Shown: piece after piece, positions 1-64,000 of the stretch
How positions within the stretch are numbered: position 1 is the first letter of the stretch
Layout: every line of letters begins with the position of its first letter
Source of the DNA: Sphingobium sp.
GTDB lineage: Bacteria > Pseudomonadota > Alphaproteobacteria > Sphingomonadales > Sphingomonadaceae
DNA length: 64,000 nt
Assembly: GCA_023266575.1 (NCBI GenBank)
Contig: JAHFPV010000015.1
Coordinates: forward strand, 39,605-103,604
Reading direction: 5' to 3'
Made by a program: the position numbers and the translations under genes
Notes under the pieces: model-generated
Databases searched by the model: none
What the model was told of the DNA's origin: nothing
Seen by the model: the letters and a program-made list of their open reading frames with translations, nothing else

Positions 1-797
1 TGACCCCGCTGGCCCAGCCGGGCAACCCTACCCCCCGGCTGTTCCGGCTGGTCGAGGACAGAGCGGTGATCAACCGTTTCGGCTTCAACAATGGCGGACA
101 GGGCGCGGCGGCGGACCGAATCGCCCGCTATCGCCGTCCGGTGGGTGAAGGGCCGGTCATCGGCATCAATATCGGCGCGAACAAGGACGCGACCGACCGG
201 ATCGTTGATTATGTCACCGGGGTGCAGGTCATGGCCTCGCTGGCCGATTATCTGACCGTCAATATCTCCTCCCCCAACACGCCGGGGCTGCGCGCGTTGC
301 AGGATCGCGCCGCGCTGGACGAGTTGCTGGGCGCGGTGATGGCGGCGCGGGGTAGCCGCGCGACGCCGATTTTCCTGAAGGTCGCGCCCGATCTGGAACC
401 GGCGGATGTGGAGGATATTGCCGCCGCCTGCCTCGACCATCGGATCGACGCGCTGATCGTGTCCAACACGACCATTACCCGCCCGGCGCTGCGGTCGGTT
501 CATGCAGGCGAGACCGGCGGGCTGTCAGGCGCGCCGCTGACCGACCTGTCGCTTCAGAAGTTGCGTGATTTCCGACGGTTGCTGGGCGCGCGACTGCCGC
601 TGATCGGCGTTGGCGGCATTGCCAATGCGGAGCAGGCCTATGCCCGCATCCGCGCGGGCGCATCGCTGGTCCAGCTTTACAGCGCGCTGGTCTATGAGGG
701 ACCGTATCTGGCGAAGCGGATCAATCACGGCCTCAAGGCGCTGATGAGGCGCGACGGCTTTGCCACCATCGACCAGATTGTCGGCATCGACGCCTGA
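1..797 (+). CDS. pyrD: Dihydroorotate dehydrogenase (quinone), C-terminal part
   Basis: The reading frame is open from base 3 and the 5' end lies outside the window, so only about 264 codons are visible. PyrD class 2 oxidises dihydroorotate to orotate in pyrimidine synthesis, with FMN and a membrane quinone. Visible family motifs are NRFGFNN, GINIGANK, the substrate-binding stretch TVNISSPNTPGLR, the KVAPDL strand, SNTT, and the FMN-phosphate-binding GVGGI followed by GASLVQLYSALVYEGP. The gene ends against a long palindrome and is convergent with the MocR-type gene. Identification is firm; only the missing N-terminus limits it. Confidence 0.95.
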   Translation, partial: TPLAQPGNPTPRLFRLVEDRAVINRFGFNNGGQGAAADRIARYRRPVGEGPVIGINIGANKDATDRIVDYVTGVQVMASLADYLTVNISSPNTPGLRALQDRAALDELLGAVMAARGSRATPIFLKVAPDLEPADVEDIAAACLDHRIDALIVSNTTITRPALRSVHAGETGGLSGAPLTDLSLQKLRDFRRLLGARLPLIGVGGIANAEQAYARIRAGASLVQLYSALVYEGPYLAKRINHGLKALMRRDGFATIDQIVGIDA

Positions 798-810
798 TCG
801 CTGTCATTTA

Positions 811-963
811 GAGTCTGTGTCGAAATGCGCGAAAGAGCGCATTTCGGTTGCCGCACCGGCCCACACCCCCACCCGACCGCCCACAGAGTGTATCCTGAAT
901 GGGAGGTCGGGTGGGGGTGTGGGCCGGTGCGGATGCGTCAAAGGCGCATTTCGAAACAGACTC
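811..963. repeat. Long intergenic palindrome between convergent genes
   Basis: Two arms face each other around a 26-base centre. The inner arms 851-878 and 905-932 are perfect reverse complements over 28 bases. The outer arms, about 811-831 and 943-963, match with one mismatch. The left arm also holds its own small hairpin (cgaaatgcgc / gcgcatttcg, 821-846). The element fills nearly the whole gap between pyrD and the facing mocR-type gene, so it probably acts as a bidirectional terminator. It could also be a copy of a dispersed repeat family. Confidence 0.85.
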
Positions 964-964
964 T

Positions 965-2428
965 TCAGATCAATCGGTCCGCCTCCAGCGCCAGCGCCAG
1001 CGAATCGCGACCCCTGGGGGTGCGGGCGTGGAGATGGGCGTCGGCCTGGACCAGCCGTTCCACGCCGGTCGCGAGTTGCGCTTCGGGCAGGGTGAAGGGC
1101 AGGCGCAGGAAGCGTTCAAATGCGCCGCTGACGCCAAAGCGCGGCCCGGCGGCGACACGGACACCCAGGCTTTCGGCCAGCGCCGCGAGTGCGGTCGCCT
1201 CCGCACGGGGGAGTTCGGCCCAGAGTGACAGGCCGCCGGCGGGCGATTCGACGCGCCAATGGGGCAGATGCTGTTCGAGCAGCGCCAGCAGATGGTCGCG
1301 CCGCCCGCGCAGCATATCGGCGCGCGCGCCCAGCCCTTCGTCGGCGTCGATCAGATGGGCGACGGCCAGCTGTTCGACCACGGGACTCGCCATGTCCATC
1401 GTTGTGCGCAGGCGACCAAGCGCGGCGACCGTCTGCGGATCGGCGCGAATCCAGCCTACCCGAAGGCCGCCCCAGAATATCTTGCTGGCTGACCCCATGG
1501 TGATGACCTGCCGCCCCGACGGATCATGGATCGCGACAGGCGGCGGCGGGGCGAAGTCCAGCCCCATCGCCACCATCGTTTCATCGATCACCAGCGGGGT
1601 GTGGCTGCGGGTGGCGGCAGCGACCAGCGCGCGGCGAGTCGCCGGGTCCATGCTGCGCCCGGTCGGGTTGTGGAAATCGGCGATCAGATAGGCAAAGCGC
1701 GGCGCGGTCTGGCGGAAGGCGGCGTCCATCGCGTCGATATCCCAGCCATGGGTCGGCAGGCCGACCGGCACCGGCACGACATGCGCGCGCTGCAACGCCT
1801 GAATCGCATTATGGTAGGTCGGGTGATCGATCACGACGCGATCCCCCGGCCCGGCAAGCCAGTGGAGCAGCAGCGAAAAGCCCTGCTGTGCGCCATTGGT
1901 GATGATGATCTGGTCCGCGTCCGTAGGGCAACCGCGCCGGTCGAAATGGGCGGCGACGGCGTGCCGCAGCACGGGCAGGCCGAGCGGATCATAGCCCAGA
2001 TCGCCCAGATAAGCGGGCAGCGCCTCGACCGCTGCCTGCATCGCGCGACCGACGCCCGGCGCAGCGGGCAGCGCGGCATGGGTCCAGTTGAGCAGATTGC
2101 CCCCGGTGATCATGTCGATGTCCGCCTGGGGCGGTTCGACCCGGCCCGGCGGCAGGCGGGTGACGCTGCCCGACCCCTGCCGACTTTCCAGATAGCCCTC
2201 GTCCCGCAGCCGGTCGAACGCCGCCGCGATCGTCGTGCGAGACAGGCCGAGCGCAGCGGCCAGTTCGCGCTCGCCCGGCAGGCGGACGTTAAGACCGACA
2301 CGTCCGTCCAGCACCAGCATCCGCAGCGCCTGCGCCAGTTGGCGATAGGCGGGTTGGGCGCTGTCCTGCGCGCGCCATGCGCCCAGCAGGCGGAGCAGGG
2401 AAGGCGGACGAAGGAAGGAAGTGGACAT
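965..2428 (-). CDS. MocR-family (GntR plus aminotransferase-like) transcriptional regulator
   Basis: The N-terminal ~75 residues form a GntR-type winged helix (YRQLAQALRMLVLDG, then LPGERELAAALGLSRTTIAAAF). The remaining ~390 residues have a fold-type I aminotransferase domain, with ITNGAQQGF, the aspartate stretch ADFHNPTGRSMD, and a PLP-lysine region MGSASKIFWGGLRVGW. MocR proteins use PLP as an effector-binding cofactor rather than for catalysis. The gene is divergent from a YczE-type membrane protein, an arrangement known for the YczR subgroup of MocR regulators, so it probably controls that neighbour. I chose the ATG at 2428 because the fold begins just after it; an in-frame ATG at 2464 is also possible. 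Confidence 0.88.
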   Translation of the reverse strand: MSTSFLRPPSLLRLLGAWRAQDSAQPAYRQLAQALRMLVLDGRVGLNVRLPGERELAAALGLSRTTIAAAFDRLRDEGYLESRQGSGSVTRLPPGRVEPPQADIDMITGGNLLNWTHAALPAAPGVGRAMQAAVEALPAYLGDLGYDPLGLPVLRHAVAAHFDRRGCPTDADQIIITNGAQQGFSLLLHWLAGPGDRVVIDHPTYHNAIQALQRAHVVPVPVGLPTHGWDIDAMDAAFRQTAPRFAYLIADFHNPTGRSMDPATRRALVAAATRSHTPLVIDETMVAMGLDFAPPPPVAIHDPSGRQVITMGSASKIFWGGLRVGWIRADPQTVAALGRLRTTMDMASPVVEQLAVAHLIDADEGLGARADMLRGRRDHLLALLEQHLPHWRVESPAGGLSLWAELPRAEATALAALAESLGVRVAAGPRFGVSGAFERFLRLPFTLPEAQLATGVERLVQADAHLHARTPRGRDSLALALEADRLI

Positions 2429-2473
2429 GATGATCTGATCCAATTTGCGGATGGTCAGGGCCATTTATGTCGA

Positions 2474-2499
2474 AATGGTCCTTTTGAAAAAGGCCAATT
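2474..2499. promoter_or_regulatory. Candidate operator in the mocR-type/yczE divergent region
   Basis: An imperfect inverted repeat, aatggtcc and ggccaatt separated by ten bases (ttttgaaaaa), lies 20 bases before the yczE-type start and about 45 bases before the regulator start. Its position between divergent genes is where a MocR-type regulator would be expected to bind. The half-sites agree at six of eight positions. Function is inferred from position and symmetry only. Confidence 0.4.
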
Positions 2500-2518
2500 G
2501 TGACGAAGAAGCCTGCCC

Positions 2519-3121
2519 ATGATGATGCACCGCCGCCTTTTCCAGCTTTTTTGGGGCCTTGGCCTCTATGGTTTTTCCATGGCGCTGATGCTGCGCGCCA
2601 ATCTGGGCCTCGACCCGTGGGACGTGCTGCATCAGGGGATGGCGCCCCGGCTGGGCCTGAGCTTCGGCATGACCGTCAATCTGGTCGGCGCGATCGTGCT
2701 GCTGTTGTGGTGGCCGCTGCGCCAGCGGCCGGGAATTGGCACGGTGGCCAATATCGTCGTGATCGGCACGGCGGTGGACCTGTCGCTGATGCTGCTGCCG
2801 ACGCCGGAGGGATTGGCGATGCGCGCGGCCTGGCTGGGTGCGGGAATCGTGCTGAACGGCATCGCCGGGGGTGCCTATATCGGCGCGGGGCTGGGACCGG
2901 GGCCGCGCGACGGGCTGATGACGGGTTTGTGTCGTCGCACGGGTCTGCCGGTCAAATGGGTTCGCACAGGCATAGAGTTGGCCGTGCTGGCGATCGGCTG
3001 GCTGCTGGGCGGGACGGTGGGCGCTGGCACGCTTCTTTATGCGATGAGCATTGGCTGGATCGTCCACCATGCCCTGCCCTGGTTCCGCATCGACGCGCCG
3101 GAGCGTGCGGCGCTGGCCTGA
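2519..3121 (+). CDS. YczE/DUF6198-type integral membrane protein
   Basis: A 200-residue hydrophobic protein with about five predicted membrane segments. It carries the family-like stretches LRANLGLDPWDVLHQG near the N-terminus and GAYIGAGLGPGPRDGLMTG in the middle, both typical of YczE/YyaS-type proteins. The biochemical role of the family is not established; a transport role is often assumed. It is divergent from a MocR regulator, the usual genetic partner of this family. The ATG at 2519 follows a purine stretch (gaagaag) at about 2505. An overlapping frame starting at 2500 gives a Pro/Arg-rich product and is not considered real. Confidence 0.85.
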   Translation: MMMHRRLFQLFWGLGLYGFSMALMLRANLGLDPWDVLHQGMAPRLGLSFGMTVNLVGAIVLLLWWPLRQRPGIGTVANIVVIGTAVDLSLMLLPTPEGLAMRAAWLGAGIVLNGIAGGAYIGAGLGPGPRDGLMTGLCRRTGLPVKWVRTGIELAVLAIGWLLGGTVGAGTLLYAMSIGWIVHHALPWFRIDAPERAALA

Positions 3122-3190
3122 AGGGAGATTGACCGGGGCGGCCATCCGGGCATGATCGACCGGTCCACCCCCGACACCGGAGCCGTCCCG

Positions 3191-4372
3191 ATGCGTCCCC
3201 TGCTTGCCGCCTGCCTGCTGATATTGACCGGAGCCACGACCGATAACAGCGCACTCGCCCCGCTCGCCTTTGAGCAGGTCGCGCCTGCGGGCACGAAAAT
3301 GCCCCGGTTCAAGGTCGATGCCGCATGGCCCAACATGCCCGGCGATCTGCTGCTGGGGCAGGTCAGCGGGGTGGCGGTCGCGCCCGATGATTCGGTCTGG
3401 GTCGTGCATCGCCCGCATAGCCTGACCGCGACCGACACCGGCCTGGCCCAGACCCCGCCCATCGCCGTCTGCTGCAAGCCAGCCCCGCCCGTGGTCCATT
3501 TTGGCAGCGACGGGCGCTATCTGGGCGGCTGGGGCGGGTCAGGCAGCGCGCCCAGCGTCGATGGCGTCAACCAGTGGCCAGCCAGCCTGCACGGCATATT
3601 TGTCGATAAAGCGGGGACGATCTGGTTCGGGGGCAATGGCAAGGACGATCATGTCGTGCTGAATTATCGCGCCGACGGCACCTTCATCCGGGCTTTCGGC
3701 CAGCGGGGCAAGACCGGCGGCAATGATGCGACCGACCAGTTGGGCAACCCGTCCGACGTCAACCATTCCAACGGCATGGTGCTGATTTCGGATGGCTATG
3801 TGAACCGGCGGGTGATCGGATATGATGCCCGGACCAATGGCTATACGGGGCGCTGGGGCGCCTATGCCAGGCCGCCGATTGCGCCGACGCGGCAGGGCGC
3901 GTTCGACCAGAGCCATGCCGTCGATCCCAGCAAGATCGCCGATCCCAAGGCGCAGACCTTCGCCGATATCGTCCATTGCGTGGTGCCGACACGGGACGGC
4001 CATGTCTATGTCTGCGATCGCAACAATAATCGGGCGCAATTGTTCAGGCGGGGCAAGGATGGCGGGCTGACCTTCGTGCGCGACCTGGTGATCGCTGGCG
4101 AGACCGGCGGCACCCATACGGTCACCGACATCGCTTTTTCGCCCGATCCCGACCAGACCTATCTCTATGTCGCGGACATGATGAACGGGCGGATATGGAT
4201 CTTGCTGCGCAAGACGCATGAGGTGCTGGGCGCGATTGGTCGGGTCGGACGGCAGGCGGGACAATTTACCTGGCTGCACAGCATTGATACCGACAGCGAC
4301 GGCAATATCTATGCAACCGAGGTCAATACCGGCCGGCGCGTCCAGAAGCTGGTGTTCACCGGCATCCAGTGA
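3191..4372 (+). CDS. Secreted NHL-repeat beta-propeller protein
   Basis: The start at 3191 has a GGAG eight bases upstream and gives a signal peptide (MRPLLAACLLILTGA). The remainder is a six-bladed-propeller-like chain with repeated NHL-type units: GQVSGVAVAPDDSVWVVHRP, GIFVDKAGTIWFGGNG, DVNHSNGMVLISDGY, DGHVYVCDRNNNRAQLF and HSIDTDSDGNIYATE. Proteins of this type resemble the lyase half of peptidyl-glycine alpha-amidating enzymes, but no catalytic assignment is justified here. It probably acts in the periplasm. An alternative start at 3152 would add 13 residues before the signal sequence. Confidence 0.8.
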   Translation: MRPLLAACLLILTGATTDNSALAPLAFEQVAPAGTKMPRFKVDAAWPNMPGDLLLGQVSGVAVAPDDSVWVVHRPHSLTATDTGLAQTPPIAVCCKPAPPVVHFGSDGRYLGGWGGSGSAPSVDGVNQWPASLHGIFVDKAGTIWFGGNGKDDHVVLNYRADGTFIRAFGQRGKTGGNDATDQLGNPSDVNHSNGMVLISDGYVNRRVIGYDARTNGYTGRWGAYARPPIAPTRQGAFDQSHAVDPSKIADPKAQTFADIVHCVVPTRDGHVYVCDRNNNRAQLFRRGKDGGLTFVRDLVIAGETGGTHTVTDIAFSPDPDQTYLYVADMMNGRIWILLRKTHEVLGAIGRVGRQAGQFTWLHSIDTDSDGNIYATEVNTGRRVQKLVFTGIQ

Positions 4373-4386
4373 GAGGGGGACGCTTC

Positions 4387-4893
4387 ATGGCGACCGCATT
4401 ATACGACATGACCGTTCCCATGTTCATCCGCGGGCTGAACGCGCTGTCGGGGCTGCTCGACAAGGGCGCAGCCTTTGCCGCCGAAAAGGGCATCGACCCC
4501 GCGACGCTGACCGGCGCGCAACTGATCGCGGACATGAAGCCACTGACCGCGCAGGTGCAGTTCGCCTGCGATACCGCCAAGGGGACGGTGACGCGGCTCG
4601 GCGAACTGGAGCCGGTGGCGATGGCGGATACCGAACAGACGTTCGCCGAACTTCAGGCGCGCATCGCCAAGACGATAGCGCTGCTGGAAGCGGTGCCCCG
4701 CGAGAAGATTGACGGGCGGGAGGATGCCGCCGTGGTGCTGAAGCTGCCTAACGCTGAAATTCCCTTCACCGGTCGCAGCCATGTGCTGACCTTTTCCCTG
4801 CCCAATTTCTATTTCCACCTGACCATGGCCTATGCGCTGCTGCGCCAGGCGGGCGTGCCAGTGGGAAAGATCGACTTTCTGGGCGGGATTTAG
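4387..4893 (+). CDS. DUF1993 family protein
   Basis: A 168-residue protein of the DUF1993 type, a predicted four-helix bundle related to DinB-like folds, function unknown. Visible family features are the N-terminal TVPMFIRGLNALSGLLDKG, the central ADMKPLTAQVQFACDTAKG, and the C-terminal LPNFYFHLTMAYALLRQAG ending in GKIDFLGG. A strong purine run (gagaggggg) at 4371-4379 sets the start at 4387. It lies 14 bases after the NHL gene and probably shares its transcript. The next gene is convergent, with a two-base gap. Confidence 0.82.
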   Translation: MATALYDMTVPMFIRGLNALSGLLDKGAAFAAEKGIDPATLTGAQLIADMKPLTAQVQFACDTAKGTVTRLGELEPVAMADTEQTFAELQARIAKTIALLEAVPREKIDGREDAAVVLKLPNAEIPFTGRSHVLTFSLPNFYFHLTMAYALLRQAGVPVGKIDFLGGI

Positions 4894-4895
4894 GT

Positions 4896-5378
4896 TTAGC
4901 CGGCGATCAGCCGGACATAGGCGCTGGCCACCCATCCGCTGACGCAGGGACCATCATAGGGCTGCTTGCGGTCGACCGGGGAGGAGACGCCGCAATCGGC
5001 GGCGTCCGTGCTGTTGTCGGTAACGGGTGGTGGGGCCAGCACCACGCCCAGCCATTTCTGGTCGAGGCTGCGGGTGCAGATATAGGCGCGGTCGCCCTCG
5101 GCGAGGCTGGTCAGGATTTTTGCGTCGCCAAAGGGGGCTGCGCGCAACGGCAGGCCGTTTGGTCCCGTGCGCGCCACCTGCCCCATGCCGCCGCACGCAT
5201 CCATGCGCGGGCCATCCTCGCCGATCGTCACGGCGCGGGCGACCGGCGCGTCCATGCGGCTTTCGGGGACTTCGGCGCGGGGTGCGCCCGCCAGCGAACT
5301 GTTGGGCAATTCGTCCAGCACCTCGCGGCTGTCGGAACAGGCGGCCAGCAGGAAAAACAGGGCGATGGTGCGCGACAT
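4896..5378 (-). CDS. Predicted lipoprotein with SH3-like C-terminal region
   Basis: The 160-residue product begins with a signal peptide ending in a lipobox (FFLLAAC, Cys14). The C-terminal half looks like a small SH3-like domain: LPLRAAPFGDAKILTSLAEG, then a strand with WLGVVL and the terminal GWVASAYVRLIAG. Such domains often bind peptidoglycan or proteins in the periplasm. Four cysteines after the lipobox could form two disulfides. It is convergent with the DUF1993 gene and divergent from gyrB. No specific function is assigned. Confidence 0.68.
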   Translation of the reverse strand: MSRTIALFFLLAACSDSREVLDELPNSSLAGAPRAEVPESRMDAPVARAVTIGEDGPRMDACGGMGQVARTGPNGLPLRAAPFGDAKILTSLAEGDRAYICTRSLDQKWLGVVLAPPPVTDNSTDAADCGVSSPVDRKQPYDGPCVSGWVASAYVRLIAG

Positions 5379-5434
5379 GGCACAGGGGATAGACTGGTCC
5401 GGCGTGCGGGGGAAGGCACCATGTTTCGCTTTAG

Positions 5435-7954
<2,520 letters not shown>

Positions 7955-8470
7955 ATGATTGGGTTGCGGCTGGCGGGTGTCGTGCTGATGGGCGCGGGGC
8001 TGGCTGGCTGCGACACTGAGCCGGACAATGATAGAGGGTCGGTCAGTCAGGCCGTGCCGGTGGTGGTGAACAGCGCGCCGCCGGTGAATGGCTCGGCGCC
8101 GGTAAAACAGAATAAGTCATTGAAAAATGACGATCTTTCTGTTTCACGCGAAACACGCCCTGCCCCGTTACCAGTCAAGTCTGCACCCGATTATCGGGCG
8201 ATCGGCACTGAACCCTTTTGGGCGGTGACGGTGCGGGGGGACGCCGCAACGCTGGAACGACCGGATCATCCGCCGGTGCGCTTCGCGGTGGCGCGTCATG
8301 TCGAGGAACGGGTGATCCGCTATTCCGGCGACGGGTTTGCCATGACGATCAACGAAGGGCCGTGCAGCGACGGGATGAGCGATGCGCTGTGGCGCGACCG
8401 GGTGGCGGTGGCTTTTGGGGATGGCGTGCTGAAAGGCTGCGGGGGTGAGCGGGATGAGGGCACGCCGTAA
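7955..8470 (+). CDS. COG3650-like lipoprotein
   Basis: The ATG directly follows the gyrB stop, so translation may be coupled. A signal peptide ends in a lipobox (GLAGC, Cys19), followed by a low-complexity linker. The C-terminal ~100 residues carry YRAIGTEPFWAVTV, RHVEERVIRYSGDGFAMTI and CSDGMSDALWRDRVAVAFG, then GCGG, matching a family of small periplasmic lipoproteins of unknown function. The paired cysteines in the C-terminal domain are family-typical. It is convergent with the ankyrin gene. Confidence 0.72.
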   Translation: MIGLRLAGVVLMGAGLAGCDTEPDNDRGSVSQAVPVVVNSAPPVNGSAPVKQNKSLKNDDLSVSRETRPAPLPVKSAPDYRAIGTEPFWAVTVRGDAATLERPDHPPVRFAVARHVEERVIRYSGDGFAMTINEGPCSDGMSDALWRDRVAVAFGDGVLKGCGGERDEGTP

Positions 8471-8487
8471 GGGGAAGGCGCGCGCTG

Positions 8488-8517
8488 GTTTCTGGGCTAC
8501 GCTCGAAACAAATGGAG
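8488..8517. repeat. Degenerate single arm of the dispersed palindrome family
   Basis: The stretch beginning gtttctgggctacgctcgaa resembles the right arm of the perfect palindrome at 17864-17893 (gtttctcgacttcgctcgaa), with a few substitutions. It again lies between convergent genes. It has no opposite arm, so it is probably a decayed copy. Confidence 0.5.
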
Positions 8518-8518
8518 A

Positions 8519-9067
8519 TTACTCCCGCCCTTCCAGTTGCGCGACCATGGCGTCATTGCCCTGCCCCTGCGCCACGGCTTTGGCGGTGCGGCCTGACGCA
8601 TCGGCGAGTGCCGGGTCCGCGCCTGCCTTGACCAGCATCGTCACCTGCGCGCTGCGGCCGAACAGGGCGGCCATCATCAGCGCGGTCTGACCGGCCTTGT
8701 TGCGTGCGTTGACGTCACAACCGGCGGTCAGCAGCCGGGCGGCGATGGCGTCATTGCCCTTGAAGGCGACGCCCATCTGCGCGGTGTTGCCCTGCGAGAC
8801 ATCGGGTTTGCACGGGTCAGCGCCTGCCGCGATCAGCGCGTCTAGTGTTTCTGCCTGCCCATTATAGGCGGCAAGGATCAAAGGGGTGAAGCCGCGCGCG
8901 TCGGTGGCGTTGATGTCCACGCCAGCCTTGACCAGCGGGGCGATCATGTCGGTGCGACCGAGGCGGGCGGCGTCGAAGAGGAGTTCCTGGCGGCGTTCGG
9001 GGGTTGGGAGGGCGTCTGAGGCGGGAGATGGCGTGGCGAGCATGGTCGCTAGGAGGAGAGTGAGCAT
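8519..9067 (-). CDS. Periplasmic ankyrin-repeat protein next to catalase (AnkB-like)
   Basis: Starting at 9067 the product has a signal peptide (MLTLLLATMLATPSPASDA) and about four ankyrin repeats: LFDAARLGRTDMIAPLVKAG, GFTPLILAAYNGQAETLDAL, the GNTAQMGVAFKGNDAIAARL unit, and GQTALMMAALFGRSAQVTML. It lies downstream of, and on the same strand as, a periplasmic catalase gene. In Pseudomonas, ankB is linked to katB and is needed for full catalase activity; the same supporting role is inferred here. A longer frame from 9118 adds only a basic stretch before the signal peptide. Confidence 0.82.
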   Translation of the reverse strand: MLTLLLATMLATPSPASDALPTPERRQELLFDAARLGRTDMIAPLVKAGVDINATDARGFTPLILAAYNGQAETLDALIAAGADPCKPDVSQGNTAQMGVAFKGNDAIAARLLTAGCDVNARNKAGQTALMMAALFGRSAQVTMLVKAGADPALADASGRTAKAVAQGQGNDAMVAQLEGRE

Positions 9068-9126
9068 GGGAATGTCCTTGGTGATTTTCAGGCGTAGCCT
9101 CCGGCGGCGCGCCCCCACCCCAACCC

Positions 9127-9163
9127 TTCAGGCGAGGCACGCGACTCGCCTGAACCTGAAGGG
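9127..9163. repeat. Hairpin in the catalase-ankyrin gap
   Basis: Perfect 10-base arms ttcaggcgag (9127-9136) and ctcgcctgaa (9145-9154) surround an 8-base loop. The flanking cctgaaggg (9155-9163) can pair alternatively with cccttcagg (9124-9132). The structure lies between katB and ankB and could partly terminate or stabilise the transcript. Confidence 0.5.
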
Positions 9164-9235
9164 GAGGGGCTAGAATGTGGCACCTGGTCAGGCAAATGTG
9201 ACTCGCCTAACCAGAATGAGAAGAGCCACCCCCTA

Positions 9236-10903
9236 TCAACGCACGGTCAGGCGCTGTTGCGGATAGGCGGTTTCATATTCCGACACGGCCTTGGTCACTT
9301 CGCCCATCGGCACGTTGACCGCCTTAGCGATGCGCGTGCCATAGTCCTTGTCGGCCTGATAGAAATAGCTGACCATGATCGTGCGGGTGCGGTCGGAGGT
9401 GACCTGACCCAGATCGCCTGCAAGGTTGGCAATCAGGTCCGCCTTGTCCCTGGCCGAGAGCGAACGGTAGAAAATGCCCGCCTGCGCAAAATTATTGGTC
9501 TTTTCGATCGGCTTGGCATCGACCGTGGCGTTCACCTCATAGGTGGATTGGCCAAATTCGGCCGCAGCCTGCTTTTGCACCATCGCGGGGAAATAATTGA
9601 CGTTGGAGGTCGATCCCGTCCCGTCCATCACCCCGTCCTGGTAATTGTTCACCACCGGTGCCAGCGGCTTGTTGACCGGCAGCGCCATGACGTTCGCGCC
9701 GACGCGATAGCGCTGGGTGTCGGAATAGCTGAACAGGCGGCCCTGCAACATGCGGTCGGGCGAGGCTTCGATGCCCGGCACCATATTGGCGGGCGCAAAG
9801 GCCGACTGTTCGGTAAATTCAAAGAAATTGGCGGGCATCTTGTTCAGCGTCATCTCGCCGATCTTGCGGAAGGGGACGTTCAGCCATTCCTTGGTATCGT
9901 CGAACGGATTATAGTCGAGACCGGCAAACTGGTCCGGCGTCATCGTCTGGATCATCAGATCCCAGGTCGGGGCATTGCCCTTGCCCACTTCGCGATAGAG
10001 ATCATCGGTCATGAAGTTGAACTGCGCCGCGCCGGCTTCCTTGGCGGTCAGATTCTTGACGCCCTGACGGCTGATCCAGCGGAATTTGGCGAAGGTCACC
10101 TTGCCCTGCGCATTCACCAGCTTGAAGGCGTGAACGCCATTGCCGTCCATTGTGCGGTAGGAGGATGGCGTACCCAGATTGGAATAAAGCTGGGTCAGCA
10201 TGTTGGTCGATTCAGGGGTGTTGGAGAAGAAATCGAAGAAGCGATTGGGGTCCTGCTTGTTGGTCACGGGCGAGGGTTTGAGGCTGTGGACCATGTCGGG
10301 GAACTGCATGGCGTCGCGGATGAAGAAGATCGGCAGATTGTTGCCGACCAGATCCCAATTGCCCTGATCGGTGTAGAATTTGGTCGCGAAGCCGCGCGGA
10401 TCGCGCAGTCCTTCGGGGCTGCCCGACGGGTGGATGACGCTGGAAAAGCGGACGAATACCGGGGTTTCCTTGCCCGATGTGAAGAGCGAGGCGCGGGTCA
10501 GGTCGCTAATGTCGGCGGTGGCGCGGAATATGCCATGTGCACCAGTGCCGCGGGCGTGGACGACACGTTCCGGGATGCGCTCACGGTCGAAGCGCGACAG
10601 CTTTTCAATGAGGGTCGTGTCCTCCAGCAGGACCGGGCCAAGGTCGCCCGCCGTCTTGCTGTTGCGGTTGGCACCGATCGGCGCGCCATTGTCGCGGGTG
10701 AGGTTGGGGACGGCGGCGGGTGCGACTTCGGCGGGGACGGCCATGGTCTTGCCAGCGTCAGCAGGCAGGGTCACGGTCGCCATGCGTCCGGCGACCTGCG
10801 TTTCCGTCTGGGCGAGCGCCTGTGCGCCGATAAGCGCGGACAGGCTGACGGCAGCCAGGGTCAGGCCGCGCAAGGGCGCGGCCGAAATCGGTGAATTCGG
10901 CAT
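9236..10903 (-). CDS. katB: Periplasmic heme catalase
   Basis: Catalase disproportionates hydrogen peroxide. The active-site signature FDRERIPERVVHARGTGAHG surrounds the distal His at about residue 117. The catalytic Asn lies in DLVGNNLPIFFIRD, and the proximal heme-ligand Tyr in RLFSYSDTQRYRVG near residue 390. A signal peptide (SLSALIGAQALAQ) indicates export, as in KatB-type clade 3 enzymes, and with a ~40-residue linker explains the 555-residue length. AGAGGAA precedes the ATG at 10903. An ankyrin gene follows, as in the Pseudomonas katB-ankB arrangement. Regulation by a peroxide sensor such as OxyR is plausible, but no clear site was recognised. Confidence 0.92.
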   Translation of the reverse strand: MPNSPISAAPLRGLTLAAVSLSALIGAQALAQTETQVAGRMATVTLPADAGKTMAVPAEVAPAAVPNLTRDNGAPIGANRNSKTAGDLGPVLLEDTTLIEKLSRFDRERIPERVVHARGTGAHGIFRATADISDLTRASLFTSGKETPVFVRFSSVIHPSGSPEGLRDPRGFATKFYTDQGNWDLVGNNLPIFFIRDAMQFPDMVHSLKPSPVTNKQDPNRFFDFFSNTPESTNMLTQLYSNLGTPSSYRTMDGNGVHAFKLVNAQGKVTFAKFRWISRQGVKNLTAKEAGAAQFNFMTDDLYREVGKGNAPTWDLMIQTMTPDQFAGLDYNPFDDTKEWLNVPFRKIGEMTLNKMPANFFEFTEQSAFAPANMVPGIEASPDRMLQGRLFSYSDTQRYRVGANVMALPVNKPLAPVVNNYQDGVMDGTGSTSNVNYFPAMVQKQAAAEFGQSTYEVNATVDAKPIEKTNNFAQAGIFYRSLSARDKADLIANLAGDLGQVTSDRTRTIMVSYFYQADKDYGTRIAKAVNVPMGEVTKAVSEYETAYPQQRLTVR

Positions 10904-10925
10904 GATCAGGTTCCTCTGTTGTTTC

Positions 10926-10944
10926 GTCGATCGTGGCGATCGAC
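10926..10944. promoter_or_regulatory. Palindrome in the catalase leader
   Basis: gtcgatcg and cgatcgac form perfect 8-base arms around a 3-base centre, 22-40 bases upstream of the catalase start codon. It could be a regulator site or a leader hairpin. No match to a named operator was recognised. Confidence 0.35.
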
Positions 10945-11048
10945 ACCCCTCGGACTGGGAAACGCTGAATGAACCCGAAAGTTCGCCAAGAGAAACACCT
11001 TATCTTGCTTTCAGATAGTGGCGTTTTCGATGATTGCTCCAGACATGT

Positions 11049-13457
11049 TCAATCGGGGCGCATCGCTTGGGCAACGAGCGCCTCCGCCTCGATCAGTAGC
11101 GCGTCGTCCGCCGCGCTTTGCGCGACATGCTCGCGACCGATGAGGATAAGGACGGGGACGGCAAGCGGACTGACACGGTCAAGCGTGACATGCAGCATGG
11201 TCGTGGCCGCACGATCGATCAGGTCGCCCAGCCTGCCCACATCGGTCATGCGCGCGCGCGCGTCGGCCCAGGCGGCTTTCAGCAACAGATGGTCGGGCTG
11301 ATATTTGCGCAGCACGTCATAGATAAGGTCGGTGGAAAAAGTGACCTGCCGCCCGGTCTTGCGCTTGCCGAGATGCTGGCGCTCGATCAGGCCGGATATG
11401 ACTGCGACGTCGCGGAAGGCACGCTTCAAGAGGCTCGACTGTTCGACCCAGTCGATAAATTCATGGTCGAGTATGTCGGCGGAAAACAGGCTTTGCGGAT
11501 CGGTGACGGGCTTCATGCCATAGATGGCCAGCGCATAATCATTGGCGACGAAGCCCAAAGGCATCAGCCCTTGGGCGTCCATACGGCGGGTGAGCAACAT
11601 GCCCAGCGACTGGTGCGCGTTCCAGCCTTCAAAACTGTAGCAGAGCAGATAATGCCGCCCTTCATGCGGGAAGGTTTCGATGAGCAGCTGGCCCGGTTGC
11701 GGCAGGACCGAGCGCAATTTCTGCATGTCGAGCCATTCGCGCACGTCCGGCGGGAAGCGGTGCCATTGATCGGGACTGGCGAGGAAGGTGCGGACCCGGT
11801 CGGCGAGGCGCGTGGACATGGCCATGCGGGTGCCGCCCCAACTGGGGATGCGCGCCTGTTTGGACGTCGCGCGGACGATCAGGTCGCTGGTGTCCATCTT
11901 CACCACCTCCAGCGCCATGCCGGAGAAGAAGAAACTGTCGCCGGGCGTCAGTTGCGCGGCGAACCCCTCCTCCACCGTGCCGAGCTTGCGGCCATTGGCG
12001 AAGCGGACGGCGAGGGCTGGCTGATCGACGATGATGCCCGCGTTCAGGCGATGCTGCTGGATGAAGCGGGGGTGGGAGACGCGCCATGTGTCGTCGGGAT
12101 CGCGAGTGAGCCGCTTGAACCGGTCATAGGCGCGCAGGGCGTAGCCACCGCCCTCGATGAAATGGAGGACGGCGGCGAAGGCTTGCGGCGTCAGCGCGCT
12201 ATAGGGGGTAGCGGACTGGATTTCGGCCAGCATGTCATCTTCACGGAACGGCCCGGCGCAGGCAAGGCCCATGATATGCTGGGCCAGCACGTCGAGGCTG
12301 CCCGCGCGAAAATCATCGGCGTCGCGCTCGCCCGCCTCAACCGCGTCAAGGGCAGCGCGGGCTTCGAGATATTCGAAGCGGTTGCCGGGGATCAGTATGG
12401 CTTCGCTCGCCTGATCGAGCCGGTGGTTGGCGCGACCGATGCGCTGGAGCAGGCGGGACGAGCCTTTGGGCGCGCCCATCTGGATGACGCAGTCGACATT
12501 GCCCCAGTCGACGCCCAGGTCGAGCGATGCGGTGGCGACCAGCGCGCGGAGTTTGCCGTCGGCCATGGCAGATTCCACCTTGCGCCGGGCCTCGATCGAC
12601 AGGCTGCCATGGTGGATGGCGATGGGCAGGTTGGCGTCATTGGCCGACCATAATGACTGAAAGATGAGTTCGGCGAGACCGCGCGTGTTGCAAAACACCA
12701 AAGTCGTCTGGTGCGCGGCGATCTCTGCCATGACCTGATTGGCCGCATATTTGCCCGAATGGCCGGACCAGGGGACGCGGCCTTCGGGGATAAGGATGGT
12801 GACGTTGGGTTCTGCGCCCGCTTCGCCCAGCACGGCGGCGACCGTGTCGATATCGCCATCGGGCGCGAGCCAGGCGCGATAGGCGTCGATATCCGCGACG
12901 GTGGCGGACAAGGCGACGCGGCGCAGGCCGGGGTTGATCGTCTGGAGCCGGGCCATCGACAGGTTGAGCAGGTCGCCGCGCTTCTGGGTGGCGAAGGCGT
13001 GGACTTCGTCGACGATTACCGTCTGGAGATCGGCGAACATCAGCGCCGCGTCGGGATAGCTGAGCAGCAGGGAGAGCGATTCGGGCGTGGTGAGCAGGAT
13101 GTGGGGCGGCTTGACGCGCTGACGGGCCTTGCGATCGGATGGCGTGTCGCCGGTGCGGGTTTCGACCCGGATCGGCAATGCCATTTCCTCGATCGGGGTC
13201 AGCAGGTTGCGGCGGACATCGACCGCCAGTGCTTTCAGAGGCGAGACATAGAGGGTGTGGAGCCGGTCGGTCGGGCGATCGATCAGGTCGGTGAGCGTGG
13301 GGAGGAAGCCCGCCAGCGTCTTGCCCGCGCCGGTCGGGGCGACCAGCAGCGCATGATCGCCCCGGCGCGCGGCAGCCAGCATCGCCCGCTGATGCGCGCG
13401 CGGGGTCCAGTCGCGCGCGGCGAACCATTGCTCCAGCACGGGGGGGAGAAGATCCAT
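11049..13457 (-). CDS. Lhr-type DEXH-box helicase (ligase-associated family)
   Basis: An 802-residue superfamily 2 helicase with motif Q/I region APTGAGKTLAGFLPT, Ia YVSPLKALAVD, Ib TTPESLSLLLS, motif II DEVH in VIVDEVHAF, III SATV, motif V region ATASLDLGVDWG and VI QRIGRANHR, followed by the long Lhr-like C-terminal domain. The size and sequence fit the 'ligase-associated DNA damage response' DEXH group, whose members usually neighbour an ATP-dependent ligase, an exonuclease and a phosphoesterase. None of these partners is in this window, so the repair role is inferred from the family only. Confidence 0.87.
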   Translation of the reverse strand: MDLLPPVLEQWFAARDWTPRAHQRAMLAAARRGDHALLVAPTGAGKTLAGFLPTLTDLIDRPTDRLHTLYVSPLKALAVDVRRNLLTPIEEMALPIRVETRTGDTPSDRKARQRVKPPHILLTTPESLSLLLSYPDAALMFADLQTVIVDEVHAFATQKRGDLLNLSMARLQTINPGLRRVALSATVADIDAYRAWLAPDGDIDTVAAVLGEAGAEPNVTILIPEGRVPWSGHSGKYAANQVMAEIAAHQTTLVFCNTRGLAELIFQSLWSANDANLPIAIHHGSLSIEARRKVESAMADGKLRALVATASLDLGVDWGNVDCVIQMGAPKGSSRLLQRIGRANHRLDQASEAILIPGNRFEYLEARAALDAVEAGERDADDFRAGSLDVLAQHIMGLACAGPFREDDMLAEIQSATPYSALTPQAFAAVLHFIEGGGYALRAYDRFKRLTRDPDDTWRVSHPRFIQQHRLNAGIIVDQPALAVRFANGRKLGTVEEGFAAQLTPGDSFFFSGMALEVVKMDTSDLIVRATSKQARIPSWGGTRMAMSTRLADRVRTFLASPDQWHRFPPDVREWLDMQKLRSVLPQPGQLLIETFPHEGRHYLLCYSFEGWNAHQSLGMLLTRRMDAQGLMPLGFVANDYALAIYGMKPVTDPQSLFSADILDHEFIDWVEQSSLLKRAFRDVAVISGLIERQHLGKRKTGRQVTFSTDLIYDVLRKYQPDHLLLKAAWADARARMTDVGRLGDLIDRAATTMLHVTLDRVSPLAVPVLILIGREHVAQSAADDALLIEAEALVAQAMRPD

Positions 13458-13644
13458 GGACGGGATGTAGGGAGCCGCCCGTCCGGTGTCACCGGCTTCG
13501 TCCGCACCGTCGCCTATGCAGTAACTAAAATACCAACGCGCGAAATATTCTTACGCCGCCCTCTGGCCCTTCGGCCCGTCCCTGCGTTATCATCGCGCCA
13601 TCAGGAGCGGCGCAGCAGACGCCGTATCGAGCAGGAGATAATCT

Positions 13645-14964
13645 ATGTCTGGCGAAACCGAAGCCGACCTTACCGGTGTCGAATCCAACCGCCGCCGCCC
13701 CAAGCCGCCGATCATGGAGATTGACGGGCGCAAGCTGAAACCCGCGACGCTGATGATGGGGCATGGCTATGATCCGACCCTGTCCGAAGGGTCGCTGAAA
13801 CCGCCAATCTTCCTGACCTCCACCTTCGCGTTCGAGAGCGCGGCGGCGGGCAAGCGGCATTTTGAAGGGGTGACGGGCATAAGGCCCGGCGGATCGGAGG
13901 GCCTCGTCTATTCACGCTTCAACGGTCCCAATCAGGAAATTGCCGAGGATCGGCTGTCGGTATGGGAGGAGGCTGAGGACGCTCTGCTCTTTTCCAGTGG
14001 CATGTCGGCGATCGCGACGACGTTGCTGGCGATGGTGCAGCCGGGCGACGTGATCGTCCATTCCGCGCCGCTCTATGCCGCGACCGAATCGCTGATCGGG
14101 CGGATATTGGGCAAATTCGGGGTGCAGTGGCTCGATTTCCCCGCTGGCGCGAGCGAGGATGAGATTGGCGCGGTGATCGAGAAGGCCAGGGGTCTGGGCC
14201 GCGTCGCGATGATCTACCTGGAAAGCCCGGCCAATCCGACCAATGTGCTGGTCGATATCGAAGCGGTTGTCGCGCGGCGCAACTTCCTGTTTGCGGGCGA
14301 AAGCCATGTGCCGCCGATCGCGATCGACAATACGTTCCTTGGACCGTTATGGCTGAAGCCGCTGGCCCATGGCGCGGATCTGGTGATCTATAGCCTGACT
14401 AAATATGCCGGCGGGCATAGCGATCTGGTCGCGGGCGGGGTGCTGGGGTCCAATGCGCTGATCACGACGATCCGGCTGATGCGCAACACGATCGGCACCA
14501 TATTGGACCCGCATAGCGCGTGGATGCTGTTGCGCAGCCTTGAGACGCTGGAGTTGCGGATGAGCCGGGCGGGCGAGAATGCCGCCAAGGTGTGCGCCTG
14601 GCTGAAGGACCAGCCGCAGGTGGAGAAGATCGTCTATCTGGGCTTTCCCGAAAGCGAGCGACAGCGCGACATTTATGCGCGCCATTGCAGCGGGGCGGGA
14701 TCGACCTTCTCGCTTTACCTGAAAGGTGGCGAGGCGGAGGCGTTCGCTTTTCTGGATGCCCTCAAGATCGCCAAGCTGGCGGTCAGTCTGGGCGGAACCG
14801 AGACGCTGGCGAGCCATCCCGCCGCGATGACGCATTTGTCGGTGCCGGCCGCGCGCAAGGCGGCGCTGGGGATTGGCGACAATATGGTGCGCATCTCGAT
14901 CGGCTGCGAGGATGCAGACGATCTGATCGCCGATTTCGCCCAGGCGTTGCGGGCGATTGGCTGA
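13645..14964 (+). CDS. Cystathionine gamma-synthase family PLP enzyme
   Basis: A 439-residue Cys/Met-metabolism PLP enzyme. It shows YSRFNGPNQEIAEDRLSVWE, the cofactor-stacking region LFSSGMSAIATTL, the aspartate region AIDNTFLGP, and the PLP-lysine motif YSLTKYAGGHSDLVAGG (Lys near residue 253). The C-terminus has GGTETLASHPAAMTH. Members act as cystathionine gamma-synthase, beta/gamma-lyase or methionine gamma-lyase; the reaction cannot be decided here. CAGGAGAT precedes the start. A 2-hydroxyacid dehydrogenase gene follows with a one-base gap, suggesting a shared catabolic job. The ~40-residue N-terminal extension is longer than in classical MetB. No SAM riboswitch was recognised upstream. 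Confidence 0.85.
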   Translation: MSGETEADLTGVESNRRRPKPPIMEIDGRKLKPATLMMGHGYDPTLSEGSLKPPIFLTSTFAFESAAAGKRHFEGVTGIRPGGSEGLVYSRFNGPNQEIAEDRLSVWEEAEDALLFSSGMSAIATTLLAMVQPGDVIVHSAPLYAATESLIGRILGKFGVQWLDFPAGASEDEIGAVIEKARGLGRVAMIYLESPANPTNVLVDIEAVVARRNFLFAGESHVPPIAIDNTFLGPLWLKPLAHGADLVIYSLTKYAGGHSDLVAGGVLGSNALITTIRLMRNTIGTILDPHSAWMLLRSLETLELRMSRAGENAAKVCAWLKDQPQVEKIVYLGFPESERQRDIYARHCSGAGSTFSLYLKGGEAEAFAFLDALKIAKLAVSLGGTETLASHPAAMTHLSVPAARKAALGIGDNMVRISIGCEDADDLIADFAQALRAIG

Positions 14965-14965
14965 G

Positions 14966-15895
14966 ATGCGCCGTCCGCTTCTGTTGGTGGGCCAGCCTTT
15001 GCTGGCCCCCATCGTGCCGCTGCTGGCGCAGGATTATGACGTCATGACTCTGTGGGAGCAGCCGGACACGGCTGGGCTGGCGCAGGTGGACGCGGTGATC
15101 TGGGCAGGCGAATTTGCGCTGGAACGGGCGCTGATCGACGCGATGCCGGACCTGTCGCTGATCGCCTGCTTCACCGTGGGCTATGACGGGGTGGACCTGG
15201 CGCTGGCCAAGGCGCGCGGCATTGCGGTGACCCATGCTGGCGACGCCAATGCGCAGGATGTGGCGGACCATGCGATCGGCCTGATGCTCGCCCATCGCCG
15301 CTGGATCGTGGGCGGCGACCGGCATTTGCGCGCTGGCAAGTGGACGATCGAGGCCAAGACGCGCACCCGGTCGATGGGCGGAGCAAAGCTGGGGATCGTC
15401 GGCATGGGGTCGATCGGCATTGCAGCGGCGGAGCGGGCGCAGGCGATGCGGATGCAGGTCAGTTGGTGGGGACCGCGCGACAAGCCTACCCTCCCGTGGC
15501 CGCGCGCCGACAGTCTGGAAGCGCTGGCGCGCCAGAGCGACATTTTGCTGGTTGCAGCGCGCGCCGACGAGAGCAATCGCAAGATGATTTCGGCGGCGAT
15601 CATGGAGGCGCTGGGACCCGACGGACTGCTGGTCAATGTCGCGCGCGGGCAATTGGTGGATGAGGCGGCGCTGATCGCCGCGCTGAAAAGCGGGCGGCTG
15701 GGCGGCGCAGCGATCGACGTGTTCGATCCCGAACCGACCGATCCGGCGCGCTGGGCGGACGTCCCCAATGTCGTGCTGACTCCGCATACCGGCGGGGCGA
15801 CGCATGAGGCGGTCGGGCAGATGGCGCAGATGCTGATCGCCAATCTGTCCGCCCATTTTGCCGGTCAGCCGCTCCCTTCCCCCGTTCGCCTCTGA
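14966..15895 (+). CDS. D-2-hydroxyacid dehydrogenase, NAD(P)-binding
   Basis: The 309-residue protein has the D-isomer-specific dehydrogenase layout. A Rossmann motif GIVGMGSIG lies near residues 142-150, followed by the substrate-arginine region LVNVARGQLVDEAAL, DVFDPEP with the acid residue, and the catalytic His in LTPHTGGATH near residue 272. It resembles glyoxylate/hydroxypyruvate reductases. The ATG at 14966 is one base past the preceding stop; a TTG at 14957 would overlap it. Together with the upstream lyase it could reduce a 2-oxoacid such as 2-oxobutyrate; that link is inference. Confidence 0.87.
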   Translation: MRRPLLLVGQPLLAPIVPLLAQDYDVMTLWEQPDTAGLAQVDAVIWAGEFALERALIDAMPDLSLIACFTVGYDGVDLALAKARGIAVTHAGDANAQDVADHAIGLMLAHRRWIVGGDRHLRAGKWTIEAKTRTRSMGGAKLGIVGMGSIGIAAAERAQAMRMQVSWWGPRDKPTLPWPRADSLEALARQSDILLVAARADESNRKMISAAIMEALGPDGLLVNVARGQLVDEAALIAALKSGRLGGAAIDVFDPEPTDPARWADVPNVVLTPHTGGATHEAVGQMAQMLIANLSAHFAGQPLPSPVRL

Positions 15896-15960
15896 ACCCT
15901 GCGTCGAGTCGTGCGTTGAGCGCGGCACGGCGATGACGCCGGTGCAGGAGGGGGTGCGCA

Positions 15961-17814
15961 GTGGGTATGAGAGCAGGATCGCGATGGGCTGTCCGCATAG
16001 GGGCCGGGCTGCTTGTCCTGATCGGGCTGGCCGTCCTGCTGCTGGCCGCTTTCCCATGGGGCCTGTTCAAGGGCCGGATCGAGGATCGCCTGTCCGAGCG
16101 GATCGGCAAGCCGGTGACGATCGGCGCGATGGTGCGCGAGGATGCCCTGTCCTTTCACCCCGTCGTGCGCCTGACCGACATGCGCGTGCCGCAGCCCGAC
16201 TGGGCGCCGGGGAGCGGCGATCTGGCGCGGGTTGGCGAGGCGCGGGTGGGCTTTTCCGCGCTGGCGCTGCTGACCGGCGGGCCGGTGCTGGAAACGCTGG
16301 AGCTGCGCCGCGCGCGACTGTCCTTCTATCGCGCCGCCGATGGGCGCGAAAGCTGGAGCGGGGAACGCAGCCGCGCCGATGACAGCAAGGGCAAGCGCCC
16401 TGCCCTGCGCAGCCTGACCGTCAGCGACAGTCGCATCGCCTATCGCGACGACAAGCGGGGCCGGTCGATCGATGCGGCGCTGATCGTGGACGGCAGGGGA
16501 TTGCGCCTGTCCGGCTCCGGCGATGTGCGCGGCCATCCCGTGAGGGTGACCGCCAGTGGCGCGCCGATCCTGGGGCATCAGGCGGGTGCGCGCTGGCCGT
16601 TCAAGGCGGAGATTGCCGGTGACGCGGTCGGCATGACGTTCGACGGCACGATGGACGGGCCGCTCGACATTGGCCATTTGCGCGGCAAGGTGACCGGCCA
16701 CGCCATCGACCTGCGCGTGCTGGACGCGATTATCGAGGCGGGCCTGCCCGGCACGCAGCCGGTGCGCCTGACAGCGCAGGTGGTGCGCGACCGGCCCGAC
16801 TGGACCGTCGAGCGCCTGAAAGGGACGATCGGACGGTCCGATATTGCGGGCCACGCCACCATCCGCAAACGTGACGGGCGCACCCGCATCGACGGCGCGA
16901 TTCATGCGGGCCGGTTCGATTTCGACGATCTGTCGTCCAATGAGGGCAAGCGCAAGGCAGCGGCCAAACGGGCACAGTCGGGCGACCGGCTGGTCCCCGA
17001 CACCGCCATAGACCTGTCGCGCATGGCGCGCACCGACGGGCGGCTGGCATTGCGGGCGGACAAGCTGCTGTGGCCCGGCTCCAGCCCGTTCCGGTCGCTG
17101 AGCGGCACATTGACACTGGAGCGCAGTCGACTGGTGGTCGAGCCACTGCGGATGGACCTGACACGCGGCATATTGAGCGGGCGACTGTCGGTCGATCAGC
17201 GGCAGGGCGGACCCCGGCTCGATCTGGCGCTCAACCTGCGATCGGCGCGCCTGCTCGATTTCTTTCCCGAAACGCGGATCGACGGCGGGCTGGTCGGGCG
17301 GATCGCACTGAACGGATCGGGGCGCACGATCCGGCAGGCGGTCGGGCGGTCATCCGGCACGATCGCGCTGGTGGCGCGCGACGGGTCGATCCCGGCGCGC
17401 ACGGCGGCGCTGATGGGGCAGGATGTCGGCAAGGGGCTGACCGTGGACAAGGACAAGATGGCGGTGCTGCGCTGCGTGGTGGCGCGGTTCGACGTGACCA
17501 GTGGCGTGGCGCGGGCCAATCCGGTGCTGATCGACACGTCCCGCGCGCAGACCCGCGTCACCGGCACGATCCGCCTGACCGACGAAGTGATGGCGCTGAC
17601 GATGAGTGGCACGCCCAAACATGGCAGCCTGCTGCGCCTGAGCGGCACCGTGCCGATTGGCGGGACGATCAAGCAGCCGGACATTCGCGTGCCTGCCGAG
17701 GTGCGATCGACCAAGGGCATCCTCAAGATGATCGGCAAGGCGATTGCGGGGGACAAGGTGCCGCGCGCAGCCGATGCGGATTGCGAGGGGCTGGCGCGGT
17801 CGGCGATGCGTTAA
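15961..17814 (+). CDS. AsmA-family inner-membrane-anchored protein
   Basis: A 617-residue protein with one N-terminal membrane helix (GAGLLVLIGLAVLLLAAFPWG) followed by the AsmA signature region (RIEDRLSERIGKPVTIGAM, LSFHPVVRLTDMRVPQPDWA). The rest is predominantly beta-strand periplasmic sequence of the type seen in AsmA/TamB-like lipid-transfer proteins. The C-terminal half contains the AsmA_2-like repeat units, for example LERSRLVVEPLRMDLTRG and GSGRTIRQAVGRSSGTIALV. AGGAGGGG at 15947 fits the GTG at 15961; the ATG at 15967 is also possible. A role in outer-membrane lipid homeostasis is inferred. Confidence 0.85.
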   Translation: MGMRAGSRWAVRIGAGLLVLIGLAVLLLAAFPWGLFKGRIEDRLSERIGKPVTIGAMVREDALSFHPVVRLTDMRVPQPDWAPGSGDLARVGEARVGFSALALLTGGPVLETLELRRARLSFYRAADGRESWSGERSRADDSKGKRPALRSLTVSDSRIAYRDDKRGRSIDAALIVDGRGLRLSGSGDVRGHPVRVTASGAPILGHQAGARWPFKAEIAGDAVGMTFDGTMDGPLDIGHLRGKVTGHAIDLRVLDAIIEAGLPGTQPVRLTAQVVRDRPDWTVERLKGTIGRSDIAGHATIRKRDGRTRIDGAIHAGRFDFDDLSSNEGKRKAAAKRAQSGDRLVPDTAIDLSRMARTDGRLALRADKLLWPGSSPFRSLSGTLTLERSRLVVEPLRMDLTRGILSGRLSVDQRQGGPRLDLALNLRSARLLDFFPETRIDGGLVGRIALNGSGRTIRQAVGRSSGTIALVARDGSIPARTAALMGQDVGKGLTVDKDKMAVLRCVVARFDVTSGVARANPVLIDTSRAQTRVTGTIRLTDEVMALTMSGTPKHGSLLRLSGTVPIGGTIKQPDIRVPAEVRSTKGILKMIGKAIAGDKVPRAADADCEGLARSAMR

Positions 17815-17822
17815 ACGCAATT

Positions 17823-17893
17823 CTCCGTTCGTTTCGAGCGAAGTCGAGAAACGTAGCGCGCCGGTTTCTCGACTTCGCTCGAAACGAACGGAG
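17823..17893. repeat. Perfect long palindrome between convergent genes
   Basis: The arms 17823-17852 and 17864-17893 are perfect reverse complements over 30 bases, around an 11-base loop. The core arm reads gtttctcgacttcgctcgaa and continues to acgg. The element lies 8 bases after the AsmA-family stop and 9 before the HAD gene end, so it probably acts as a bidirectional terminator. It looks like a member of a dispersed repeat family; a decayed arm is at 8488-8517. Confidence 0.9.
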
Positions 17894-17902
17894 GTGGGGA
17901 TA

Positions 17903-18577
17903 TTACGTCCAGTCCACCCGCGTCCAGCCGCGCGCCGCCGCCAGTTTGGCCAGCTTCTTGTGCGGGTTGGAGGCGAAGGGGATGTCGGCAAATTCCAACA
18001 TCGGCGCGTCCGACACATGGTCGGAGTAAGCGCGGATATGGGCCTGGCCACGGTCGATCGCTTCGGCCGCCATCCACGCCTTGATCATTCGCAGCTTGCC
18101 GGTGTCGTAGCAATTTTCGCCCGCAATCTTCGCGCGGACATAGCGCAGATCCTGGGACAGGTGATCGGTCGCGATGACCGCGTCGAAACCCAGTCGCCGG
18201 GCGATCGGCTCGACATAGAGGCGGTAGGAGGCGGTGGCGAGGACCAGGCGATAGCCATCGGCCCGGTCCTGCGCGATCTGCGCCACCGCGCCCTGTCGCA
18301 AATTGGTCGCCACCACCTTGTCAGCATAGGTTTCGACATGGGGCATCAAGCGCGCGCGTTCGACATTGAAGCCGATCATCAGCGCCTGATTCAATTCCTT
18401 CAGCCGCTGGCGGGTGATCAGCTTGACCACATAGGCCAGCATCAGCAGCCCGACGCAGGGCAGCAGCGCCAGCCGCCACGGCGCCATGGCGCGCGCCATG
18501 TGGATGAGAAAGCCGGTATAGGTGCCGCTGAACGTCACCGTCCGGTCCATGTCGTAAATTGCCAGCCGGTGCGTCAT
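17903..18577 (-). CDS. HAD-superfamily (IB type) phosphatase-like hydrolase
   Basis: The 224-residue protein starts with the HAD nucleophile motif YDMDRTVTF (Asp9, Asp11). Motif II is the threonine-bearing VLATASYRLY, and motifs III/IV are a lysine in the TGKLRM region and AYSDHVSDAPML. The cap has a hydrophobic stretch (APWRLALLPCVGLLMLAYVV) that may associate with the membrane, as in HAD-IB phosphoserine-phosphatase-like proteins. The substrate is unknown. It is convergent with the AsmA gene and divergent from the mla operon. Confidence 0.83.
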   Translation of the reverse strand: MTHRLAIYDMDRTVTFSGTYTGFLIHMARAMAPWRLALLPCVGLLMLAYVVKLITRQRLKELNQALMIGFNVERARLMPHVETYADKVVATNLRQGAVAQIAQDRADGYRLVLATASYRLYVEPIARRLGFDAVIATDHLSQDLRYVRAKIAGENCYDTGKLRMIKAWMAAEAIDRGQAHIRAYSDHVSDAPMLEFADIPFASNPHKKLAKLAAARGWTRVDWT

Positions 18578-18675
18578 GCCGTGTCCGAAACTTTTGCCCT
18601 GTTGCTTCGTTCTGGCTTGCAGTTGGGCCGTTTCGGCTTGCCGTGCAACCGATATTGGACCAGTAATCCCATCGC

Positions 18676-19785
18676 ATGAACAAAGCCGCCGATCTTGCTG
18701 AAGAAATGCGTGACGACGGCACAGTGATCCGGCTTTCCGGGTCGCTGGCGGTCGCCTGTCTGCATGACCTGCCCGGTCGGCTGGATGCGGTGCAGGGACC
18801 GGTCAGCGCCATCGACCTGTCGGGCGTCGAGCATATCGACACGATCGGCGCATGGACCGTGCATCGCACCGCCAAGCGGCTGAACAGCCCGATCACTGGC
18901 GGGCGCGACGATACGATGCGCCTGATCGAAGCGGTCGGCGCGCTGGACGAGCCGGTGGCGATCCGTCCCGATCATGTCCCTGCCGTCACCCGCGTCGTCA
19001 GCCAGATTGGCGAGGCGGTCAGCACTGCGGGATCGACCATGCTGGGCCTGCTGGGCTTTTTCGGCGGCACGCTGGTCGCCACCTGGAGCGTCATCCGCCA
19101 CCCCAGCCGCTTCCGCGTCAATGCCGTGGTCCAGCGGTTCGAGGTGGTTGGCGTGTCCGCGCTGGGCATTATCGGCCTGATGAGTTTCCTGATCGGCATC
19201 GTCATTGCGCAGCAGGGATCGGTGCAGTTGCGCCAGTTCGGCATGGAAATGCTGACGATCAATCTGGTTGGTCGGCTGACCTTCCGCGAACTGGGCGTGT
19301 TGATGACCGCGATCATGGTCGCGGGCCGATCCGGCTCCGCCTTTGCCGCGCAGCTTGGCACGATGAAGCTGACCGAGGAAGTCGATGCGATGCGCACGAT
19401 CGGCGTGTCGCCGATGGAGGCGCTGGTGCTGCCGCGCACGCTGGCGGTCGTCATCATGATGCCGCTGCTGGGCTTTTACGCCTCCATCATGGCGGTGATT
19501 GGCGGCGGCTTTCTCTGCGCCATTGCGCTCGACATTCCGCCGATCACCTTCGTTCAGCGGCTGCGCGAAGTCGTACCGATCACCGACCTGTGGGTGGGGT
19601 TGATCAAGGCACCGGTATTCGGCCTGATCATCGCCATTTCCGGCTGTTTTCAGGGGATGCAGGTCAAGGGCAATGCCGAGGAAGTGGGGCTGCGCACCAC
19701 CGCTGCAGTCGTGCAGGCGATCTTCCTGGTCATCGTCCTCGACGCCATATTCGCCGTATTCTTCACCTGGCTGGGGTGGAACTGA
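18676..19785 (+). CDS. mlaE: MlaE-type lipid ABC transporter permease with STAS domain
   Basis: The first ~100 residues form a STAS-like domain (IRLSGSLAVACLHDLPG, IDLSGVEHIDTIGAWTVHR). The rest is an MlaE permease with GIIGLMSFLIGIVIAQQGSV, FRELGVLMTAIMVAGRSGSAFAA, MRTIGVSPMEALVLPR and GCFQGMQVKGNAEEVG. In other Gram-negatives MlaE, MlaF and MlaD form the inner-membrane complex that moves phospholipids between the membranes; here the STAS domain is fused rather than separate (MlaB-like). The stop overlaps the mlaF start by one base. Confidence 0.92.
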   Translation: MNKAADLAEEMRDDGTVIRLSGSLAVACLHDLPGRLDAVQGPVSAIDLSGVEHIDTIGAWTVHRTAKRLNSPITGGRDDTMRLIEAVGALDEPVAIRPDHVPAVTRVVSQIGEAVSTAGSTMLGLLGFFGGTLVATWSVIRHPSRFRVNAVVQRFEVVGVSALGIIGLMSFLIGIVIAQQGSVQLRQFGMEMLTINLVGRLTFRELGVLMTAIMVAGRSGSAFAAQLGTMKLTEEVDAMRTIGVSPMEALVLPRTLAVVIMMPLLGFYASIMAVIGGGFLCAIALDIPPITFVQRLREVVPITDLWVGLIKAPVFGLIIAISGCFQGMQVKGNAEEVGLRTTAAVVQAIFLVIVLDAIFAVFFTWLGWN

Positions 19786-20669
19786 TGGCCGAGCAGGATG
19801 CCATGGCCGCCGAGGACGCCCGGATCGAACAGACGATGGCGCAAAGCGACATCGCGATTTCGGTGCGCGGCATCCGCAACAGTTTCGGCGATCAGGTCGT
19901 GCATGACGGGCTGGACCTGGACGTGCGCAAGGGCGAGATTTTGGGCGTGGTCGGCGGGTCCGGCACCGGCAAGTCGGTGCTGATGCGCGCGATCATCGGC
20001 CTCCAGACCCCCGACCAGGGCGAAATCCACGTCTTTGGCGAATCGATGGTCGGGCGGCTGGACGATGAGGCGCTGGCGATCCGCAAGCGCTGGGGCGTGC
20101 TGTTTCAGGGCGGTGCGCTGTTTTCGACGCTGACGGTCGCTGAAAATGTCGAAGTGCCGATCCGCGAATATTATCCCAATATCGGCGCGGAACTGCGCGA
20201 CGAAATTGCCGCCTACAAGATCCGCATGACCGGCCTGCCGGCTGAAGCTGGTCCCAAATATCCGTCCGAACTGTCGGGCGGCATGAAGAAGCGCGCGGGT
20301 CTCGCCCGTGCGCTGGCGCTGGACCCGGACCTGCTGTTTCTGGACGAACCGACCGCCGGGCTGGACCCGATCGGCGCGGCGGCGTTTGACGAACAGACCC
20401 GCCAGTTGCAGCAGACGCTCGGCCTGACCGTGTTCCTGATCACCCATGATCTTGATACGCTTTATTCGATCTGCGACCGTGTCGCCGTGCTGGCCGACAA
20501 GAAGGTCATTGCGGTCGGCACGATCGACGAATTGCTGGCCACCGATCATCCGTGGATACAGGAATATTTCAACGGCCCGCGCGGCCGCGCCGCAACGGCG
20601 GCGGTCGCCCGTCATCATGACCGCGAACAGGATAGGGCGGCACAGACCCCGCCCGATGGAAGGCAATAG
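19785..20669 (+). CDS. mlaF: MlaF-type ABC transporter ATP-binding protein
   Basis: The 294-residue ATPase has Walker A GGSGTGKS near residue 57, a Q-loop in LFQGGALFSTLTV, the signature LSGGMKKRAGLARAL, Walker B LLFLDEPTAGLDP and the switch His in ITHDL. The sequence closely fits MlaF/Ttg2A-type lipid transporters. The ATG at 19785 shares a base with the mlaE stop. A Gln/Arg/His-rich tail of about 25 residues follows the conserved domain. It works with the adjacent permease and MCE protein. Confidence 0.93.
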   Translation: MAEQDAMAAEDARIEQTMAQSDIAISVRGIRNSFGDQVVHDGLDLDVRKGEILGVVGGSGTGKSVLMRAIIGLQTPDQGEIHVFGESMVGRLDDEALAIRKRWGVLFQGGALFSTLTVAENVEVPIREYYPNIGAELRDEIAAYKIRMTGLPAEAGPKYPSELSGGMKKRAGLARALALDPDLLFLDEPTAGLDPIGAAAFDEQTRQLQQTLGLTVFLITHDLDTLYSICDRVAVLADKKVIAVGTIDELLATDHPWIQEYFNGPRGRAATAAVARHHDREQDRAAQTPPDGRQ

Positions 20670-20672
20670 GAT

Positions 20673-21635
20673 ATGGAAACCCGATCCAACCATGTGCTGG
20701 TGGGCGCGGTCACGCTGATCTTGCTGGCGGCGATCATTGCGGCGGCCTTCTGGTTCTCGCGCATCTCCGATGGGCAGAACAAGGAATATGACATCTTCTT
20801 CAAACAGTCGGTCAACGGCCTGGCGAAGGGATCGAGCGTCAATTATTCCGGCGTCCCGTCTGGCCAGGTCGAGAAGATCGAGCTGTGGAAGCGCGATCCG
20901 GGCTTTGTGAAGGTGCGCATTTCGGTGAAGGACGGCACGCCCGTGCTGCAAGGCACCACTGCGACGATCGCGGGGGTGGGCTTTACCGGCGTCAGCGAAA
21001 TCGTGCTGGACGGCGCGGTCAAGGGCGCGCCGCCGATCCTATGTCCGACCAATAATCCGCTCGCGGTCTGCCCCGACGGCGTGCCGGTGATCCCGACCAA
21101 GCCGGGCGCGCTGGGCGAATTGCTCAACAATGCGCCGCAACTGCTGGAACGGCTGTCGACCCTGACCGAGCGGCTGACCGAATTGCTGAACGACAAGAAT
21201 CAGCAGTCGATCGCTGGCATCCTCGCCAACGTCGAGCGTATCTCCAGCTCGCTGGCCGATCGCAGCCCGGAAATTTCCGCCACGCTGGCCGAAGCGCGCA
21301 TCGCGGTGCAGCGCACCGGGGTAGCGGCTGAACAGATTGGCAAGCTGGCTGCGACGACCGATTCGCTGCTGACCGATGAGGGCAAGCCGCTGATGGCCGA
21401 CCTGCGCAAGAGCGTGCAGTCGGCAACGCGGAGCATCGACACGCTCGACAAGACGATTGCCGAAGCCCAGCCGGGCGTGCGTGCGTTCAGCAACCAGACC
21501 ATGCCGGAGGTCAACCAGCTGGTCCGCGACCTGCGCGAAATGTCGCGCGCCTTCCGGGGTGTTGCCGAGAAACTGGACCAGCAAGGGGCCGGTTCGCTGG
21601 TCGGATCGCCCAAATTGCCGGATTACAAGCCATGA
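20673..21635 (+). CDS. mlaD: MlaD-type MCE-domain protein
   Basis: The 320-residue protein has one N-terminal membrane helix (VLVGAVTLILLAAIIAAAFWF), then a single MCE domain (GLAKGSSVNYSGVPSGQVEKI, VRISVKDGTPVLQGTTATI, GFTGVSEIVLDG). The C-terminal half is helical, with heptad-like repeats (LLERLSTLTERLTELLND, AATRSIDTLDKTIAEAQ). MCE proteins form hexameric lipid-binding rings in the periplasm. It starts three bases after mlaF, and its stop overlaps the next frame, so the operon is tight. Confidence 0.92.
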   Translation: METRSNHVLVGAVTLILLAAIIAAAFWFSRISDGQNKEYDIFFKQSVNGLAKGSSVNYSGVPSGQVEKIELWKRDPGFVKVRISVKDGTPVLQGTTATIAGVGFTGVSEIVLDGAVKGAPPILCPTNNPLAVCPDGVPVIPTKPGALGELLNNAPQLLERLSTLTERLTELLNDKNQQSIAGILANVERISSSLADRSPEISATLAEARIAVQRTGVAAEQIGKLAATTDSLLTDEGKPLMADLRKSVQSATRSIDTLDKTIAEAQPGVRAFSNQTMPEVNQLVRDLREMSRAFRGVAEKLDQQGAGSLVGSPKLPDYKP

Positions 21636-21652
21636 TGAGAGGGACAAGGCGC

Positions 21653-22264
21653 ATGTTCAACCGCCACACGCGCAGCGCCACGGTTGCGCTCACCGCCGCC
21701 TTCCTGCTGGCAGGCTGCGTATCGTTCGGGGCCAAGCCGCCGGAACAGTTGCTGGCGCTGAGCGCCACGCAGACGGTCGCGCCGGGGCGCTTGCTGACCG
21801 GTGCGCAGGGGCCAAGCCTGACCGTGGCCGATCCCGATGCGCCCAAGATGCTGGATACGGTGCGGGTGCCGGTGCAGCTTTCGCCCACCTCGGTCGCCTA
21901 TGTGACCAAGGTGCAATGGGCCGACACGCCGCGCCACCTGTTCCAGACGCTGCTGGCCGAAACGATTTCCGCGACCAGCAACCGTATCGTCCTGGCCCCA
22001 GGCCAATATGCTGGCGACAATGGTCAGCGGCTGATGGGCGAACTGGTTGCCTTTGGCATCGATGCGCCGGGCAATAGCGCGGTCGTCACCTATGACGCCA
22101 TATTGACCAAGGGCAGCGGCACGGTGATCGCGCGGCAACGCTTCACCGCCAGTGTGCCCGTGGGCGGCAAGATTGAGGCCGGGACGATCGGTGTGCCGCT
22201 CAATGCCGCGGCGAACAAGGTGGCGGCGGATGTCGCGGCCTGGCTGGCGACGCAGCCGGGTTAA
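21653..22264 (+). CDS. ABC-type transport auxiliary lipoprotein (PqiC/YmbA-like)
   Basis: About 203 residues with a signal peptide and lipobox AFLLAGC. The conserved region LDTVRVPVQLSPTSVAYVTKVQWADTPR is followed by FQTLLAETISATSNRIVL, and resembles the auxiliary lipoproteins that accompany MCE transporters. It probably sits in the outer membrane and helps hand over lipid. I chose 21653 because agaggg lies upstream; an in-frame ATG at 21632 overlaps the mlaD stop. The 3' end overlaps the facing glnD end by four bases. Confidence 0.85.
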   Translation: MFNRHTRSATVALTAAFLLAGCVSFGAKPPEQLLALSATQTVAPGRLLTGAQGPSLTVADPDAPKMLDTVRVPVQLSPTSVAYVTKVQWADTPRHLFQTLLAETISATSNRIVLAPGQYAGDNGQRLMGELVAFGIDAPGNSAVVTYDAILTKGSGTVIARQRFTASVPVGGKIEAGTIGVPLNAAANKVAADVAAWLATQPG

Positions 22265-25023
22265 GCGCGCTCCAGCGCCTCATCCACCTCGCCGCCGGCC
22301 GCTTCGAGCAGGCGGCGTTCGAGCGTTTGCAGCCGCGCCTTGCTCTCTATCTTTCCGCCCAGCAGGTCGGTGACGTAGAACGTATCGACCGCCCGTTCGC
22401 CATAGGTGGCGACATGGGCGCTGTGGACCGTGACCTTCGACTGGAACAGCGCATTGGCCAGGCTGAACAACAGGGCTGGCCGGTCGGCGGCGTTGATCTC
22501 TACCACGGTAAAGCGGTTCGACGCCTTATTGTCGATCAGCACATTGGGAACGATGCGGAAGGCTTCGGCGCGGGTCCGGGTGAGCGGGCGCGCCGACAAT
22601 TTGGTGATCATGCGGTGGCGGTTGGACAGCGAATCCTCGATCGCGTTGCGGATTCGGGTCAGCTGATCGGGATCGTGGAAGGCACCGCCGAACGGGTCCT
22701 GCACCAGGAAATTGTCGATCGCCACGCCATCGCGCGTCGTATGGATGCGCGCGTCGATGATGTTGCCGCCCGCCAGATGGATCGCGCCTGCAATGCGGTA
22801 GAACAGCCCCGGATGGTCGGTGGCATAGACCGTCACGAGCGTCGCGCCGCGTTGCGGATAATAATGGGCCGCGATCGACAAGGGCGCGTCGGCGGAAGCC
22901 AATATATGGTGCGCGTTGTGGATCAATATATCCTCTGGCTCGGCGATCCAGTAGGATTCGGGCAGCCGCCTGCGCAGCCGTTCAAACTCTGCGTCCGGCA
23001 GCCCCAGCGCCAGCCGCGTCGCTTCCTGCTTGGCCGCGACCCGTTCGCTGCGGCCCTTCTGCTTGTGGCCCAGCCGCAGCAATTCTTCGGCTGAATCATA
23101 GAGATCGCCCAGCAACTGCCGCTTCCAGCTGTTCCACACACCTGGCCCGACCGCGCGAATGTCCACGACCGTCAGGCAGAGCAGCAGCCGCAGCCGTTCG
23201 GGGCTTTGCACGACATCGACGAAATCGAGGATCGTCTTGTAATCAGCCAGATCGCGCTTGAAGGCGGTGGCCGACATCAGCAGATGATAGCGGACCAGCC
23301 AGGCGACCGTTTCCGTCTCCGCCGGGGTGAGGCCCAGGCGCGGGCAGAGATGTTCGGCGACTTCCGCGCCCAAGATGCTGTGATCGCCGCCCCGCCCCTT
23401 GGCAATGTCATGCAGCAGCACCGCGACATAGAGAACGCGGCGCGACAGCAGCTTGCCCATCAGTTCAGACGCCAGCGGATGATCTTCGGGCAGTTCGCCC
23501 TTCTCGATCCGGGCGAGCAGGCCGACGGCGCGGATCGTATGTTCGTCCACCGTATAGTGGTGATACATGTCGAACTGCATCTGCGCCACGACCCGGCGGA
23601 AGTCGGGGACGAAACGGCCGAACACGGTGGATTCGTTCATCCAGCGCAGTACGGTTTCGGGATCGCGCGGGCTGGTCAGCACATCCATGAAGGCGGCGTT
23701 GGCGCGCGGATCCTTGCGCACTTTGGCGGTGATGAGGCCAGCGTCGCGGCTGGCGGCGCGGATCGCGCTGGGGTGGATGGCCAGGCCATGGCGGTCGGCC
23801 ACGGCGAAAATCTCTATAAGCCGGACCGGATCGACCTGAAAGAAATCATCGCTGGGCAGCGAGAGCCGTCCGCGCTCCAGCACGAAGCCGTCCAGCTTCT
23901 TGGGCCGACGGAACATGGCCGGAATATAGCGCCGCCCCTTCGCCGCCATCTGGTCGTCCAGATGGGCCAGAAACATGGCAGTCAGGTCACCGACGATTTT
24001 GGCGTTGAGGAAATAATAGCGCATGAAGCGCTCCACCCCCGACCGGCCATGCCGCCCGGTAAAGCGCATCCGCGTCGCGGTTTCCAGCTGGAGGTCGAAG
24101 GTCAGCCGATCCTCCGCCCGGCCGGTGATGGTGTGCAGGTGACAACGCACCGCCCACAGGAAATCTTCCGCCTTCTGGAACTGCCGCAATTCCAGCTGGG
24201 TCAGCAGCCCGACATCGACCAGCTCGGCGACCGACCGCACCCGGTTCACATATTTGCCGATCCAGAACAGGGTATGCAGATCGCGCAGGCCGCCCTTGCC
24301 CTCTTTCACATTGGGTTCGACGACATAGCGGCTGTCGCCCATCCGTTTGTGCCGTTCCTCGCGCTCGGCCAGCTTGTCGGTGACGAAGGCGCGGGCCGTG
24401 CCCTGCATCACTTCGGCGTCGAAGCGGGTCGAGGTCTCCTCGTAGAGCGCCCGGTCGCCCCAGACATAGCGCGCCTCCAGCAGGGCGGTGCGGACGGTCA
24501 GGTCCGCTTTGGCCATCCGCATCGTCTCATCGATGGAGCGGCTGGAATGGCCGACTTTCAGGCCCAGATCCCAGAGCGAATAGAGCATAGATTCAATGAC
24601 CTGCTCGGTCCAGCCAGTTGGTTTCCAGGGCGTAATGAAGCCGATATCGACGTCGCTATGCGGCGCCATTTCGCCCCGGCCATAGCCGCCAACCGCGATC
24701 AGGGCGATCCGTTCACCCGTGCTGCGGTTGCCCGACGGGTAGAGATGGTGGGTCGTTGCGTCATAAAGCAGGCGCAGAATCTGGTCGATCAGGAAGGCAA
24801 AGGCGGTCACTGCCTCCCGCCCGCGCGTCGGCTTCGCCTCCAGCCGCCGGGCGACCTCGGCCCGGCCTTCATCCAGCGCCGCCTTCAATTCCTTGACGAT
24901 CAGGCCGCGCAGCAGCATCGGATCGCTACGGTGCAGTTGCGCCTGAGCGGTGATGTTGTCGGAAATCGCGCGCCGATCAATGATCGCACGGCGCGATCCC
25001 AGCGCGGGAAATTGCATGACCAT
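22261..25023 (-). CDS. glnD: Bifunctional PII uridylyltransferase / uridylyl-removing enzyme
   Basis: GlnD uridylylates and deuridylylates the PII proteins in response to glutamine. The 920-residue chain has the nucleotidyltransferase motif GGYGRGEMAPHSDVDIGF near residues 110-130, an HD domain with LLHDIAKGRGGDHS, and two C-terminal ACT domains (VTVYATDHPGLFYRIAGAI, then VVEINAADRPALLFSLANAL), the usual order. It begins nine bases after mutS ends on the same strand, so the two are probably cotranscribed, a common alphaproteobacterial arrangement. The ATG at 25023 follows AGCCTCC; a second ATG is two codons later. Confidence 0.95.
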   Translation of the reverse strand: MVMQFPALGSRRAIIDRRAISDNITAQAQLHRSDPMLLRGLIVKELKAALDEGRAEVARRLEAKPTRGREAVTAFAFLIDQILRLLYDATTHHLYPSGNRSTGERIALIAVGGYGRGEMAPHSDVDIGFITPWKPTGWTEQVIESMLYSLWDLGLKVGHSSRSIDETMRMAKADLTVRTALLEARYVWGDRALYEETSTRFDAEVMQGTARAFVTDKLAEREERHKRMGDSRYVVEPNVKEGKGGLRDLHTLFWIGKYVNRVRSVAELVDVGLLTQLELRQFQKAEDFLWAVRCHLHTITGRAEDRLTFDLQLETATRMRFTGRHGRSGVERFMRYYFLNAKIVGDLTAMFLAHLDDQMAAKGRRYIPAMFRRPKKLDGFVLERGRLSLPSDDFFQVDPVRLIEIFAVADRHGLAIHPSAIRAASRDAGLITAKVRKDPRANAAFMDVLTSPRDPETVLRWMNESTVFGRFVPDFRRVVAQMQFDMYHHYTVDEHTIRAVGLLARIEKGELPEDHPLASELMGKLLSRRVLYVAVLLHDIAKGRGGDHSILGAEVAEHLCPRLGLTPAETETVAWLVRYHLLMSATAFKRDLADYKTILDFVDVVQSPERLRLLLCLTVVDIRAVGPGVWNSWKRQLLGDLYDSAEELLRLGHKQKGRSERVAAKQEATRLALGLPDAEFERLRRRLPESYWIAEPEDILIHNAHHILASADAPLSIAAHYYPQRGATLVTVYATDHPGLFYRIAGAIHLAGGNIIDARIHTTRDGVAIDNFLVQDPFGGAFHDPDQLTRIRNAIEDSLSNRHRMITKLSARPLTRTRAEAFRIVPNVLIDNKASNRFTVVEINAADRPALLFSLANALFQSKVTVHSAHVATYGERAVDTFYVTDLLGGKIESKARLQTLERRLLEAAGGEVDEALERA

Positions 25024-25032
25024 GGAGGCTAT

Positions 25033-27684
25033 CTAGTCATGGTCGCTGGTCGCGGCCAGTTGTTTCAGCCGATATAGTTGATCGAGCGCCTCACGCGGCG
25101 ACAGCGCGTCGGCATCGATGCTGTCGAGCGCCGCGCGCAGCGGGTCGATCGCAGGTTCGGACTGGGTCGCGACGGCGGCGAACAGCGGCAGATCGTCCAG
25201 CCCCGCCGCAATGCCGCCCGTCTTGGCCTTGCCCGCCTCCAGCCGCGCCAGCACATCCTTGGCGCGCTTCAGGACAGCGGCGGGCAGGCCCGCCAGCCGC
25301 GCGACGGCCAAGCCATAGCTGCGATCCGCCGGACCATCGCTCAGCTCATGCAGCAGCACCAGATCGCCCTTCCATTCGCGGGCGCGGACATGGTGGAGCG
25401 AGAGCGAGGAGAGGCTTTCGGCCAGTCGGGTGAGTTCATGATAATGGGTGGCGAACAGGCAGCGGCAGCGATTGACCTCATGCACTGCCTCCACCACCGC
25501 CCATGCCAGCGCCAGCCCGTCATAGGTGGAGGTGCCGCGCCCGACTTCATCGAGGATGACGAAGCTGTCGGCGGTCGCCTGCGCCAAGATGGCGGCGGTC
25601 TCGACCATTTCGACCATGAAGGTGGAGCGGCCGCGCGCCAGATTGTCTGATGCGCCGACCCGGCTGAACAGCCGATCGACCAGACTGAGCGTCGCCGCCT
25701 GCGCGGGGACATAGGCGCCCGCCTGCGCCAATATGACGATCAGGGCATTTTGCCGCAGGAAGGTGGATTTGCCGCCCATGTTCGGGCCAGTGACCAGCCA
25801 GAGCCGATCATCCTGCACCAGACGGCAATCATTGGCGACAAAGGCCTGTCCTTCGCGTCGCAGCGCATCCTCCACCACTGGATGCCGCCCGCCGGTGATG
25901 TCGAGGCATGGTCCCGCCCCGTCCGCCGCGACGAAATGCGGCCGTTGCCAGCCGCCCTCCGCCGCTCGTTCGGCCAGTGCGGCGGCAACGTCGAGTCGGG
26001 CCAATGCCTGCGCAGCGCGGGCGATGTCGGCCTTGCGGTCCAGCACGGCGGCGATCAAATCTTCCAGATGGGCCGCTTCGGCCACCAGCGCATGGCCACC
26101 GGCCTGCGCGACCCGCCCGGCTTCCTCATGCAGATCGACCGAATTGAAGCGCACGACGCCGGCCAGCGTCTGGCGATGGGTGAAGCCGCTGTCGGGCTGC
26201 ATCAGCGAGTCCGCCGCGCGGGCCGGCACCTCGACATGATAGCCCAGCACGCCATTATGGCGAATCTTGAGCGTCGAAATGCCGGTCTGCGCGCGATATT
26301 TCGCCTCCAGCGCGGCGATCGCGCGGCGGCCATCGCCCGCCATGCGGCGCAGCTCGTCCAGCGCGGGATCATAGCCGTCGGCAATATAGCCGCCGCTCGC
26401 CGTTTCGGTTGGTGGAGCAGGCACCAGCGCCCGCGCGAGGCTGTCGACCAGCGCGCCATGGCCATCGAGCGCAGGGAGCAGGCGGGCGAGCAGCAGCGGC
26501 TGGTCGGGCAAGCGCCCCAGCCGCTCACGCAGCAGCCGCGCTTCGCCAAGGCCATCGCGCAACTGGCCAAGGTCACGCGGACTGCCCCTGCCCACCGCGA
26601 CGCGGCCCAATGCCCTGCCGATGTCGGGCAGCGCGCGCAACGCGCCGCGCAACTGGTCGCGCAGCCCCGCATCGTCGTGGAACAGCTGCACCAGCCCCAG
26701 CCGCGCCTCGATCAGCGCCATATCCATCAGCGGCGCGGACAGATCCTGCGCCAGCAGCCGCGCCCCTGCCCCCGTCACCGTGCGATCGACCGCGCCCAGC
26801 AGGCTGCCCGCGCGCGCGCCGCTCATCGTTGCGACAATCTCCAGACTCTCGCGCGTTGCCGCGTCGATCGCGACGTGACCGCCGCTGGTCTGGCGCACGG
26901 GCGGCGCGAGGAAGGGCAAAGTCCCCTTCCCTGCATGGTCGAGATAGGCGATCAGCCCGCCCATCGCCGCCAGCTCGGCGCGGCTGAACTGGCCAAAGCC
27001 ATCGAGCGTCGCGACCCCGAACAGCCGTTTGAGCGCGGTTTCGGCGCGACTGCTGGAAAAGGCCGCGCGATCGAACATATGGGCGTCGGCTATGTCGAGC
27101 GTCGATCCTTCGGCCACCACCGTCTCGCTGGGGCGCAGGCGGGCGAGTTCGGCGGGCAGGTCGAGGGCGCGGCAGGTCATCGTTTCGAACCGGCCAGTCG
27201 ATATGTCGGCGGCGGCGAGGCCGATCTCGCCCTCTCCGCCCACCTGTGCGAGAGCAACCAGCATATTGTCACGCCGGGAATCGAGCAGAGTCTCCTCGGT
27301 CAGCGTGCCTGCCGTCACATAGCGCACGATATCACGCGCCACGAGCGTCTTGCCCCCGCGCGCCTTGGCCTGCGCGGGCGTTTCGGTCTGTTCGGCGATC
27401 GCGACGCGGTGGCCTGCCTTGATCAGCCGCGCGAGATAGCCCTCCGCACTATGCACCGGCACGCCGCACATCGGGATCGGCGCGCCGCCATGTTCGCCCC
27501 GGCTGGTCAGCGCAATGTCGAGCGTCGCGGCCGCCGCCTTCGCATCGTCGAAGAACAGCTCGAAGAAATCACCCATACGATAGAAGAGCAGGCAGTCACT
27601 CGCTTGGCTCTTGAGCGCCAAATATTGCGCCATCATCGGCGTGGGGGCAGGCTGGGTCGTAGTGTCGTTCGGGGCGCTGGGCAT
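25033..27684 (-). CDS. mutS: DNA mismatch repair protein MutS
   Basis: The 883-residue protein recognises mismatches and recruits MutL. The mismatch-binding motif LLFYRMGDFFELFFDDA has the Phe-x-Glu wedge residues. The ATPase core has Walker A TGPNMGGKSTFLRQ, Walker B FVILDEVGRGTSTYDG and ATHYHELTRL. The true start is the ATG at 27684 (MPSAPND); the open frame runs on to 28530, but that upstream part is antisense to the malic enzyme gene and not MutS-like. glnD follows immediately. The gene is divergent from maeB, 111 bases apart. Confidence 0.96.
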   Translation of the reverse strand: MPSAPNDTTTQPAPTPMMAQYLALKSQASDCLLFYRMGDFFELFFDDAKAAAATLDIALTSRGEHGGAPIPMCGVPVHSAEGYLARLIKAGHRVAIAEQTETPAQAKARGGKTLVARDIVRYVTAGTLTEETLLDSRRDNMLVALAQVGGEGEIGLAAADISTGRFETMTCRALDLPAELARLRPSETVVAEGSTLDIADAHMFDRAAFSSSRAETALKRLFGVATLDGFGQFSRAELAAMGGLIAYLDHAGKGTLPFLAPPVRQTSGGHVAIDAATRESLEIVATMSGARAGSLLGAVDRTVTGAGARLLAQDLSAPLMDMALIEARLGLVQLFHDDAGLRDQLRGALRALPDIGRALGRVAVGRGSPRDLGQLRDGLGEARLLRERLGRLPDQPLLLARLLPALDGHGALVDSLARALVPAPPTETASGGYIADGYDPALDELRRMAGDGRRAIAALEAKYRAQTGISTLKIRHNGVLGYHVEVPARAADSLMQPDSGFTHRQTLAGVVRFNSVDLHEEAGRVAQAGGHALVAEAAHLEDLIAAVLDRKADIARAAQALARLDVAAALAERAAEGGWQRPHFVAADGAGPCLDITGGRHPVVEDALRREGQAFVANDCRLVQDDRLWLVTGPNMGGKSTFLRQNALIVILAQAGAYVPAQAATLSLVDRLFSRVGASDNLARGRSTFMVEMVETAAILAQATADSFVILDEVGRGTSTYDGLALAWAVVEAVHEVNRCRCLFATHYHELTRLAESLSSLSLHHVRAREWKGDLVLLHELSDGPADRSYGLAVARLAGLPAAVLKRAKDVLARLEAGKAKTGGIAAGLDDLPLFAAVATQSEPAIDPLRAALDSIDADALSPREALDQLYRLKQLAATSDHD

Positions 27685-27795
27685 GATGGTGCGATAGCGC
27701 CAAGCCGCAGCACAGGAAAGAAGCCTTCTCGCACTTGCCCACAAGGCGCGCTTGCCGCTAGGGCCGACGCAACGGACAGCAAAGGCGGGTAAGTG

Positions 27796-30057
27796 ATGAC
27801 CGACAAGTCGAATGTGGAATTTTCCGAGCGCGAGGCGCTGTTTTTCCATTCGACCGGCCGCCCCGGCAAGATCGAGATCATCGCGTCGAAACCGATGGCA
27901 ACGCAGCGAGACCTGTCGCTGGCTTACTCGCCGGGCGTCGCCGTGCCGGTGCTGGCGATCGCGGCGGACCCTGCGACGGCCTATGATTATACCGCCAAGG
28001 GCAATCTGGTCGCGGTCATCACCAATGGCACGGCGATCCTGGGCCTGGGCAATCTGGGCGCGCTGGCGTCCAAGCCGGTGATGGAGGGCAAGGCGGTCCT
28101 GTTCAAGCGCTTCGCCGACGTGGACAGCATCGACATCGAACTCAAGACCGAGGATGTCGATCGCTTCATCGACGCGGTGGAGCTGATGGAGCCGACCTTT
28201 GGCGGCATCAACCTTGAAGATATCAAGGCGCCGGAATGCTTCATCATCGAACAGACGCTGAAAGAGCGGATGAACATTCCGGTGTTCCATGACGACCAGC
28301 ATGGCACCGCGATCATCGCGGCGGCGGGGGTCATCAACGCGGCGATGCTGACCGGGCGTGAGCTCAAAGACCTGAAAGTCGTGGTCAATGGCGCGGGTGC
28401 GGCGTCGATCGCCTGCACTGAACTGATCAAAGCGCTGGGCGTGGCGGGTGACAATGTCATCATGTGCGACAGCAAGGGCGTGATCTATCAGGGCCGCACC
28501 GAGGGCATGAACCAGTGGAAGTCGGCCCATGCGGTCAGGACCGACGCACGCACGCTGAAAGAAGCGATGAAGGGCGCGGACGTATTCTTAGGGCTTTCGG
28601 TCAAGGGCGCGGTGACGCCGGACATGGTCAAGGATATGGGCGAAAAGCCGATCATCTTCGCCATGGCCAACCCGGACCCGGAAATCACCCCGCCCGATGC
28701 CAAGGCCGTGCGTCCCGAAGCGATCGTGGCGACGGGCCGGTCGGACTATCCCAATCAGGTCAATAATGTCATCGGTTTCCCCTTCATCTTCCGCGGCGCG
28801 CTGGACGTGCGGGCGACGACGATCAACGAAGCGATGAAGGTCGCCGCCGCCCATGCCATCGCCGAACTGGCGCGCGAGCAGGTGCCGGAGGAAGTGGCCA
28901 AGGCCTATGGCCGATCGCACAGCTTCGGCCCCGACTATATCATCCCCGCCCCGTTCGACCCGCGCCTGATGGAAGTGGTGCCGTCGGCCGTGGCGCAGGC
29001 GGCGATGGACAGCGGCGTCGCGCAAAAGCCGATCGCCGACATGGCGGCCTATCGCCAGTCGCTCAAAGCGCGGCTCAACCCGACCACATCAGTGCTGACC
29101 AGTGCCTATGAAATGGCCAAGGCCAACCCCAAGCGCGTGGTGTTCGCCGAAGCGGAAGAGGAAGTGGTGCTGCGCGCGGCTATCCAGTTCCGCGATCTGG
29201 GCTATGGCGTCCCGGTGCTGGTCGGGCGCGGCGATGTGGTCGACAAGCTCAAGGCGCTGGGCGTACGCGATCCCGACAGTTTCGAGCTGCACAACAGCGT
29301 CAACTCGCCACTCGTGCCCGACATGGTCGACCTGCTTTACGCCCGGCTCCAGCGGCGCGGCTATCTGCGCCGCGACTGCGAGCGGATGGTCAACCGGGAC
29401 CGCAACATCTTTGGCACATTGCTCGTCAAGATGGGCGTAGCCGACGCGATGATCACGGGCATGACCCGCCCCTATGCGCAGACATTGCGCGAAGTGAAGC
29501 GGGTGATGGACCCGGCAGTAGGGCGCACGCCGTTCGGCATCCATGTCATGGTATCAAAGGACAAGACCGTGTTCCTGGCCGACACCACGGTCAACGAGCG
29601 CCCGACGGCCAGCGAACTCGCCGATATCGCGGAAGGCACCGTCGCGGTCGCCCGGCGCATGGGCCATGACCCGCGCGTCGCTTTCCTCTCCTACTCCAAT
29701 TTTGGTAACCCGCCGGGCGCCTTCCTGGAAAATGTGCGTGGCGCAGTGAAGCTGCTCGACGAACGCGATGTCGATTTCGAATATGAAGGCGAAATGACCG
29801 CTGACGTGGCGCTGAATCCGGCGGTCATGAAAAACTATCCGTTCAGCCGCCTGTCCGGCCCGGCCAATGTGCTGGTAATGCCCGGCCTGCAATCGGCCAA
29901 TATCTCGGCCAAGCTGTTGCGCGAACTGGGCGGCACGTCGATGATCGGCCCGGTGCTGGTCGGCATGGAAAAATCGGTGCAGATCGCCACGATGGCGTCC
30001 AATGCGTCGGAACTGCTGACGCTGGCGGTGCTGGCGGCGGGCGGGATCGCGCTCTGA
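27796..30057 (+). CDS. maeB: NADP-type malic enzyme with phosphotransacetylase-like domain
   Basis: The 753-residue protein converts malate to pyruvate, CO2 and NAD(P)H. The malic domain shows SLAYSPGVAVPVLAI, GTAILGLGNLGALASKPVMEGK, the metal region FGGINLEDIKAPECF and FHDDQHGTAII. The cofactor region is VVNGAGAASIACTELI. From about residue 430 the chain is a phosphotransacetylase-like domain (VVFAEAEEEVVLRAA, FGTLLVKMGVADAMITG, PGLQSANISAKLL), usually regulatory rather than catalytic in MaeB. GGCGGG upstream supports ATG 27796; a GTG one codon earlier is possible. Confidence 0.94.
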   Translation: MTDKSNVEFSEREALFFHSTGRPGKIEIIASKPMATQRDLSLAYSPGVAVPVLAIAADPATAYDYTAKGNLVAVITNGTAILGLGNLGALASKPVMEGKAVLFKRFADVDSIDIELKTEDVDRFIDAVELMEPTFGGINLEDIKAPECFIIEQTLKERMNIPVFHDDQHGTAIIAAAGVINAAMLTGRELKDLKVVVNGAGAASIACTELIKALGVAGDNVIMCDSKGVIYQGRTEGMNQWKSAHAVRTDARTLKEAMKGADVFLGLSVKGAVTPDMVKDMGEKPIIFAMANPDPEITPPDAKAVRPEAIVATGRSDYPNQVNNVIGFPFIFRGALDVRATTINEAMKVAAAHAIAELAREQVPEEVAKAYGRSHSFGPDYIIPAPFDPRLMEVVPSAVAQAAMDSGVAQKPIADMAAYRQSLKARLNPTTSVLTSAYEMAKANPKRVVFAEAEEEVVLRAAIQFRDLGYGVPVLVGRGDVVDKLKALGVRDPDSFELHNSVNSPLVPDMVDLLYARLQRRGYLRRDCERMVNRDRNIFGTLLVKMGVADAMITGMTRPYAQTLREVKRVMDPAVGRTPFGIHVMVSKDKTVFLADTTVNERPTASELADIAEGTVAVARRMGHDPRVAFLSYSNFGNPPGAFLENVRGAVKLLDERDVDFEYEGEMTADVALNPAVMKNYPFSRLSGPANVLVMPGLQSANISAKLLRELGGTSMIGPVLVGMEKSVQIATMASNASELLTLAVLAAGGIAL

Positions 30058-30075
30058 TCGACACACGGGCGCAAG

Positions 30076-30588
30076 ATGGGAAAAGCGGACATGAATGACA
30101 CCACCAGTTTCGACAGCGCGACCTTCCGTCGCGTGCTGGGCCATTATCCCACCGGCGTGTGCGTCGTCACCGCCGTGGAGGCAGACGGGGCGCCCGTCGG
30201 TATGGTGGTTGGTTCCTTCACCTCGGTCTCGCTCGATCCCCCGCTGGTTGCCTTCTTTCCCGCGAAAACGTCGAGCAGCTGGCCACGCCTATCTGCCGTC
30301 GGCAAATTCTGCGTCAACGTGCTGGCGAGCGACCAGCAGGCGCTGTGCCGCCAGCTGTCCGGGCGTGGCGAGGACAAGTTTGCCGGTGTCTCGCACCGCG
30401 TATCCGCCAATGGCTCGCCGATCCTGGACGATGTCGTCGCCTGGATCGACTGCACGCTGGATGCGGTGCATGAAGCGGGCGACCATTATATCGTGCTGGG
30501 CAAGGTTGTCGCGCTGGAGGTCGACCGGCCGGAAAGTCCCTTATTGTTCTTCCAGGGCAATTATGGCGAATTTTCGCTGATCGCGTAA
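30076..30588 (+). CDS. Flavin reductase-like FMN-binding protein
   Basis: A 165-170-residue split-barrel flavoprotein. It has FRRVLGHYPTGVCVVTA, the flavin-contact region GMVVGSFTSVSLDPPLVAFF, FCVNVLASDQQALCRQLSG, and the C-terminal HYIVLGKVVALEV with a conserved histidine. Such proteins reduce FMN or FAD for monooxygenases, or are diffusible oxidoreductases. No monooxygenase partner is visible nearby. The start is either 30076 or the ATG at 30091, which has GGGAAA before it. It follows maeB closely but probably has its own role. Confidence 0.85.
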   Translation: MGKADMNDTTSFDSATFRRVLGHYPTGVCVVTAVEADGAPVGMVVGSFTSVSLDPPLVAFFPAKTSSSWPRLSAVGKFCVNVLASDQQALCRQLSGRGEDKFAGVSHRVSANGSPILDDVVAWIDCTLDAVHEAGDHYIVLGKVVALEVDRPESPLLFFQGNYGEFSLIA

Positions 30589-30749
30589 CGGTGAGGGCGA
30601 GGGCGCGACGTCTGGCAGGAAAAGTGCGGATTGACGGCCTAATGCCATCTTTCCAATATGTGACCCATGAGACATATGGGAGAAATATTACTCGTCCTTA
30701 ACTCCTGACGCCTATTGCTGTCCAATTGCCTCCCCCTACCGGATCGCCC

Positions 30750-31730
30750 ATGACTGCGCTGCTCATCACCGTCGATACGGAACTGTCCTCGTCGCTGCAT
30801 CAGCGCGGCCTCAGCCTTGACGAGAATGTCCAGCGCTCGATCTGGGGGCAAGCGCAGGGGCAGGCGCATGGCATTGGCTGGCAGATGGACATGCTCGACC
30901 GCTATGGGCTGAAAGGCGTGTTCTTCCTCGATCCCTTGCCAGCGCTGGTCCATGGTGCCGATTTCCTGACGCCGATCATCACCGCCATCGTCGCGCGCGG
31001 CCATGAAGTGCAGATGCACATCCACACCGAATGGCTCGCTTGGGCGAAGCAATCGCCGGTCGAGGGGCGACAGGGCCGCAATATTGGCGACTTCGTGCTG
31101 GCCGACCAGATTGTCCTGCTGGGCCTGGCCAAGGGGTTGCTGGAACAGGCCGGGGCGCCCGCCATCACCGCCTTTCGCGCCGGCAATTTCGGCGCCAATG
31201 ACGATACGCTGCGCGCCCTTACCGCGATCGGCGTGGCATGGGACAGCAGCGTCAACCCCGCCTATCTGGGCCGCGACTGTCATATCGATGCCAATCCGGG
31301 CGAGATAGGCGCAACCCGCCTGCACGGCATCACCGAATTGCCGGTATCGGGCATAACCGACCGGCCCGGCAGCTTTCGTCCGGCACAGATTTGCGCCATG
31401 TCCGCCGCCGAGATGCGCGCCGGGCTGCGCCATGCCGCGCGCGAGGGCCATGACGCCTTCGTCGTCGTCACCCACAGTTTCGAAATGCTGTCCCGCGACC
31501 GCCAGCGGGCCAATGAAACGGTCAAGGCCCGGTTCGTCGCGCTGTGCCGGGAGGCCGCCCGCCTGCCGCAGGTCCGCGGCGTAGGCTTCCACGACCTGCC
31601 CGGCGATCTGGCCGATCGCCCCGACCGCAGCCTCACCCGCGTCCCGCCCAGCCGGCTGCGCACCGGGCTGCGGGTCGCGCAGCAGGCCTGGGCAACATGG
31701 CGCTACGAACATCGGCTTGTGCCTGCGTGA
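30750..31730 (+). CDS. Polysaccharide deacetylase-like (NodB-fold) protein
   Basis: The 326-residue protein begins with the metal-binding aspartate motif LLITVDTEL and contains the paired histidines of GHEVQMHIHTEW, both features of NodB-type carbohydrate esterases. Later motifs are AFRAGNFGANDDTLRAL (the RAG-type segment), WDSSVNP and FVVVTHSFEML. No signal peptide is seen, so it may act on a cytoplasmic precursor. Its stop overlaps the ATP-grasp start by four bases (GTGA), showing translational coupling. Confidence 0.8.
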   Translation: MTALLITVDTELSSSLHQRGLSLDENVQRSIWGQAQGQAHGIGWQMDMLDRYGLKGVFFLDPLPALVHGADFLTPIITAIVARGHEVQMHIHTEWLAWAKQSPVEGRQGRNIGDFVLADQIVLLGLAKGLLEQAGAPAITAFRAGNFGANDDTLRALTAIGVAWDSSVNPAYLGRDCHIDANPGEIGATRLHGITELPVSGITDRPGSFRPAQICAMSAAEMRAGLRHAAREGHDAFVVVTHSFEMLSRDRQRANETVKARFVALCREAARLPQVRGVGFHDLPGDLADRPDRSLTRVPPSRLRTGLRVAQQAWATWRYEHRLVPA

Positions 31731-32941
31731 CATCTTTCCCCGGTGCCATTGTCCTGGGTCTGGAGAACGCCATTGGCCTGACGGTCGTGCGCGAACTGGG
31801 CGAGCATGGCGTGCCGGTCCATGGCGTGGCCCGCAACGCGCACAGCGTTGGCGCAGCTTCGCGCTATTGCACCCAATCCTTGTTGCGCCCTCCCGGCCCT
31901 GCGGCCCTCTGGCTGCCGGAGATGATCGCCCGAACCGGCGCGGGCGCCGTGCTGGCCGTGTCCGAATCGGATCTGCTGGAACTGGCGGACCTGCCCCCGA
32001 CAATCGGTGACTGCCACATATTGGTCCCCCGACCAGACCGGCTGGCCAAAGTCATCGACAAATTCTGTACGCTCGACATTGCCGAAAAGGCAGGCCTGCG
32101 CGTCCCGCAGACCTGGCAACCGCAGCCGGGTGAGGATTTTGCCGCCCGCGTCGCGGCGATGCGCTATCCGCTGGTCGCCAAATGGGCCAATCCCCCGGCG
32201 GTGTTACAGATCTTGGAACAGGCCGGGCTGGAATGGCTCAAGACCGAATATATCCGCACCCCGCAGGCGTTGACCGCACTGCTGGACCGCTATGCGCCGA
32301 TCGGGCGCTGGCCCTTGATCCAGCAATATTGCGAAGGCGTCGGGCTGGGGCAGATGCTCTATATGGACGAGGGGCGGGCGACGTTGCGCTTCCAGCATCG
32401 CCGCCTGCACGAATGGCCGCCCGAAGGGGGCGTGTCCACGCTGTGCCGGGCCGAACCGACGGAACGGCATGGCGAACAGATGGCGCTGTCGGAACAATTG
32501 TTGCGCGCGCTCGACTGGGATGGGCAGGCGATGGTCGAATATCGCTATGAGCCTGACAGCGGACGCTATTGGCTGATGGAGGTCAATGGCCGCTTTTGGG
32601 GCAGCCTGCCGCTTGCCCGCCATTGCGGCGCGCATTTCGCCTGGGAAGCCTATCGCCGCACCGTGCTGGGCCAGCGTGATTTGGCCCCGCCGCCGCGCGA
32701 CGATCTGCGCGCGCGCTATATGGTGCCGGAAACCAAGCGGCTTATGCGCCTGTGGATTACGCCGGGACGAATCGGCGACCCCTTTTTCAAGCGGCGGCCG
32801 ATCAGGGATCTGATCGACTATGTGCTGGGCTTTTTTGACCCCGCCGCCCGCTATTATGTGCTGACCCTGTCCGATCCACGCCCCTGGGTGCGGGATATGA
32901 CGCAGATGCTCAGGAAAGCCGTGCGCCGGGAAAAGCGCTGA
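31727..32941 (+). CDS. ATP-grasp domain protein
   Basis: About 404 residues. The N-terminal part is a pre-ATP-grasp Rossmann-like fold (AIVLGLENAIGLTVVRELGE). The ATP-grasp body has DKFCTLDIAEKAGLRVPQTW, YPLVAKWANPP, the EYIRTPQAL region, and the metal/ATP end YWLMEVNGRFWGSLPLAR with Glu and Asn. Members typically join a carboxylate to an amine or similar nucleophile. GTG 31727 overlaps the upstream stop; an ATG at 31697 is the alternative. Coupling to a deacetylase suggests it acts on the amine so exposed; that is inference. The last 32 bases overlap the facing phosphatase gene. Confidence 0.8.
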   Translation: MTSFPGAIVLGLENAIGLTVVRELGEHGVPVHGVARNAHSVGAASRYCTQSLLRPPGPAALWLPEMIARTGAGAVLAVSESDLLELADLPPTIGDCHILVPRPDRLAKVIDKFCTLDIAEKAGLRVPQTWQPQPGEDFAARVAAMRYPLVAKWANPPAVLQILEQAGLEWLKTEYIRTPQALTALLDRYAPIGRWPLIQQYCEGVGLGQMLYMDEGRATLRFQHRRLHEWPPEGGVSTLCRAEPTERHGEQMALSEQLLRALDWDGQAMVEYRYEPDSGRYWLMEVNGRFWGSLPLARHCGAHFAWEAYRRTVLGQRDLAPPPRDDLRARYMVPETKRLMRLWITPGRIGDPFFKRRPIRDLIDYVLGFFDPAARYYVLTLSDPRPWVRDMTQMLRKAVRREKR

Positions 32942-33461
32942 TCAACCGCGCCACCGCCTGTTCGATCCGGGCCAGGCAGGTTGCCATATAGCGGTCGTCC
33001 AGCCCATAGGGATCGTGCAAATGCGGCAGCATTGGCCGGGTCCAGCGCCCAAGCAACAGCCGCGGCATATGGCTCAGGCGCGGATCGGCGGCCAGCCGGT
33101 GCAATTGCCGCACCTCCATTGCCAGCAGCAGGTCGCCCTCCTGCGGCACATAGTCGGCCATGTCGATCGCCCGGTGCTGCGACAGGTCATGCCCCAGAGC
33201 GTGGGCGGCGGCGATGGCGGGATCATGCGCGGCGCGGCCAGTGGTGGTCGACAGGCCGAAGGAAGCGGTATTTAGCCCTGCCCGGCGCGCCACGACATCG
33301 GCAAAGGCGCTGCGGCAGATATTACCCTGACACACAAAGACCAGCCGCCGCACCTGCGCGGGATCAGCAGCGCGGCTGGCAGACAAGCCCAGCGCGAGTT
33401 GCGGATAGGACAGGATCAGGCGGACCAACCCGCGCAAAGTACCGAAACGGGCGCGGATCAT
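32910..33461 (-). CDS. Low-molecular-weight protein-tyrosine phosphatase-like protein
   Basis: The 183-residue protein carries the P-loop CQGNICR (Cys44 to Arg50, C-x5-R) and a C-terminal DPYG with the general-acid aspartate, both hallmarks of LMW-PTP. A ~38-residue N-terminal extension precedes the catalytic domain. Wzb/EpsP-type members dephosphorylate tyrosine kinases controlling polysaccharide export, which fits a polysaccharide setting, but no BY-kinase is in the window. It is convergent with the ATP-grasp gene, overlapping by 32 bases. Confidence 0.86.
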   Translation of the reverse strand: MIRARFGTLRGLVRLILSYPQLALGLSASRAADPAQVRRLVFVCQGNICRSAFADVVARRAGLNTASFGLSTTTGRAAHDPAIAAAHALGHDLSQHRAIDMADYVPQEGDLLLAMEVRQLHRLAADPRLSHMPRLLLGRWTRPMLPHLHDPYGLDDRYMATCLARIEQAVARLISAFPGARLS

Positions 33462-33764
33462 CGGCGTGGTCCGAAATAGGGTGGCGGAGACGGAGGATTC
33501 ATAAAGTCTATTCTAAGAATTTGATGAAAAAGGTTAAATGCGCCCTATGCGGCACCGCCCCCTTTTCTGCGCGGCAAGCAGGTGTGGCTGTGATGGAATG
33601 CGACGCGAATGTCATGAATATTTGTCAGAAATGGATGCAGGCCACCCGATCAGGTCTAAAAAATTGCTCGAAGTGGCTCGAAGAAAGGCTGGTACATTGT
33701 GGGCGGCGGGTAATCTCTGCATAGCATTGGCGGTCGCCATGAAATGGCGTCGCGGGAAATTTGG
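33462..33764. other. Intergenic stretch upstream of the island scar
   Basis: About 300 bases hold no convincing gene. The part just upstream of the phosphatase is AT-richer and presumably carries its promoter. A short open frame at 33523 has a composition unlike neighbouring genes and no recognised motif. Confidence 0.45.
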
Positions 33765-33986
33765 ATGGATCCTATAGCACAGCTGAACCATGATTCCGAC
33801 ATTCGCAGCAGACCCGTCATTTTGGCGGGTGGGTTAGGCACACGGCAATGGTCACTGTCCTGCAAATTCTACCCCAAACAGCTCTTGCCGCTGGTAGGGG
33901 ACATCACCCTATTTCAGGCTGTAACCCCTCGCCTGTCGGGTGCAACGGAACATTATGCACCATGCCGATCGACCGGGCGGATATGA
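33765..33986 (+). pseudogene. 5' fragment of a mannose-1-phosphate guanylyltransferase gene
   Basis: The fragment encodes RPVILAGGLGTRQWSLSC followed by KFYPKQLLPLVGDITLFQ and RLSG, clearly the N-terminal nucleotide-binding part of a ManC/XanB-type enzyme. The usual motif GG-x-GTRLWPLSR is altered at key positions (RQWSLSC), and homology ends after about 60 residues, before the catalytic body. It differs from the intact manC at 40399, so it is probably a remnant of a separate copy left by recombination. A phosphotransferase gene follows. Confidence 0.75.
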
Positions 33987-34014
33987 TCGTGACCATTGCG
34001 TCGACGGACACACC

Positions 34015-34839
34015 ATGACCGATCCGATCAAAGAACCGCTTTTGCCGCAAGATTTCATCGCCAGCGGCGCGAGCGCCGAACTGTTCGATCTTGGGGGTGG
34101 GCAGGTCATCAAGCTGTTCCGCGACAGCGTGTCGGAAGAGATGATCGCGCGCGAGGCAGAGGCCTCCGCCCATGCTGCGGCAAGCGGCGTGCTGACGGCG
34201 GCGGCGATCGGGCGGCGAACGTGGGATGGGCGACGCGGCATTGTCTATCCCCGGCTCGAAGGCAGGACGCTGATGGACTGGATCCGGCGAAATCCCATGC
34301 GCGCGGGATGGGTGCTTGGCCAAATGGGCGCTATCCATGGTGCCATGCACCAGGCAGGTGGCGGGAATTTACGGTCATTGAAGCAGGTGCTGACGACCGA
34401 CATCGCCTATGGTCCGGCACCGATCATGGTGCAACGAGCGGTCATCGCCTATCTTGACACTCTGCCGGAGGGGGACATGTTGACCCATGGCGATTTTCAT
34501 CTGGGTAATGTCATGCTGACACCGCAGGGGATGATGGTGATCGACTGGTCTAAGGCGGCGGCAGGCCATCCCGCGGCTGATGCTGTGCGATCCGAAATGC
34601 TGATGCGTTTCGGCATCGGTCCCACTGATTGGATGACGAACCTGTGGCGGGACTGGGCGGCGGGACGGTTGCGTAGAAGCTATACGGTATCATCTACTGT
34701 GACGGCCCGCGACCTGGATCAATGGCGTCCCGTCGTGGCGCTCGCCTGGCTGCGGGCACGGGACGCAGGTCGGACGCCTGCGTTTATGCACTATCTGGAT
34801 CGGGCGCTGCAGCGAGTAGGGCTGCCGACGTTGCGGTGA
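34015..34839 (+). CDS. APH-like phosphotransferase (small-molecule or sugar kinase)
   Basis: A 274-residue kinase-fold protein with the catalytic-loop motif THGDFHLGNVML near residue 156 and the metal-binding MVIDWSKAAAGHP near 177, as in aminoglycoside/choline-kinase-like enzymes. The N-lobe includes GQVIKLFRD with the ATP-contacting Lys. The substrate is unknown; surface-polysaccharide context allows a sugar or lipid headgroup. It starts 29 bases after the manC remnant stop. Its end overlaps a small doubtful gene on the other strand. Confidence 0.8.
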   Translation: MTDPIKEPLLPQDFIASGASAELFDLGGGQVIKLFRDSVSEEMIAREAEASAHAAASGVLTAAAIGRRTWDGRRGIVYPRLEGRTLMDWIRRNPMRAGWVLGQMGAIHGAMHQAGGGNLRSLKQVLTTDIAYGPAPIMVQRAVIAYLDTLPEGDMLTHGDFHLGNVMLTPQGMMVIDWSKAAAGHPAADAVRSEMLMRFGIGPTDWMTNLWRDWAAGRLRRSYTVSSTVTARDLDQWRPVVALAWLRARDAGRTPAFMHYLDRALQRVGLPTLR

Positions 34840-35057
34840 CGTGAATCATTCGGGCTTTTCCAGCACCGCCAGACTCTGCCAGAAAGCGGATGGTCCGTAC
34901 CGTCCTTCCGGTTGATAAAATGCAGTTCGGCGAAACCGACATTGCGAGCGAGGGGGCGGATCCAGTCACGATGCAGGAAGGCATCCCACACCCGATCATG
35001 CTCCGCCTCCTCCAGTTCAAGCAACGAGCCGTCGGCAACAGCAAGAATCGTTGTCAA
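34791..35057 (-). CDS. Small hypothetical protein downstream of ugd
   Basis: An 88-codon frame starts with TTG overlapping the ugd stop (TTGA). The first ~70 residues ([20 protein letters not shown], then [13 protein letters not shown]) have ordinary protein composition; the last ~15 are Arg/Ser-rich and antisense to the phosphotransferase end. The protein is not recognised. It may be a truncated gene whose original 3' end was lost at a recombination point. Confidence 0.35.
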
Positions 35058-36220
35058 TCCGATCCGAACAGGTCCCGTGTGAAAATTCTGTCGGCGACAT
35101 CCTCGATATCCGCCGTCATGCGATTAGCGATGATGACGTCGCATTCCTCTTTGAAAGCAGCGAGATCGCGCACCACCCGCGATCCGAAAAATTGCGGCTC
35201 CTGCATAGCGGGTTCGTAGATCACCACTTCGATGCCCTTGGCCTTGATCCGCTTCATGATGCCCTGGATCGAGGATTGCCGGAAATTGTCCGACCCAGCC
35301 TTCATCACAAGGCGAAATACCCCGACCTTCTTCGGCCGCTTCGCGATGATCTGATCGGCCAGGAAATCCTTGCGGGTATGATTGGCATCGACGATCGCGC
35401 GGATCAGATTCTGCGGCACTTCGGAATAATTGGCCAGAAGTTGCTTGGTATCCTTGGGCAGGCAATAGCCACCATAGCCGAAGCTGGGGTTGTTATAATG
35501 CGAGCCGATGCGCGGATCGAGGCCGACACCCGTGATGATCTGGCGCGAGTCCATGCCATGCGCGATGGCATAACTGTCGAGTTCGTTGAAGAAGGCGACC
35601 CGCATGGCGAGATAGGTGTTGGCGAACAGCTTGATCGCTTCCGCTTCGCTAGGGTCGGTGAACAGGATCTCCACATCCTTCTTCACCGCGCCCTGCAACA
35701 GCAGGTCGGCAAAGATACGCGCGCGGTCCGACCGTTCGCCCACGATGATGCGCGAAGGGTAGAGGTTATCCTGCAGCGCTTTGCCCTCGCGCAAAAATTC
35801 CGGGCTGAAAATGACCTGATCGGCCGCCAGGCGCAGGCGGACATCCTCTACGAAACCCACAGGAATGGTCGATTTGATGACGATCGTTGCGGCGGGGTTG
35901 ATCTGCTTGGCGATCTGGATGACCGCCTCTACCGATGAGGTATCGAACTTGTTGTTGCCGACATCATAATTGGTCGGCGTGGCGACGATCACATAGTCGG
36001 CACCAGTCAGCGCCTGTTGCGGATCGAGCGTGGCGACCAGGTTGAGTGGCCGGGTCGCGAGAAACTCCTCCAGCTCGGCATCGACGATCGGCGATTGGCG
36101 CGCGTTGAGCATCTCGACGCGTTCCGGCGTGATATCGACAGCAACGACTTCATTATGCTGTGCGAGCAGGACAGCATTGGACAGCCCGACATAGCCGAGT
36201 CCGAAAACTGCGATCTTCAT
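35054..36220 (-). CDS. ugd: UDP-glucose 6-dehydrogenase
   Basis: The enzyme oxidises UDP-glucose to UDP-glucuronate, a precursor of acidic surface polysaccharides. The 388-residue chain has the NAD motif FGLGYVG at residues 6-12, [23 protein letters not shown], and the catalytic cysteine in [15 protein letters not shown] near residue 253. The length fits the short bacterial Ugd group. The ATG at 36220, preceded by a GGGGGAAG-containing stretch, is preferred; the frame runs to 36298 without family similarity. It lies between degraded genes, at the edge of the island. Confidence 0.94.
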
Positions 36221-36458
36221 TCTTCGTTCTTCCCCCGCATCACGCGAAAGTGGTAGCGAAATCTTCGCCATTGGGGTGCGAGCCCCGTTTCCACACAAAC
36301 TTGAACATCAGTCATTCGAGTGCGCGCGCCCCTGCAACCGATGCGATCAACTTACAGCCTGTCGTTGGGCGAAGCACAAGCGCAATTTCTCCTCCCTTCG
36401 ATTTTATCTGTGACCAAGCACGGTATCGCATATAATCTGCCTTTCGGTCTTATCTTCA

Positions 36459-37026
36459 TGCTTCCATCGGTCAGCTTGCCTTCGATTACCTTGCCGTCGA
36501 TCGTCGCGGAGGTAGAGCAGGGAGGGCATATGCGGTTTCTGGAATTTTTCGCGGCCAAACTCCGCAATACCCACACGCGGTGTCCCTATGCCCAAGCGGC
36601 GCGCGATTTCCTAACCTGGTGCTTTGGGCAATCTGGCGGACATCGCGCCCATCCATGTCGCCGCTTGGATCGAGACTCTGGGCCAGTCGCTCGCGCCACC
36701 GAGCGTGAAGCAGCGTCAAGCTGCGATCCGCCATCTGTTCGACTGGCTGGTGACGGGGCAGGTCATCGCGACAAATCGCGCAGCCAGTGCGCGCAGCCCG
36801 GCGCACAGCGCGCAGACCGGGCGCACATCGGTGCTGGAGGCGGGCGAGGCGCGGGCCTTGTTGGATGCGGCCGACATAACCACGCAGGCCGGATTACTCG
36901 ACCGGCTTTGATAGGGCTGATGACCTACAGCTTCGCGCGGATGGGGGCGGCGCTGGCGATGAAGCAGGAAGATGCCTTCCTACAAGGGCGGTGGCTATGG
37001 CTGCACCGGCACGATCGTTGCAAATG
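36459..37026 (+). pseudogene. Tyrosine-recombinase (phage-integrase type) remnant, frameshifted
   Basis: Three pieces in changing frames encode consecutive parts of one integrase-like protein: FLEFFAAKLRNTHTRCPYAQ and AARDFLTWC (from about 36534), then ADIAPIHVAAWIETLGQSLA with RQAAIRHLFDWLVTGQVIATN (36624-36911), then ALIGLMTYSFARMGAALAMK (from about 36909). These match the SAM-like core-binding domain and the start of the catalytic domain. At least two frameshifts and loss of the catalytic Arg/His/Tyr region make it nonfunctional. It runs straight into the autotransporter remnant, so the junction is a recombination scar. Confidence 0.78.
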
Positions 37027-40000
37027 ACGGATCTGGCGTTGCTGCCGATTACAGGCTGGCCAATAACCGCACGATCACCGCAACCGGCACAGGCGCATCA
37101 ACCGGCTACGGCATATTTACCAATAGCGGTACGATCCGATCGACCGGCGGGACCGGCGTTTCCCATTATGGATCGGGTGTTTCGACCAACAGCGGCACCA
37201 TCAGCAGTGCGGCCGTAGGCAACGCGACATTGCTGAATGGCGCAACGGGCCGGATCACAGGCGTTATAACGAGCAACGGCGGACGTGCCATTATCGCCAA
37301 TGCCAGGCTGATTGTGGGCGCGGTAGATCGAACACCGCCGCCGGGATATTATGATTCCAGCGACGACATCTTCGTCGACAATGGCGGCAGCGTGACCGGC
37401 GCGATCCTGCTGGGCGGGGGCGACGACCAGCTTGTCGTCGACTTGGACAACGGTTCTTCGCGACCGCTGGCAGGGGCCGCCGGTGGTGTGGATGCCGGCG
37501 CGGGGTGGGATACGATCCGTTACCGGGCAACGGCCGATGCCAGTGCTGCGCTGGCGCTGCCCCAAAGGGTTCGAGGCATTGGCCTATGAACTGTCCAATG
37601 ATGCGAAACTGACGCTGAATGCCGCATAGCCGATCGTCACGACCATCGGGCTGGCGGGAAGCGGCACCGTCACGCTGAACGGCATGGTATCGATCAGCGA
37701 TCGCAATCTCATCAACGCAACGATCCCGATGGCCGAGCAGTTGATCGGCGAAGGCAGTGGTCCAACGCGCGCGCTGACCATCGTCAACGGTGGCACGCTG
37801 GCCGTGGCCGGTACGATGCTGAACAACAATTATCGGTTGCTTGCTGCCATCTATGCCGGTACGGTCGACGTCATTAACAATGGCACCATTGCTGTCGTGA
37901 GCGACGCCGGGCGTTATTATATCGCCTTCGGCATCTTCGGCAGCAAAACCATCACCAACAATGGCACGATCAGCCTGACCGGCAACGGCACCGCCATCAG
38001 CGGCGGACGTGACATCGTCAATAGCGGCACCATTACCGATGTCGCCGGATCGGGCGCGACCAGCATTAACGGCTTAACCGAGCCGACCAACAGCGGCACC
38101 ATCCGGGTGGATGGCGTTGCGGTCCAGTCTGGATACTATTCATCGACCAGCCTGATCAACAGTGGCGCGATCGAAAGCCGCAAGGCTACCGCCGTCATGT
38201 TGGGCTATGGTGGAAGACTGACCAACGAAGCCACGGGCACGAACCGCCATCGACCTATTCGGCGGAAATGAGAGCTTCTACCTCGCCGCAGGCACCACCC
38301 TGGCTGGCACCGTCAGCGGTGGTAGCGGGACCGACACCGCCACGCCGGAACTGGCGGGGAACCGGACGCTTGGTGCCGGCCTGCTCACCGATTTCGAGAT
38401 ATTGGGGACCGAAGGCAGCGGTACGCTGACCCTAACCGGCACGCATGGCTATGCCGGCGTCGCCGCCAACACGAAACTTACCGTCGCTGCGGGCGCATCG
38501 CTCACAGCGCCGGTGATCTTCGGCGCGAGCGACAACCGCTTCACCATTGCCGGAGCCTTCGCCGGATCGGTCGATGGGGGTACTAGCAACGACGTCCTAC
38601 AGCTCTCGGGCGGCACCCGTGTGGCCCCCCGTCGCTTTTGCCAACGTCACGAATGTCAATGCGCTGGGGATGAGCAGCGGCTTTGCGACCGTGTCGGGTA
38701 ATGCCGCGCTCGGCAACATCAACCTGTCGGGCGGCCGCCTGGTGAGTCTTTCCGGATCGACGATCCGCGCGAGCCAGATCGCCGTGCGATCGGGCGCGAC
38801 CTTCGGATCGGCAGGCACTGTCGATGGCAATATCAGCGTCGCGGGCATCCTCAGCCCCGGCGCGTCGCCGGACATCATGACGGTCAGCGGAAATGTCGCA
38901 ATCACACCGGGCGCTACACTGCGCATCGTCGCGGAAGGGCAGATCCGGCCCGGCACCTCCTACGACCTGATCGTCTCGCGCGACGGGATTACGGGCAGCT
39001 ATACGACGATCGACAAGGCTGCATCGCTGTTCGGGTTCGTCGTCCAGCGGGCCGATCGCATCCAGTTGCTGGGTCAGTTCCTAGGCAATGCGGCCTTCAA
39101 TCCGCAGGTCGCACGCAGTATCGCCTATGCGAGCACCGCCTTTCAGGCGCAGCCGGCGACCAGCGCTTTGCTCGACTGACGCCCTAACCCTATGCGTAGA
39201 CAACGCAATTGGACGTGGATCAGGCACTGACCCTGGTCGATGCCGCACGCTGCCCCGGCTTTGCCGCCGCTGACCGCGATGTCCGCACTTTCACGTTCGG
39301 GCAGTGGCACAGCGTGAGCGGGGACGGCGCGCAGGCACGTCGAGCGCGCGGACACGCGGCTCCGGCGTGCTTGGCGGGATCGGCAATCGCGACTGGTCGG
39401 TCGGTGCCTTCGGCGGCTATCTCGACAGCCGCCAGCGGATCGAAGCGCTGGCCGCCTCAAATCGCGCCGACGGCTTCGTCGCGGGCGTGCATGGGCGCTC
39501 TGCAGTGAACGGGCTGCGGCTCAGCGCATCGGTGCTTTTCGATGGCGGCGATGCGCACACGACACGGTCCTTGCCCAATGGCGATATCGCTTTTACCCGC
39601 TACAATCTGCGCAGCTGGGTCGGCGATCTGTCGGTCGGCTATGCCATCCCGACAGGCGGGGACTGGGCGCTGTCGCCAAAGGCAGGCATCACCTATGTCC
39701 GTACCACGCCCGATCGTGCGGTCGAGACAGGCAGTGTGTTCGCGCTGACGGTCGAAAGGAAAAGCATGTTGCAGGCTTTGCGGATGCGGGCTTCCGCTTC
39801 GCACGTGCCGACAGTTTTGACACCGCGTTCCGGCCTTATGTGGGCTTTGGCCAGCGCGCGCAGATCGAAGGCCGCACGCCGACCGCAATGGGCGGCTATG
39901 CAGGTGCGCCGCTGTCCCTGTTCGCGGTAGGGCCGAAGGTGGTAGGCACCATATCAGCAGACGTTTCCTACCGCCTCGACAGTGGCCTCGAACTCTTCTC

Positions 40001-40073
40001 CGCCGTCGATGCGCAGACAGGAAGTGACGACCATCGCGAGAGCGTCATGACAGGGGTGCGCTTGCGGTTTTAA
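36980..40073 (+). pseudogene. Autotransporter (type V secretion) gene, multiply frameshifted
   Basis: The passenger part is rich in NSGTI/NNGTI beta-helix units (TNSGTIRSTGGTG, INNGTIAVVSDAG, VNSGTITDVAGSG). A pertactin-like stretch (LSGSTIRASQIAVRSG, GILSPGASPDIMTVSG) and a C-terminal barrel follow, ending in TGVRLRF with the terminal Phe. The frame changes near 37560, 38240, 38625 (an extra C in a CCCCCC run), 39180-39210, 39350 and 39775. In-frame stops occur at 37627 and 39177. No signal peptide is present; the 5' end is lost into the integrase remnant. It cannot make a full protein unless the shifts are sequencing errors. Confidence 0.8.
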
Positions 40074-40398
40074 GATGATCTCGTCCATTCGGCAACGGAC
40101 GGGCAAGCGCTGCGCCGAGCGGATGGTCGGACAGATCGATCCGCTTCATTCCGAGGTGCGCACCTCCCATCCTTGCCGGAACCACGCTGATGGATGAACA
40201 ATGACTAGGGTGCGCGAATGGCCGCTTTTCGAGCCGAAGCCCACCGTGATTAACCCAGGCGAAAAAAGCGTACCGTTCGGTTTAGCCTGACAAAGCCCTT
40301 TAGTGCCTTGGCAAGTTCTAGTTTTAGGCCCATGAAGCGCAGGCTGGTCGCGCATAATCGCGCATAATAGCAGTCTTTTTTTGTAGTTCAGGCGAGAC
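40074..40398. other. Intergenic region upstream of manC
   Basis: No convincing gene is seen. The distal part is AT-richer and probably holds the manC promoter. A 10-base tandem direct repeat, cgcgcataat, occurs twice at 40349-40368, about 30 bases before the manC start. Confidence 0.45.
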
Positions 40399-41484
40399 AT
40401 GATTAGCGATCCCATGAATATCGTTCCCGTTATCCTATCCGGCGGATCGGGCACGCGACTTTGGCCTGTTTCTAAGCCTGAACGTCCTAAGCAACTGCTG
40501 CCCTTGACGGCGGACGAGACCATGTTGCAGCTCACCGCTGTGAGAACGCGAGGTTTCGACGCGGCTTCGATCAGCCGTCCGATCCTCGTATCCAACGCCG
40601 CGCACGCTGACATCATCGACGAACAGTTGCAACAGAGTAACATCGACGATTATAGCGTCATATTGGAACCGATCGGGCGCAATACCGCCCCTGCGATCGC
40701 ATTGGCCGCGCTGGAAGCACAGCCCAGTGACGCACTACTGGTGATGCCGAGCGATCATGTCATCGACGATCTGCCTGCCTTCCATGATGCCATAACCCGT
40801 GCCTTGCCGTTGGTCGCTCAAGGTTGGTTGATCACGTTCGGCATCGAACCTGATGGCCCCGAGACTGGCTATGGCTATATCCAGATGGGGCAAGCCTGCG
40901 GCGACCTGGTTAATGAGGTCGTTCGCTTCGTCGAGAAGCCGGATGTCGCCAATGCCGAACGGATGCTGGCGGAAGGCAATCATGCCTGGAATGCGGGCAT
41001 TTTCCTGTTCCGCGCGGACGCCTATCTGGCCGCCCTTGAGCGACATCAGCCTGACATGATGGCCGCAGTGCGCGCGTCAATGACACAAGCGAAGCGCGAT
41101 GGCCCGCATATCTTTCCCGACGCCATGGCTTTTCACGCCTGTCCTTCGGATTCGGTCGACTATGCTATTATGGAGCGGGAAACGCAGGTAGCCTGCGTAC
41201 CCGTCGCCATGGGTTGGTCGGACGTCGGAAGCTGGGACTCTCTTCACGCCGTAAGTACCCGTTGCACCGATGAAAATGCGGTTCGTGGCGACGCGCTGCT
41301 GCTGGGCGCCCGCAATTGCCTGGTTCATAGTGACGGCCCGCGCGTCACGCTGGTCGATGTCGACGACCTGATCGTCGTCGTGTCACAGGGCGAGGTCATG
41401 ATCCTCAAGCGCGGTGAATCCCAGAAGGTGCGCAAGGTGACCGAAGCGCTCAAGGCTCTGGCCGCCGCGACATCCTCACACTGA
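40399..41484 (+). CDS. manC: Mannose-1-phosphate guanylyltransferase
   Basis: The 361-residue enzyme forms GDP-mannose from mannose-1-phosphate and GTP. It has the nucleotide-binding GGSGTRLWPVSKPERPKQLL, PIGRNTAPAIALAAL, VMPSDHVI, the sugar-binding FVEKPD and WNAGIFLFRADAYL, and VACVPVAMGWSDVGSWDSL. It ends shortly after this domain, so it lacks most of the C-terminal cupin (phosphomannose isomerase) half of bifunctional AlgA-type enzymes; isomerase is supplied by the separate manA. AGGCGAGAC precedes the ATG. manB follows 46 bases on. Confidence 0.92.
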   Translation: MISDPMNIVPVILSGGSGTRLWPVSKPERPKQLLPLTADETMLQLTAVRTRGFDAASISRPILVSNAAHADIIDEQLQQSNIDDYSVILEPIGRNTAPAIALAALEAQPSDALLVMPSDHVIDDLPAFHDAITRALPLVAQGWLITFGIEPDGPETGYGYIQMGQACGDLVNEVVRFVEKPDVANAERMLAEGNHAWNAGIFLFRADAYLAALERHQPDMMAAVRASMTQAKRDGPHIFPDAMAFHACPSDSVDYAIMERETQVACVPVAMGWSDVGSWDSLHAVSTRCTDENAVRGDALLLGARNCLVHSDGPRVTLVDVDDLIVVVSQGEVMILKRGESQKVRKVTEALKALAAATSSH

Positions 41485-41530
41485 TTTTCCATCGCATGGC
41501 CGCCCTGACATGTGCGGCATGGAGAGATTC

Positions 41531-43024
41531 ATGACGCAATCCGTTTCCATCGCCGACCTGATGGCGCAGTCGGGCGTCGCGTTCGGCACCAGTGGCGCAC
41601 GCGGTCTGGTCAGCGCCATGACCGACCGGGTCTGCTTTGCCTATACCGCCGCCTTCCTCCAGCATCTGAGCGCCATCGGGCAGTTTGCGCCGGGCGTCCA
41701 TGTGGCGATGGCAGGTGATCTGCGCCCGTCCAGCCCGCGCATCATGGCGGCCTGCGCGGCGGCGGTGCGCCATATGGGCGGGGATGTTGATCTGTGCGGT
41801 TTCGTGCCGTCGCCGGCCGTGGCGGCCTACGGGTTCGCGCGGGGCATCCCGTCGCTGATGGTGACGGGCAGCCATATTCCCGACGACCGCAACGGCATCA
41901 AGTTCAACCGCACCGATGGCGAGGTGCTGAAACCTGATGAGTTGGCCATTCGCGCGCAGAGCGTGACATTGCCCGACCTGTTTGATGGGGACGGGATGCT
42001 GAAGGATGCGCAGCCCGTAGCACGACAAGTGGACGTCGCGACCGCCTATGTTGCGCGCTATGTGGATTTCTTCGGTGGGCAGGCGCTGGCCGGACTGAAA
42101 CTGGGTATATATGAACATTCCGCCGTCGGCCGCGACATATTGGTCGCGCTGGTCATGGCGCTGGGCGGGGATGCGGTGTCGCTGGGGCGGTCCGACCGTT
42201 TCATTCCCGTCGATACCGAGGCGGTTCGCCCCCAGGACCAGGCGCTGGCGCGGGAATGGTCGGCGGCGCTCAAGCTGGACGCGATCCTGTCCACCGACGG
42301 GGATTCCGATCGGCCCTTGCTGGCCGATGAGCATGGCCTGTGGATGCGCGGCGATGTGCTGGGCATGTTGAGTGCGCGGACGCTGGGGATTGGTGCCATT
42401 GCAACGCCGGTCAGTTGCAACAGTGCGGTTGAATTGTCGGGCCTGTTTGCGACCGTGCGACGGACCCGGATCGGGTCGCCCTTCGTGATCGAGGCGATGA
42501 ACAGGCTGGTTGCAGAAGGACAGGAGAGCGTCTGCGGCTATGAGGCCAATGGCGGTTTTCTGATCGCCACGCCGGTCGAGGCGGAAGGGCACATTCTGCC
42601 TGCGCTGCCGACGCGCGACGCGGTGTTGCCGATCCTGTCGGTGCTGGTGGATGCGCGACGCCAAGGTGTGACGCTGTCCGCGCTTCAGGCGCAGTTGCCG
42701 CCGCGCTATACGTTCAGCGAGCGGCTGGAGAATTACCCGACGGCGCAGAGCCAGGCGCTGATCGCGCATCTGGAGCAAGGGAGCGAGGCCGCCATATTGG
42801 TGCGGCTGACCGCCATGTTCGGGGCGCTGGCTGGCGAAGCGGACGGGATCGATCGAACCGATGGACTGCGCATCCATTTTGCCGGCGGCGACATCATCCA
42901 TCTGCGACCCAGTGGCAATGCGCCGGAACTGCGCTGCTACACCGAAAGCGACAATGCGCAGCGGGCAGCGGCCCTCAACGAGCAGGCTCTAAAACTGGTC
43001 CGCGATTACTCTATTGCGGCCTGA
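41531..43024 (+). CDS. manB: Phosphomannomutase (phosphohexomutase family)
   Basis: The 497-residue enzyme converts mannose-6-phosphate to mannose-1-phosphate. The start has GGAGAG directly upstream. Family motifs are FGTSGARGLV, the phosphoserine region VTGSHIPDDRNGIKF (Ser near residue 114), the metal loop STDGDSDRPLLAD near residue 255, CGYEANGGF, and the phosphate-binding RPSGNAPELRCYTES near the C-terminus. The active-site loop reads GSHIP rather than the more common ASHNP, a variation seen in some family members. It completes manA-manB-manC for GDP-mannose. Confidence 0.9.
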   Translation: MTQSVSIADLMAQSGVAFGTSGARGLVSAMTDRVCFAYTAAFLQHLSAIGQFAPGVHVAMAGDLRPSSPRIMAACAAAVRHMGGDVDLCGFVPSPAVAAYGFARGIPSLMVTGSHIPDDRNGIKFNRTDGEVLKPDELAIRAQSVTLPDLFDGDGMLKDAQPVARQVDVATAYVARYVDFFGGQALAGLKLGIYEHSAVGRDILVALVMALGGDAVSLGRSDRFIPVDTEAVRPQDQALAREWSAALKLDAILSTDGDSDRPLLADEHGLWMRGDVLGMLSARTLGIGAIATPVSCNSAVELSGLFATVRRTRIGSPFVIEAMNRLVAEGQESVCGYEANGGFLIATPVEAEGHILPALPTRDAVLPILSVLVDARRQGVTLSALQAQLPPRYTFSERLENYPTAQSQALIAHLEQGSEAAILVRLTAMFGALAGEADGIDRTDGLRIHFAGGDIIHLRPSGNAPELRCYTESDNAQRAAALNEQALKLVRDYSIAA

Positions 43025-43031
43025 CGCGCTT

Positions 43032-43047
43032 TCGGCTGAAAAGCCGA
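43032..43047 (+). terminator. Small hairpin after manB
   Basis: tcggct and agccga pair around a gaaa loop, eight bases after the manB stop. No clear U-tract follows, so terminator activity is uncertain. Confidence 0.4.
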
Positions 43048-43174
43048 CAGTGAGCTGGACAATGACTCGCTGTTTGCGCAACATCAAATCATTGTAAATC
43101 AACGATTTTCCGTCACAGTCCTGTCCCAGATGTAACGGTCATAATCCTATTTCTCTTTATAATCAGGGACTTGT

Positions 43175-43226
43175 GAATATTGGCCGATCGCCCATCATGC
43201 GCGAAGGTGGGGAGCGGCCAATATTC
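43175..43226. terminator. Inverted repeat between convergent manB and manA
   Basis: Perfect 12-base arms gaatattggccg (43175-43186) and cggccaatattc (43215-43226) enclose a 28-base loop. The right arm ends seven bases before the manA stop. Position between convergent genes suggests termination for one or both directions. Confidence 0.5.
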
Positions 43227-43232
43227 GTCGGT

Positions 43233-44048
43233 TCAGCGCGGAACGGCGAGCAGGGCCGATACCGGTCCTGTCGTGAGGGTGCAGATGCACTCGCCCTCCA
43301 GCAGCAGGCAGTCGCCCTTTTCCCAAGGGCGACCATTGACCATGCCTGCGCCGGTCAGCGGTGTGAACCATAGCAGCTTGCCGTCGGGCAGGGAGAGGCT
43401 TTGATCCGTCGTCCAATGCACCAGATCGAGTGAGAAGGGGGCTTCGCTGTCGGCGATCAGCCGGGCTTCGCTGCCCAGCGGTGCCTTGATCAGGGCGCGA
43501 TCATAGGGCTGGAGGCGGCTGACGGCGGCTCCATCGTCCAGATGCAGTTCGCGAGGCCGGCCATAGTCATAGAGCCGATAGGTGACGTCCGCATTTTGCT
43601 GGATTTCAACGAGCGTGATGCCCGCGCCGATGGCATGGACGGTGCCGGCCGGAATGAAATAGCAGTCGCCCGGTTTCACCGGCTTCCAGTCGATCCACTG
43701 TTCCAGCGATCCGTCCTGCGCCGCCGCCCGGAACTGATCGAGGGACATGGGTGCCGTCAGGCCAATACCCAGGGTCGCGCCCGGTTCGCAATCAAGGATA
43801 TACCAGATTTCCTCCTTGCCGCGCGGCAGCCCTTTGGCCACGGCCTGCACGTCGTCGGGATGCACCTGAATCGACAGCCGTTCGCTGGTGAAGATATATT
43901 TGACCAGTAGCGGAAGGTCGCGCCCATCGGCGCTTTCGAACCACACCTCCCCGATCTGCCGCCCTGCGCCAGCAGCGAAGAGCGACGGGAGATCGGTTCG
44001 GCCCCACGGTTTTTCGACATAGTGGGGGGAAAGCTTTTGTGTCAGCAT
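43233..44048 (-). CDS. manA: Class I mannose-6-phosphate isomerase
   Basis: The 271-residue enzyme interconverts fructose-6-phosphate and mannose-6-phosphate. It shows YVEKPWGRTDLP, IGEVWFE, zinc-site residues in LSIQVHPDDVQA and GKEEIWYILD, the histidine in FIPAGTVHAIGAG, and LVEIQQNADVTYRLYDYGR. This is the short form common in alphaproteobacteria. It lies 40 bases downstream of the disrupted small membrane-protein gene in the rml operon and feeds the manB/manC pathway. Confidence 0.9.
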   Translation of the reverse strand: MLTQKLSPHYVEKPWGRTDLPSLFAAGAGRQIGEVWFESADGRDLPLLVKYIFTSERLSIQVHPDDVQAVAKGLPRGKEEIWYILDCEPGATLGIGLTAPMSLDQFRAAAQDGSLEQWIDWKPVKPGDCYFIPAGTVHAIGAGITLVEIQQNADVTYRLYDYGRPRELHLDDGAAVSRLQPYDRALIKAPLGSEARLIADSEAPFSLDLVHWTTDQSLSLPDGKLLWFTPLTGAGMVNGRPWEKGDCLLLEGECICTLTTGPVSALLAVPR

Positions 44049-44088
44049 GATATCCTTCGGGTTTTAGCGCTTTTAGCTCTCTTTAGCG

Positions 44089-44295
44089 TCAGTTTCCCGA
44101 TGAACCAAACCCCATGTAGATTGCGATCACCGCCAGACTGGCGATGTTCAGGCCATGGCGCATTTTCAGGATATCATAAGATCGTTCGCCCCCGCCATTG
44201 ATGCCAACATAGACGGCAGCGGTCACGCCGAGACCGGATATGACGATGTTGAAAGCAGAAAGCGTCCAGCCGTCTGGGGGCTATTCAATCTTCAT
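44089..44295 (-). pseudogene. Small membrane protein gene with TAG at codon 5
   Basis: An ATG at 44295 overlaps the rmlB stop by four bases (ATGA), but codon 5 is TAG (44283-44281). Past that stop the same frame stays open for 63 codons to a TGA at 44089. It encodes a small protein with two hydrophobic segments (FNIVISGLGVTAAVYVGI and LNIASLAVIAIYMGFG) separated by a polar loop. A single CAG-to-TAG change would explain it. It could be a recent nonsense pseudogene, or translation could begin at an internal GTG. The product is not recognised. Confidence 0.5.
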
Positions 44296-45338
44296 ATGTT
44301 CAGACCCAGCCTCTGCCCGTCATAATGTTCGCGCAGCGGCTGCCACCACCATTTGTTTTCCAGATACCAGCGCACGGTCTTTTCGATGCCGCTGTCGAAA
44401 TTCTCCTGAGCGCGCCAACCCAGTTCATTCTCCAGCCTGGTCGCATCGATCGCGTAGCGGGCGTCATGGCCGGGACGGTCGGTGACATATTCGATCAGCT
44501 CCGCACGCGGCGAATCGGTCGGCACCAGCTCGTCCAGTACGGCGCAGATCCGCAGCACCACGTCGATATTCCGGCGCTCGTTGCGACCGCCGACATTATA
44601 GGTTTCGCCCGGCTCGCCCTTTTCGATGATGAGGTCCAGCGCGCGGGCATGATCGTCGACATAGAGCCAGTCGCGGATATTGTCGCCCTTGCCATAGATG
44701 GGCAGCTTGCGCCTTTCGAGCGCGTTGAGGATGGTCAGCGGGATCAGCTTTTCGGGAAAATGATACGGCCCGTAATTGTTCGAGCAGTTCGACACCACCA
44801 CCGGCAGGCCGTAGGTGCGTTGCCAAGCTTTTGCGAGATGATCGGACGCTGCCTTGGACGCTGAATAGGGCGAGCTGGGGTCGTAGGGGGTGGTTTCCTT
44901 GAACAGGCCTTCATCGCCCAGTGAGCCATAGACTTCGTCCGTCGAGACGTGGAGGAAGCGGAAGGCGGCCTTCGCATCGCCCTCAAGCCCGTTCCAATGG
45001 GCACGCGCGGCCTCCAGCAGGGTGAAGCTGCCCACGATATTGGTCTGGATGAAATCAGCCACGCCGGTGATCGATCGGTCGACATGGCTTTCGGCAGCCA
45101 GATGCATGATGCGGTCGGGCCGGAAACCGGCGATCGCTGCGTCCATCGCCGCGCGATCGCAGATATTGGCGTGCAGAAACTGGTGGCTGTTCCTGCCTTC
45201 CACTGCCTTCAGCGAAGCTTGGCAGCCGGCATAGGTGAGCGCGTCGATGGTCAGGACATCATAGCCCTTTTCCAGCACCAAATAACGGACAAGGGCAGAG
45301 CCGATGAAGCCGGCACCGCCGGTGACGATTACGCGCAT
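44292..45338 (-). CDS. rmlB: dTDP-glucose 4,6-dehydratase
   Basis: The 348-residue short-chain dehydrogenase converts dTDP-glucose to dTDP-4-keto-6-deoxyglucose. It has the NAD motif [27 protein letters not shown], the catalytic stretch STDEVYG with Thr/Asp/Glu, [12 protein letters not shown] (Tyr/Lys), [15 protein letters not shown] and [13 protein letters not shown]. All are standard for RmlB. rmlC is 13 bases upstream on the same strand; rmlA and rmlD are not in the window. Its stop overlaps the start of the disrupted small gene. Confidence 0.94.
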
Positions 45339-45351
45339 GGGCTATTTCCCT

Positions 45352-45906
45352 TCAGGTGAAATAGGCAGGGAGATCGGATAATAGCGGCTGCTTGCGATCT
45401 TTCAGCGAAAGCGTGTCCGGATCGGCGACATCGGGCCAATCGATCCCAATAGAAGGATCATCCCAGGCAAGCCCCTTGTCACATTCGGCATTATAATAGT
45501 CGGTCACTTTGTAGCAGATGACCGTATCAGGCTCGAGCGAGCAAAAACCGTGGGCAAAGCCTGGCGGTACCCAAAGTTGCTTGCCATTGTCTGGGGTCAA
45601 GATTTCGCTGACCCACTGGCCAAAGGTGGGCGATCTGGCGCGGATGTCCACCACGACGTCAAACAGCGCTCCCGCGGTACAGCGTACCAGTTTGCCTTGA
45701 GCATGGGGTTGGCTTTGGAAATGGAGGCCGCGGATCGTGCCAACCCGACCGCTGCGAGATTCATTGTCCTGCACGAAGCGATGTTCGCCGACATACTTTG
45801 CAAAGAGATCGACGCGGAAGATTTCCGAGAAATATCCTCTTTCATCGCCGATATGACGAGGGATAAGGAGGATTAGATCGGCAATATCGTAGGTCTGGAC
45901 GTCCAT
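45352..45906 (-). CDS. rmlC: dTDP-4-dehydrorhamnose 3,5-epimerase
   Basis: The 184-residue cupin epimerises dTDP-4-keto-6-deoxyglucose at C3 and C5. Motifs are DERGYFSEIFR, VQDNESRSGRVGTIRGLHFQ with the catalytic His region, LVRCTAGALFDVVVDIR, WVPPGFAHGFCSL and CYKVTDYYNAECDKGLAWDD, the last with the active-site tyrosine. It heads an rmlC-rmlB-(small gene)-manA transcription unit. The ~160 bases upstream are AT-richer and presumably carry the promoter. Confidence 0.93.
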   Translation of the reverse strand: MDVQTYDIADLILLIPRHIGDERGYFSEIFRVDLFAKYVGEHRFVQDNESRSGRVGTIRGLHFQSQPHAQGKLVRCTAGALFDVVVDIRARSPTFGQWVSEILTPDNGKQLWVPPGFAHGFCSLEPDTVICYKVTDYYNAECDKGLAWDDPSIGIDWPDVADPDTLSLKDRKQPLLSDLPAYFT

Positions 45907-46064
45907 AACATATCAAGCCCCGCATCCCTAAGATCACTTCTAATGTATGGACCAGGGATGTGAACTCTTAAATTACGCAAAACCCGCGATCAGGCATCTG
46001 CTACACAAAAATAATGCTGAGACTCCCAATCTGCCTGCAGGCTGAGAAGGAATGAAATAGACCC

Positions 46065-47324
46065 TCAGTCTATTGCTGCCAGCACCGACTGAGCGGAAAG
46101 CTTCCAGCTTGCGCTTGGTCGGGTGACGCGAACCTGCCCCCCTTGCACATGGCTAATCCATTGCCGGATGCAGGCGCTAATTTGAGGCGTCGATCCGTCC
46201 GCCGGAAAATAGCAGACGCCAAGCTGCTCGTGAATACGAAAGATGGGGAGATTCCGCGCCAATACAGGCCTGTCATGCCCCAACGCCTCGATTAGCGGCA
46301 ATCCGAAACCTTCGGCATAAGAGGCAATGATTACCCCCTGGCACGCGTCGTAAATACGTTCCAGTTCCAGATCATCAACATCGTCGAACCAGAATAATTT
46401 GTCGCCATGTTCAGGATGGCTGCGGATGGCATCATGCAGTTCGTGGACCGCCCATCCCATCCGACCGACAAGAACCAAGCGATCATTTGCACCTTGACGC
46501 CAGAGTTCGCTGAAAGCCGCCAGAATGTCCGTGTGGCCCTTCCGCGGCTCCAGCGTTCCCACCATCAGAGAAAAGGGTGCTTCAACATCAAAACGCATCG
46601 ACCCGTCATCGACCGCCAAGGCACGAACGAGACGGGCCTCCCGAATGTCATGCCCCATCGGCACCACGCTCGTGCTGTAGCCCCCGCGCACGCCATAGCG
46701 CTTGGCCAAAACCCTGCGCAAATCTTCCTCTGTCTGGTCGGATATGCATAAGAATCCTTCTGCAAGTCCGGCTATGGTATCAAGCCACGCCTTGTACCGC
46801 AGAACATTGTTGGGCGAGAACCATTCACGTCGTTCCACCGGTAGCAGGTCGCACACAAGGAACCATAGACGACCGCCTTCACGCTGAAACCGAGCAAGTT
46901 GGCCGCGATAACGACGAACGGTATCGAGCGAGAAATCCAGCCCGAGGAACATGTCGCCGGGTTTCGCTGACATTTCCACAGTTGAGCCGACCTTACTGAC
47001 GTCGGGCCAAGCTATGATATGATAAGGACGACGTCTGTCAGCCGCGACGAAACAAATGTCCCATTGATCGTGATTTTCTTCGTTCAGCGAGCGTGCAAGC
47101 GCGCGCACGACGCGCTGGATGCCTGTACCGGCATCATTGCGGCTGATGACTGCCAGGTCGATGAACAATCGTTTGGACCCCGATGGGGGCCGTGTTGATC
47201 GATAAGGAAGCTTAGAACGCTGCAACCGCGCACGCAGCTTGCGTACCGGGCCGGATGTTGCCGCCTGTCCAATACGGCAGGGCAAAAGATCCCAGAAAGC
47301 CTTCGACATTCTACGCAAACGCAC
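46065..47324 (-). CDS. Family 4 glycosyltransferase
   Basis: A 419-residue GT-B enzyme. The N-terminal unit has LFIDLAVISRNDAGTGIQRV and the C-terminal unit has LMVGTLEPRKGHTDILAAF, LVLVGRMGW, LFWFDDVDDLELERIYDAC and the E-x7-E motif EGFGLPLIEALG. It clearly resembles the third unit of the 1386-residue GT protein at 56630 (LVDISELVQHDSRSGFQRV, LMVGTIEPRKAARQVLAAF, EGFGLPLIEAARHG), so the two probably share ancestry and a similar linkage type. The start may be GTG 47324 or ATG 47309. It follows the export lipoprotein by eight bases. Confidence 0.87.
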   Translation of the reverse strand: MRLRRMSKAFWDLLPCRIGQAATSGPVRKLRARLQRSKLPYRSTRPPSGSKRLFIDLAVISRNDAGTGIQRVVRALARSLNEENHDQWDICFVAADRRRPYHIIAWPDVSKVGSTVEMSAKPGDMFLGLDFSLDTVRRYRGQLARFQREGGRLWFLVCDLLPVERREWFSPNNVLRYKAWLDTIAGLAEGFLCISDQTEEDLRRVLAKRYGVRGGYSTSVVPMGHDIREARLVRALAVDDGSMRFDVEAPFSLMVGTLEPRKGHTDILAAFSELWRQGANDRLVLVGRMGWAVHELHDAIRSHPEHGDKLFWFDDVDDLELERIYDACQGVIIASYAEGFGLPLIEALGHDRPVLARNLPIFRIHEQLGVCYFPADGSTPQISACIRQWISHVQGGQVRVTRPSASWKLSAQSVLAAID

Positions 47325-47332
47325 AGGTGAGT

Positions 47333-48502
47333 CTATTGCCTGAACGCCGTCGCCGTGGTTGCGATCGGCAGGAAGGTAGAGAAGATGACGCTCACGAACT
47401 TCTGGATGTCGGCGAGTGGAGCATTGGAAACGTAAAGTACGTCTTTGTCCCGGATCGGGAAGCTCTGTGCAATGAACAGGGTCGAAGGATCCCGCATGTT
47501 GATGCGATAGATGACAGGAATTTTGCCGTCCGGCGTGAGCCTCGCTGACGCCCGGATCGTTGGATTAACCGCTTCAGGACTTTCAAAACGGAAGATGAAC
47601 ACACCCTTTGCATTGGACCGTGAATCCTGAAGTCCTGAGAGGCGGCCAAGGGCTTCGGCCAAGGTCAAACCAGTAGCTTCGAAAGGCAGTTGCTCATTCT
47701 TGCCGACCGCACCCAGCGCCGTGAAGCTATAGGGTTGGTACAGTAAGGTCATGACATCGTCCGGCTGAAGCCGAACATTCTGCCGTGGATCTCGGATAAC
47801 CATTTCCAATGGTAGCGAAGCCACTTTCATGCCGCGCGTTATCTGAATCGTCATCTTACCCACCGGTTCCCTGACGCCCCCGGCTTCCGCCAAGATGTCG
47901 AGGACACGCTCGCCGCGCGACGTGAGAGGTACACGAGTGCTTTTTGCTACTTCTCCAACAACAGTCACGTTCGCCGCTGCGTTGTTCGACAAACGTACGA
48001 TCGCTTGCGGCTGATGCGCTATGCCATTCAGACGGGTAGTGATGGTGCGCGCGATCTCCTGAGGAGTACGACCTGCGGCCTGAACTCGACCAATGAACGG
48101 AATGACAATCTGTCCTTCGCTGTCCACCATTTGTTCGGGCAGGCTGTTGTTACGCGCCAGCGATAACGGAGCGCCCAGCCTGCTTTCGCTGCCCGAAGTC
48201 CCAAACAGCGTGGCAGGTGGCGCTTCCCATATGGAGACGTCGAGAACATCGCCTTGGCCAATCATCGATCCTACGGGGCGGCCTTCACCTAGATTTTCGG
48301 AAAACAAAAAAGGACGGCTGCTGGCCAAGATATCGCGGGCGATCGCGTCTGTAACATCAATGACCTTAATGTTCGCGTTGTCAACGACGCTGCTATCTTC
48401 AGCTTTTTTGATTCTGCCGGTGGACGGTCCGGTTGCCGGCATTACAGCGCATCCTGACAGCGTCGCGGCCAGACATGCTATTCCAGCCATCCTGACTGAC
48501 AT
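47333..48502 (-). CDS. Capsule polysaccharide export outer-membrane lipoprotein (BexD/CtrA-like)
   Basis: About 389 residues with a signal peptide and lipobox ATLSGC. The polysaccharide-export domain begins with GSMIGQGDVLDVSIWEAP, followed by VIPFIGRVQAAGRTPQEIARTI and SLBB-like segments (VGEVAKSTRVPLTSRGERVL, VRLQPDDVMTLLYQPYSFTA). The size fits BexD/CtrA-type proteins that form the outer-membrane channel for capsule. ATG 48502 with GGGAA upstream is preferred to ATG 48517. It is divergent from the kpsE-type gene and precedes a glycosyltransferase. Confidence 0.88.
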   Translation of the reverse strand: MSVRMAGIACLAATLSGCAVMPATGPSTGRIKKAEDSSVVDNANIKVIDVTDAIARDILASSRPFLFSENLGEGRPVGSMIGQGDVLDVSIWEAPPATLFGTSGSESRLGAPLSLARNNSLPEQMVDSEGQIVIPFIGRVQAAGRTPQEIARTITTRLNGIAHQPQAIVRLSNNAAANVTVVGEVAKSTRVPLTSRGERVLDILAEAGGVREPVGKMTIQITRGMKVASLPLEMVIRDPRQNVRLQPDDVMTLLYQPYSFTALGAVGKNEQLPFEATGLTLAEALGRLSGLQDSRSNAKGVFIFRFESPEAVNPTIRASARLTPDGKIPVIYRINMRDPSTLFIAQSFPIRDKDVLYVSNAPLADIQKFVSVIFSTFLPIATTATAFRQ

Positions 48503-48833
48503 ATTAGATTTTCCCATTGAAATTCAGCTACATCCAAATCATTATCGCCGCGCACCGTCAACAGGTGCGCAAGGCTACGAACCATGACCTAACCAGTAAT
48601 CTTGATCAAGAATGATCAACATATTTGCGGCGTCATAGCACGAAATCCATGTGCGGATGCAGGTCATTCATCTGCCCTAGACGATAACGAAAGCGCGGGC
48701 TAGGCCTGATGCGACATCCCTGCCGCTTGACCCCGCTTGTATCCTGCCAGTTTGTGGTTATGGATGCCATGTCCCTGTCTCCTGCCGAGGGATATTGCGT
48801 GTACGGCAACGTCGGAAAAGCGTATAAAGATCA
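48503..48833. promoter_or_regulatory. Divergent promoter region between export genes
   Basis: About 330 bases separate the two export genes, which are transcribed away from each other. It holds no gene I recognise and must carry promoters for both. gatcaagaatgatc near 48603 is an imperfect palindrome; no named operator was seen. Confidence 0.5.
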
Positions 48834-49937
48834 ATGCAGATTCAACAAAAGCTCAAGAATGTCAGCACGTTATTTGTTTTAACGGTTGTTGTTCCGACCC
48901 TACTGGCCATATTATATTTTGGCTTCATCGCCTCAGATGTCTTTATTTCTGAATCGCGCTTCACCGTGCGTAGTCCAGACAAGGCGACGCCTACGGGGTT
49001 GGGAGCCTTGTTTAAGAGTTCGGGCTTCAGCAATGCGGGCGATGAAATTTATGCCGCCCAGGATTATGTTGACTCCCGCGATGCGCTGCGTGCGGTGAAC
49101 CGGCAGCAAGCGTTCATCAACGCTTACAGTGGTTCATCGATATCGATGTTTGATCGCTTCGCTGGTTTTGGAATGGGCGATACGTTTGAGGATTTGTACA
49201 AATATTACAGAGGTAAGGTTGAAGTCAAATATGACAGTTCGTCTTCAATCGCAACGCTGACCGTTCGGGCGTATACAGCCAAAGATGCTGCCCGCTTCAA
49301 TGAGCAACTGCTCGAAATGGCTGAGTCTACTGTCAACACGCTTAACGAGCGCGGGCGGCAGGATCTTATCCGTTTTGCGCGGCGGGAAGTCGACAATGCC
49401 AAGAAGCAGTCGCAAGACACGGCTTTGGCATTATCGGCCTATCGTAATGCAGCGGGCGTCGTAGATCCCGAGAAGCAGGCGACCGTCCAAATTCAGATGA
49501 TTTCAAAGTTGCAGGACGAACTGATTACGACCAGGACGCAACTGCTGGAAACCCGGTCTGTCGCGCCGCAGAACCCGCAGATCGAGGTTCTCGAAACCCG
49601 CGCCCGAGGTCTGAGCCAAGAGATTGACAAGCAACTGGGCCTGGTTGCTGGCAGCAGCAGATCGCTTTCCACGCGGGCCGCGCGCTACCAGCGTCTGCTG
49701 CTAGAGAACCAGTTCGCCGACAAGCAGTTGTCCAGTGCGATGGCGTCGCTTGACGAAGCGCGCAACGAAGCGAACCGCAAACAGGCCTATGTGGAACGTA
49801 TCGTTCAGCCGAACACTCCCGACGAGGCGCTTGAGCCGCGGCGTCTGCGCGGCATTTTTTCAACGTTGATCTTGGGCCTCGCCGCTTGGGGTATCATCAG
49901 CATGCTGGTCGCAGGCATGCTAGAGCACCGGGACTGA
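48834..49937 (+). CDS. kpsE: Capsule export inner-membrane protein (KpsE/BexC/CtrB-like)
   Basis: The 367-residue protein has one N-terminal membrane helix (LFVLTVVVPTLLAILYFGFI), a long periplasmic part with helical coiled-coil character (EQLLEMAESTVNTLNERG, EVLETRARGLSQEIDKQLG), and a C-terminal helix (IFSTLILGLAAWGIISMLVA). The segment SRFTVRSPDK after the first helix is typical. Proteins of this class link the ABC transporter to the outer-membrane channel in capsule export. It heads a kpsE-kpsM-kpsT unit. Confidence 0.9.
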   Translation: MQIQQKLKNVSTLFVLTVVVPTLLAILYFGFIASDVFISESRFTVRSPDKATPTGLGALFKSSGFSNAGDEIYAAQDYVDSRDALRAVNRQQAFINAYSGSSISMFDRFAGFGMGDTFEDLYKYYRGKVEVKYDSSSSIATLTVRAYTAKDAARFNEQLLEMAESTVNTLNERGRQDLIRFARREVDNAKKQSQDTALALSAYRNAAGVVDPEKQATVQIQMISKLQDELITTRTQLLETRSVAPQNPQIEVLETRARGLSQEIDKQLGLVAGSSRSLSTRAARYQRLLLENQFADKQLSSAMASLDEARNEANRKQAYVERIVQPNTPDEALEPRRLRGIFSTLILGLAAWGIISMLVAGMLEHRD

Positions 49938-49944
49938 TGATCGC

Positions 49945-50745
49945 GTGAATAGTCTTTCACAGCTCTCCACGCTACGTCGAAGCGCGATGATTCAGGGACG
50001 GGTGATCTACGCGCTGCTGATGAGGGAGGTTCTTACCCGCTATGGCCGACATAATATCGGCTTTCTCTGGCTGTTCGTTGAACCGATGCTGTTTACGACC
50101 GGCGTGACAATCCTATGGACGCTGTCAAAATCGGCCCATGGATCTTCGCTACCCATCGTAGCGTTTGCGTTGACGGGTTATTCCAGCGTTCTGCTGTGGC
50201 GTAATATGCCTGCGCGGTGCATCGGTGCCATTGAACCCAATCTCGCCCTGATGTACCATCGCAACGTCAAGGCAATAGACATCTTCCTCGCACGGCTCCT
50301 CTTGGAAGCGGGCGGCGCGACAATATCCTTTGTCACCTTGAGTGTGTTCTACATCTATGTAGGGTGGCTCGAACCGCCTGAGGATCTTCTTACGGTAGTA
50401 GGCGGATGGCTGCTGCTTGCATGGTTTGGTGCCGCGATGGCCATGTTTTTGGGCGCAGTGAGCGAGAAGAGCGAACTGATCGAACGTTTTTGGCATCCGG
50501 CATCCTACATCATGTTCCCGTTGTCGGGGGCGGCTTTCATCGTTGATGCTCTGCCAACGGCTGCGCAGAAATTCATGCTCTATGTTCCCATGGTGAGCGG
50601 GGTCGAATTGGTTCGCGAAGGTTATTTCGGCGACCAAGTTAATTCTCATTACGACATCCCTTATTTGGTGGGATGGTGTATCGGGCTGACCCTCCTTGCA
50701 CTGGCACAGGTTGCCATGATTGGTCGGGGAATTACGCCAGAGTGA
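49945..50745 (+). CDS. kpsM: ABC-2 type polysaccharide transport permease
   Basis: The 266-residue integral membrane protein starts with GTG, eight bases after the kpsE stop. It has the N-terminal amphipathic MREVLTRYGRHNIGFLWLFV and six hydrophobic segments, including SFVTLSVFYIYVGWL, and the C-terminal PMVSGVELVREGYFG typical of KpsM/BexB-type permeases. An alternative start is ATG 49987. The stop overlaps the kpsT start by four bases (GTGA), indicating coupled translation. Confidence 0.9.
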   Translation: MNSLSQLSTLRRSAMIQGRVIYALLMREVLTRYGRHNIGFLWLFVEPMLFTTGVTILWTLSKSAHGSSLPIVAFALTGYSSVLLWRNMPARCIGAIEPNLALMYHRNVKAIDIFLARLLLEAGGATISFVTLSVFYIYVGWLEPPEDLLTVVGGWLLLAWFGAAMAMFLGAVSEKSELIERFWHPASYIMFPLSGAAFIVDALPTAAQKFMLYVPMVSGVELVREGYFGDQVNSHYDIPYLVGWCIGLTLLALAQVAMIGRGITPE

Positions 50746-51401
50746 TCAAAGCTGAAAATGTGTTCAAGGTCTATCCCACGCGATCGGGGGACCGTGTCGT
50801 GCTCAACGACATTTCTTTCACGCTCGAGCGGGGTGAAAAGCTGGGTGTCCTAGGCCGCAACGGCGCAGGCAAGTCGACGCTTGTGCGACTTGTCAGTGGT
50901 GCCGAACAGCCCACCTCTGGCACGATCTCCAGGGCCATGTCTGTGTCTTGGCCGCTTGCCTTTGGCGGCGCCTTTCAGGGTGCACTCACAGGTTTGGACA
51001 ATGTCCGCTTCATAAGTCGAATATATAAGCAGGAGTATGAGAGGAATATCGATTTCGTAGCCGAGTTCACGCAACTCGGGCTCTATCTCAAGGAGCCAGT
51101 TAAAACCTATTCTCAAGGCATGCGCGCACGCCTTGCCTTCGCCATTTCCATGATCATCGAGTTTGATTGCTATCTGATCGATGAAATTAGCGCGGTCGGT
51201 GATGCGCGGTTTCATGAAAAATGCGAAATAGAACTGTTCCAAAAACGCCATGACCGGGCGATGCTGATCATCTCACATGATACGGAATATGTGCGGAACC
51301 ACTGTTCCCACTTTGCCGTGCTGCATGATGGAGATATTTGTTTCTATTCCAGTTTCGATGAGGCCCACGCGCATCACATGGACAATCTGCATCGCCAGTA
51401 G
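50742..51401 (+). CDS. kpsT: ABC transporter ATP-binding protein for polysaccharide export
   Basis: The 219-residue ATPase starts with GTG 50742. It has Walker A GRNGAGKST, KTYSQGMRARLAFAISM as signature and Walker B CYLIDEISAVGD, with the switch His in ISHDTEYV. No C-terminal carbohydrate-binding domain of Wzt type is present. This short form fits group 2-like capsule exporters (KpsT, BexA, CtrD). It works with the preceding permease. No kpsC or kpsS gene was seen in the window. Confidence 0.92.
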   Translation: MIKAENVFKVYPTRSGDRVVLNDISFTLERGEKLGVLGRNGAGKSTLVRLVSGAEQPTSGTISRAMSVSWPLAFGGAFQGALTGLDNVRFISRIYKQEYERNIDFVAEFTQLGLYLKEPVKTYSQGMRARLAFAISMIIEFDCYLIDEISAVGDARFHEKCEIELFQKRHDRAMLIISHDTEYVRNHCSHFAVLHDGDICFYSSFDEAHAHHMDNLHRQ

Positions 51402-51456
51402 ACACAGGTAATCGACTGTGGCCTCCTATGTAGGCCTTGATCAACCTAAATAGCCT

Positions 51457-51492
51457 CCCATCAGGCGCCTGAGCAATCAGGCGCCTGATGGG
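51457..51492. terminator. Strong hairpin between kpsT and rmd
   Basis: Perfect 16-base arms (51457-51472 and 51477-51492) surround a gcaa loop. The arms also contain the palindrome tcaggcgcctga. It lies between convergent kpsT and rmd and ends five bases before the rmd stop, so bidirectional termination is likely. Confidence 0.75.
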
Positions 51493-51497
51493 TATGC

Positions 51498-52400
51498 TCA
51501 CCTGCCAAGCATCCAAGCAAGCGTATCATGCAAGGTGTAGACGGGCCTCTGGCCTGACAGCATCTCAATCTTAGTGCGATCGCCCCAAAGCATCTTCACT
51601 TCATTCTTGCGAACGAAGGCCGGATTGACGGTGACGTCGAAGTCGTGTCCCGAAATCTCCTTGATTGACGCGATCACGTCGCCCAACGAGTGAGGCGTCC
51701 CTGAACAGATGTTAAAGACCTGCCTCAAAGCTTGGGGCTTGAATAGCAGCGCGGCATAGGCCAGCACCACATCGCGCACGTCGGAGAAGTCGCGTGCCAC
51801 ATCCAAATTGCCAAGTTCGATCTGCTCGGCTTTGCGCAGCACATGATCGATGATTTTGGGAATTACGAAATCGATCGACTGCCCTACCCCGGTATAGTTG
51901 AACGGTCGGGCTACGATGATCGGCAGACGATCCTCGTAAAGTTTGGCGACATACTCCATCGAGACCTTACTAACGGCATAGTCATTGACTGGATCGGGGG
52001 CGACATTCTCGTCAATGGCGCCGCTGACACGATTGCCGTAGATGTTGGCGCTGCTCGCCAAGAGGACCGCATCGGCACTCTTGGCCGCGCTCAGAGCCTC
52101 GAGCAGATTGCGCGTGCCAACGACATTCGTACGGTAGATGTCCTCGACGACACCGTGCGAAACAAAGGCGATTGCAGCCAGATGCGCAACCTTATCAGGC
52201 TGGAGCTGGGCGATAATTTCCTTGAGGCCCTGTGCATCAGTCAGATCACACGCATGGGTCGCAGTCAAGCCTTCGACCGGGTTGGTTATTGGACTGTGGG
52301 AAATGCCGAAGACTTCATGGCCCTGGCTTGCCAGCAGCGCTGTTAGATGGCGACCGGTAAAGCCATCCACACCGGTAATCAAGATTCTGCTCATAGACAT
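51498..52400 (-). CDS. rmd: GDP-6-deoxy-D-mannose (4-keto) reductase
   Basis: The 300-residue SDR enzyme has LITGVDGFTGRHLTALLASQG at the N-terminus, LASSANIYGN, YAVSKVSMEYV (Tyr/Lys) and ARPFNYTGVGQ. The sequence fits Rmd-type reductases, which convert GDP-4-keto-6-deoxymannose to GDP-D-rhamnose. Linkage to gmd (92 bases upstream) supports this against other epimerase-like roles. The ATG at 52400 is preferred over the longer frame from 52451; ATG 52394 is also possible. Confidence 0.82.
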   Translation of the reverse strand: MSMSRILITGVDGFTGRHLTALLASQGHEVFGISHSPITNPVEGLTATHACDLTDAQGLKEIIAQLQPDKVAHLAAIAFVSHGVVEDIYRTNVVGTRNLLEALSAAKSADAVLLASSANIYGNRVSGAIDENVAPDPVNDYAVSKVSMEYVAKLYEDRLPIIVARPFNYTGVGQSIDFVIPKIIDHVLRKAEQIELGNLDVARDFSDVRDVVLAYAALLFKPQALRQVFNICSGTPHSLGDVIASIKEISGHDFDVTVNPAFVRKNEVKMLWGDRTKIEMLSGQRPVYTLHDTLAWMLGR

Positions 52401-52492
52401 CTCATCGTCGCTACGCTGGCACAGGGCTTGGCGGTGCGGGAGCGACGCCAAGCCCCATAATATTAACTAGTACCTAAATTACCTAGATAGGA

Positions 52493-53829
<1,337 letters not shown>

Positions 53830-54993
53830 TTGAGTAAATTATCAACATTTCTGGCGACGATCGCTTTATCTTTTACTAATATGCTCGTTGGCAGCCTAGC
53901 GTATGCCAGTCCAACATTGGACGACCTATGGGTCGGTAATGCCCATTTTGAACAGGTTGGGCAACTTAATTGGCCGAACACTCTCGATCACCATTCCGAA
54001 TCGGCGGGTTGGTTCGCCGTTCGCAACGGCATCTGGTATGTCTTTAATCGCGCCTATCTCACCCGCAAGGTGGATTATTGCCCGCTCGACTATGCTAAGA
54101 TCGTGGTGCACCAGAGCACTGATCAGGGAAAAAGCTGGTCCGAGCCTGTTGTTGCTGTCGAACCGGGAGATAGCCCGGGCGGCGATGACTGCAATGCACT
54201 CGACGGCAGCACCTATTTTGATCAAACTACAGGTACATGGCACATCCTTTCCCAGTGCCTGACGAAGAACGAGGCCAGCCTTTGGTCCTTATGCCATTAT
54301 AGTCGGCGAGGCGATTCTCCGATGGGTAGGTTCCGTCCAGACAAGGGCAACCCGGTGGTTAGGGGCGGTGCGCTTTGGTCTCGAATTTGCGCGGGCAAAA
54401 ACAAGTCTTGTCCCGTAACCACACAAGACGAAGGAACGCCGGAAATTCTTGGTAAGCATCGGGGATCTTATATCGTGACTTTTCACGGTTGGTCCCCAAA
54501 ATCAGGCCATGGCTACCGCGGCGTGGCTGCGACCAAGGATTTTCGTAGCTGGAGAACGAATGGCAGCGAACTGCCTGGAGACGCCATGTTCAGCGCAAAG
54601 GACTGCCAAGCATGGTTGGAGGCCTGTATCGGCATAGGCGCGACCTCGACCTTTATTGGTAAAAAATATGCCTATGTTATCGGTGAAGTCATGGACAAGA
54701 ACCTGGCATGCCAGAAGGATCAAAAATGGGTGTTCGAATTGTTCCGAGTATTGCGCGGAGCTTGGCCTCAATCGGGCGCGGGCAAGTGGCAAAAACTGCC
54801 TGGAGACGCTCTACTGACACCTACATGGCGTGATGGAAACACGCTCTGTCAAGTATCATATGCGCGCTGGATCGTTGATGGAGATAATATCTATCTCGTC
54901 TATGAGGATTGGGGACCAGAGCGGCGGTTTGGAAGTCGGCGCCTGCTCCAGCTCAAAGCCGGCAAAGGGTCCCGCATCCAAAAAACGGATTAA
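53830..54993 (+). CDS. Secreted Asp-box beta-propeller protein (sialidase-like fold)
   Basis: TTG 53830 is set by AAGGA at 53818; the frame from 53824 adds two residues. A signal peptide (FLATIALSFTNMLVGSLAYA) precedes about 360 residues. One Asp-box motif, HQSTDQGKSWSEPV, and repeated strand units (TYFDQTTGTWHILSQC, RGSYIVTFHGWSPKSGHGYR, TSTFIGKKYAYVIGEVMD) suggest a five- or six-bladed propeller like sialidases or GH43-type enzymes. Several cysteines could form disulfides. The active site cannot be named. In a polysaccharide island it may trim or bind the product. Confidence 0.62.
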   Translation: MSKLSTFLATIALSFTNMLVGSLAYASPTLDDLWVGNAHFEQVGQLNWPNTLDHHSESAGWFAVRNGIWYVFNRAYLTRKVDYCPLDYAKIVVHQSTDQGKSWSEPVVAVEPGDSPGGDDCNALDGSTYFDQTTGTWHILSQCLTKNEASLWSLCHYSRRGDSPMGRFRPDKGNPVVRGGALWSRICAGKNKSCPVTTQDEGTPEILGKHRGSYIVTFHGWSPKSGHGYRGVAATKDFRSWRTNGSELPGDAMFSAKDCQAWLEACIGIGATSTFIGKKYAYVIGEVMDKNLACQKDQKWVFELFRVLRGAWPQSGAGKWQKLPGDALLTPTWRDGNTLCQVSYARWIVDGDNIYLVYEDWGPERRFGSRRLLQLKAGKGSRIQKTD

Positions 54994-55329
54994 TTCTGAT
55001 CCTTGTTTGCAGCCAGGGTTCTGCTTTCCACCGCCGTGCGGCACCGTTGTCACAGCGCCAAGCTATTATCTAGCTGCCTTCGACGCGTTGGAATGGGGGG
55101 GGTGCGCAGGCGCAGGATTATCTGAGTCAGGCGGACAAGACTATTATCCAAATACTTCAATAAAAGCACGTTGGATGAATGTTATCTATAAAGCCATTTA
55201 AAATGATTATAGAAAAACTTTGGCGATGTGGATTGTAATCAATGCTTATTGGATCATGTAAATTATCATAAATAAATGTCGATATTATGAAGTTAGTGAA
55301 ATTATTTAAGCTCTATTTAGGAGATAAGT
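54994..55329. other. AT-rich intergenic region upstream of the methyltransferase
   Basis: About 335 bases, strongly AT-rich from about 55130, with no recognised gene. It presumably carries the promoter of the following gene, whose AGGAGAT lies at 55318. Confidence 0.5.
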
Positions 55330-56427
55330 ATGAGGATAGATAGTGATATTAACGAAATACTTCATGCTGGTAGAGGTGCATATTTGCGAACAATGCCACC
55401 TGGTGCCAAGACTTTTTTGAGCGCAGGCTGTGCAGGGCTTTGGTATTTTGAATGGATAGAACGATGCTATGGCAAAATCCCGCTGCATATAGGATTAGAA
55501 TATTATTCGCCTAAGCCTGAAAAACTTCCGGATAACGTCCGCTGGATAGAGAACACATGCAGCGACATGCATGGAGTAGATAGCGCTTCTTGTGACATCG
55601 TCTTCTCTGGTCAAAATCTTGAACATCTGTGGCCCAACGAAATCGAAGGCTTTATGCTTGAGGTTGCACGGGTAACACGCGCTGGAGGGCATCTGGTGAT
55701 GGATAGCCCTAACAGGTCGGTCACCGAGCTTTTACGCAACTGGAGCCACCCTGAACATATTATAGAGTTTACCGCCAAGGAAGCGGCTGAACTTGTCAGG
55801 CTAGCTGGCTTTGACGTGAAAAGCATCCGGGGGATCTGGTTGAACAGGGATTCTGATGGGCATGTCATCCCGTTCAATGTAAACCAGCCCGACTGGAATG
55901 ATGCAGAACGTCTTATCTTGGCATATGATAGGCCAGAAGATAGCTTTATCTGGTGGATCGAGGCTCAAAGGGTCGACAGAAGTCCGAACCTGAATGCTAT
56001 GCGAAAGCTGATCGCACGAGTTTATTCAAAAGCTTGGCCCGAGCGCAAGCTCCGTATGTGCAGTAATGTTGGCTCCGCTTTCTTCGAAGGCGACGAAGAA
56101 TGGATAGCCGGGCCGCCACTGACAAATGATGCTTTGCTCTTTGGTCCGTACATGCCTTTAAGGGCGGGGCGCTATAGATGCACCTTCGAGGTCTCATCGC
56201 GAGGCAACACTCAAGCTTACTTTGATGTCATCGCAGGTGATCAGCCTATTGTGATCAACTCAAAAGTTATAAATCTTGAAGCTGGAAAAAGCACGATCTC
56301 GATAGATTTTGAACTGGAGAAGCTCCATTTCGGGGTACAGTATCGATGCCTGGGTCGAGGTGGCGCAGGATTCTCAGTCCGACGCCGCGTTGAAGTAGAG
56401 GAATTCGATGTTCCTGCTTACCCGTAA
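55330..56427 (+). CDS. SAM-dependent methyltransferase with C-terminal GPY-type module
   Basis: The 365-residue protein begins with a class I methyltransferase domain: TFLSAGCAGLWYFEWIERC (SAM-binding loop near residue 31), IGLEYYSP, CSDMHGVDSASCDIVFSGQN, EHLWPNEIEGFML and GGHLVMDSPNRS. After about residue 270 follows a beta-rich module starting LLFGPYMPLRAGRYRCTFEV, with strand-like repeats to the C-terminus. The same kind of start (LLYGPYLPMAGQSYRI) occurs at the end of the triple-GT protein. A role in methylating the polysaccharide or its precursor is inferred. Confidence 0.75.
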   Translation: MRIDSDINEILHAGRGAYLRTMPPGAKTFLSAGCAGLWYFEWIERCYGKIPLHIGLEYYSPKPEKLPDNVRWIENTCSDMHGVDSASCDIVFSGQNLEHLWPNEIEGFMLEVARVTRAGGHLVMDSPNRSVTELLRNWSHPEHIIEFTAKEAAELVRLAGFDVKSIRGIWLNRDSDGHVIPFNVNQPDWNDAERLILAYDRPEDSFIWWIEAQRVDRSPNLNAMRKLIARVYSKAWPERKLRMCSNVGSAFFEGDEEWIAGPPLTNDALLFGPYMPLRAGRYRCTFEVSSRGNTQAYFDVIAGDQPIVINSKVINLEAGKSTISIDFELEKLHFGVQYRCLGRGGAGFSVRRRVEVEEFDVPAYP

Positions 56428-56485
56428 TTGAGGCTGTTCCCCAGATGCCCGTTTTGATGATTGAGCTTTGCTATGATGCTGTAAG

Positions 56486-56513
56486 ACGGGTTGGGGTAAA
56501 AATCCCAACCCGT
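56486..56513. terminator. Rho-independent-type terminator
   Basis: acgggttggg (56486-56495) and cccaacccgt (56504-56513) pair over ten bases around gtaaaaat, followed by a short T run. It lies between the convergent methyltransferase and triple-GT genes. Confidence 0.75.
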
Positions 56514-56629
56514 TTCACAGATATGGTCATCTTTCGTCTTAGCAGACTTCTGTCTTTAAGGCGTGAATATGTCACCCTCTAGGTAAGCCAGACAGCGGGC
56601 GGTTAGGCTAGCTGTCCGCAAGGCTCAGA

Positions 56630-59600
56630 TCATGCATGTACCGTCGATTTCTTACCGCTCACGTTCTGAGTGGCATCATTATAGGGTTCCAGAATAATGG
56701 ATACCACTGACATGTCTGTGGCCTTGTCGACCCAGACACGGATTTCCAGATCTTTGATGGGGCTGTCGAACGTGATCGTGTCATCGATACGCCAGTTGTT
56801 CCAGTCGCCCTTGATAGGACCGCGCCAATGAACCTTAGTACCGCCATGCGAGGAAATATCCATAAACTCGGTTCCAACCAATGTTCGGGCATCGCCTGAA
56901 GCCATAATACGATAAGATTGGCCTGCCATCGGCAAATAAGGACCGTAGAGGAGGAAGCCCGCCTGGTTGGTTGTGCGGATATGCTGTCGATCAGGAACGC
57001 CGATCGGAGAGATCATACGGCTGTCACTGCCCCAAAGGCGCAGCGCGCCGTCGGGCATCCAGTATTTATAAGGCGACTTTTGATCCAAGATGATATTCAG
57101 CAATCTATCTGCACTCTGCGCCCACGTTTGCCACGAGATCGCTGGATGATTGGAAGCCTCAGCCTTGGAACGGATCAGCTTCGTCACCGCCTCCGATATG
57201 GTTTCCGGATCGCGGCTGTTATCGAAATAGATAGCAGCATCACCCGCAACCTCGCGGAACACCGGAATATCACGCGCCAGCACCGGGAGGCCGTGCCGCG
57301 CGGCCTCGATCAGAGGCAATCCGAACCCCTCGCCTTCGCTGGCAGCGATAAGATATCTGCACGATGCGTACACTCTATCGAGGAACTCATCGCTGATGGA
57401 TTCCAGCCAGAACAGTTTACTGTTCAACTCGGGATGGCTGCGGACATTATCGGCGAAATCGTCCATCATCCATCCAAGTTTGCCGACTAGGACTAGATTG
57501 ACGGCAACATCCTGAGCCCAAAGCGCCTCGAAAGCTGCTAACACCTGCCGCGCAGCCTTGCGAGGCTCGATGGTGCCGACCATGAGGAAAGAAGGACTGT
57601 CGCGCAGCGTCGACAATATGGTGTTGGCATTGTCAGGCAGCCCCATTGTCGGAATGCTGTTTTCAGTGTCACCGCCCAGATGAAACCAGTTGATCGTTAG
57701 TGGGATCTCACGTTTCGCACCGAAATGCTCCAGCCAGTCATGGCAGGTATCCGCCACGGCCCGAGAGATAGCGGTAATCCCATCGAACTGCGTGACGGCA
57801 TGAAGCCACGCATGATAGATTCGGCGGGCATCGGGCATAAAGAAATCGTCAGCCATGATAGGTAGAAGATCATAGACAACGAACTGGACATTCACCCCGT
57901 ATCGACGCCAAGACTGAAGCAGAGCATGCTGCTGGATTATCATCGTCGGGCTCAGGTCTAGACCAACAAACATGTCCTCCGGAGCGGGTTCGACGAGTTC
58001 ATCTTCACACCAGCCATCCCAGACGTTGAGATATCTGCTGGTAAAGCGGCGTGCATAGCGGAAGCCGGGTTTGTTGAACTCGGCATAGACCGGCTCGACC
58101 ATCCAACCTGCTGGTGGGTTAGACAGCCAGTGCGAGAGGATTGAGCGCACGACACGCTGAAAGCCCGATCGCGAATCATGCTGGACCAGCTCGGATATAT
58201 CGACAAGGAGACGCTTCAGTCTTGGACGGGGCGGTAGGCTGCGCGCGATCGCTTTGCCGACCGCCGCCCACTCCGCGGCATCTAGGTTAAGCTCGCTCTC
58301 GACCAAGGACTGCGTCAGCCCTGCTTCCTGCGTGACCCCTCTGGCATAATAATGCTCGATCGCGACTGCATAATCATCGCCACAACGGCGCGGCTGATGA
58401 CGCTGCCTGATATGGGCTCGTGCAGCTTCACTTAAGGCCTGCCGGCGTGCATGGTCCTTCCAGAGGACGTCGAGAGCCTCGACCAGATTCTCATTGGCGA
58501 ACGCATCTTCCATCAGCCAGACGCAATCTGTTGGTAGTTCGCCCATGGAGCCATTTGCATTAACTATCGTCGCCAAGCCTGCGTTCATGCAATCGAGTAC
58601 GGCGGCCGACGTTTCACCGCGGGAAAGCGTCCGAAGCTGCACGCCGACATCCGCTGCGGCCAACCATTGGCGAAATATAAGCGTATCTGTCCAACCCGTT
58701 ATCTTGATGCGGCCAGCACCTGCCTCGCTGATGAGGTGCTGCAAGTCCGCGCCATATCCGCCCCCGTCATTCTGTCCTACAAAGACGAGATGACAATGCG
58801 GATCCTTCGCCAAGGGGCTGGCGAGCCAAGCCGAGAGCAGACGATCATTCATCTTAGTCTTGGCCAACATGCCAAAGCTGCAGACCACGAAATCGTCAGG
58901 TTCGATGCCCAGAGCTTTGCGTGCGGCAGCCTTGTCCAGGCCGAAAAGCGGTTGCCGCAGAAGCGGGATAAGGCGCCAATCGTCTGCAGCATCGGCTCCA
59001 TACCATTGCCGCGCCAATTTGCGCGAATAGTCGGCATGAACGATGACGCCCAGGGAGTCTTGGATGACCTGAAGGTTGCAAGGATAGGCCCAGATGGCGT
59101 CCGCCACATCCTCTGCCTGAAACCTCTTCACGACCGCAGGCCAGCCATGAGCGTGCAACAACTCACGTGCGAATCCGTTCGGATTAGTTCCCATCGCTTC
59201 GCGCCAGTGAGAGATGCCGGAAAGGTAGAAATCATGCAGCACCACGACACCGGGATAGGTGTGTAGCAGATCGAACATGTGCATGTGAAATTCGGAGTTC
59301 CCGAAATGATACAATATCCGGTCAAACTCATGCGCATGCTGGCGGAACCAAGCGACGTCACGAACGGGATAGTTCGCTGTGACGCTTACGTCGCTGATGC
59401 CGTTCTGCACCACCACCACATCGATCTGATAGTGCCGGGCCAACTCTGGCAGGAGTTCTGCGCTATAGTCCGCAATTCCACTGGCCTCTGGCGGCAGGGG
59501 CGAAAGGAAAGCGAGGCGCGGCCGCTTGAGCGGCGGGGCGACAGGGATGGTGCGCTTTTCCTGTTGACGGGCATGGCTTTCTTCTAGTGCAGCCCATGCG

Positions 59601-60790
59601 CGACGCGATGTCTTGTCCCAATCGAACTTCTCGGCCTGTTTGAGGCCATGGCGTTCAAGTTCTGCGCGCTGCTTATCGTCAGTCAGTAGGGTAGCAAGTT
59701 TGCCACTCAGCGCCGGAAGATCGAAAGGATCGAACAAGGCGCTGTCCAGCCCCACCACCTCGGGTAAGCTGGAGCGGTCGCTGGCGATCACTGCCCTGCC
59801 ACACTTCATCGCTTCGAGTACCGGCAGACCGAAGCCCTCATGCCAGGACGGGAAAACGAACAATTTGCACGACCTGTAGAAGGCAATCAGATCGGCCTCG
59901 GGAATGAAGCCGGTCATGATCAACTCTCCGTCAGCCAACCCTAGGTTGGCAGCAAACTGAAGGAGGCGAAGGCGCTCAGGCTCCAGCACTGCACAGACGA
60001 TCGCGAGCTGATGCTGACGTCTAACGGCTTGCGGTATGTTAGCATAAGCCTCGATTAGGCCTTCTATATTCTTTCGAAAGTCGATGCCGCCCGTATACAT
60101 GACGAACGGCCGCTTGATCCCATAAGCCTCAGCCAGATGTGCCTTCATCTCGGCATCGACTTCCCCGGGGGTAAAATGCTCTTCTGCGGCAGTCGAGATG
60201 TTGACGGTGTTAAGTGGATCAATACCGAGATAACCAATTGATTCCTGGCGCGAAGATTCTGAAATCGCCAGCAGCAGATCTGCGTTACGCAGATAGCTCA
60301 GTTTGTTCTCGTACCAAGCGGCCAGCGTTCCATCTCGCAGGTAGATGTGCCTGTGAATGAGTGGAATGAGATCATACAATATTACTGCCGTAGGAACCGA
60401 TGAACTCAGTTGCCCGACGCTGGTCACAACATTGTCACCCCAGCCCTCGAAAACCGAGCTGATGAGTACATAGTCGGGGTTCAAACTTGCAAGCGCGCTT
60501 TCTCTTATCTGCTCCGCCGCCTTTCGACGCTGAGCGTTTTGCGGATCCGCGCCGAAGTTGGGGATAGGCGCTTCCCACACAAGAATATTCTCCGGTGGGA
60601 CAAGGCCGGCTAACGCCGCACGCAATGGCTCATTGGACTCAGCAAATTCGCCATTGAGCGCAACGAAGACTTCGTGCTCGCCCCGGTTGCGGGCAAGCCA
60701 CTGCGTAAGAGACAAGCCATAACGACCAATGCCCCGAAACCGGCTTGAACCGCCTTGCGCGCCCTGCAGATCGATTACGATACGCATCAT
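56630..60790 (-). CDS. Giant glycosyltransferase with three GT4-type units
   Basis: The 1386-residue protein has three GT-B/GT4-like units and a C-terminal module. Unit 1 (~1-415) has RIVIDLQGAQGGSSRFRGIG, YTGGIDFRKNIEGLIEAY and EGFGLPVLEAMKCG (Glu318, Glu326). Unit 2 (~423-815) has LAFLSPLPPEASGIADYSAE, LHDFYLSG and RGETSAAVLDCMNAG. Unit 3 (~858-1235) has LLVDISELVQHDSRSGFQRV, VGTIEPRK and EGFGLPLIEAARHG (Glu1154, Glu1162). Residues ~1278-1370 form a GPY-type beta module. It starts by ATGA overlap with the FkbM-coiled-coil gene. Such multi-unit enzymes can polymerise repeat units of a glycan; linkage and sugar are unknown. Confidence 0.85.
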   Translation of the reverse strand: MMRIVIDLQGAQGGSSRFRGIGRYGLSLTQWLARNRGEHEVFVALNGEFAESNEPLRAALAGLVPPENILVWEAPIPNFGADPQNAQRRKAAEQIRESALASLNPDYVLISSVFEGWGDNVVTSVGQLSSSVPTAVILYDLIPLIHRHIYLRDGTLAAWYENKLSYLRNADLLLAISESSRQESIGYLGIDPLNTVNISTAAEEHFTPGEVDAEMKAHLAEAYGIKRPFVMYTGGIDFRKNIEGLIEAYANIPQAVRRQHQLAIVCAVLEPERLRLLQFAANLGLADGELIMTGFIPEADLIAFYRSCKLFVFPSWHEGFGLPVLEAMKCGRAVIASDRSSLPEVVGLDSALFDPFDLPALSGKLATLLTDDKQRAELERHGLKQAEKFDWDKTSRRAWAALEESHARQQEKRTIPVAPPLKRPRLAFLSPLPPEASGIADYSAELLPELARHYQIDVVVVQNGISDVSVTANYPVRDVAWFRQHAHEFDRILYHFGNSEFHMHMFDLLHTYPGVVVLHDFYLSGISHWREAMGTNPNGFARELLHAHGWPAVVKRFQAEDVADAIWAYPCNLQVIQDSLGVIVHADYSRKLARQWYGADAADDWRLIPLLRQPLFGLDKAAARKALGIEPDDFVVCSFGMLAKTKMNDRLLSAWLASPLAKDPHCHLVFVGQNDGGGYGADLQHLISEAGAGRIKITGWTDTLIFRQWLAAADVGVQLRTLSRGETSAAVLDCMNAGLATIVNANGSMGELPTDCVWLMEDAFANENLVEALDVLWKDHARRQALSEAARAHIRQRHQPRRCGDDYAVAIEHYYARGVTQEAGLTQSLVESELNLDAAEWAAVGKAIARSLPPRPRLKRLLVDISELVQHDSRSGFQRVVRSILSHWLSNPPAGWMVEPVYAEFNKPGFRYARRFTSRYLNVWDGWCEDELVEPAPEDMFVGLDLSPTMIIQQHALLQSWRRYGVNVQFVVYDLLPIMADDFFMPDARRIYHAWLHAVTQFDGITAISRAVADTCHDWLEHFGAKREIPLTINWFHLGGDTENSIPTMGLPDNANTILSTLRDSPSFLMVGTIEPRKAARQVLAAFEALWAQDVAVNLVLVGKLGWMMDDFADNVRSHPELNSKLFWLESISDEFLDRVYASCRYLIAASEGEGFGLPLIEAARHGLPVLARDIPVFREVAGDAAIYFDNSRDPETISEAVTKLIRSKAEASNHPAISWQTWAQSADRLLNIILDQKSPYKYWMPDGALRLWGSDSRMISPIGVPDRQHIRTTNQAGFLLYGPYLPMAGQSYRIMASGDARTLVGTEFMDISSHGGTKVHWRGPIKGDWNNWRIDDTITFDSPIKDLEIRVWVDKATDMSVVSIILEPYNDATQNVSGKKSTVHA

Positions 60791-63480
60791 ATGCGCCCCT
60801 TTTCCAATGGCGATGCGCCTTTTACATGTTGAAGCCGCAATATGATCCGCCGTGCTTCAGGGCTCATATCGCTTGTGTCGACCGTCGCCAGGGGCGAGAT
60901 TGGCTCAGTCACATGGCTTACAAGATCACTTATCTGCTCCAGCGGCACATTCGTGCCTGCCTCTTCAAGCTGGCGGTAGATCGCAGCAGCCTGATCCAGC
61001 TGCCGGCGCTCGACTTGCGCGATCCTCATGCGCAACCGTTCCTCGGAGATATGACCGAGTTGCAGCAGCGCTTCCTGCTCTTGATGTTGCAGACGACTGG
61101 TAAGTCGAGATCGACGTATCCACCGACGGCTGCGCTTCTGCTGCTGCCGCTCGGATTCCAATAGACGATCGAGCTCAATCCACAATCCTCCAGCAGACTG
61201 CGCTTCACTGGAGGTTCCGATATCCTTTTTCACTTGCTCCCTGCTGGTTCCGCGACGGAGCATACTCAAATAATGGGTCAGACCAGTTTGATCGGGAGAT
61301 CGATGAATGTATCTATGATAGAGCCAGCTTATGAACTCATCATCATTCTTTGAGCCTATCATCTGATTGTAGCGGTTAAGATATTCCGGAGATGAGTAAA
61401 TCTCGAAAAGCATCTTCCCACGCCCCAATCCTGCACGCAACGTACTACTGTGTAGCCGTAATTCTGATGGCTCGGGATTTCTTCCTAGAAACAGATTATA
61501 GGATGTTGCGATAAACTGATCCAGTGGAAGGCTGATCAGATCAATCACATTACTGATATCTTGAGAGGACATGTCGAGGTTACATCCTTGATGTTTTGAT
61601 CCATCATGATCCTGAGATTTTTCCGATATCGGACAAACCGCAAGTTGAGTGGCGCCCTCCAGACCATCTGAATCGCATACTGAAGCAGGCGTCGTATTGC
61701 CGTTTTTTATCGACGCTGCAATATGCGATGCACGAGCATCCCCTTCGATATTAATTATCTCCTGGTAAAAATTTCTCTCCCTAAAAAAAAACCTGTATAT
61801 GGCTGAAAATTTCCAACTTCCGCTACCAATCACACTATAAAGAATATCTTTCTGACTTACAGTGATGAGTGATAGCTGTTTAATTAATCTTTTTTTATCG
61901 TTTATCTCGCATTCTATATTTCGAAATTCTCTATTTAATTTTTCTGATTTTTCTTTTTCTTCTTCGAGCTGATTCTGTATTTTGCCAAGGCGATCTTCAT
62001 AGGATTTTGCCAGCGTGGCGACTGCCAACCCATGTTCCGCTTGCTGGTTGGCCATAGCTTCGGCGAGCGCCCGCTCACGCTCGTGCCCTTCAGCACGAAT
62101 ATCGGATGAAATCTTATTTGTACGTGAATGGAGAGCCTGCTCTCGCACCCAAAAATCTTTGTGGGTCGCCTCGATACGCTCCTGTAATTCTGCGCAGCGT
62201 TGTTCCCATTCTTCTTGGCGAACTGCGGCTTTCTCAAAGAGGGCCCGTTCACGTTCCAGCGCGACTTTGAGTTGATCGCGCGTTTCGGCGCGGATATGCG
62301 ATATGATCTCGGTTGTGCGCGATTGGAGGTCGCGCTCCTGTGCTAAGAACTCGCCATGGATCACTTCGATCTGCTGCTGGAGCCTTGCACATTGCTGCTC
62401 CAGTTCCTGCTGCCGGGCGATCGCCGCCTCGGACAACGCATGCTCGCGCTTGAGCACGACGGCAAGATGCTCGCGCGCCTCGGTGCGAACATTGGAAAGG
62501 GCTTCATCCTTCCGCCTTAAGTGCTCTCGTTCTGATGTGACGGCATCCTGCCGGATTAGTTCGATCTGCTGCTGCAGCCTTACGCATTGCTGCTTCAGTT
62601 CCTGCTGCTGGGACGCTGCAGCTTCGGATAGGGCCACTTCACGCTCCAGCGCGGCATCGAGTTGCTTGGACATTTCAGACCGGACGCCTGCAACAATCTC
62701 GTCCGTACGAGATTGCAAGGCTTGTTCATGCGCAGAAATGTAAGATTCTAATTTCGCAACCCGTTGATCGTGCGCGCGCACTATTTCAATCACATGACCT
62801 GAATCTTGCGTTAGCTGGAATCCATCAAATACATTAGGCGGAAAATCGAAGTGCTTACTTAGTTCTTTATGATTATTATGTAAATAAAATCTATTAAGTC
62901 CATCTGAATAAACGTGATTATAGCCTTTATCTAATATTATATCCTCCCACTCTGAAAAATTGCTTATCTGCGTTCCAGGAATGGTGGACTCTATGACGAC
63001 CACCCAAGGTCGCCTGCTCGCATCCGTCCAGCCACGCAGTACGGCTCTTTCCATTCCCTCGACATCGATCTTCAGCCAGTGGATTTCACGGTTCGGGCAT
63101 AGGTTAAGAATATTATCAAATATGACAGCGGATACAATAATGGGAGAATATTCGAAATTATTCGATTTGTGGGATTCAGCAATTTCCTTATTAGAGGTAG
63201 ATAGACCTGTTCCTTCTATGTTATAGAAATCGCACAAATCATTACTATCCGAGACGATGGCTTCGACCACCATGTCGCTTTGCCTATCTTTTCTCAGAAG
63301 ATCCGCGTATATTGGGACAGGCTCGACATGAATACCTGTCCAGCCCGATTCAGAAAATATCTTGCTGACCGAATCTTTAATAGGGTGTTGCGCGCCTATA
63401 TCTATGAAGAATCCGTTTTCTACATTTTTTAGTGCGCGCCATAGCATGACGTCTTCGAAGTTCTGGGCAAAGCTTCTCAT
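60787..63480 (-). CDS. FkbM-type methyltransferase with coiled-coil repeats and DUF4214 modules
   Basis: The 897-residue protein starts with an FkbM-like methyltransferase domain (residues 1-220: SQ-type FAQNFEDVMLWRAL, FFIDIGAQHPIKDSVSKIF, HVEPVPIYADLL, HWLKIDVEGMERAVLRG). Residues ~249-530 are coiled coil, with a 65-residue repeat starting at 249, 314, 379 and 444. The segment SVIGSGSWKFSAIYRFFF (549-566) resembles a motif found near coiled coils in surface-sugar enzymes. Two DUF4214-like modules follow (about 649-700 and 713-760), then a helical Gln/Arg-rich tail. Its stop overlaps the triple-GT start by four bases. A chain-capping or ruler role is inferred. Confidence 0.8.
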   Translation of the reverse strand: MRSFAQNFEDVMLWRALKNVENGFFIDIGAQHPIKDSVSKIFSESGWTGIHVEPVPIYADLLRKDRQSDMVVEAIVSDSNDLCDFYNIEGTGLSTSNKEIAESHKSNNFEYSPIIVSAVIFDNILNLCPNREIHWLKIDVEGMERAVLRGWTDASRRPWVVVIESTIPGTQISNFSEWEDIILDKGYNHVYSDGLNRFYLHNNHKELSKHFDFPPNVFDGFQLTQDSGHVIEIVRAHDQRVAKLESYISAHEQALQSRTDEIVAGVRSEMSKQLDAALEREVALSEAAASQQQELKQQCVRLQQQIELIRQDAVTSEREHLRRKDEALSNVRTEAREHLAVVLKREHALSEAAIARQQELEQQCARLQQQIEVIHGEFLAQERDLQSRTTEIISHIRAETRDQLKVALERERALFEKAAVRQEEWEQRCAELQERIEATHKDFWVREQALHSRTNKISSDIRAEGHERERALAEAMANQQAEHGLAVATLAKSYEDRLGKIQNQLEEEKEKSEKLNREFRNIECEINDKKRLIKQLSLITVSQKDILYSVIGSGSWKFSAIYRFFFRERNFYQEIINIEGDARASHIAASIKNGNTTPASVCDSDGLEGATQLAVCPISEKSQDHDGSKHQGCNLDMSSQDISNVIDLISLPLDQFIATSYNLFLGRNPEPSELRLHSSTLRAGLGRGKMLFEIYSSPEYLNRYNQMIGSKNDDEFISWLYHRYIHRSPDQTGLTHYLSMLRRGTSREQVKKDIGTSSEAQSAGGLWIELDRLLESERQQQKRSRRWIRRSRLTSRLQHQEQEALLQLGHISEERLRMRIAQVERRQLDQAAAIYRQLEEAGTNVPLEQISDLVSHVTEPISPLATVDTSDMSPEARRIILRLQHVKGASPLEKGRI
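62085..62736 (-). repeat. 65-codon tandem repeat inside the FkbM gene
   Basis: The encoded repeat has a period of exactly 65 residues (195 bases): units begin at residues 249, 314 and 379, with a partial fourth at 444. Each contains an EREHALSEAA-like segment and an EQQCARLQQQIE-like segment. Copies differ by many substitutions, so the repeat is old or under selection rather than a recent slippage. Confidence 0.8.
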
Positions 63481-64000
63481 ATAAATATATTCTCTAACTA
63501 TATTTATGGTAAAGAAACGCTAAATCGTAGGTTGGCAACATATTTATAATAAATAAAATATCATCAGGTAACAAGAGTATCGTATGCTTCTTCGCGCCTA
63601 ACTGCAACTCAGCCATGAGGCGGATGTGCGAACCTGTCTCGAATCTCATACGTAACGAACGGCGTACCTGATAGGCGTCTCTAGGGTTAGCATAGAGAGG
63701 CGCGGTATAACCTCCGTTCTGTACGTTTTTTGGTCAGGTCCAAGTTCAGAAGACGTTGTTTTCAGCGATGTGGTCGAGGGCCTGATCGAGAGGCAAGACG
63801 CATCCGTCCATATCATCGATATCTTCCCATTTTCGCCGGTGTGGCCAGTAGCTGTAGCGCGACGATTACGGTGTCCGGTCGTGTTGCCTCATTAAGCGAT
63901 GTTCCCGAGCGGCATAGCCATTGCCTCACGTAAATGCTCCCTACAGGAGATCACCCTCACGGACTATTCCTTGCGCGACTGGGGGCCGCGCAGCGGAGCC
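63481..64000. other. Terminal region upstream of the FkbM gene
   Basis: The first ~130 bases are very AT-rich and probably hold the promoter of the FkbM-GT operon. From 63656 to 63892 on the plus strand one frame is open for 78 codons without a clear start; its central part (SDVVEGLIERQDASVHIIDI) has protein-like composition. It may be a gene fragment. No insertion sequence end was recognised at the window edge. Confidence 0.35.

Follow-up and report, generated by a model that had tools for sequence, protein, structure and literature searches.

A probable WbdD-like capping ruler with an FkbM methyltransferase head in a Sphingobium capsule cluster

Introduction

The closest described counterpart of the gene pair analysed here is the chain-length control system of E. 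coli WbdD and its polymerase. The WbdD head lies about 200 Å from the polymerase, and insertions into the coiled coil raise chain length while truncations lower it (PMC5082667, in part). Behind the coil, the WbdD tail carries an amphipathic helix and a polymerase recruitment site, and coiled-coil terminators have been described as widespread (PMC11231755, in part). In Aquifex aeolicus, a 3-O-methyl cap is read by the binding domain of the transporter ATPase Wzt (PMC9445017, in part). For ABC-dependent capsules, a 2025 review presumes that chain length is set jointly by synthesis and export, a question that “warrants further investigation” (PMC12220298, in part). WbdD-like rulers in capsule clusters, if they are there, would open this question to experiment.

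We analysed a 64,000-nucleotide stretch of a Sphingobium sp. contig (hereafter the window), in which a preliminary description had likened two adjacent genes to WbdD and the polymerase WbdA. We conclude that the first protein, P0001, is probably a capping ruler of the WbdD type that bears an FkbM head, paired with the second, P0002, in an ABC-transporter capsule pathway. A search of open-licence PMC articles for FkbM literature on such a system found no relevant paper.

Results

Architecture of the gene pair

The two genes and their parts are as follows.

60787..63480, minus strand: P0001, FkbM methyltransferase, coiled coil and DUF4214, 897 aa, proposed capping ruler (ORF, Pfam, AlphaFold)
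62800..63480, minus strand: P0001 FkbM head, residues 1–227 (Pfam and alignment of 26 proteins)
61825..62799, minus strand: P0001 single predicted helix, residues 228–552, 325 residues, about 48 nm (AlphaFold)
62263..62652, minus strand: P0001 residues 277–406, 130 residues or two 65-residue repeats, missing in locus L030 (pairwise alignment)
61792..61824, minus strand: P0001 degenerate motif SGSWKFSAIYR, residues 553–563, at the coil end (motif search, AlphaFold)
61192..61566, minus strand: two P0001 DUF4214 domains, within residues 639–763 (Pfam, AlphaFold)
60829..60870, minus strand: P0001 C-terminal peptide DMSPEARRIILRLQ, residues 871–884, possible polymerase docking peptide (weak motif and profile matches)
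56630..60790, minus strand: P0002, triple GT4 protein, proposed polymerase, 1386 aa (ORF; Pfam Glycos_transf_1, three matches)
59579..60787, minus strand: P0002 glycosyltransferase module 1, residues 2–404 (47% identity to module 1 of the O8 polymerase)
56690..56980, minus strand: P0002 C-terminal beta-sandwich, residues 1271–1367 (no Pfam family above cut-off; weak fold matches)

Open reading frames and Pfam confirm the two adjacent genes of the preliminary description: the stop of P0001 overlaps the start of P0002 by 4 bp (ATGA), the first product is an 897-residue FkbM protein with DUF4214 modules, and the second has 1386 residues with three GT4 units. The contig ends with the window, 520 bases upstream of P0001. 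The Methyltransf_21 (FkbM) match covers residues 27–187 of P0001, with PF05050 scoring 79.8 bits (cut-off 22.7) and TIGR01444 scoring 40.3 (cut-off 37.7); D27, G29, K137, D139, E141 and G142 are invariant across 26 aligned FkbM-head proteins. A search of P0001 against PDB sequences gave no match at 0.1.

The structure prediction that had been proposed as a check bore out the expected plan for P0001. AlphaFold predicts an uninterrupted helix from residue 228 to 552 that breaks exactly at SGSWKFSAIYR, followed by the DUF4214 domains, another helix behind them and a short C-terminal helix (874–884); with Pfam, this gives the head, coil and separate tail of WbdD-type terminators. The model has a mean pLDDT of 70.9 and a pTM of 0.37, with helix blocks at 47–83 and nearly all of residues 553–637 below 50, so we trust its local elements only. 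At 0.1485 nm per residue the helix would span about 48 nm. A coil had been described with about 280 residues; the coil itself is predicted, although the AlphaFold helix is longer, at 325 residues. COILS-type scoring, with a reconstructed scoring table, assigned 199 residues to coil in four segments, as against 0–163 in 20 shuffles of residues 237–560, one of which reached 163. The 65-residue repeat unit reported earlier is recovered: the self-offset score of the coil peaks at 342 for an offset of 65, the runner-up being 167 at 130.

Export and sugar genes of the cluster

Neighbouring genes of the cluster include these.

46065..47324, minus strand: single GT4 (Pfam)
47333..48517, minus strand: OPX, outer-membrane polysaccharide export protein (Pfam Poly_export)
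48834..49937, plus strand: KpsE-like protein (TIGR01010, E 5e-105, below its cut-off)
49945..50745, plus strand: KpsM-like ABC permease (Pfam; NCBIfam match below cut-off)
50673..51401, plus strand: KpsT-like ATPase, 242 aa, without carbohydrate-binding domain (Pfam)
51498..52451, minus strand: short-chain dehydrogenase adjoining gmd, possibly rmd (SDR; name unconfirmed by profile)
52493..53542, minus strand: gmd, GDP-mannose 4,6-dehydratase (TIGR01472 above cut-off)
55330..56427, plus strand: class I methyltransferase with a P0002-type beta-sandwich at its C-terminus, 56116–56409 (Pfam, domain profile)

KpsM, KpsT, KpsE and OPX of the kps pathway are all present in the cluster (KpsE and KpsM by NCBIfam matches below their cut-offs). 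Two PF05159 genes of the KpsC/KpsS type lie elsewhere in the genome, on contig C15, and their tie to the window glycan is putative. The window locus is of the capsule kind. The preliminary description had remarked on a KpsT without a carbohydrate-binding domain; Pfam on the ATPase and a genome-wide search for Wzt_C (PF14524), which found no match at 0.001, agree on this, and such an ATPase fits the capsule branch and is no oddity.

The sugar supply had been read as manA-manB-manC with gmd-rmd. Here gmd (TIGR01472) and manC (TIGR01479) pass their cut-offs, and the other three names are unconfirmed at this level: the short-chain dehydrogenase called rmd passed no profile cut-off among the matches listed, the phosphohexomutase matches of manB were all below cut-off, and manA gave no match at 1e-20. 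GDP-D-rhamnose is a plausible building block of the window glycan and is put no more strongly, because rmlB and rmlC also lie near the pair and the name rmd is unconfirmed. A 389-aa ORF at 53824–54993 has a signal-peptide-like start by eye and no Pfam family at 0.001.

FkbM-coil genes are paired with large glycosyltransferases

We scanned genome contigs with the FkbM head and assembled 88 loci: the best 80 of at least 524 genome relatives, chosen by head, seven plasmid loci and the window. They come mostly from Pseudomonadota, and also from Cyanobacteriota, Nitrospirota, Bacillota, Chlorobiota and others. Among the 72 of the 80 genome loci with at least 2.5 kb of 3' flank, a glycosyltransferase of at least 700 aa lies directly behind the FkbM gene, or is fused to it, in 55, compared with 9 of 558 control genes; because of the non-overlap filter, some true pairs went uncounted (L082 and L090, where the glycosyltransferase ORF overlaps). 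The junction falls within 15 bp in 36 of those 55. Head and glycosyltransferase domains share one ORF in 8 of the 88 loci (L022, L031, L033, L036, L045, L087, L095 and L109; L031 and L036 checked by Pfam).

Searched in reverse, 8 of 249 family genomes hold a relative of P0002 module 1 at E 1e-30 or better. An FkbM-coil-DUF4214 gene lies beside it in three (the window's own, L131 and L132), a DUF4214 ORF lies beside it in L127 and L130, and neither is its neighbour in L126, L128 and L129. The co-occurrence anticipated by the preliminary description is thus strong in the forward direction and weak in reverse. P0001 has a match of any kind, few of them strong, in 15 of the 249 family genomes and none in the four listed genomes of its own genus, a patchy distribution that suggests a mobile cluster.

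L048, L060, L064 and L091 encode the FkbM part and the DUF4214 part in two neighbouring ORFs; the modules are therefore separable. These four loci, and the DUF4214 ORFs that stand beside the polymerase in L127 and L130 with no adjoining FkbM-coil gene, would fit a P0001 that acts as a scaffold, its coil and DUF4214 domains gathering polymerase and exporter while methylation is incidental. We think this improbable: the head residues are invariant in 26 of 26 aligned proteins, and in 62 of 68 FkbM proteins the head is followed by a predicted coil.

The region behind the coil and WbdD

The names WbdD (O8, O9) and WbdA (O8) were assigned here from place and size, the record titles being “class I SAM-dependent methyltransferase” and “glycosyltransferase”. 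BLASTP of P0001 with WbdD O8 gave no match, and the heads belong to different Pfam families. A profile of the region behind the coil, built from 27 proteins without DUF4214, finds WbdD of O8 at E 3.5e-12 and of O9 at 2.3e-11, the best unrelated E. coli ORF scoring 0.93; a profile of the motif region built without WbdD gives 6e-10 for both. The other non-FkbM matches of the post-coil profile below 0.01 were two Variovorax ORFs (4.8e-10 and 1.4e-9) and a methyltransferase gene in L027 (1.2e-3). Judged by these profile matches, the region behind the coil in the O-antigen branch (described below) is homologous to that of WbdD despite the differing heads. DUF4214 relatives match the profile weakly (L047, L034 and L043, 1e-4 to 4e-4), and the window's P0001 and L030 gave no significant score with WbdD-type post-coil profiles. 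The window tail appears tied to WbdD by the motif, its position and the architecture only.

The WbdD motifs behind the coil are SRSWRITQPLR and SRSWRMTKGYR, to which the degenerate SGSWKFSAIYR of P0001 is kin. The pattern W[RK][ILMVF][TSA]..[LYIVFM][RK], broadened after inspection, is carried behind residue 228 by 46 of the 68 FkbM-coil proteins counted and by none of the 672 control ORFs, and a stricter form occurs in 31 of 68 and 0 of 672; these counts use 68 of the 88 proteins, the other 20 being cut by contig ends, fused to glycosyltransferases or shorter than 300 aa. Of the 40 motif proteins with a predicted coil before the motif, 28 have it no more than 25 residues from where the coil stops. 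Before residue 228, the strict motif is found in three Variovorax control ORFs (L065, L073 and L099), two of which are the Variovorax ORFs matched by the post-coil profile. Two Variovorax ORFs close to the cluster, L099 2776–4623 (GT2 by Pfam) and L065 2806–4611 (minus strand), carry an SWR motif and match the motif profile; glycosyltransferases may also use an SWR anchor.

At the C-terminus, the pattern [IV]Y..L is present in both WbdDs and in 16 of 68 proteins versus 10 of 672 controls, the window having II for IY; a tighter pattern was found in 2 of 68 and 4 of 672. Profile support for the window is weak, at E 0.03 over the full length of P0001 and 0.82 where the match falls in the tail. 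The P0001 peptide weakly resembles the C-termini of other FkbM-coil proteins and of WbdD, and polymerase docking is a possible role for it.

O-antigen-like and capsule-like loci

The loci divide by their export genes. A cap-binding ATPase of the Wzt type is present in 35 of 88, which are O-antigen-like with a short coil (Wzt_C was checked by Pfam in two loci, the other cap-binding ATPases being called by our own profile). In 26 of the 35, at most 20 bp lie between the end of the ATPase gene and the FkbM gene, and the resulting order Wzm, Wzt, FkbM-coil, multi-glycosyltransferase is the wzm-wzt-wbdD-wbdA order of E. coli O9 (L111) and O8 (L112). KpsE or OPX, searched with the window's own two proteins as queries, is found in 17 of 88 loci; DUF4214 is present in 16 of these 17 (14 in the same ORF by profile and two by hand) and the cap-binding domain in none. 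The seventeenth, L032, is on a contig that ends right behind its head. L048, L060, L064 and L091 were added to the DUF4214 class by hand, since their domain lies in a separate ORF next door. Belonging to neither branch are 29 of the 88 loci, among them six Variovorax loci that have an ATPase without the binding domain, no DUF4214, and no KpsE or OPX within reach; seven DUF4214 loci have neither KpsE/OPX nor the binding domain.

With kinship ignored, Fisher tests give 2.6e-11 for KpsE/OPX with DUF4214 and 6e-5 for KpsE/OPX without the binding domain, and DUF4214 and the binding domain separate cleanly by count ([[0,8],[34,13]] of 55 loci, p 1.7e-4). On kinship-independent pairs from well-supported branches, 3.0 of 3 agree for the KpsE/OPX association and on average 2.2 of 3 for DUF4214 and the binding domain, neither being significant; the associations that define the branches depend on common descent. 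Mapped onto the FkbM tree, DUF4214 requires nine changes, at least four of them forced by well-supported branches. Two loci, L131 and L132, are of the full capsule kind, with OPX, KpsE, KpsM, KpsT, a glycosyltransferase, an FkbM-coil-DUF4214 protein and a multi-glycosyltransferase (the ATPase profile gave no match in L132), and the window carries the same parts in a different order.

This division bears on whether a working ruler might act on an O-antigen-like chain on lipid A instead of on a capsule. The branch with demonstrable homology to WbdD is O-antigen-like, which speaks for lipid A; the window cluster, however, has KpsE and OPX, its genome has the KpsC/KpsS-like pair, and DUF4214 accompanies KpsE/OPX in nearly all such loci, and we regard a lipid A substrate as very improbable. 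A capsule remains the preferred substrate of the proposed P0001 ruler.

Module 1 of P0002 shares 189 of 404 residues (47%) with its counterpart in the E. coli O8 polymerase. The C-terminal beta-sandwich of P0002, about 105 residues with the pattern G.L.YGPY..L..G.Y, has 35 matches in 31 ORFs when the window is counted with the other loci, and its carriers include glycosyltransferases and methyltransferases. Foldseek matches of the P0002 sandwich are weak: the best, at 1.4e-3, are viral capsid jelly rolls, and carbohydrate-binding modules follow at about 1e-2 with TM to query of 0.54–0.65. Counts of the sandwich on the glycosyltransferase against the Wzt binding domain ([[2,3],[29,15]], p 0.34) did not support the idea that the one stands in for the other.

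Coil length varies between close relatives

The closest relative among the best 80 is that of Sphingobium quisquiliarum P25 (L030), with a head 76% identical. P0001 and its L030 counterpart are identical at 477 of 747 aligned residues and differ by one coil gap of exactly 130 residues, two repeats or about 19 nm, all other gaps being of 1–9 residues, while the polymerases are 1386 and 1387 residues long and identical at 1164 of 1386 positions (84%). The two species, two coil repeats apart with a closely similar polymerase, form a natural test pair. The three closest other pairs each have a single coil indel, of 47, 14 and 22 residues, and each of the next three includes a coil indel of seven. 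Among proteins in which the motif was found, the spacing from residue 228 to the motif is 41–213 residues (median 108, n=25) in loci with a cap-binding ATPase and 200–502 residues (median 340.5, n=10) in the DUF4214 kind; if the ruler reading holds, capsule versions would be about three times longer than O-antigen versions.

Among plasmid matches of WbdD (H62, H64 and H23), those of O9 span 759 and 810 codons against 708, and for O8 the figures are 477 against 425. By these spans WbdD, a proven ruler, likewise seems to differ in length among natural copies. A plasmid protein of Azospirillum thermophilum (L020 7989–12324) has many near-identical coil repeats; its C-terminal part looks glycosyltransferase-like by eye and gave no glycosyltransferase profile match. 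Adjoining the pair in L030, the gene at 15455–17554 encodes a protein in which DUF4214 and FkbM domains are joined by a GH99 match that stays below its cut-off.

These length differences also bear on another account of P0001, in which the FkbM head modifies sugars within the chain or on side chains, the coil is a tether to the polymerase, and synthesis and export determine length. The FkbM family of methyltransferases is broad, and its enzymes are able to methylate internal residues; the capsule-kind ATPase without a cap-reading domain and the adjoining second methyltransferase point the same way. A tether, however, needs neither 325 residues nor whole-repeat differences between close relatives, and in the O-antigen branch these proteins occupy the operon slot of WbdD and share its post-coil region. 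We consider internal decoration unlikely, though a stronger contender than the scaffold, and retain the capping ruler as our preferred reading of P0001.

Long-coil methyltransferases in E. coli group 3 capsule loci

Group 3 capsule records were traced via PMC10433991 (in part). The export region is present in 34 genomes, 12 of them listed, and out of these we examined five E. coli loci, together with one Enterobacter plasmid. Three of the five E. coli loci (L135, L136 and L137) carry OPX, KpsM, KpsT, a KpsE-like gene, a methyltransferase of 840–917 aa and a glycosyltransferase with two GT2 stretches (checked in L135 and L136). These methyltransferases have a Methyltransf_24 head, a predicted coil from about 290–300 to 728–805 and the motif SWKLTAPVR, and those of L135 and L137 differ by coil indels. 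The post-coil profile matches them at 1.3e-7 to 1.8e-7 when searched against those three sequences alone, and the motif profile, run on the full set, does so at 4e-8 to 6e-8; the long coils may contribute to these scores. Capsule clusters with a long-coil methyltransferase are therefore not confined to the FkbM family. No coiled-coil methyltransferase with a Methyltransf_24 head was found in L138 or the Enterobacter plasmid (L133), and L134 is a cluster remnant only. In tblastn of WbdD O8 and O9 against plasmids, no group 3 capsule annotation appeared among the matches listed (40 of 67 and 17 of 17).

Discussion

The architecture of P0001 and its relatives, their pairing with large glycosyltransferases, the existence of capsule and O-antigen kinds of locus, the homology of the O-antigen-branch tail to WbdD and the variation in coil length are observed. 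From these we infer how the window pair could work. P0002 would extend a lipid-linked glycan at the membrane, and the post-coil region of P0001, with its motif, DUF4214 domains and C-terminal peptide, would hold P0001 near the polymerase. The coiled coil would keep the methyltransferase some 48 nm away; a chain that reached the head would be O-methylated at its free end, on the terminal sugar, and growth would stop. The finished chain would then be exported via KpsM-KpsT-KpsE-OPX, with the ATPase reading no cap. Terminal methylation, termination, length control and anchoring by P0001 are thus all proposed roles. Counting against a capping ruler, the window has no known cap-reading part and a second methyltransferase (55330–56427) lies next door. 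Since the capsule kind lacks the Wzt binding domain, either the cap only stops growth, or DUF4214 or the beta-sandwich reads it.

More tentatively, and with somewhat less than even confidence, we suggest that a ruler cassette of long coil, SW[RK] motif and tail is common to several phyla with interchangeable WbdD-type, FkbM and Methyltransf_24 heads, and that in its long-coil form it controls how long the chains of ABC-dependent capsules grow, in bacteria ranging from sphingomonads to E. coli with group 3 capsules. If so, the ruler would be a module that accepts different capping heads.

Among known systems, the Wzm-Wzt O-antigen transporters, as in Aquifex aeolicus, are matched by the cap-binding ATPase of the 35 O-antigen-like loci, in contrast to the window, whose genome has no Wzt_C match. 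The group 3 methyltransferases differ from P0001 in their Methyltransf_24 head, their twin-GT2 partner and the absence of a DUF4214 match, and resemble it in the capsule cluster of OPX, KpsM, KpsT and KpsE, the long coil, the motif and the adjacent glycosyltransferase. Klebsiella O7 ORF6 and O12 WbbB (PMC11231755, in part) likewise combine a terminator, a coil and glycosyltransferases, a plan that the fused loci L036 and L031 match, whereas the window pair is on two polypeptides and the heads differ. Compared with WbdD, P0001 has an FkbM head (PF05050) in place of Methyltransf_11/25/31, with no kinase found, and the window system has a longer coil, added DUF4214, an ATPase without the binding domain, and KpsE and OPX. 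The analogy drawn in the preliminary description does not extend to a significant profile score for the window tail; it gains from the operon order, the tail homology of the O-antigen branch, the relationship of polymerase module 1 and the changes in coil length. With WbdD-WbdA (E. coli O8/O9/O9a, Klebsiella O5/O3) the window shares a methyltransferase head, a coil, an SW[RK] motif behind it and an adjacent multi-GT4 polymerase whose module 1 is 47% identical, and the O-antigen branch shares the gene order as well.
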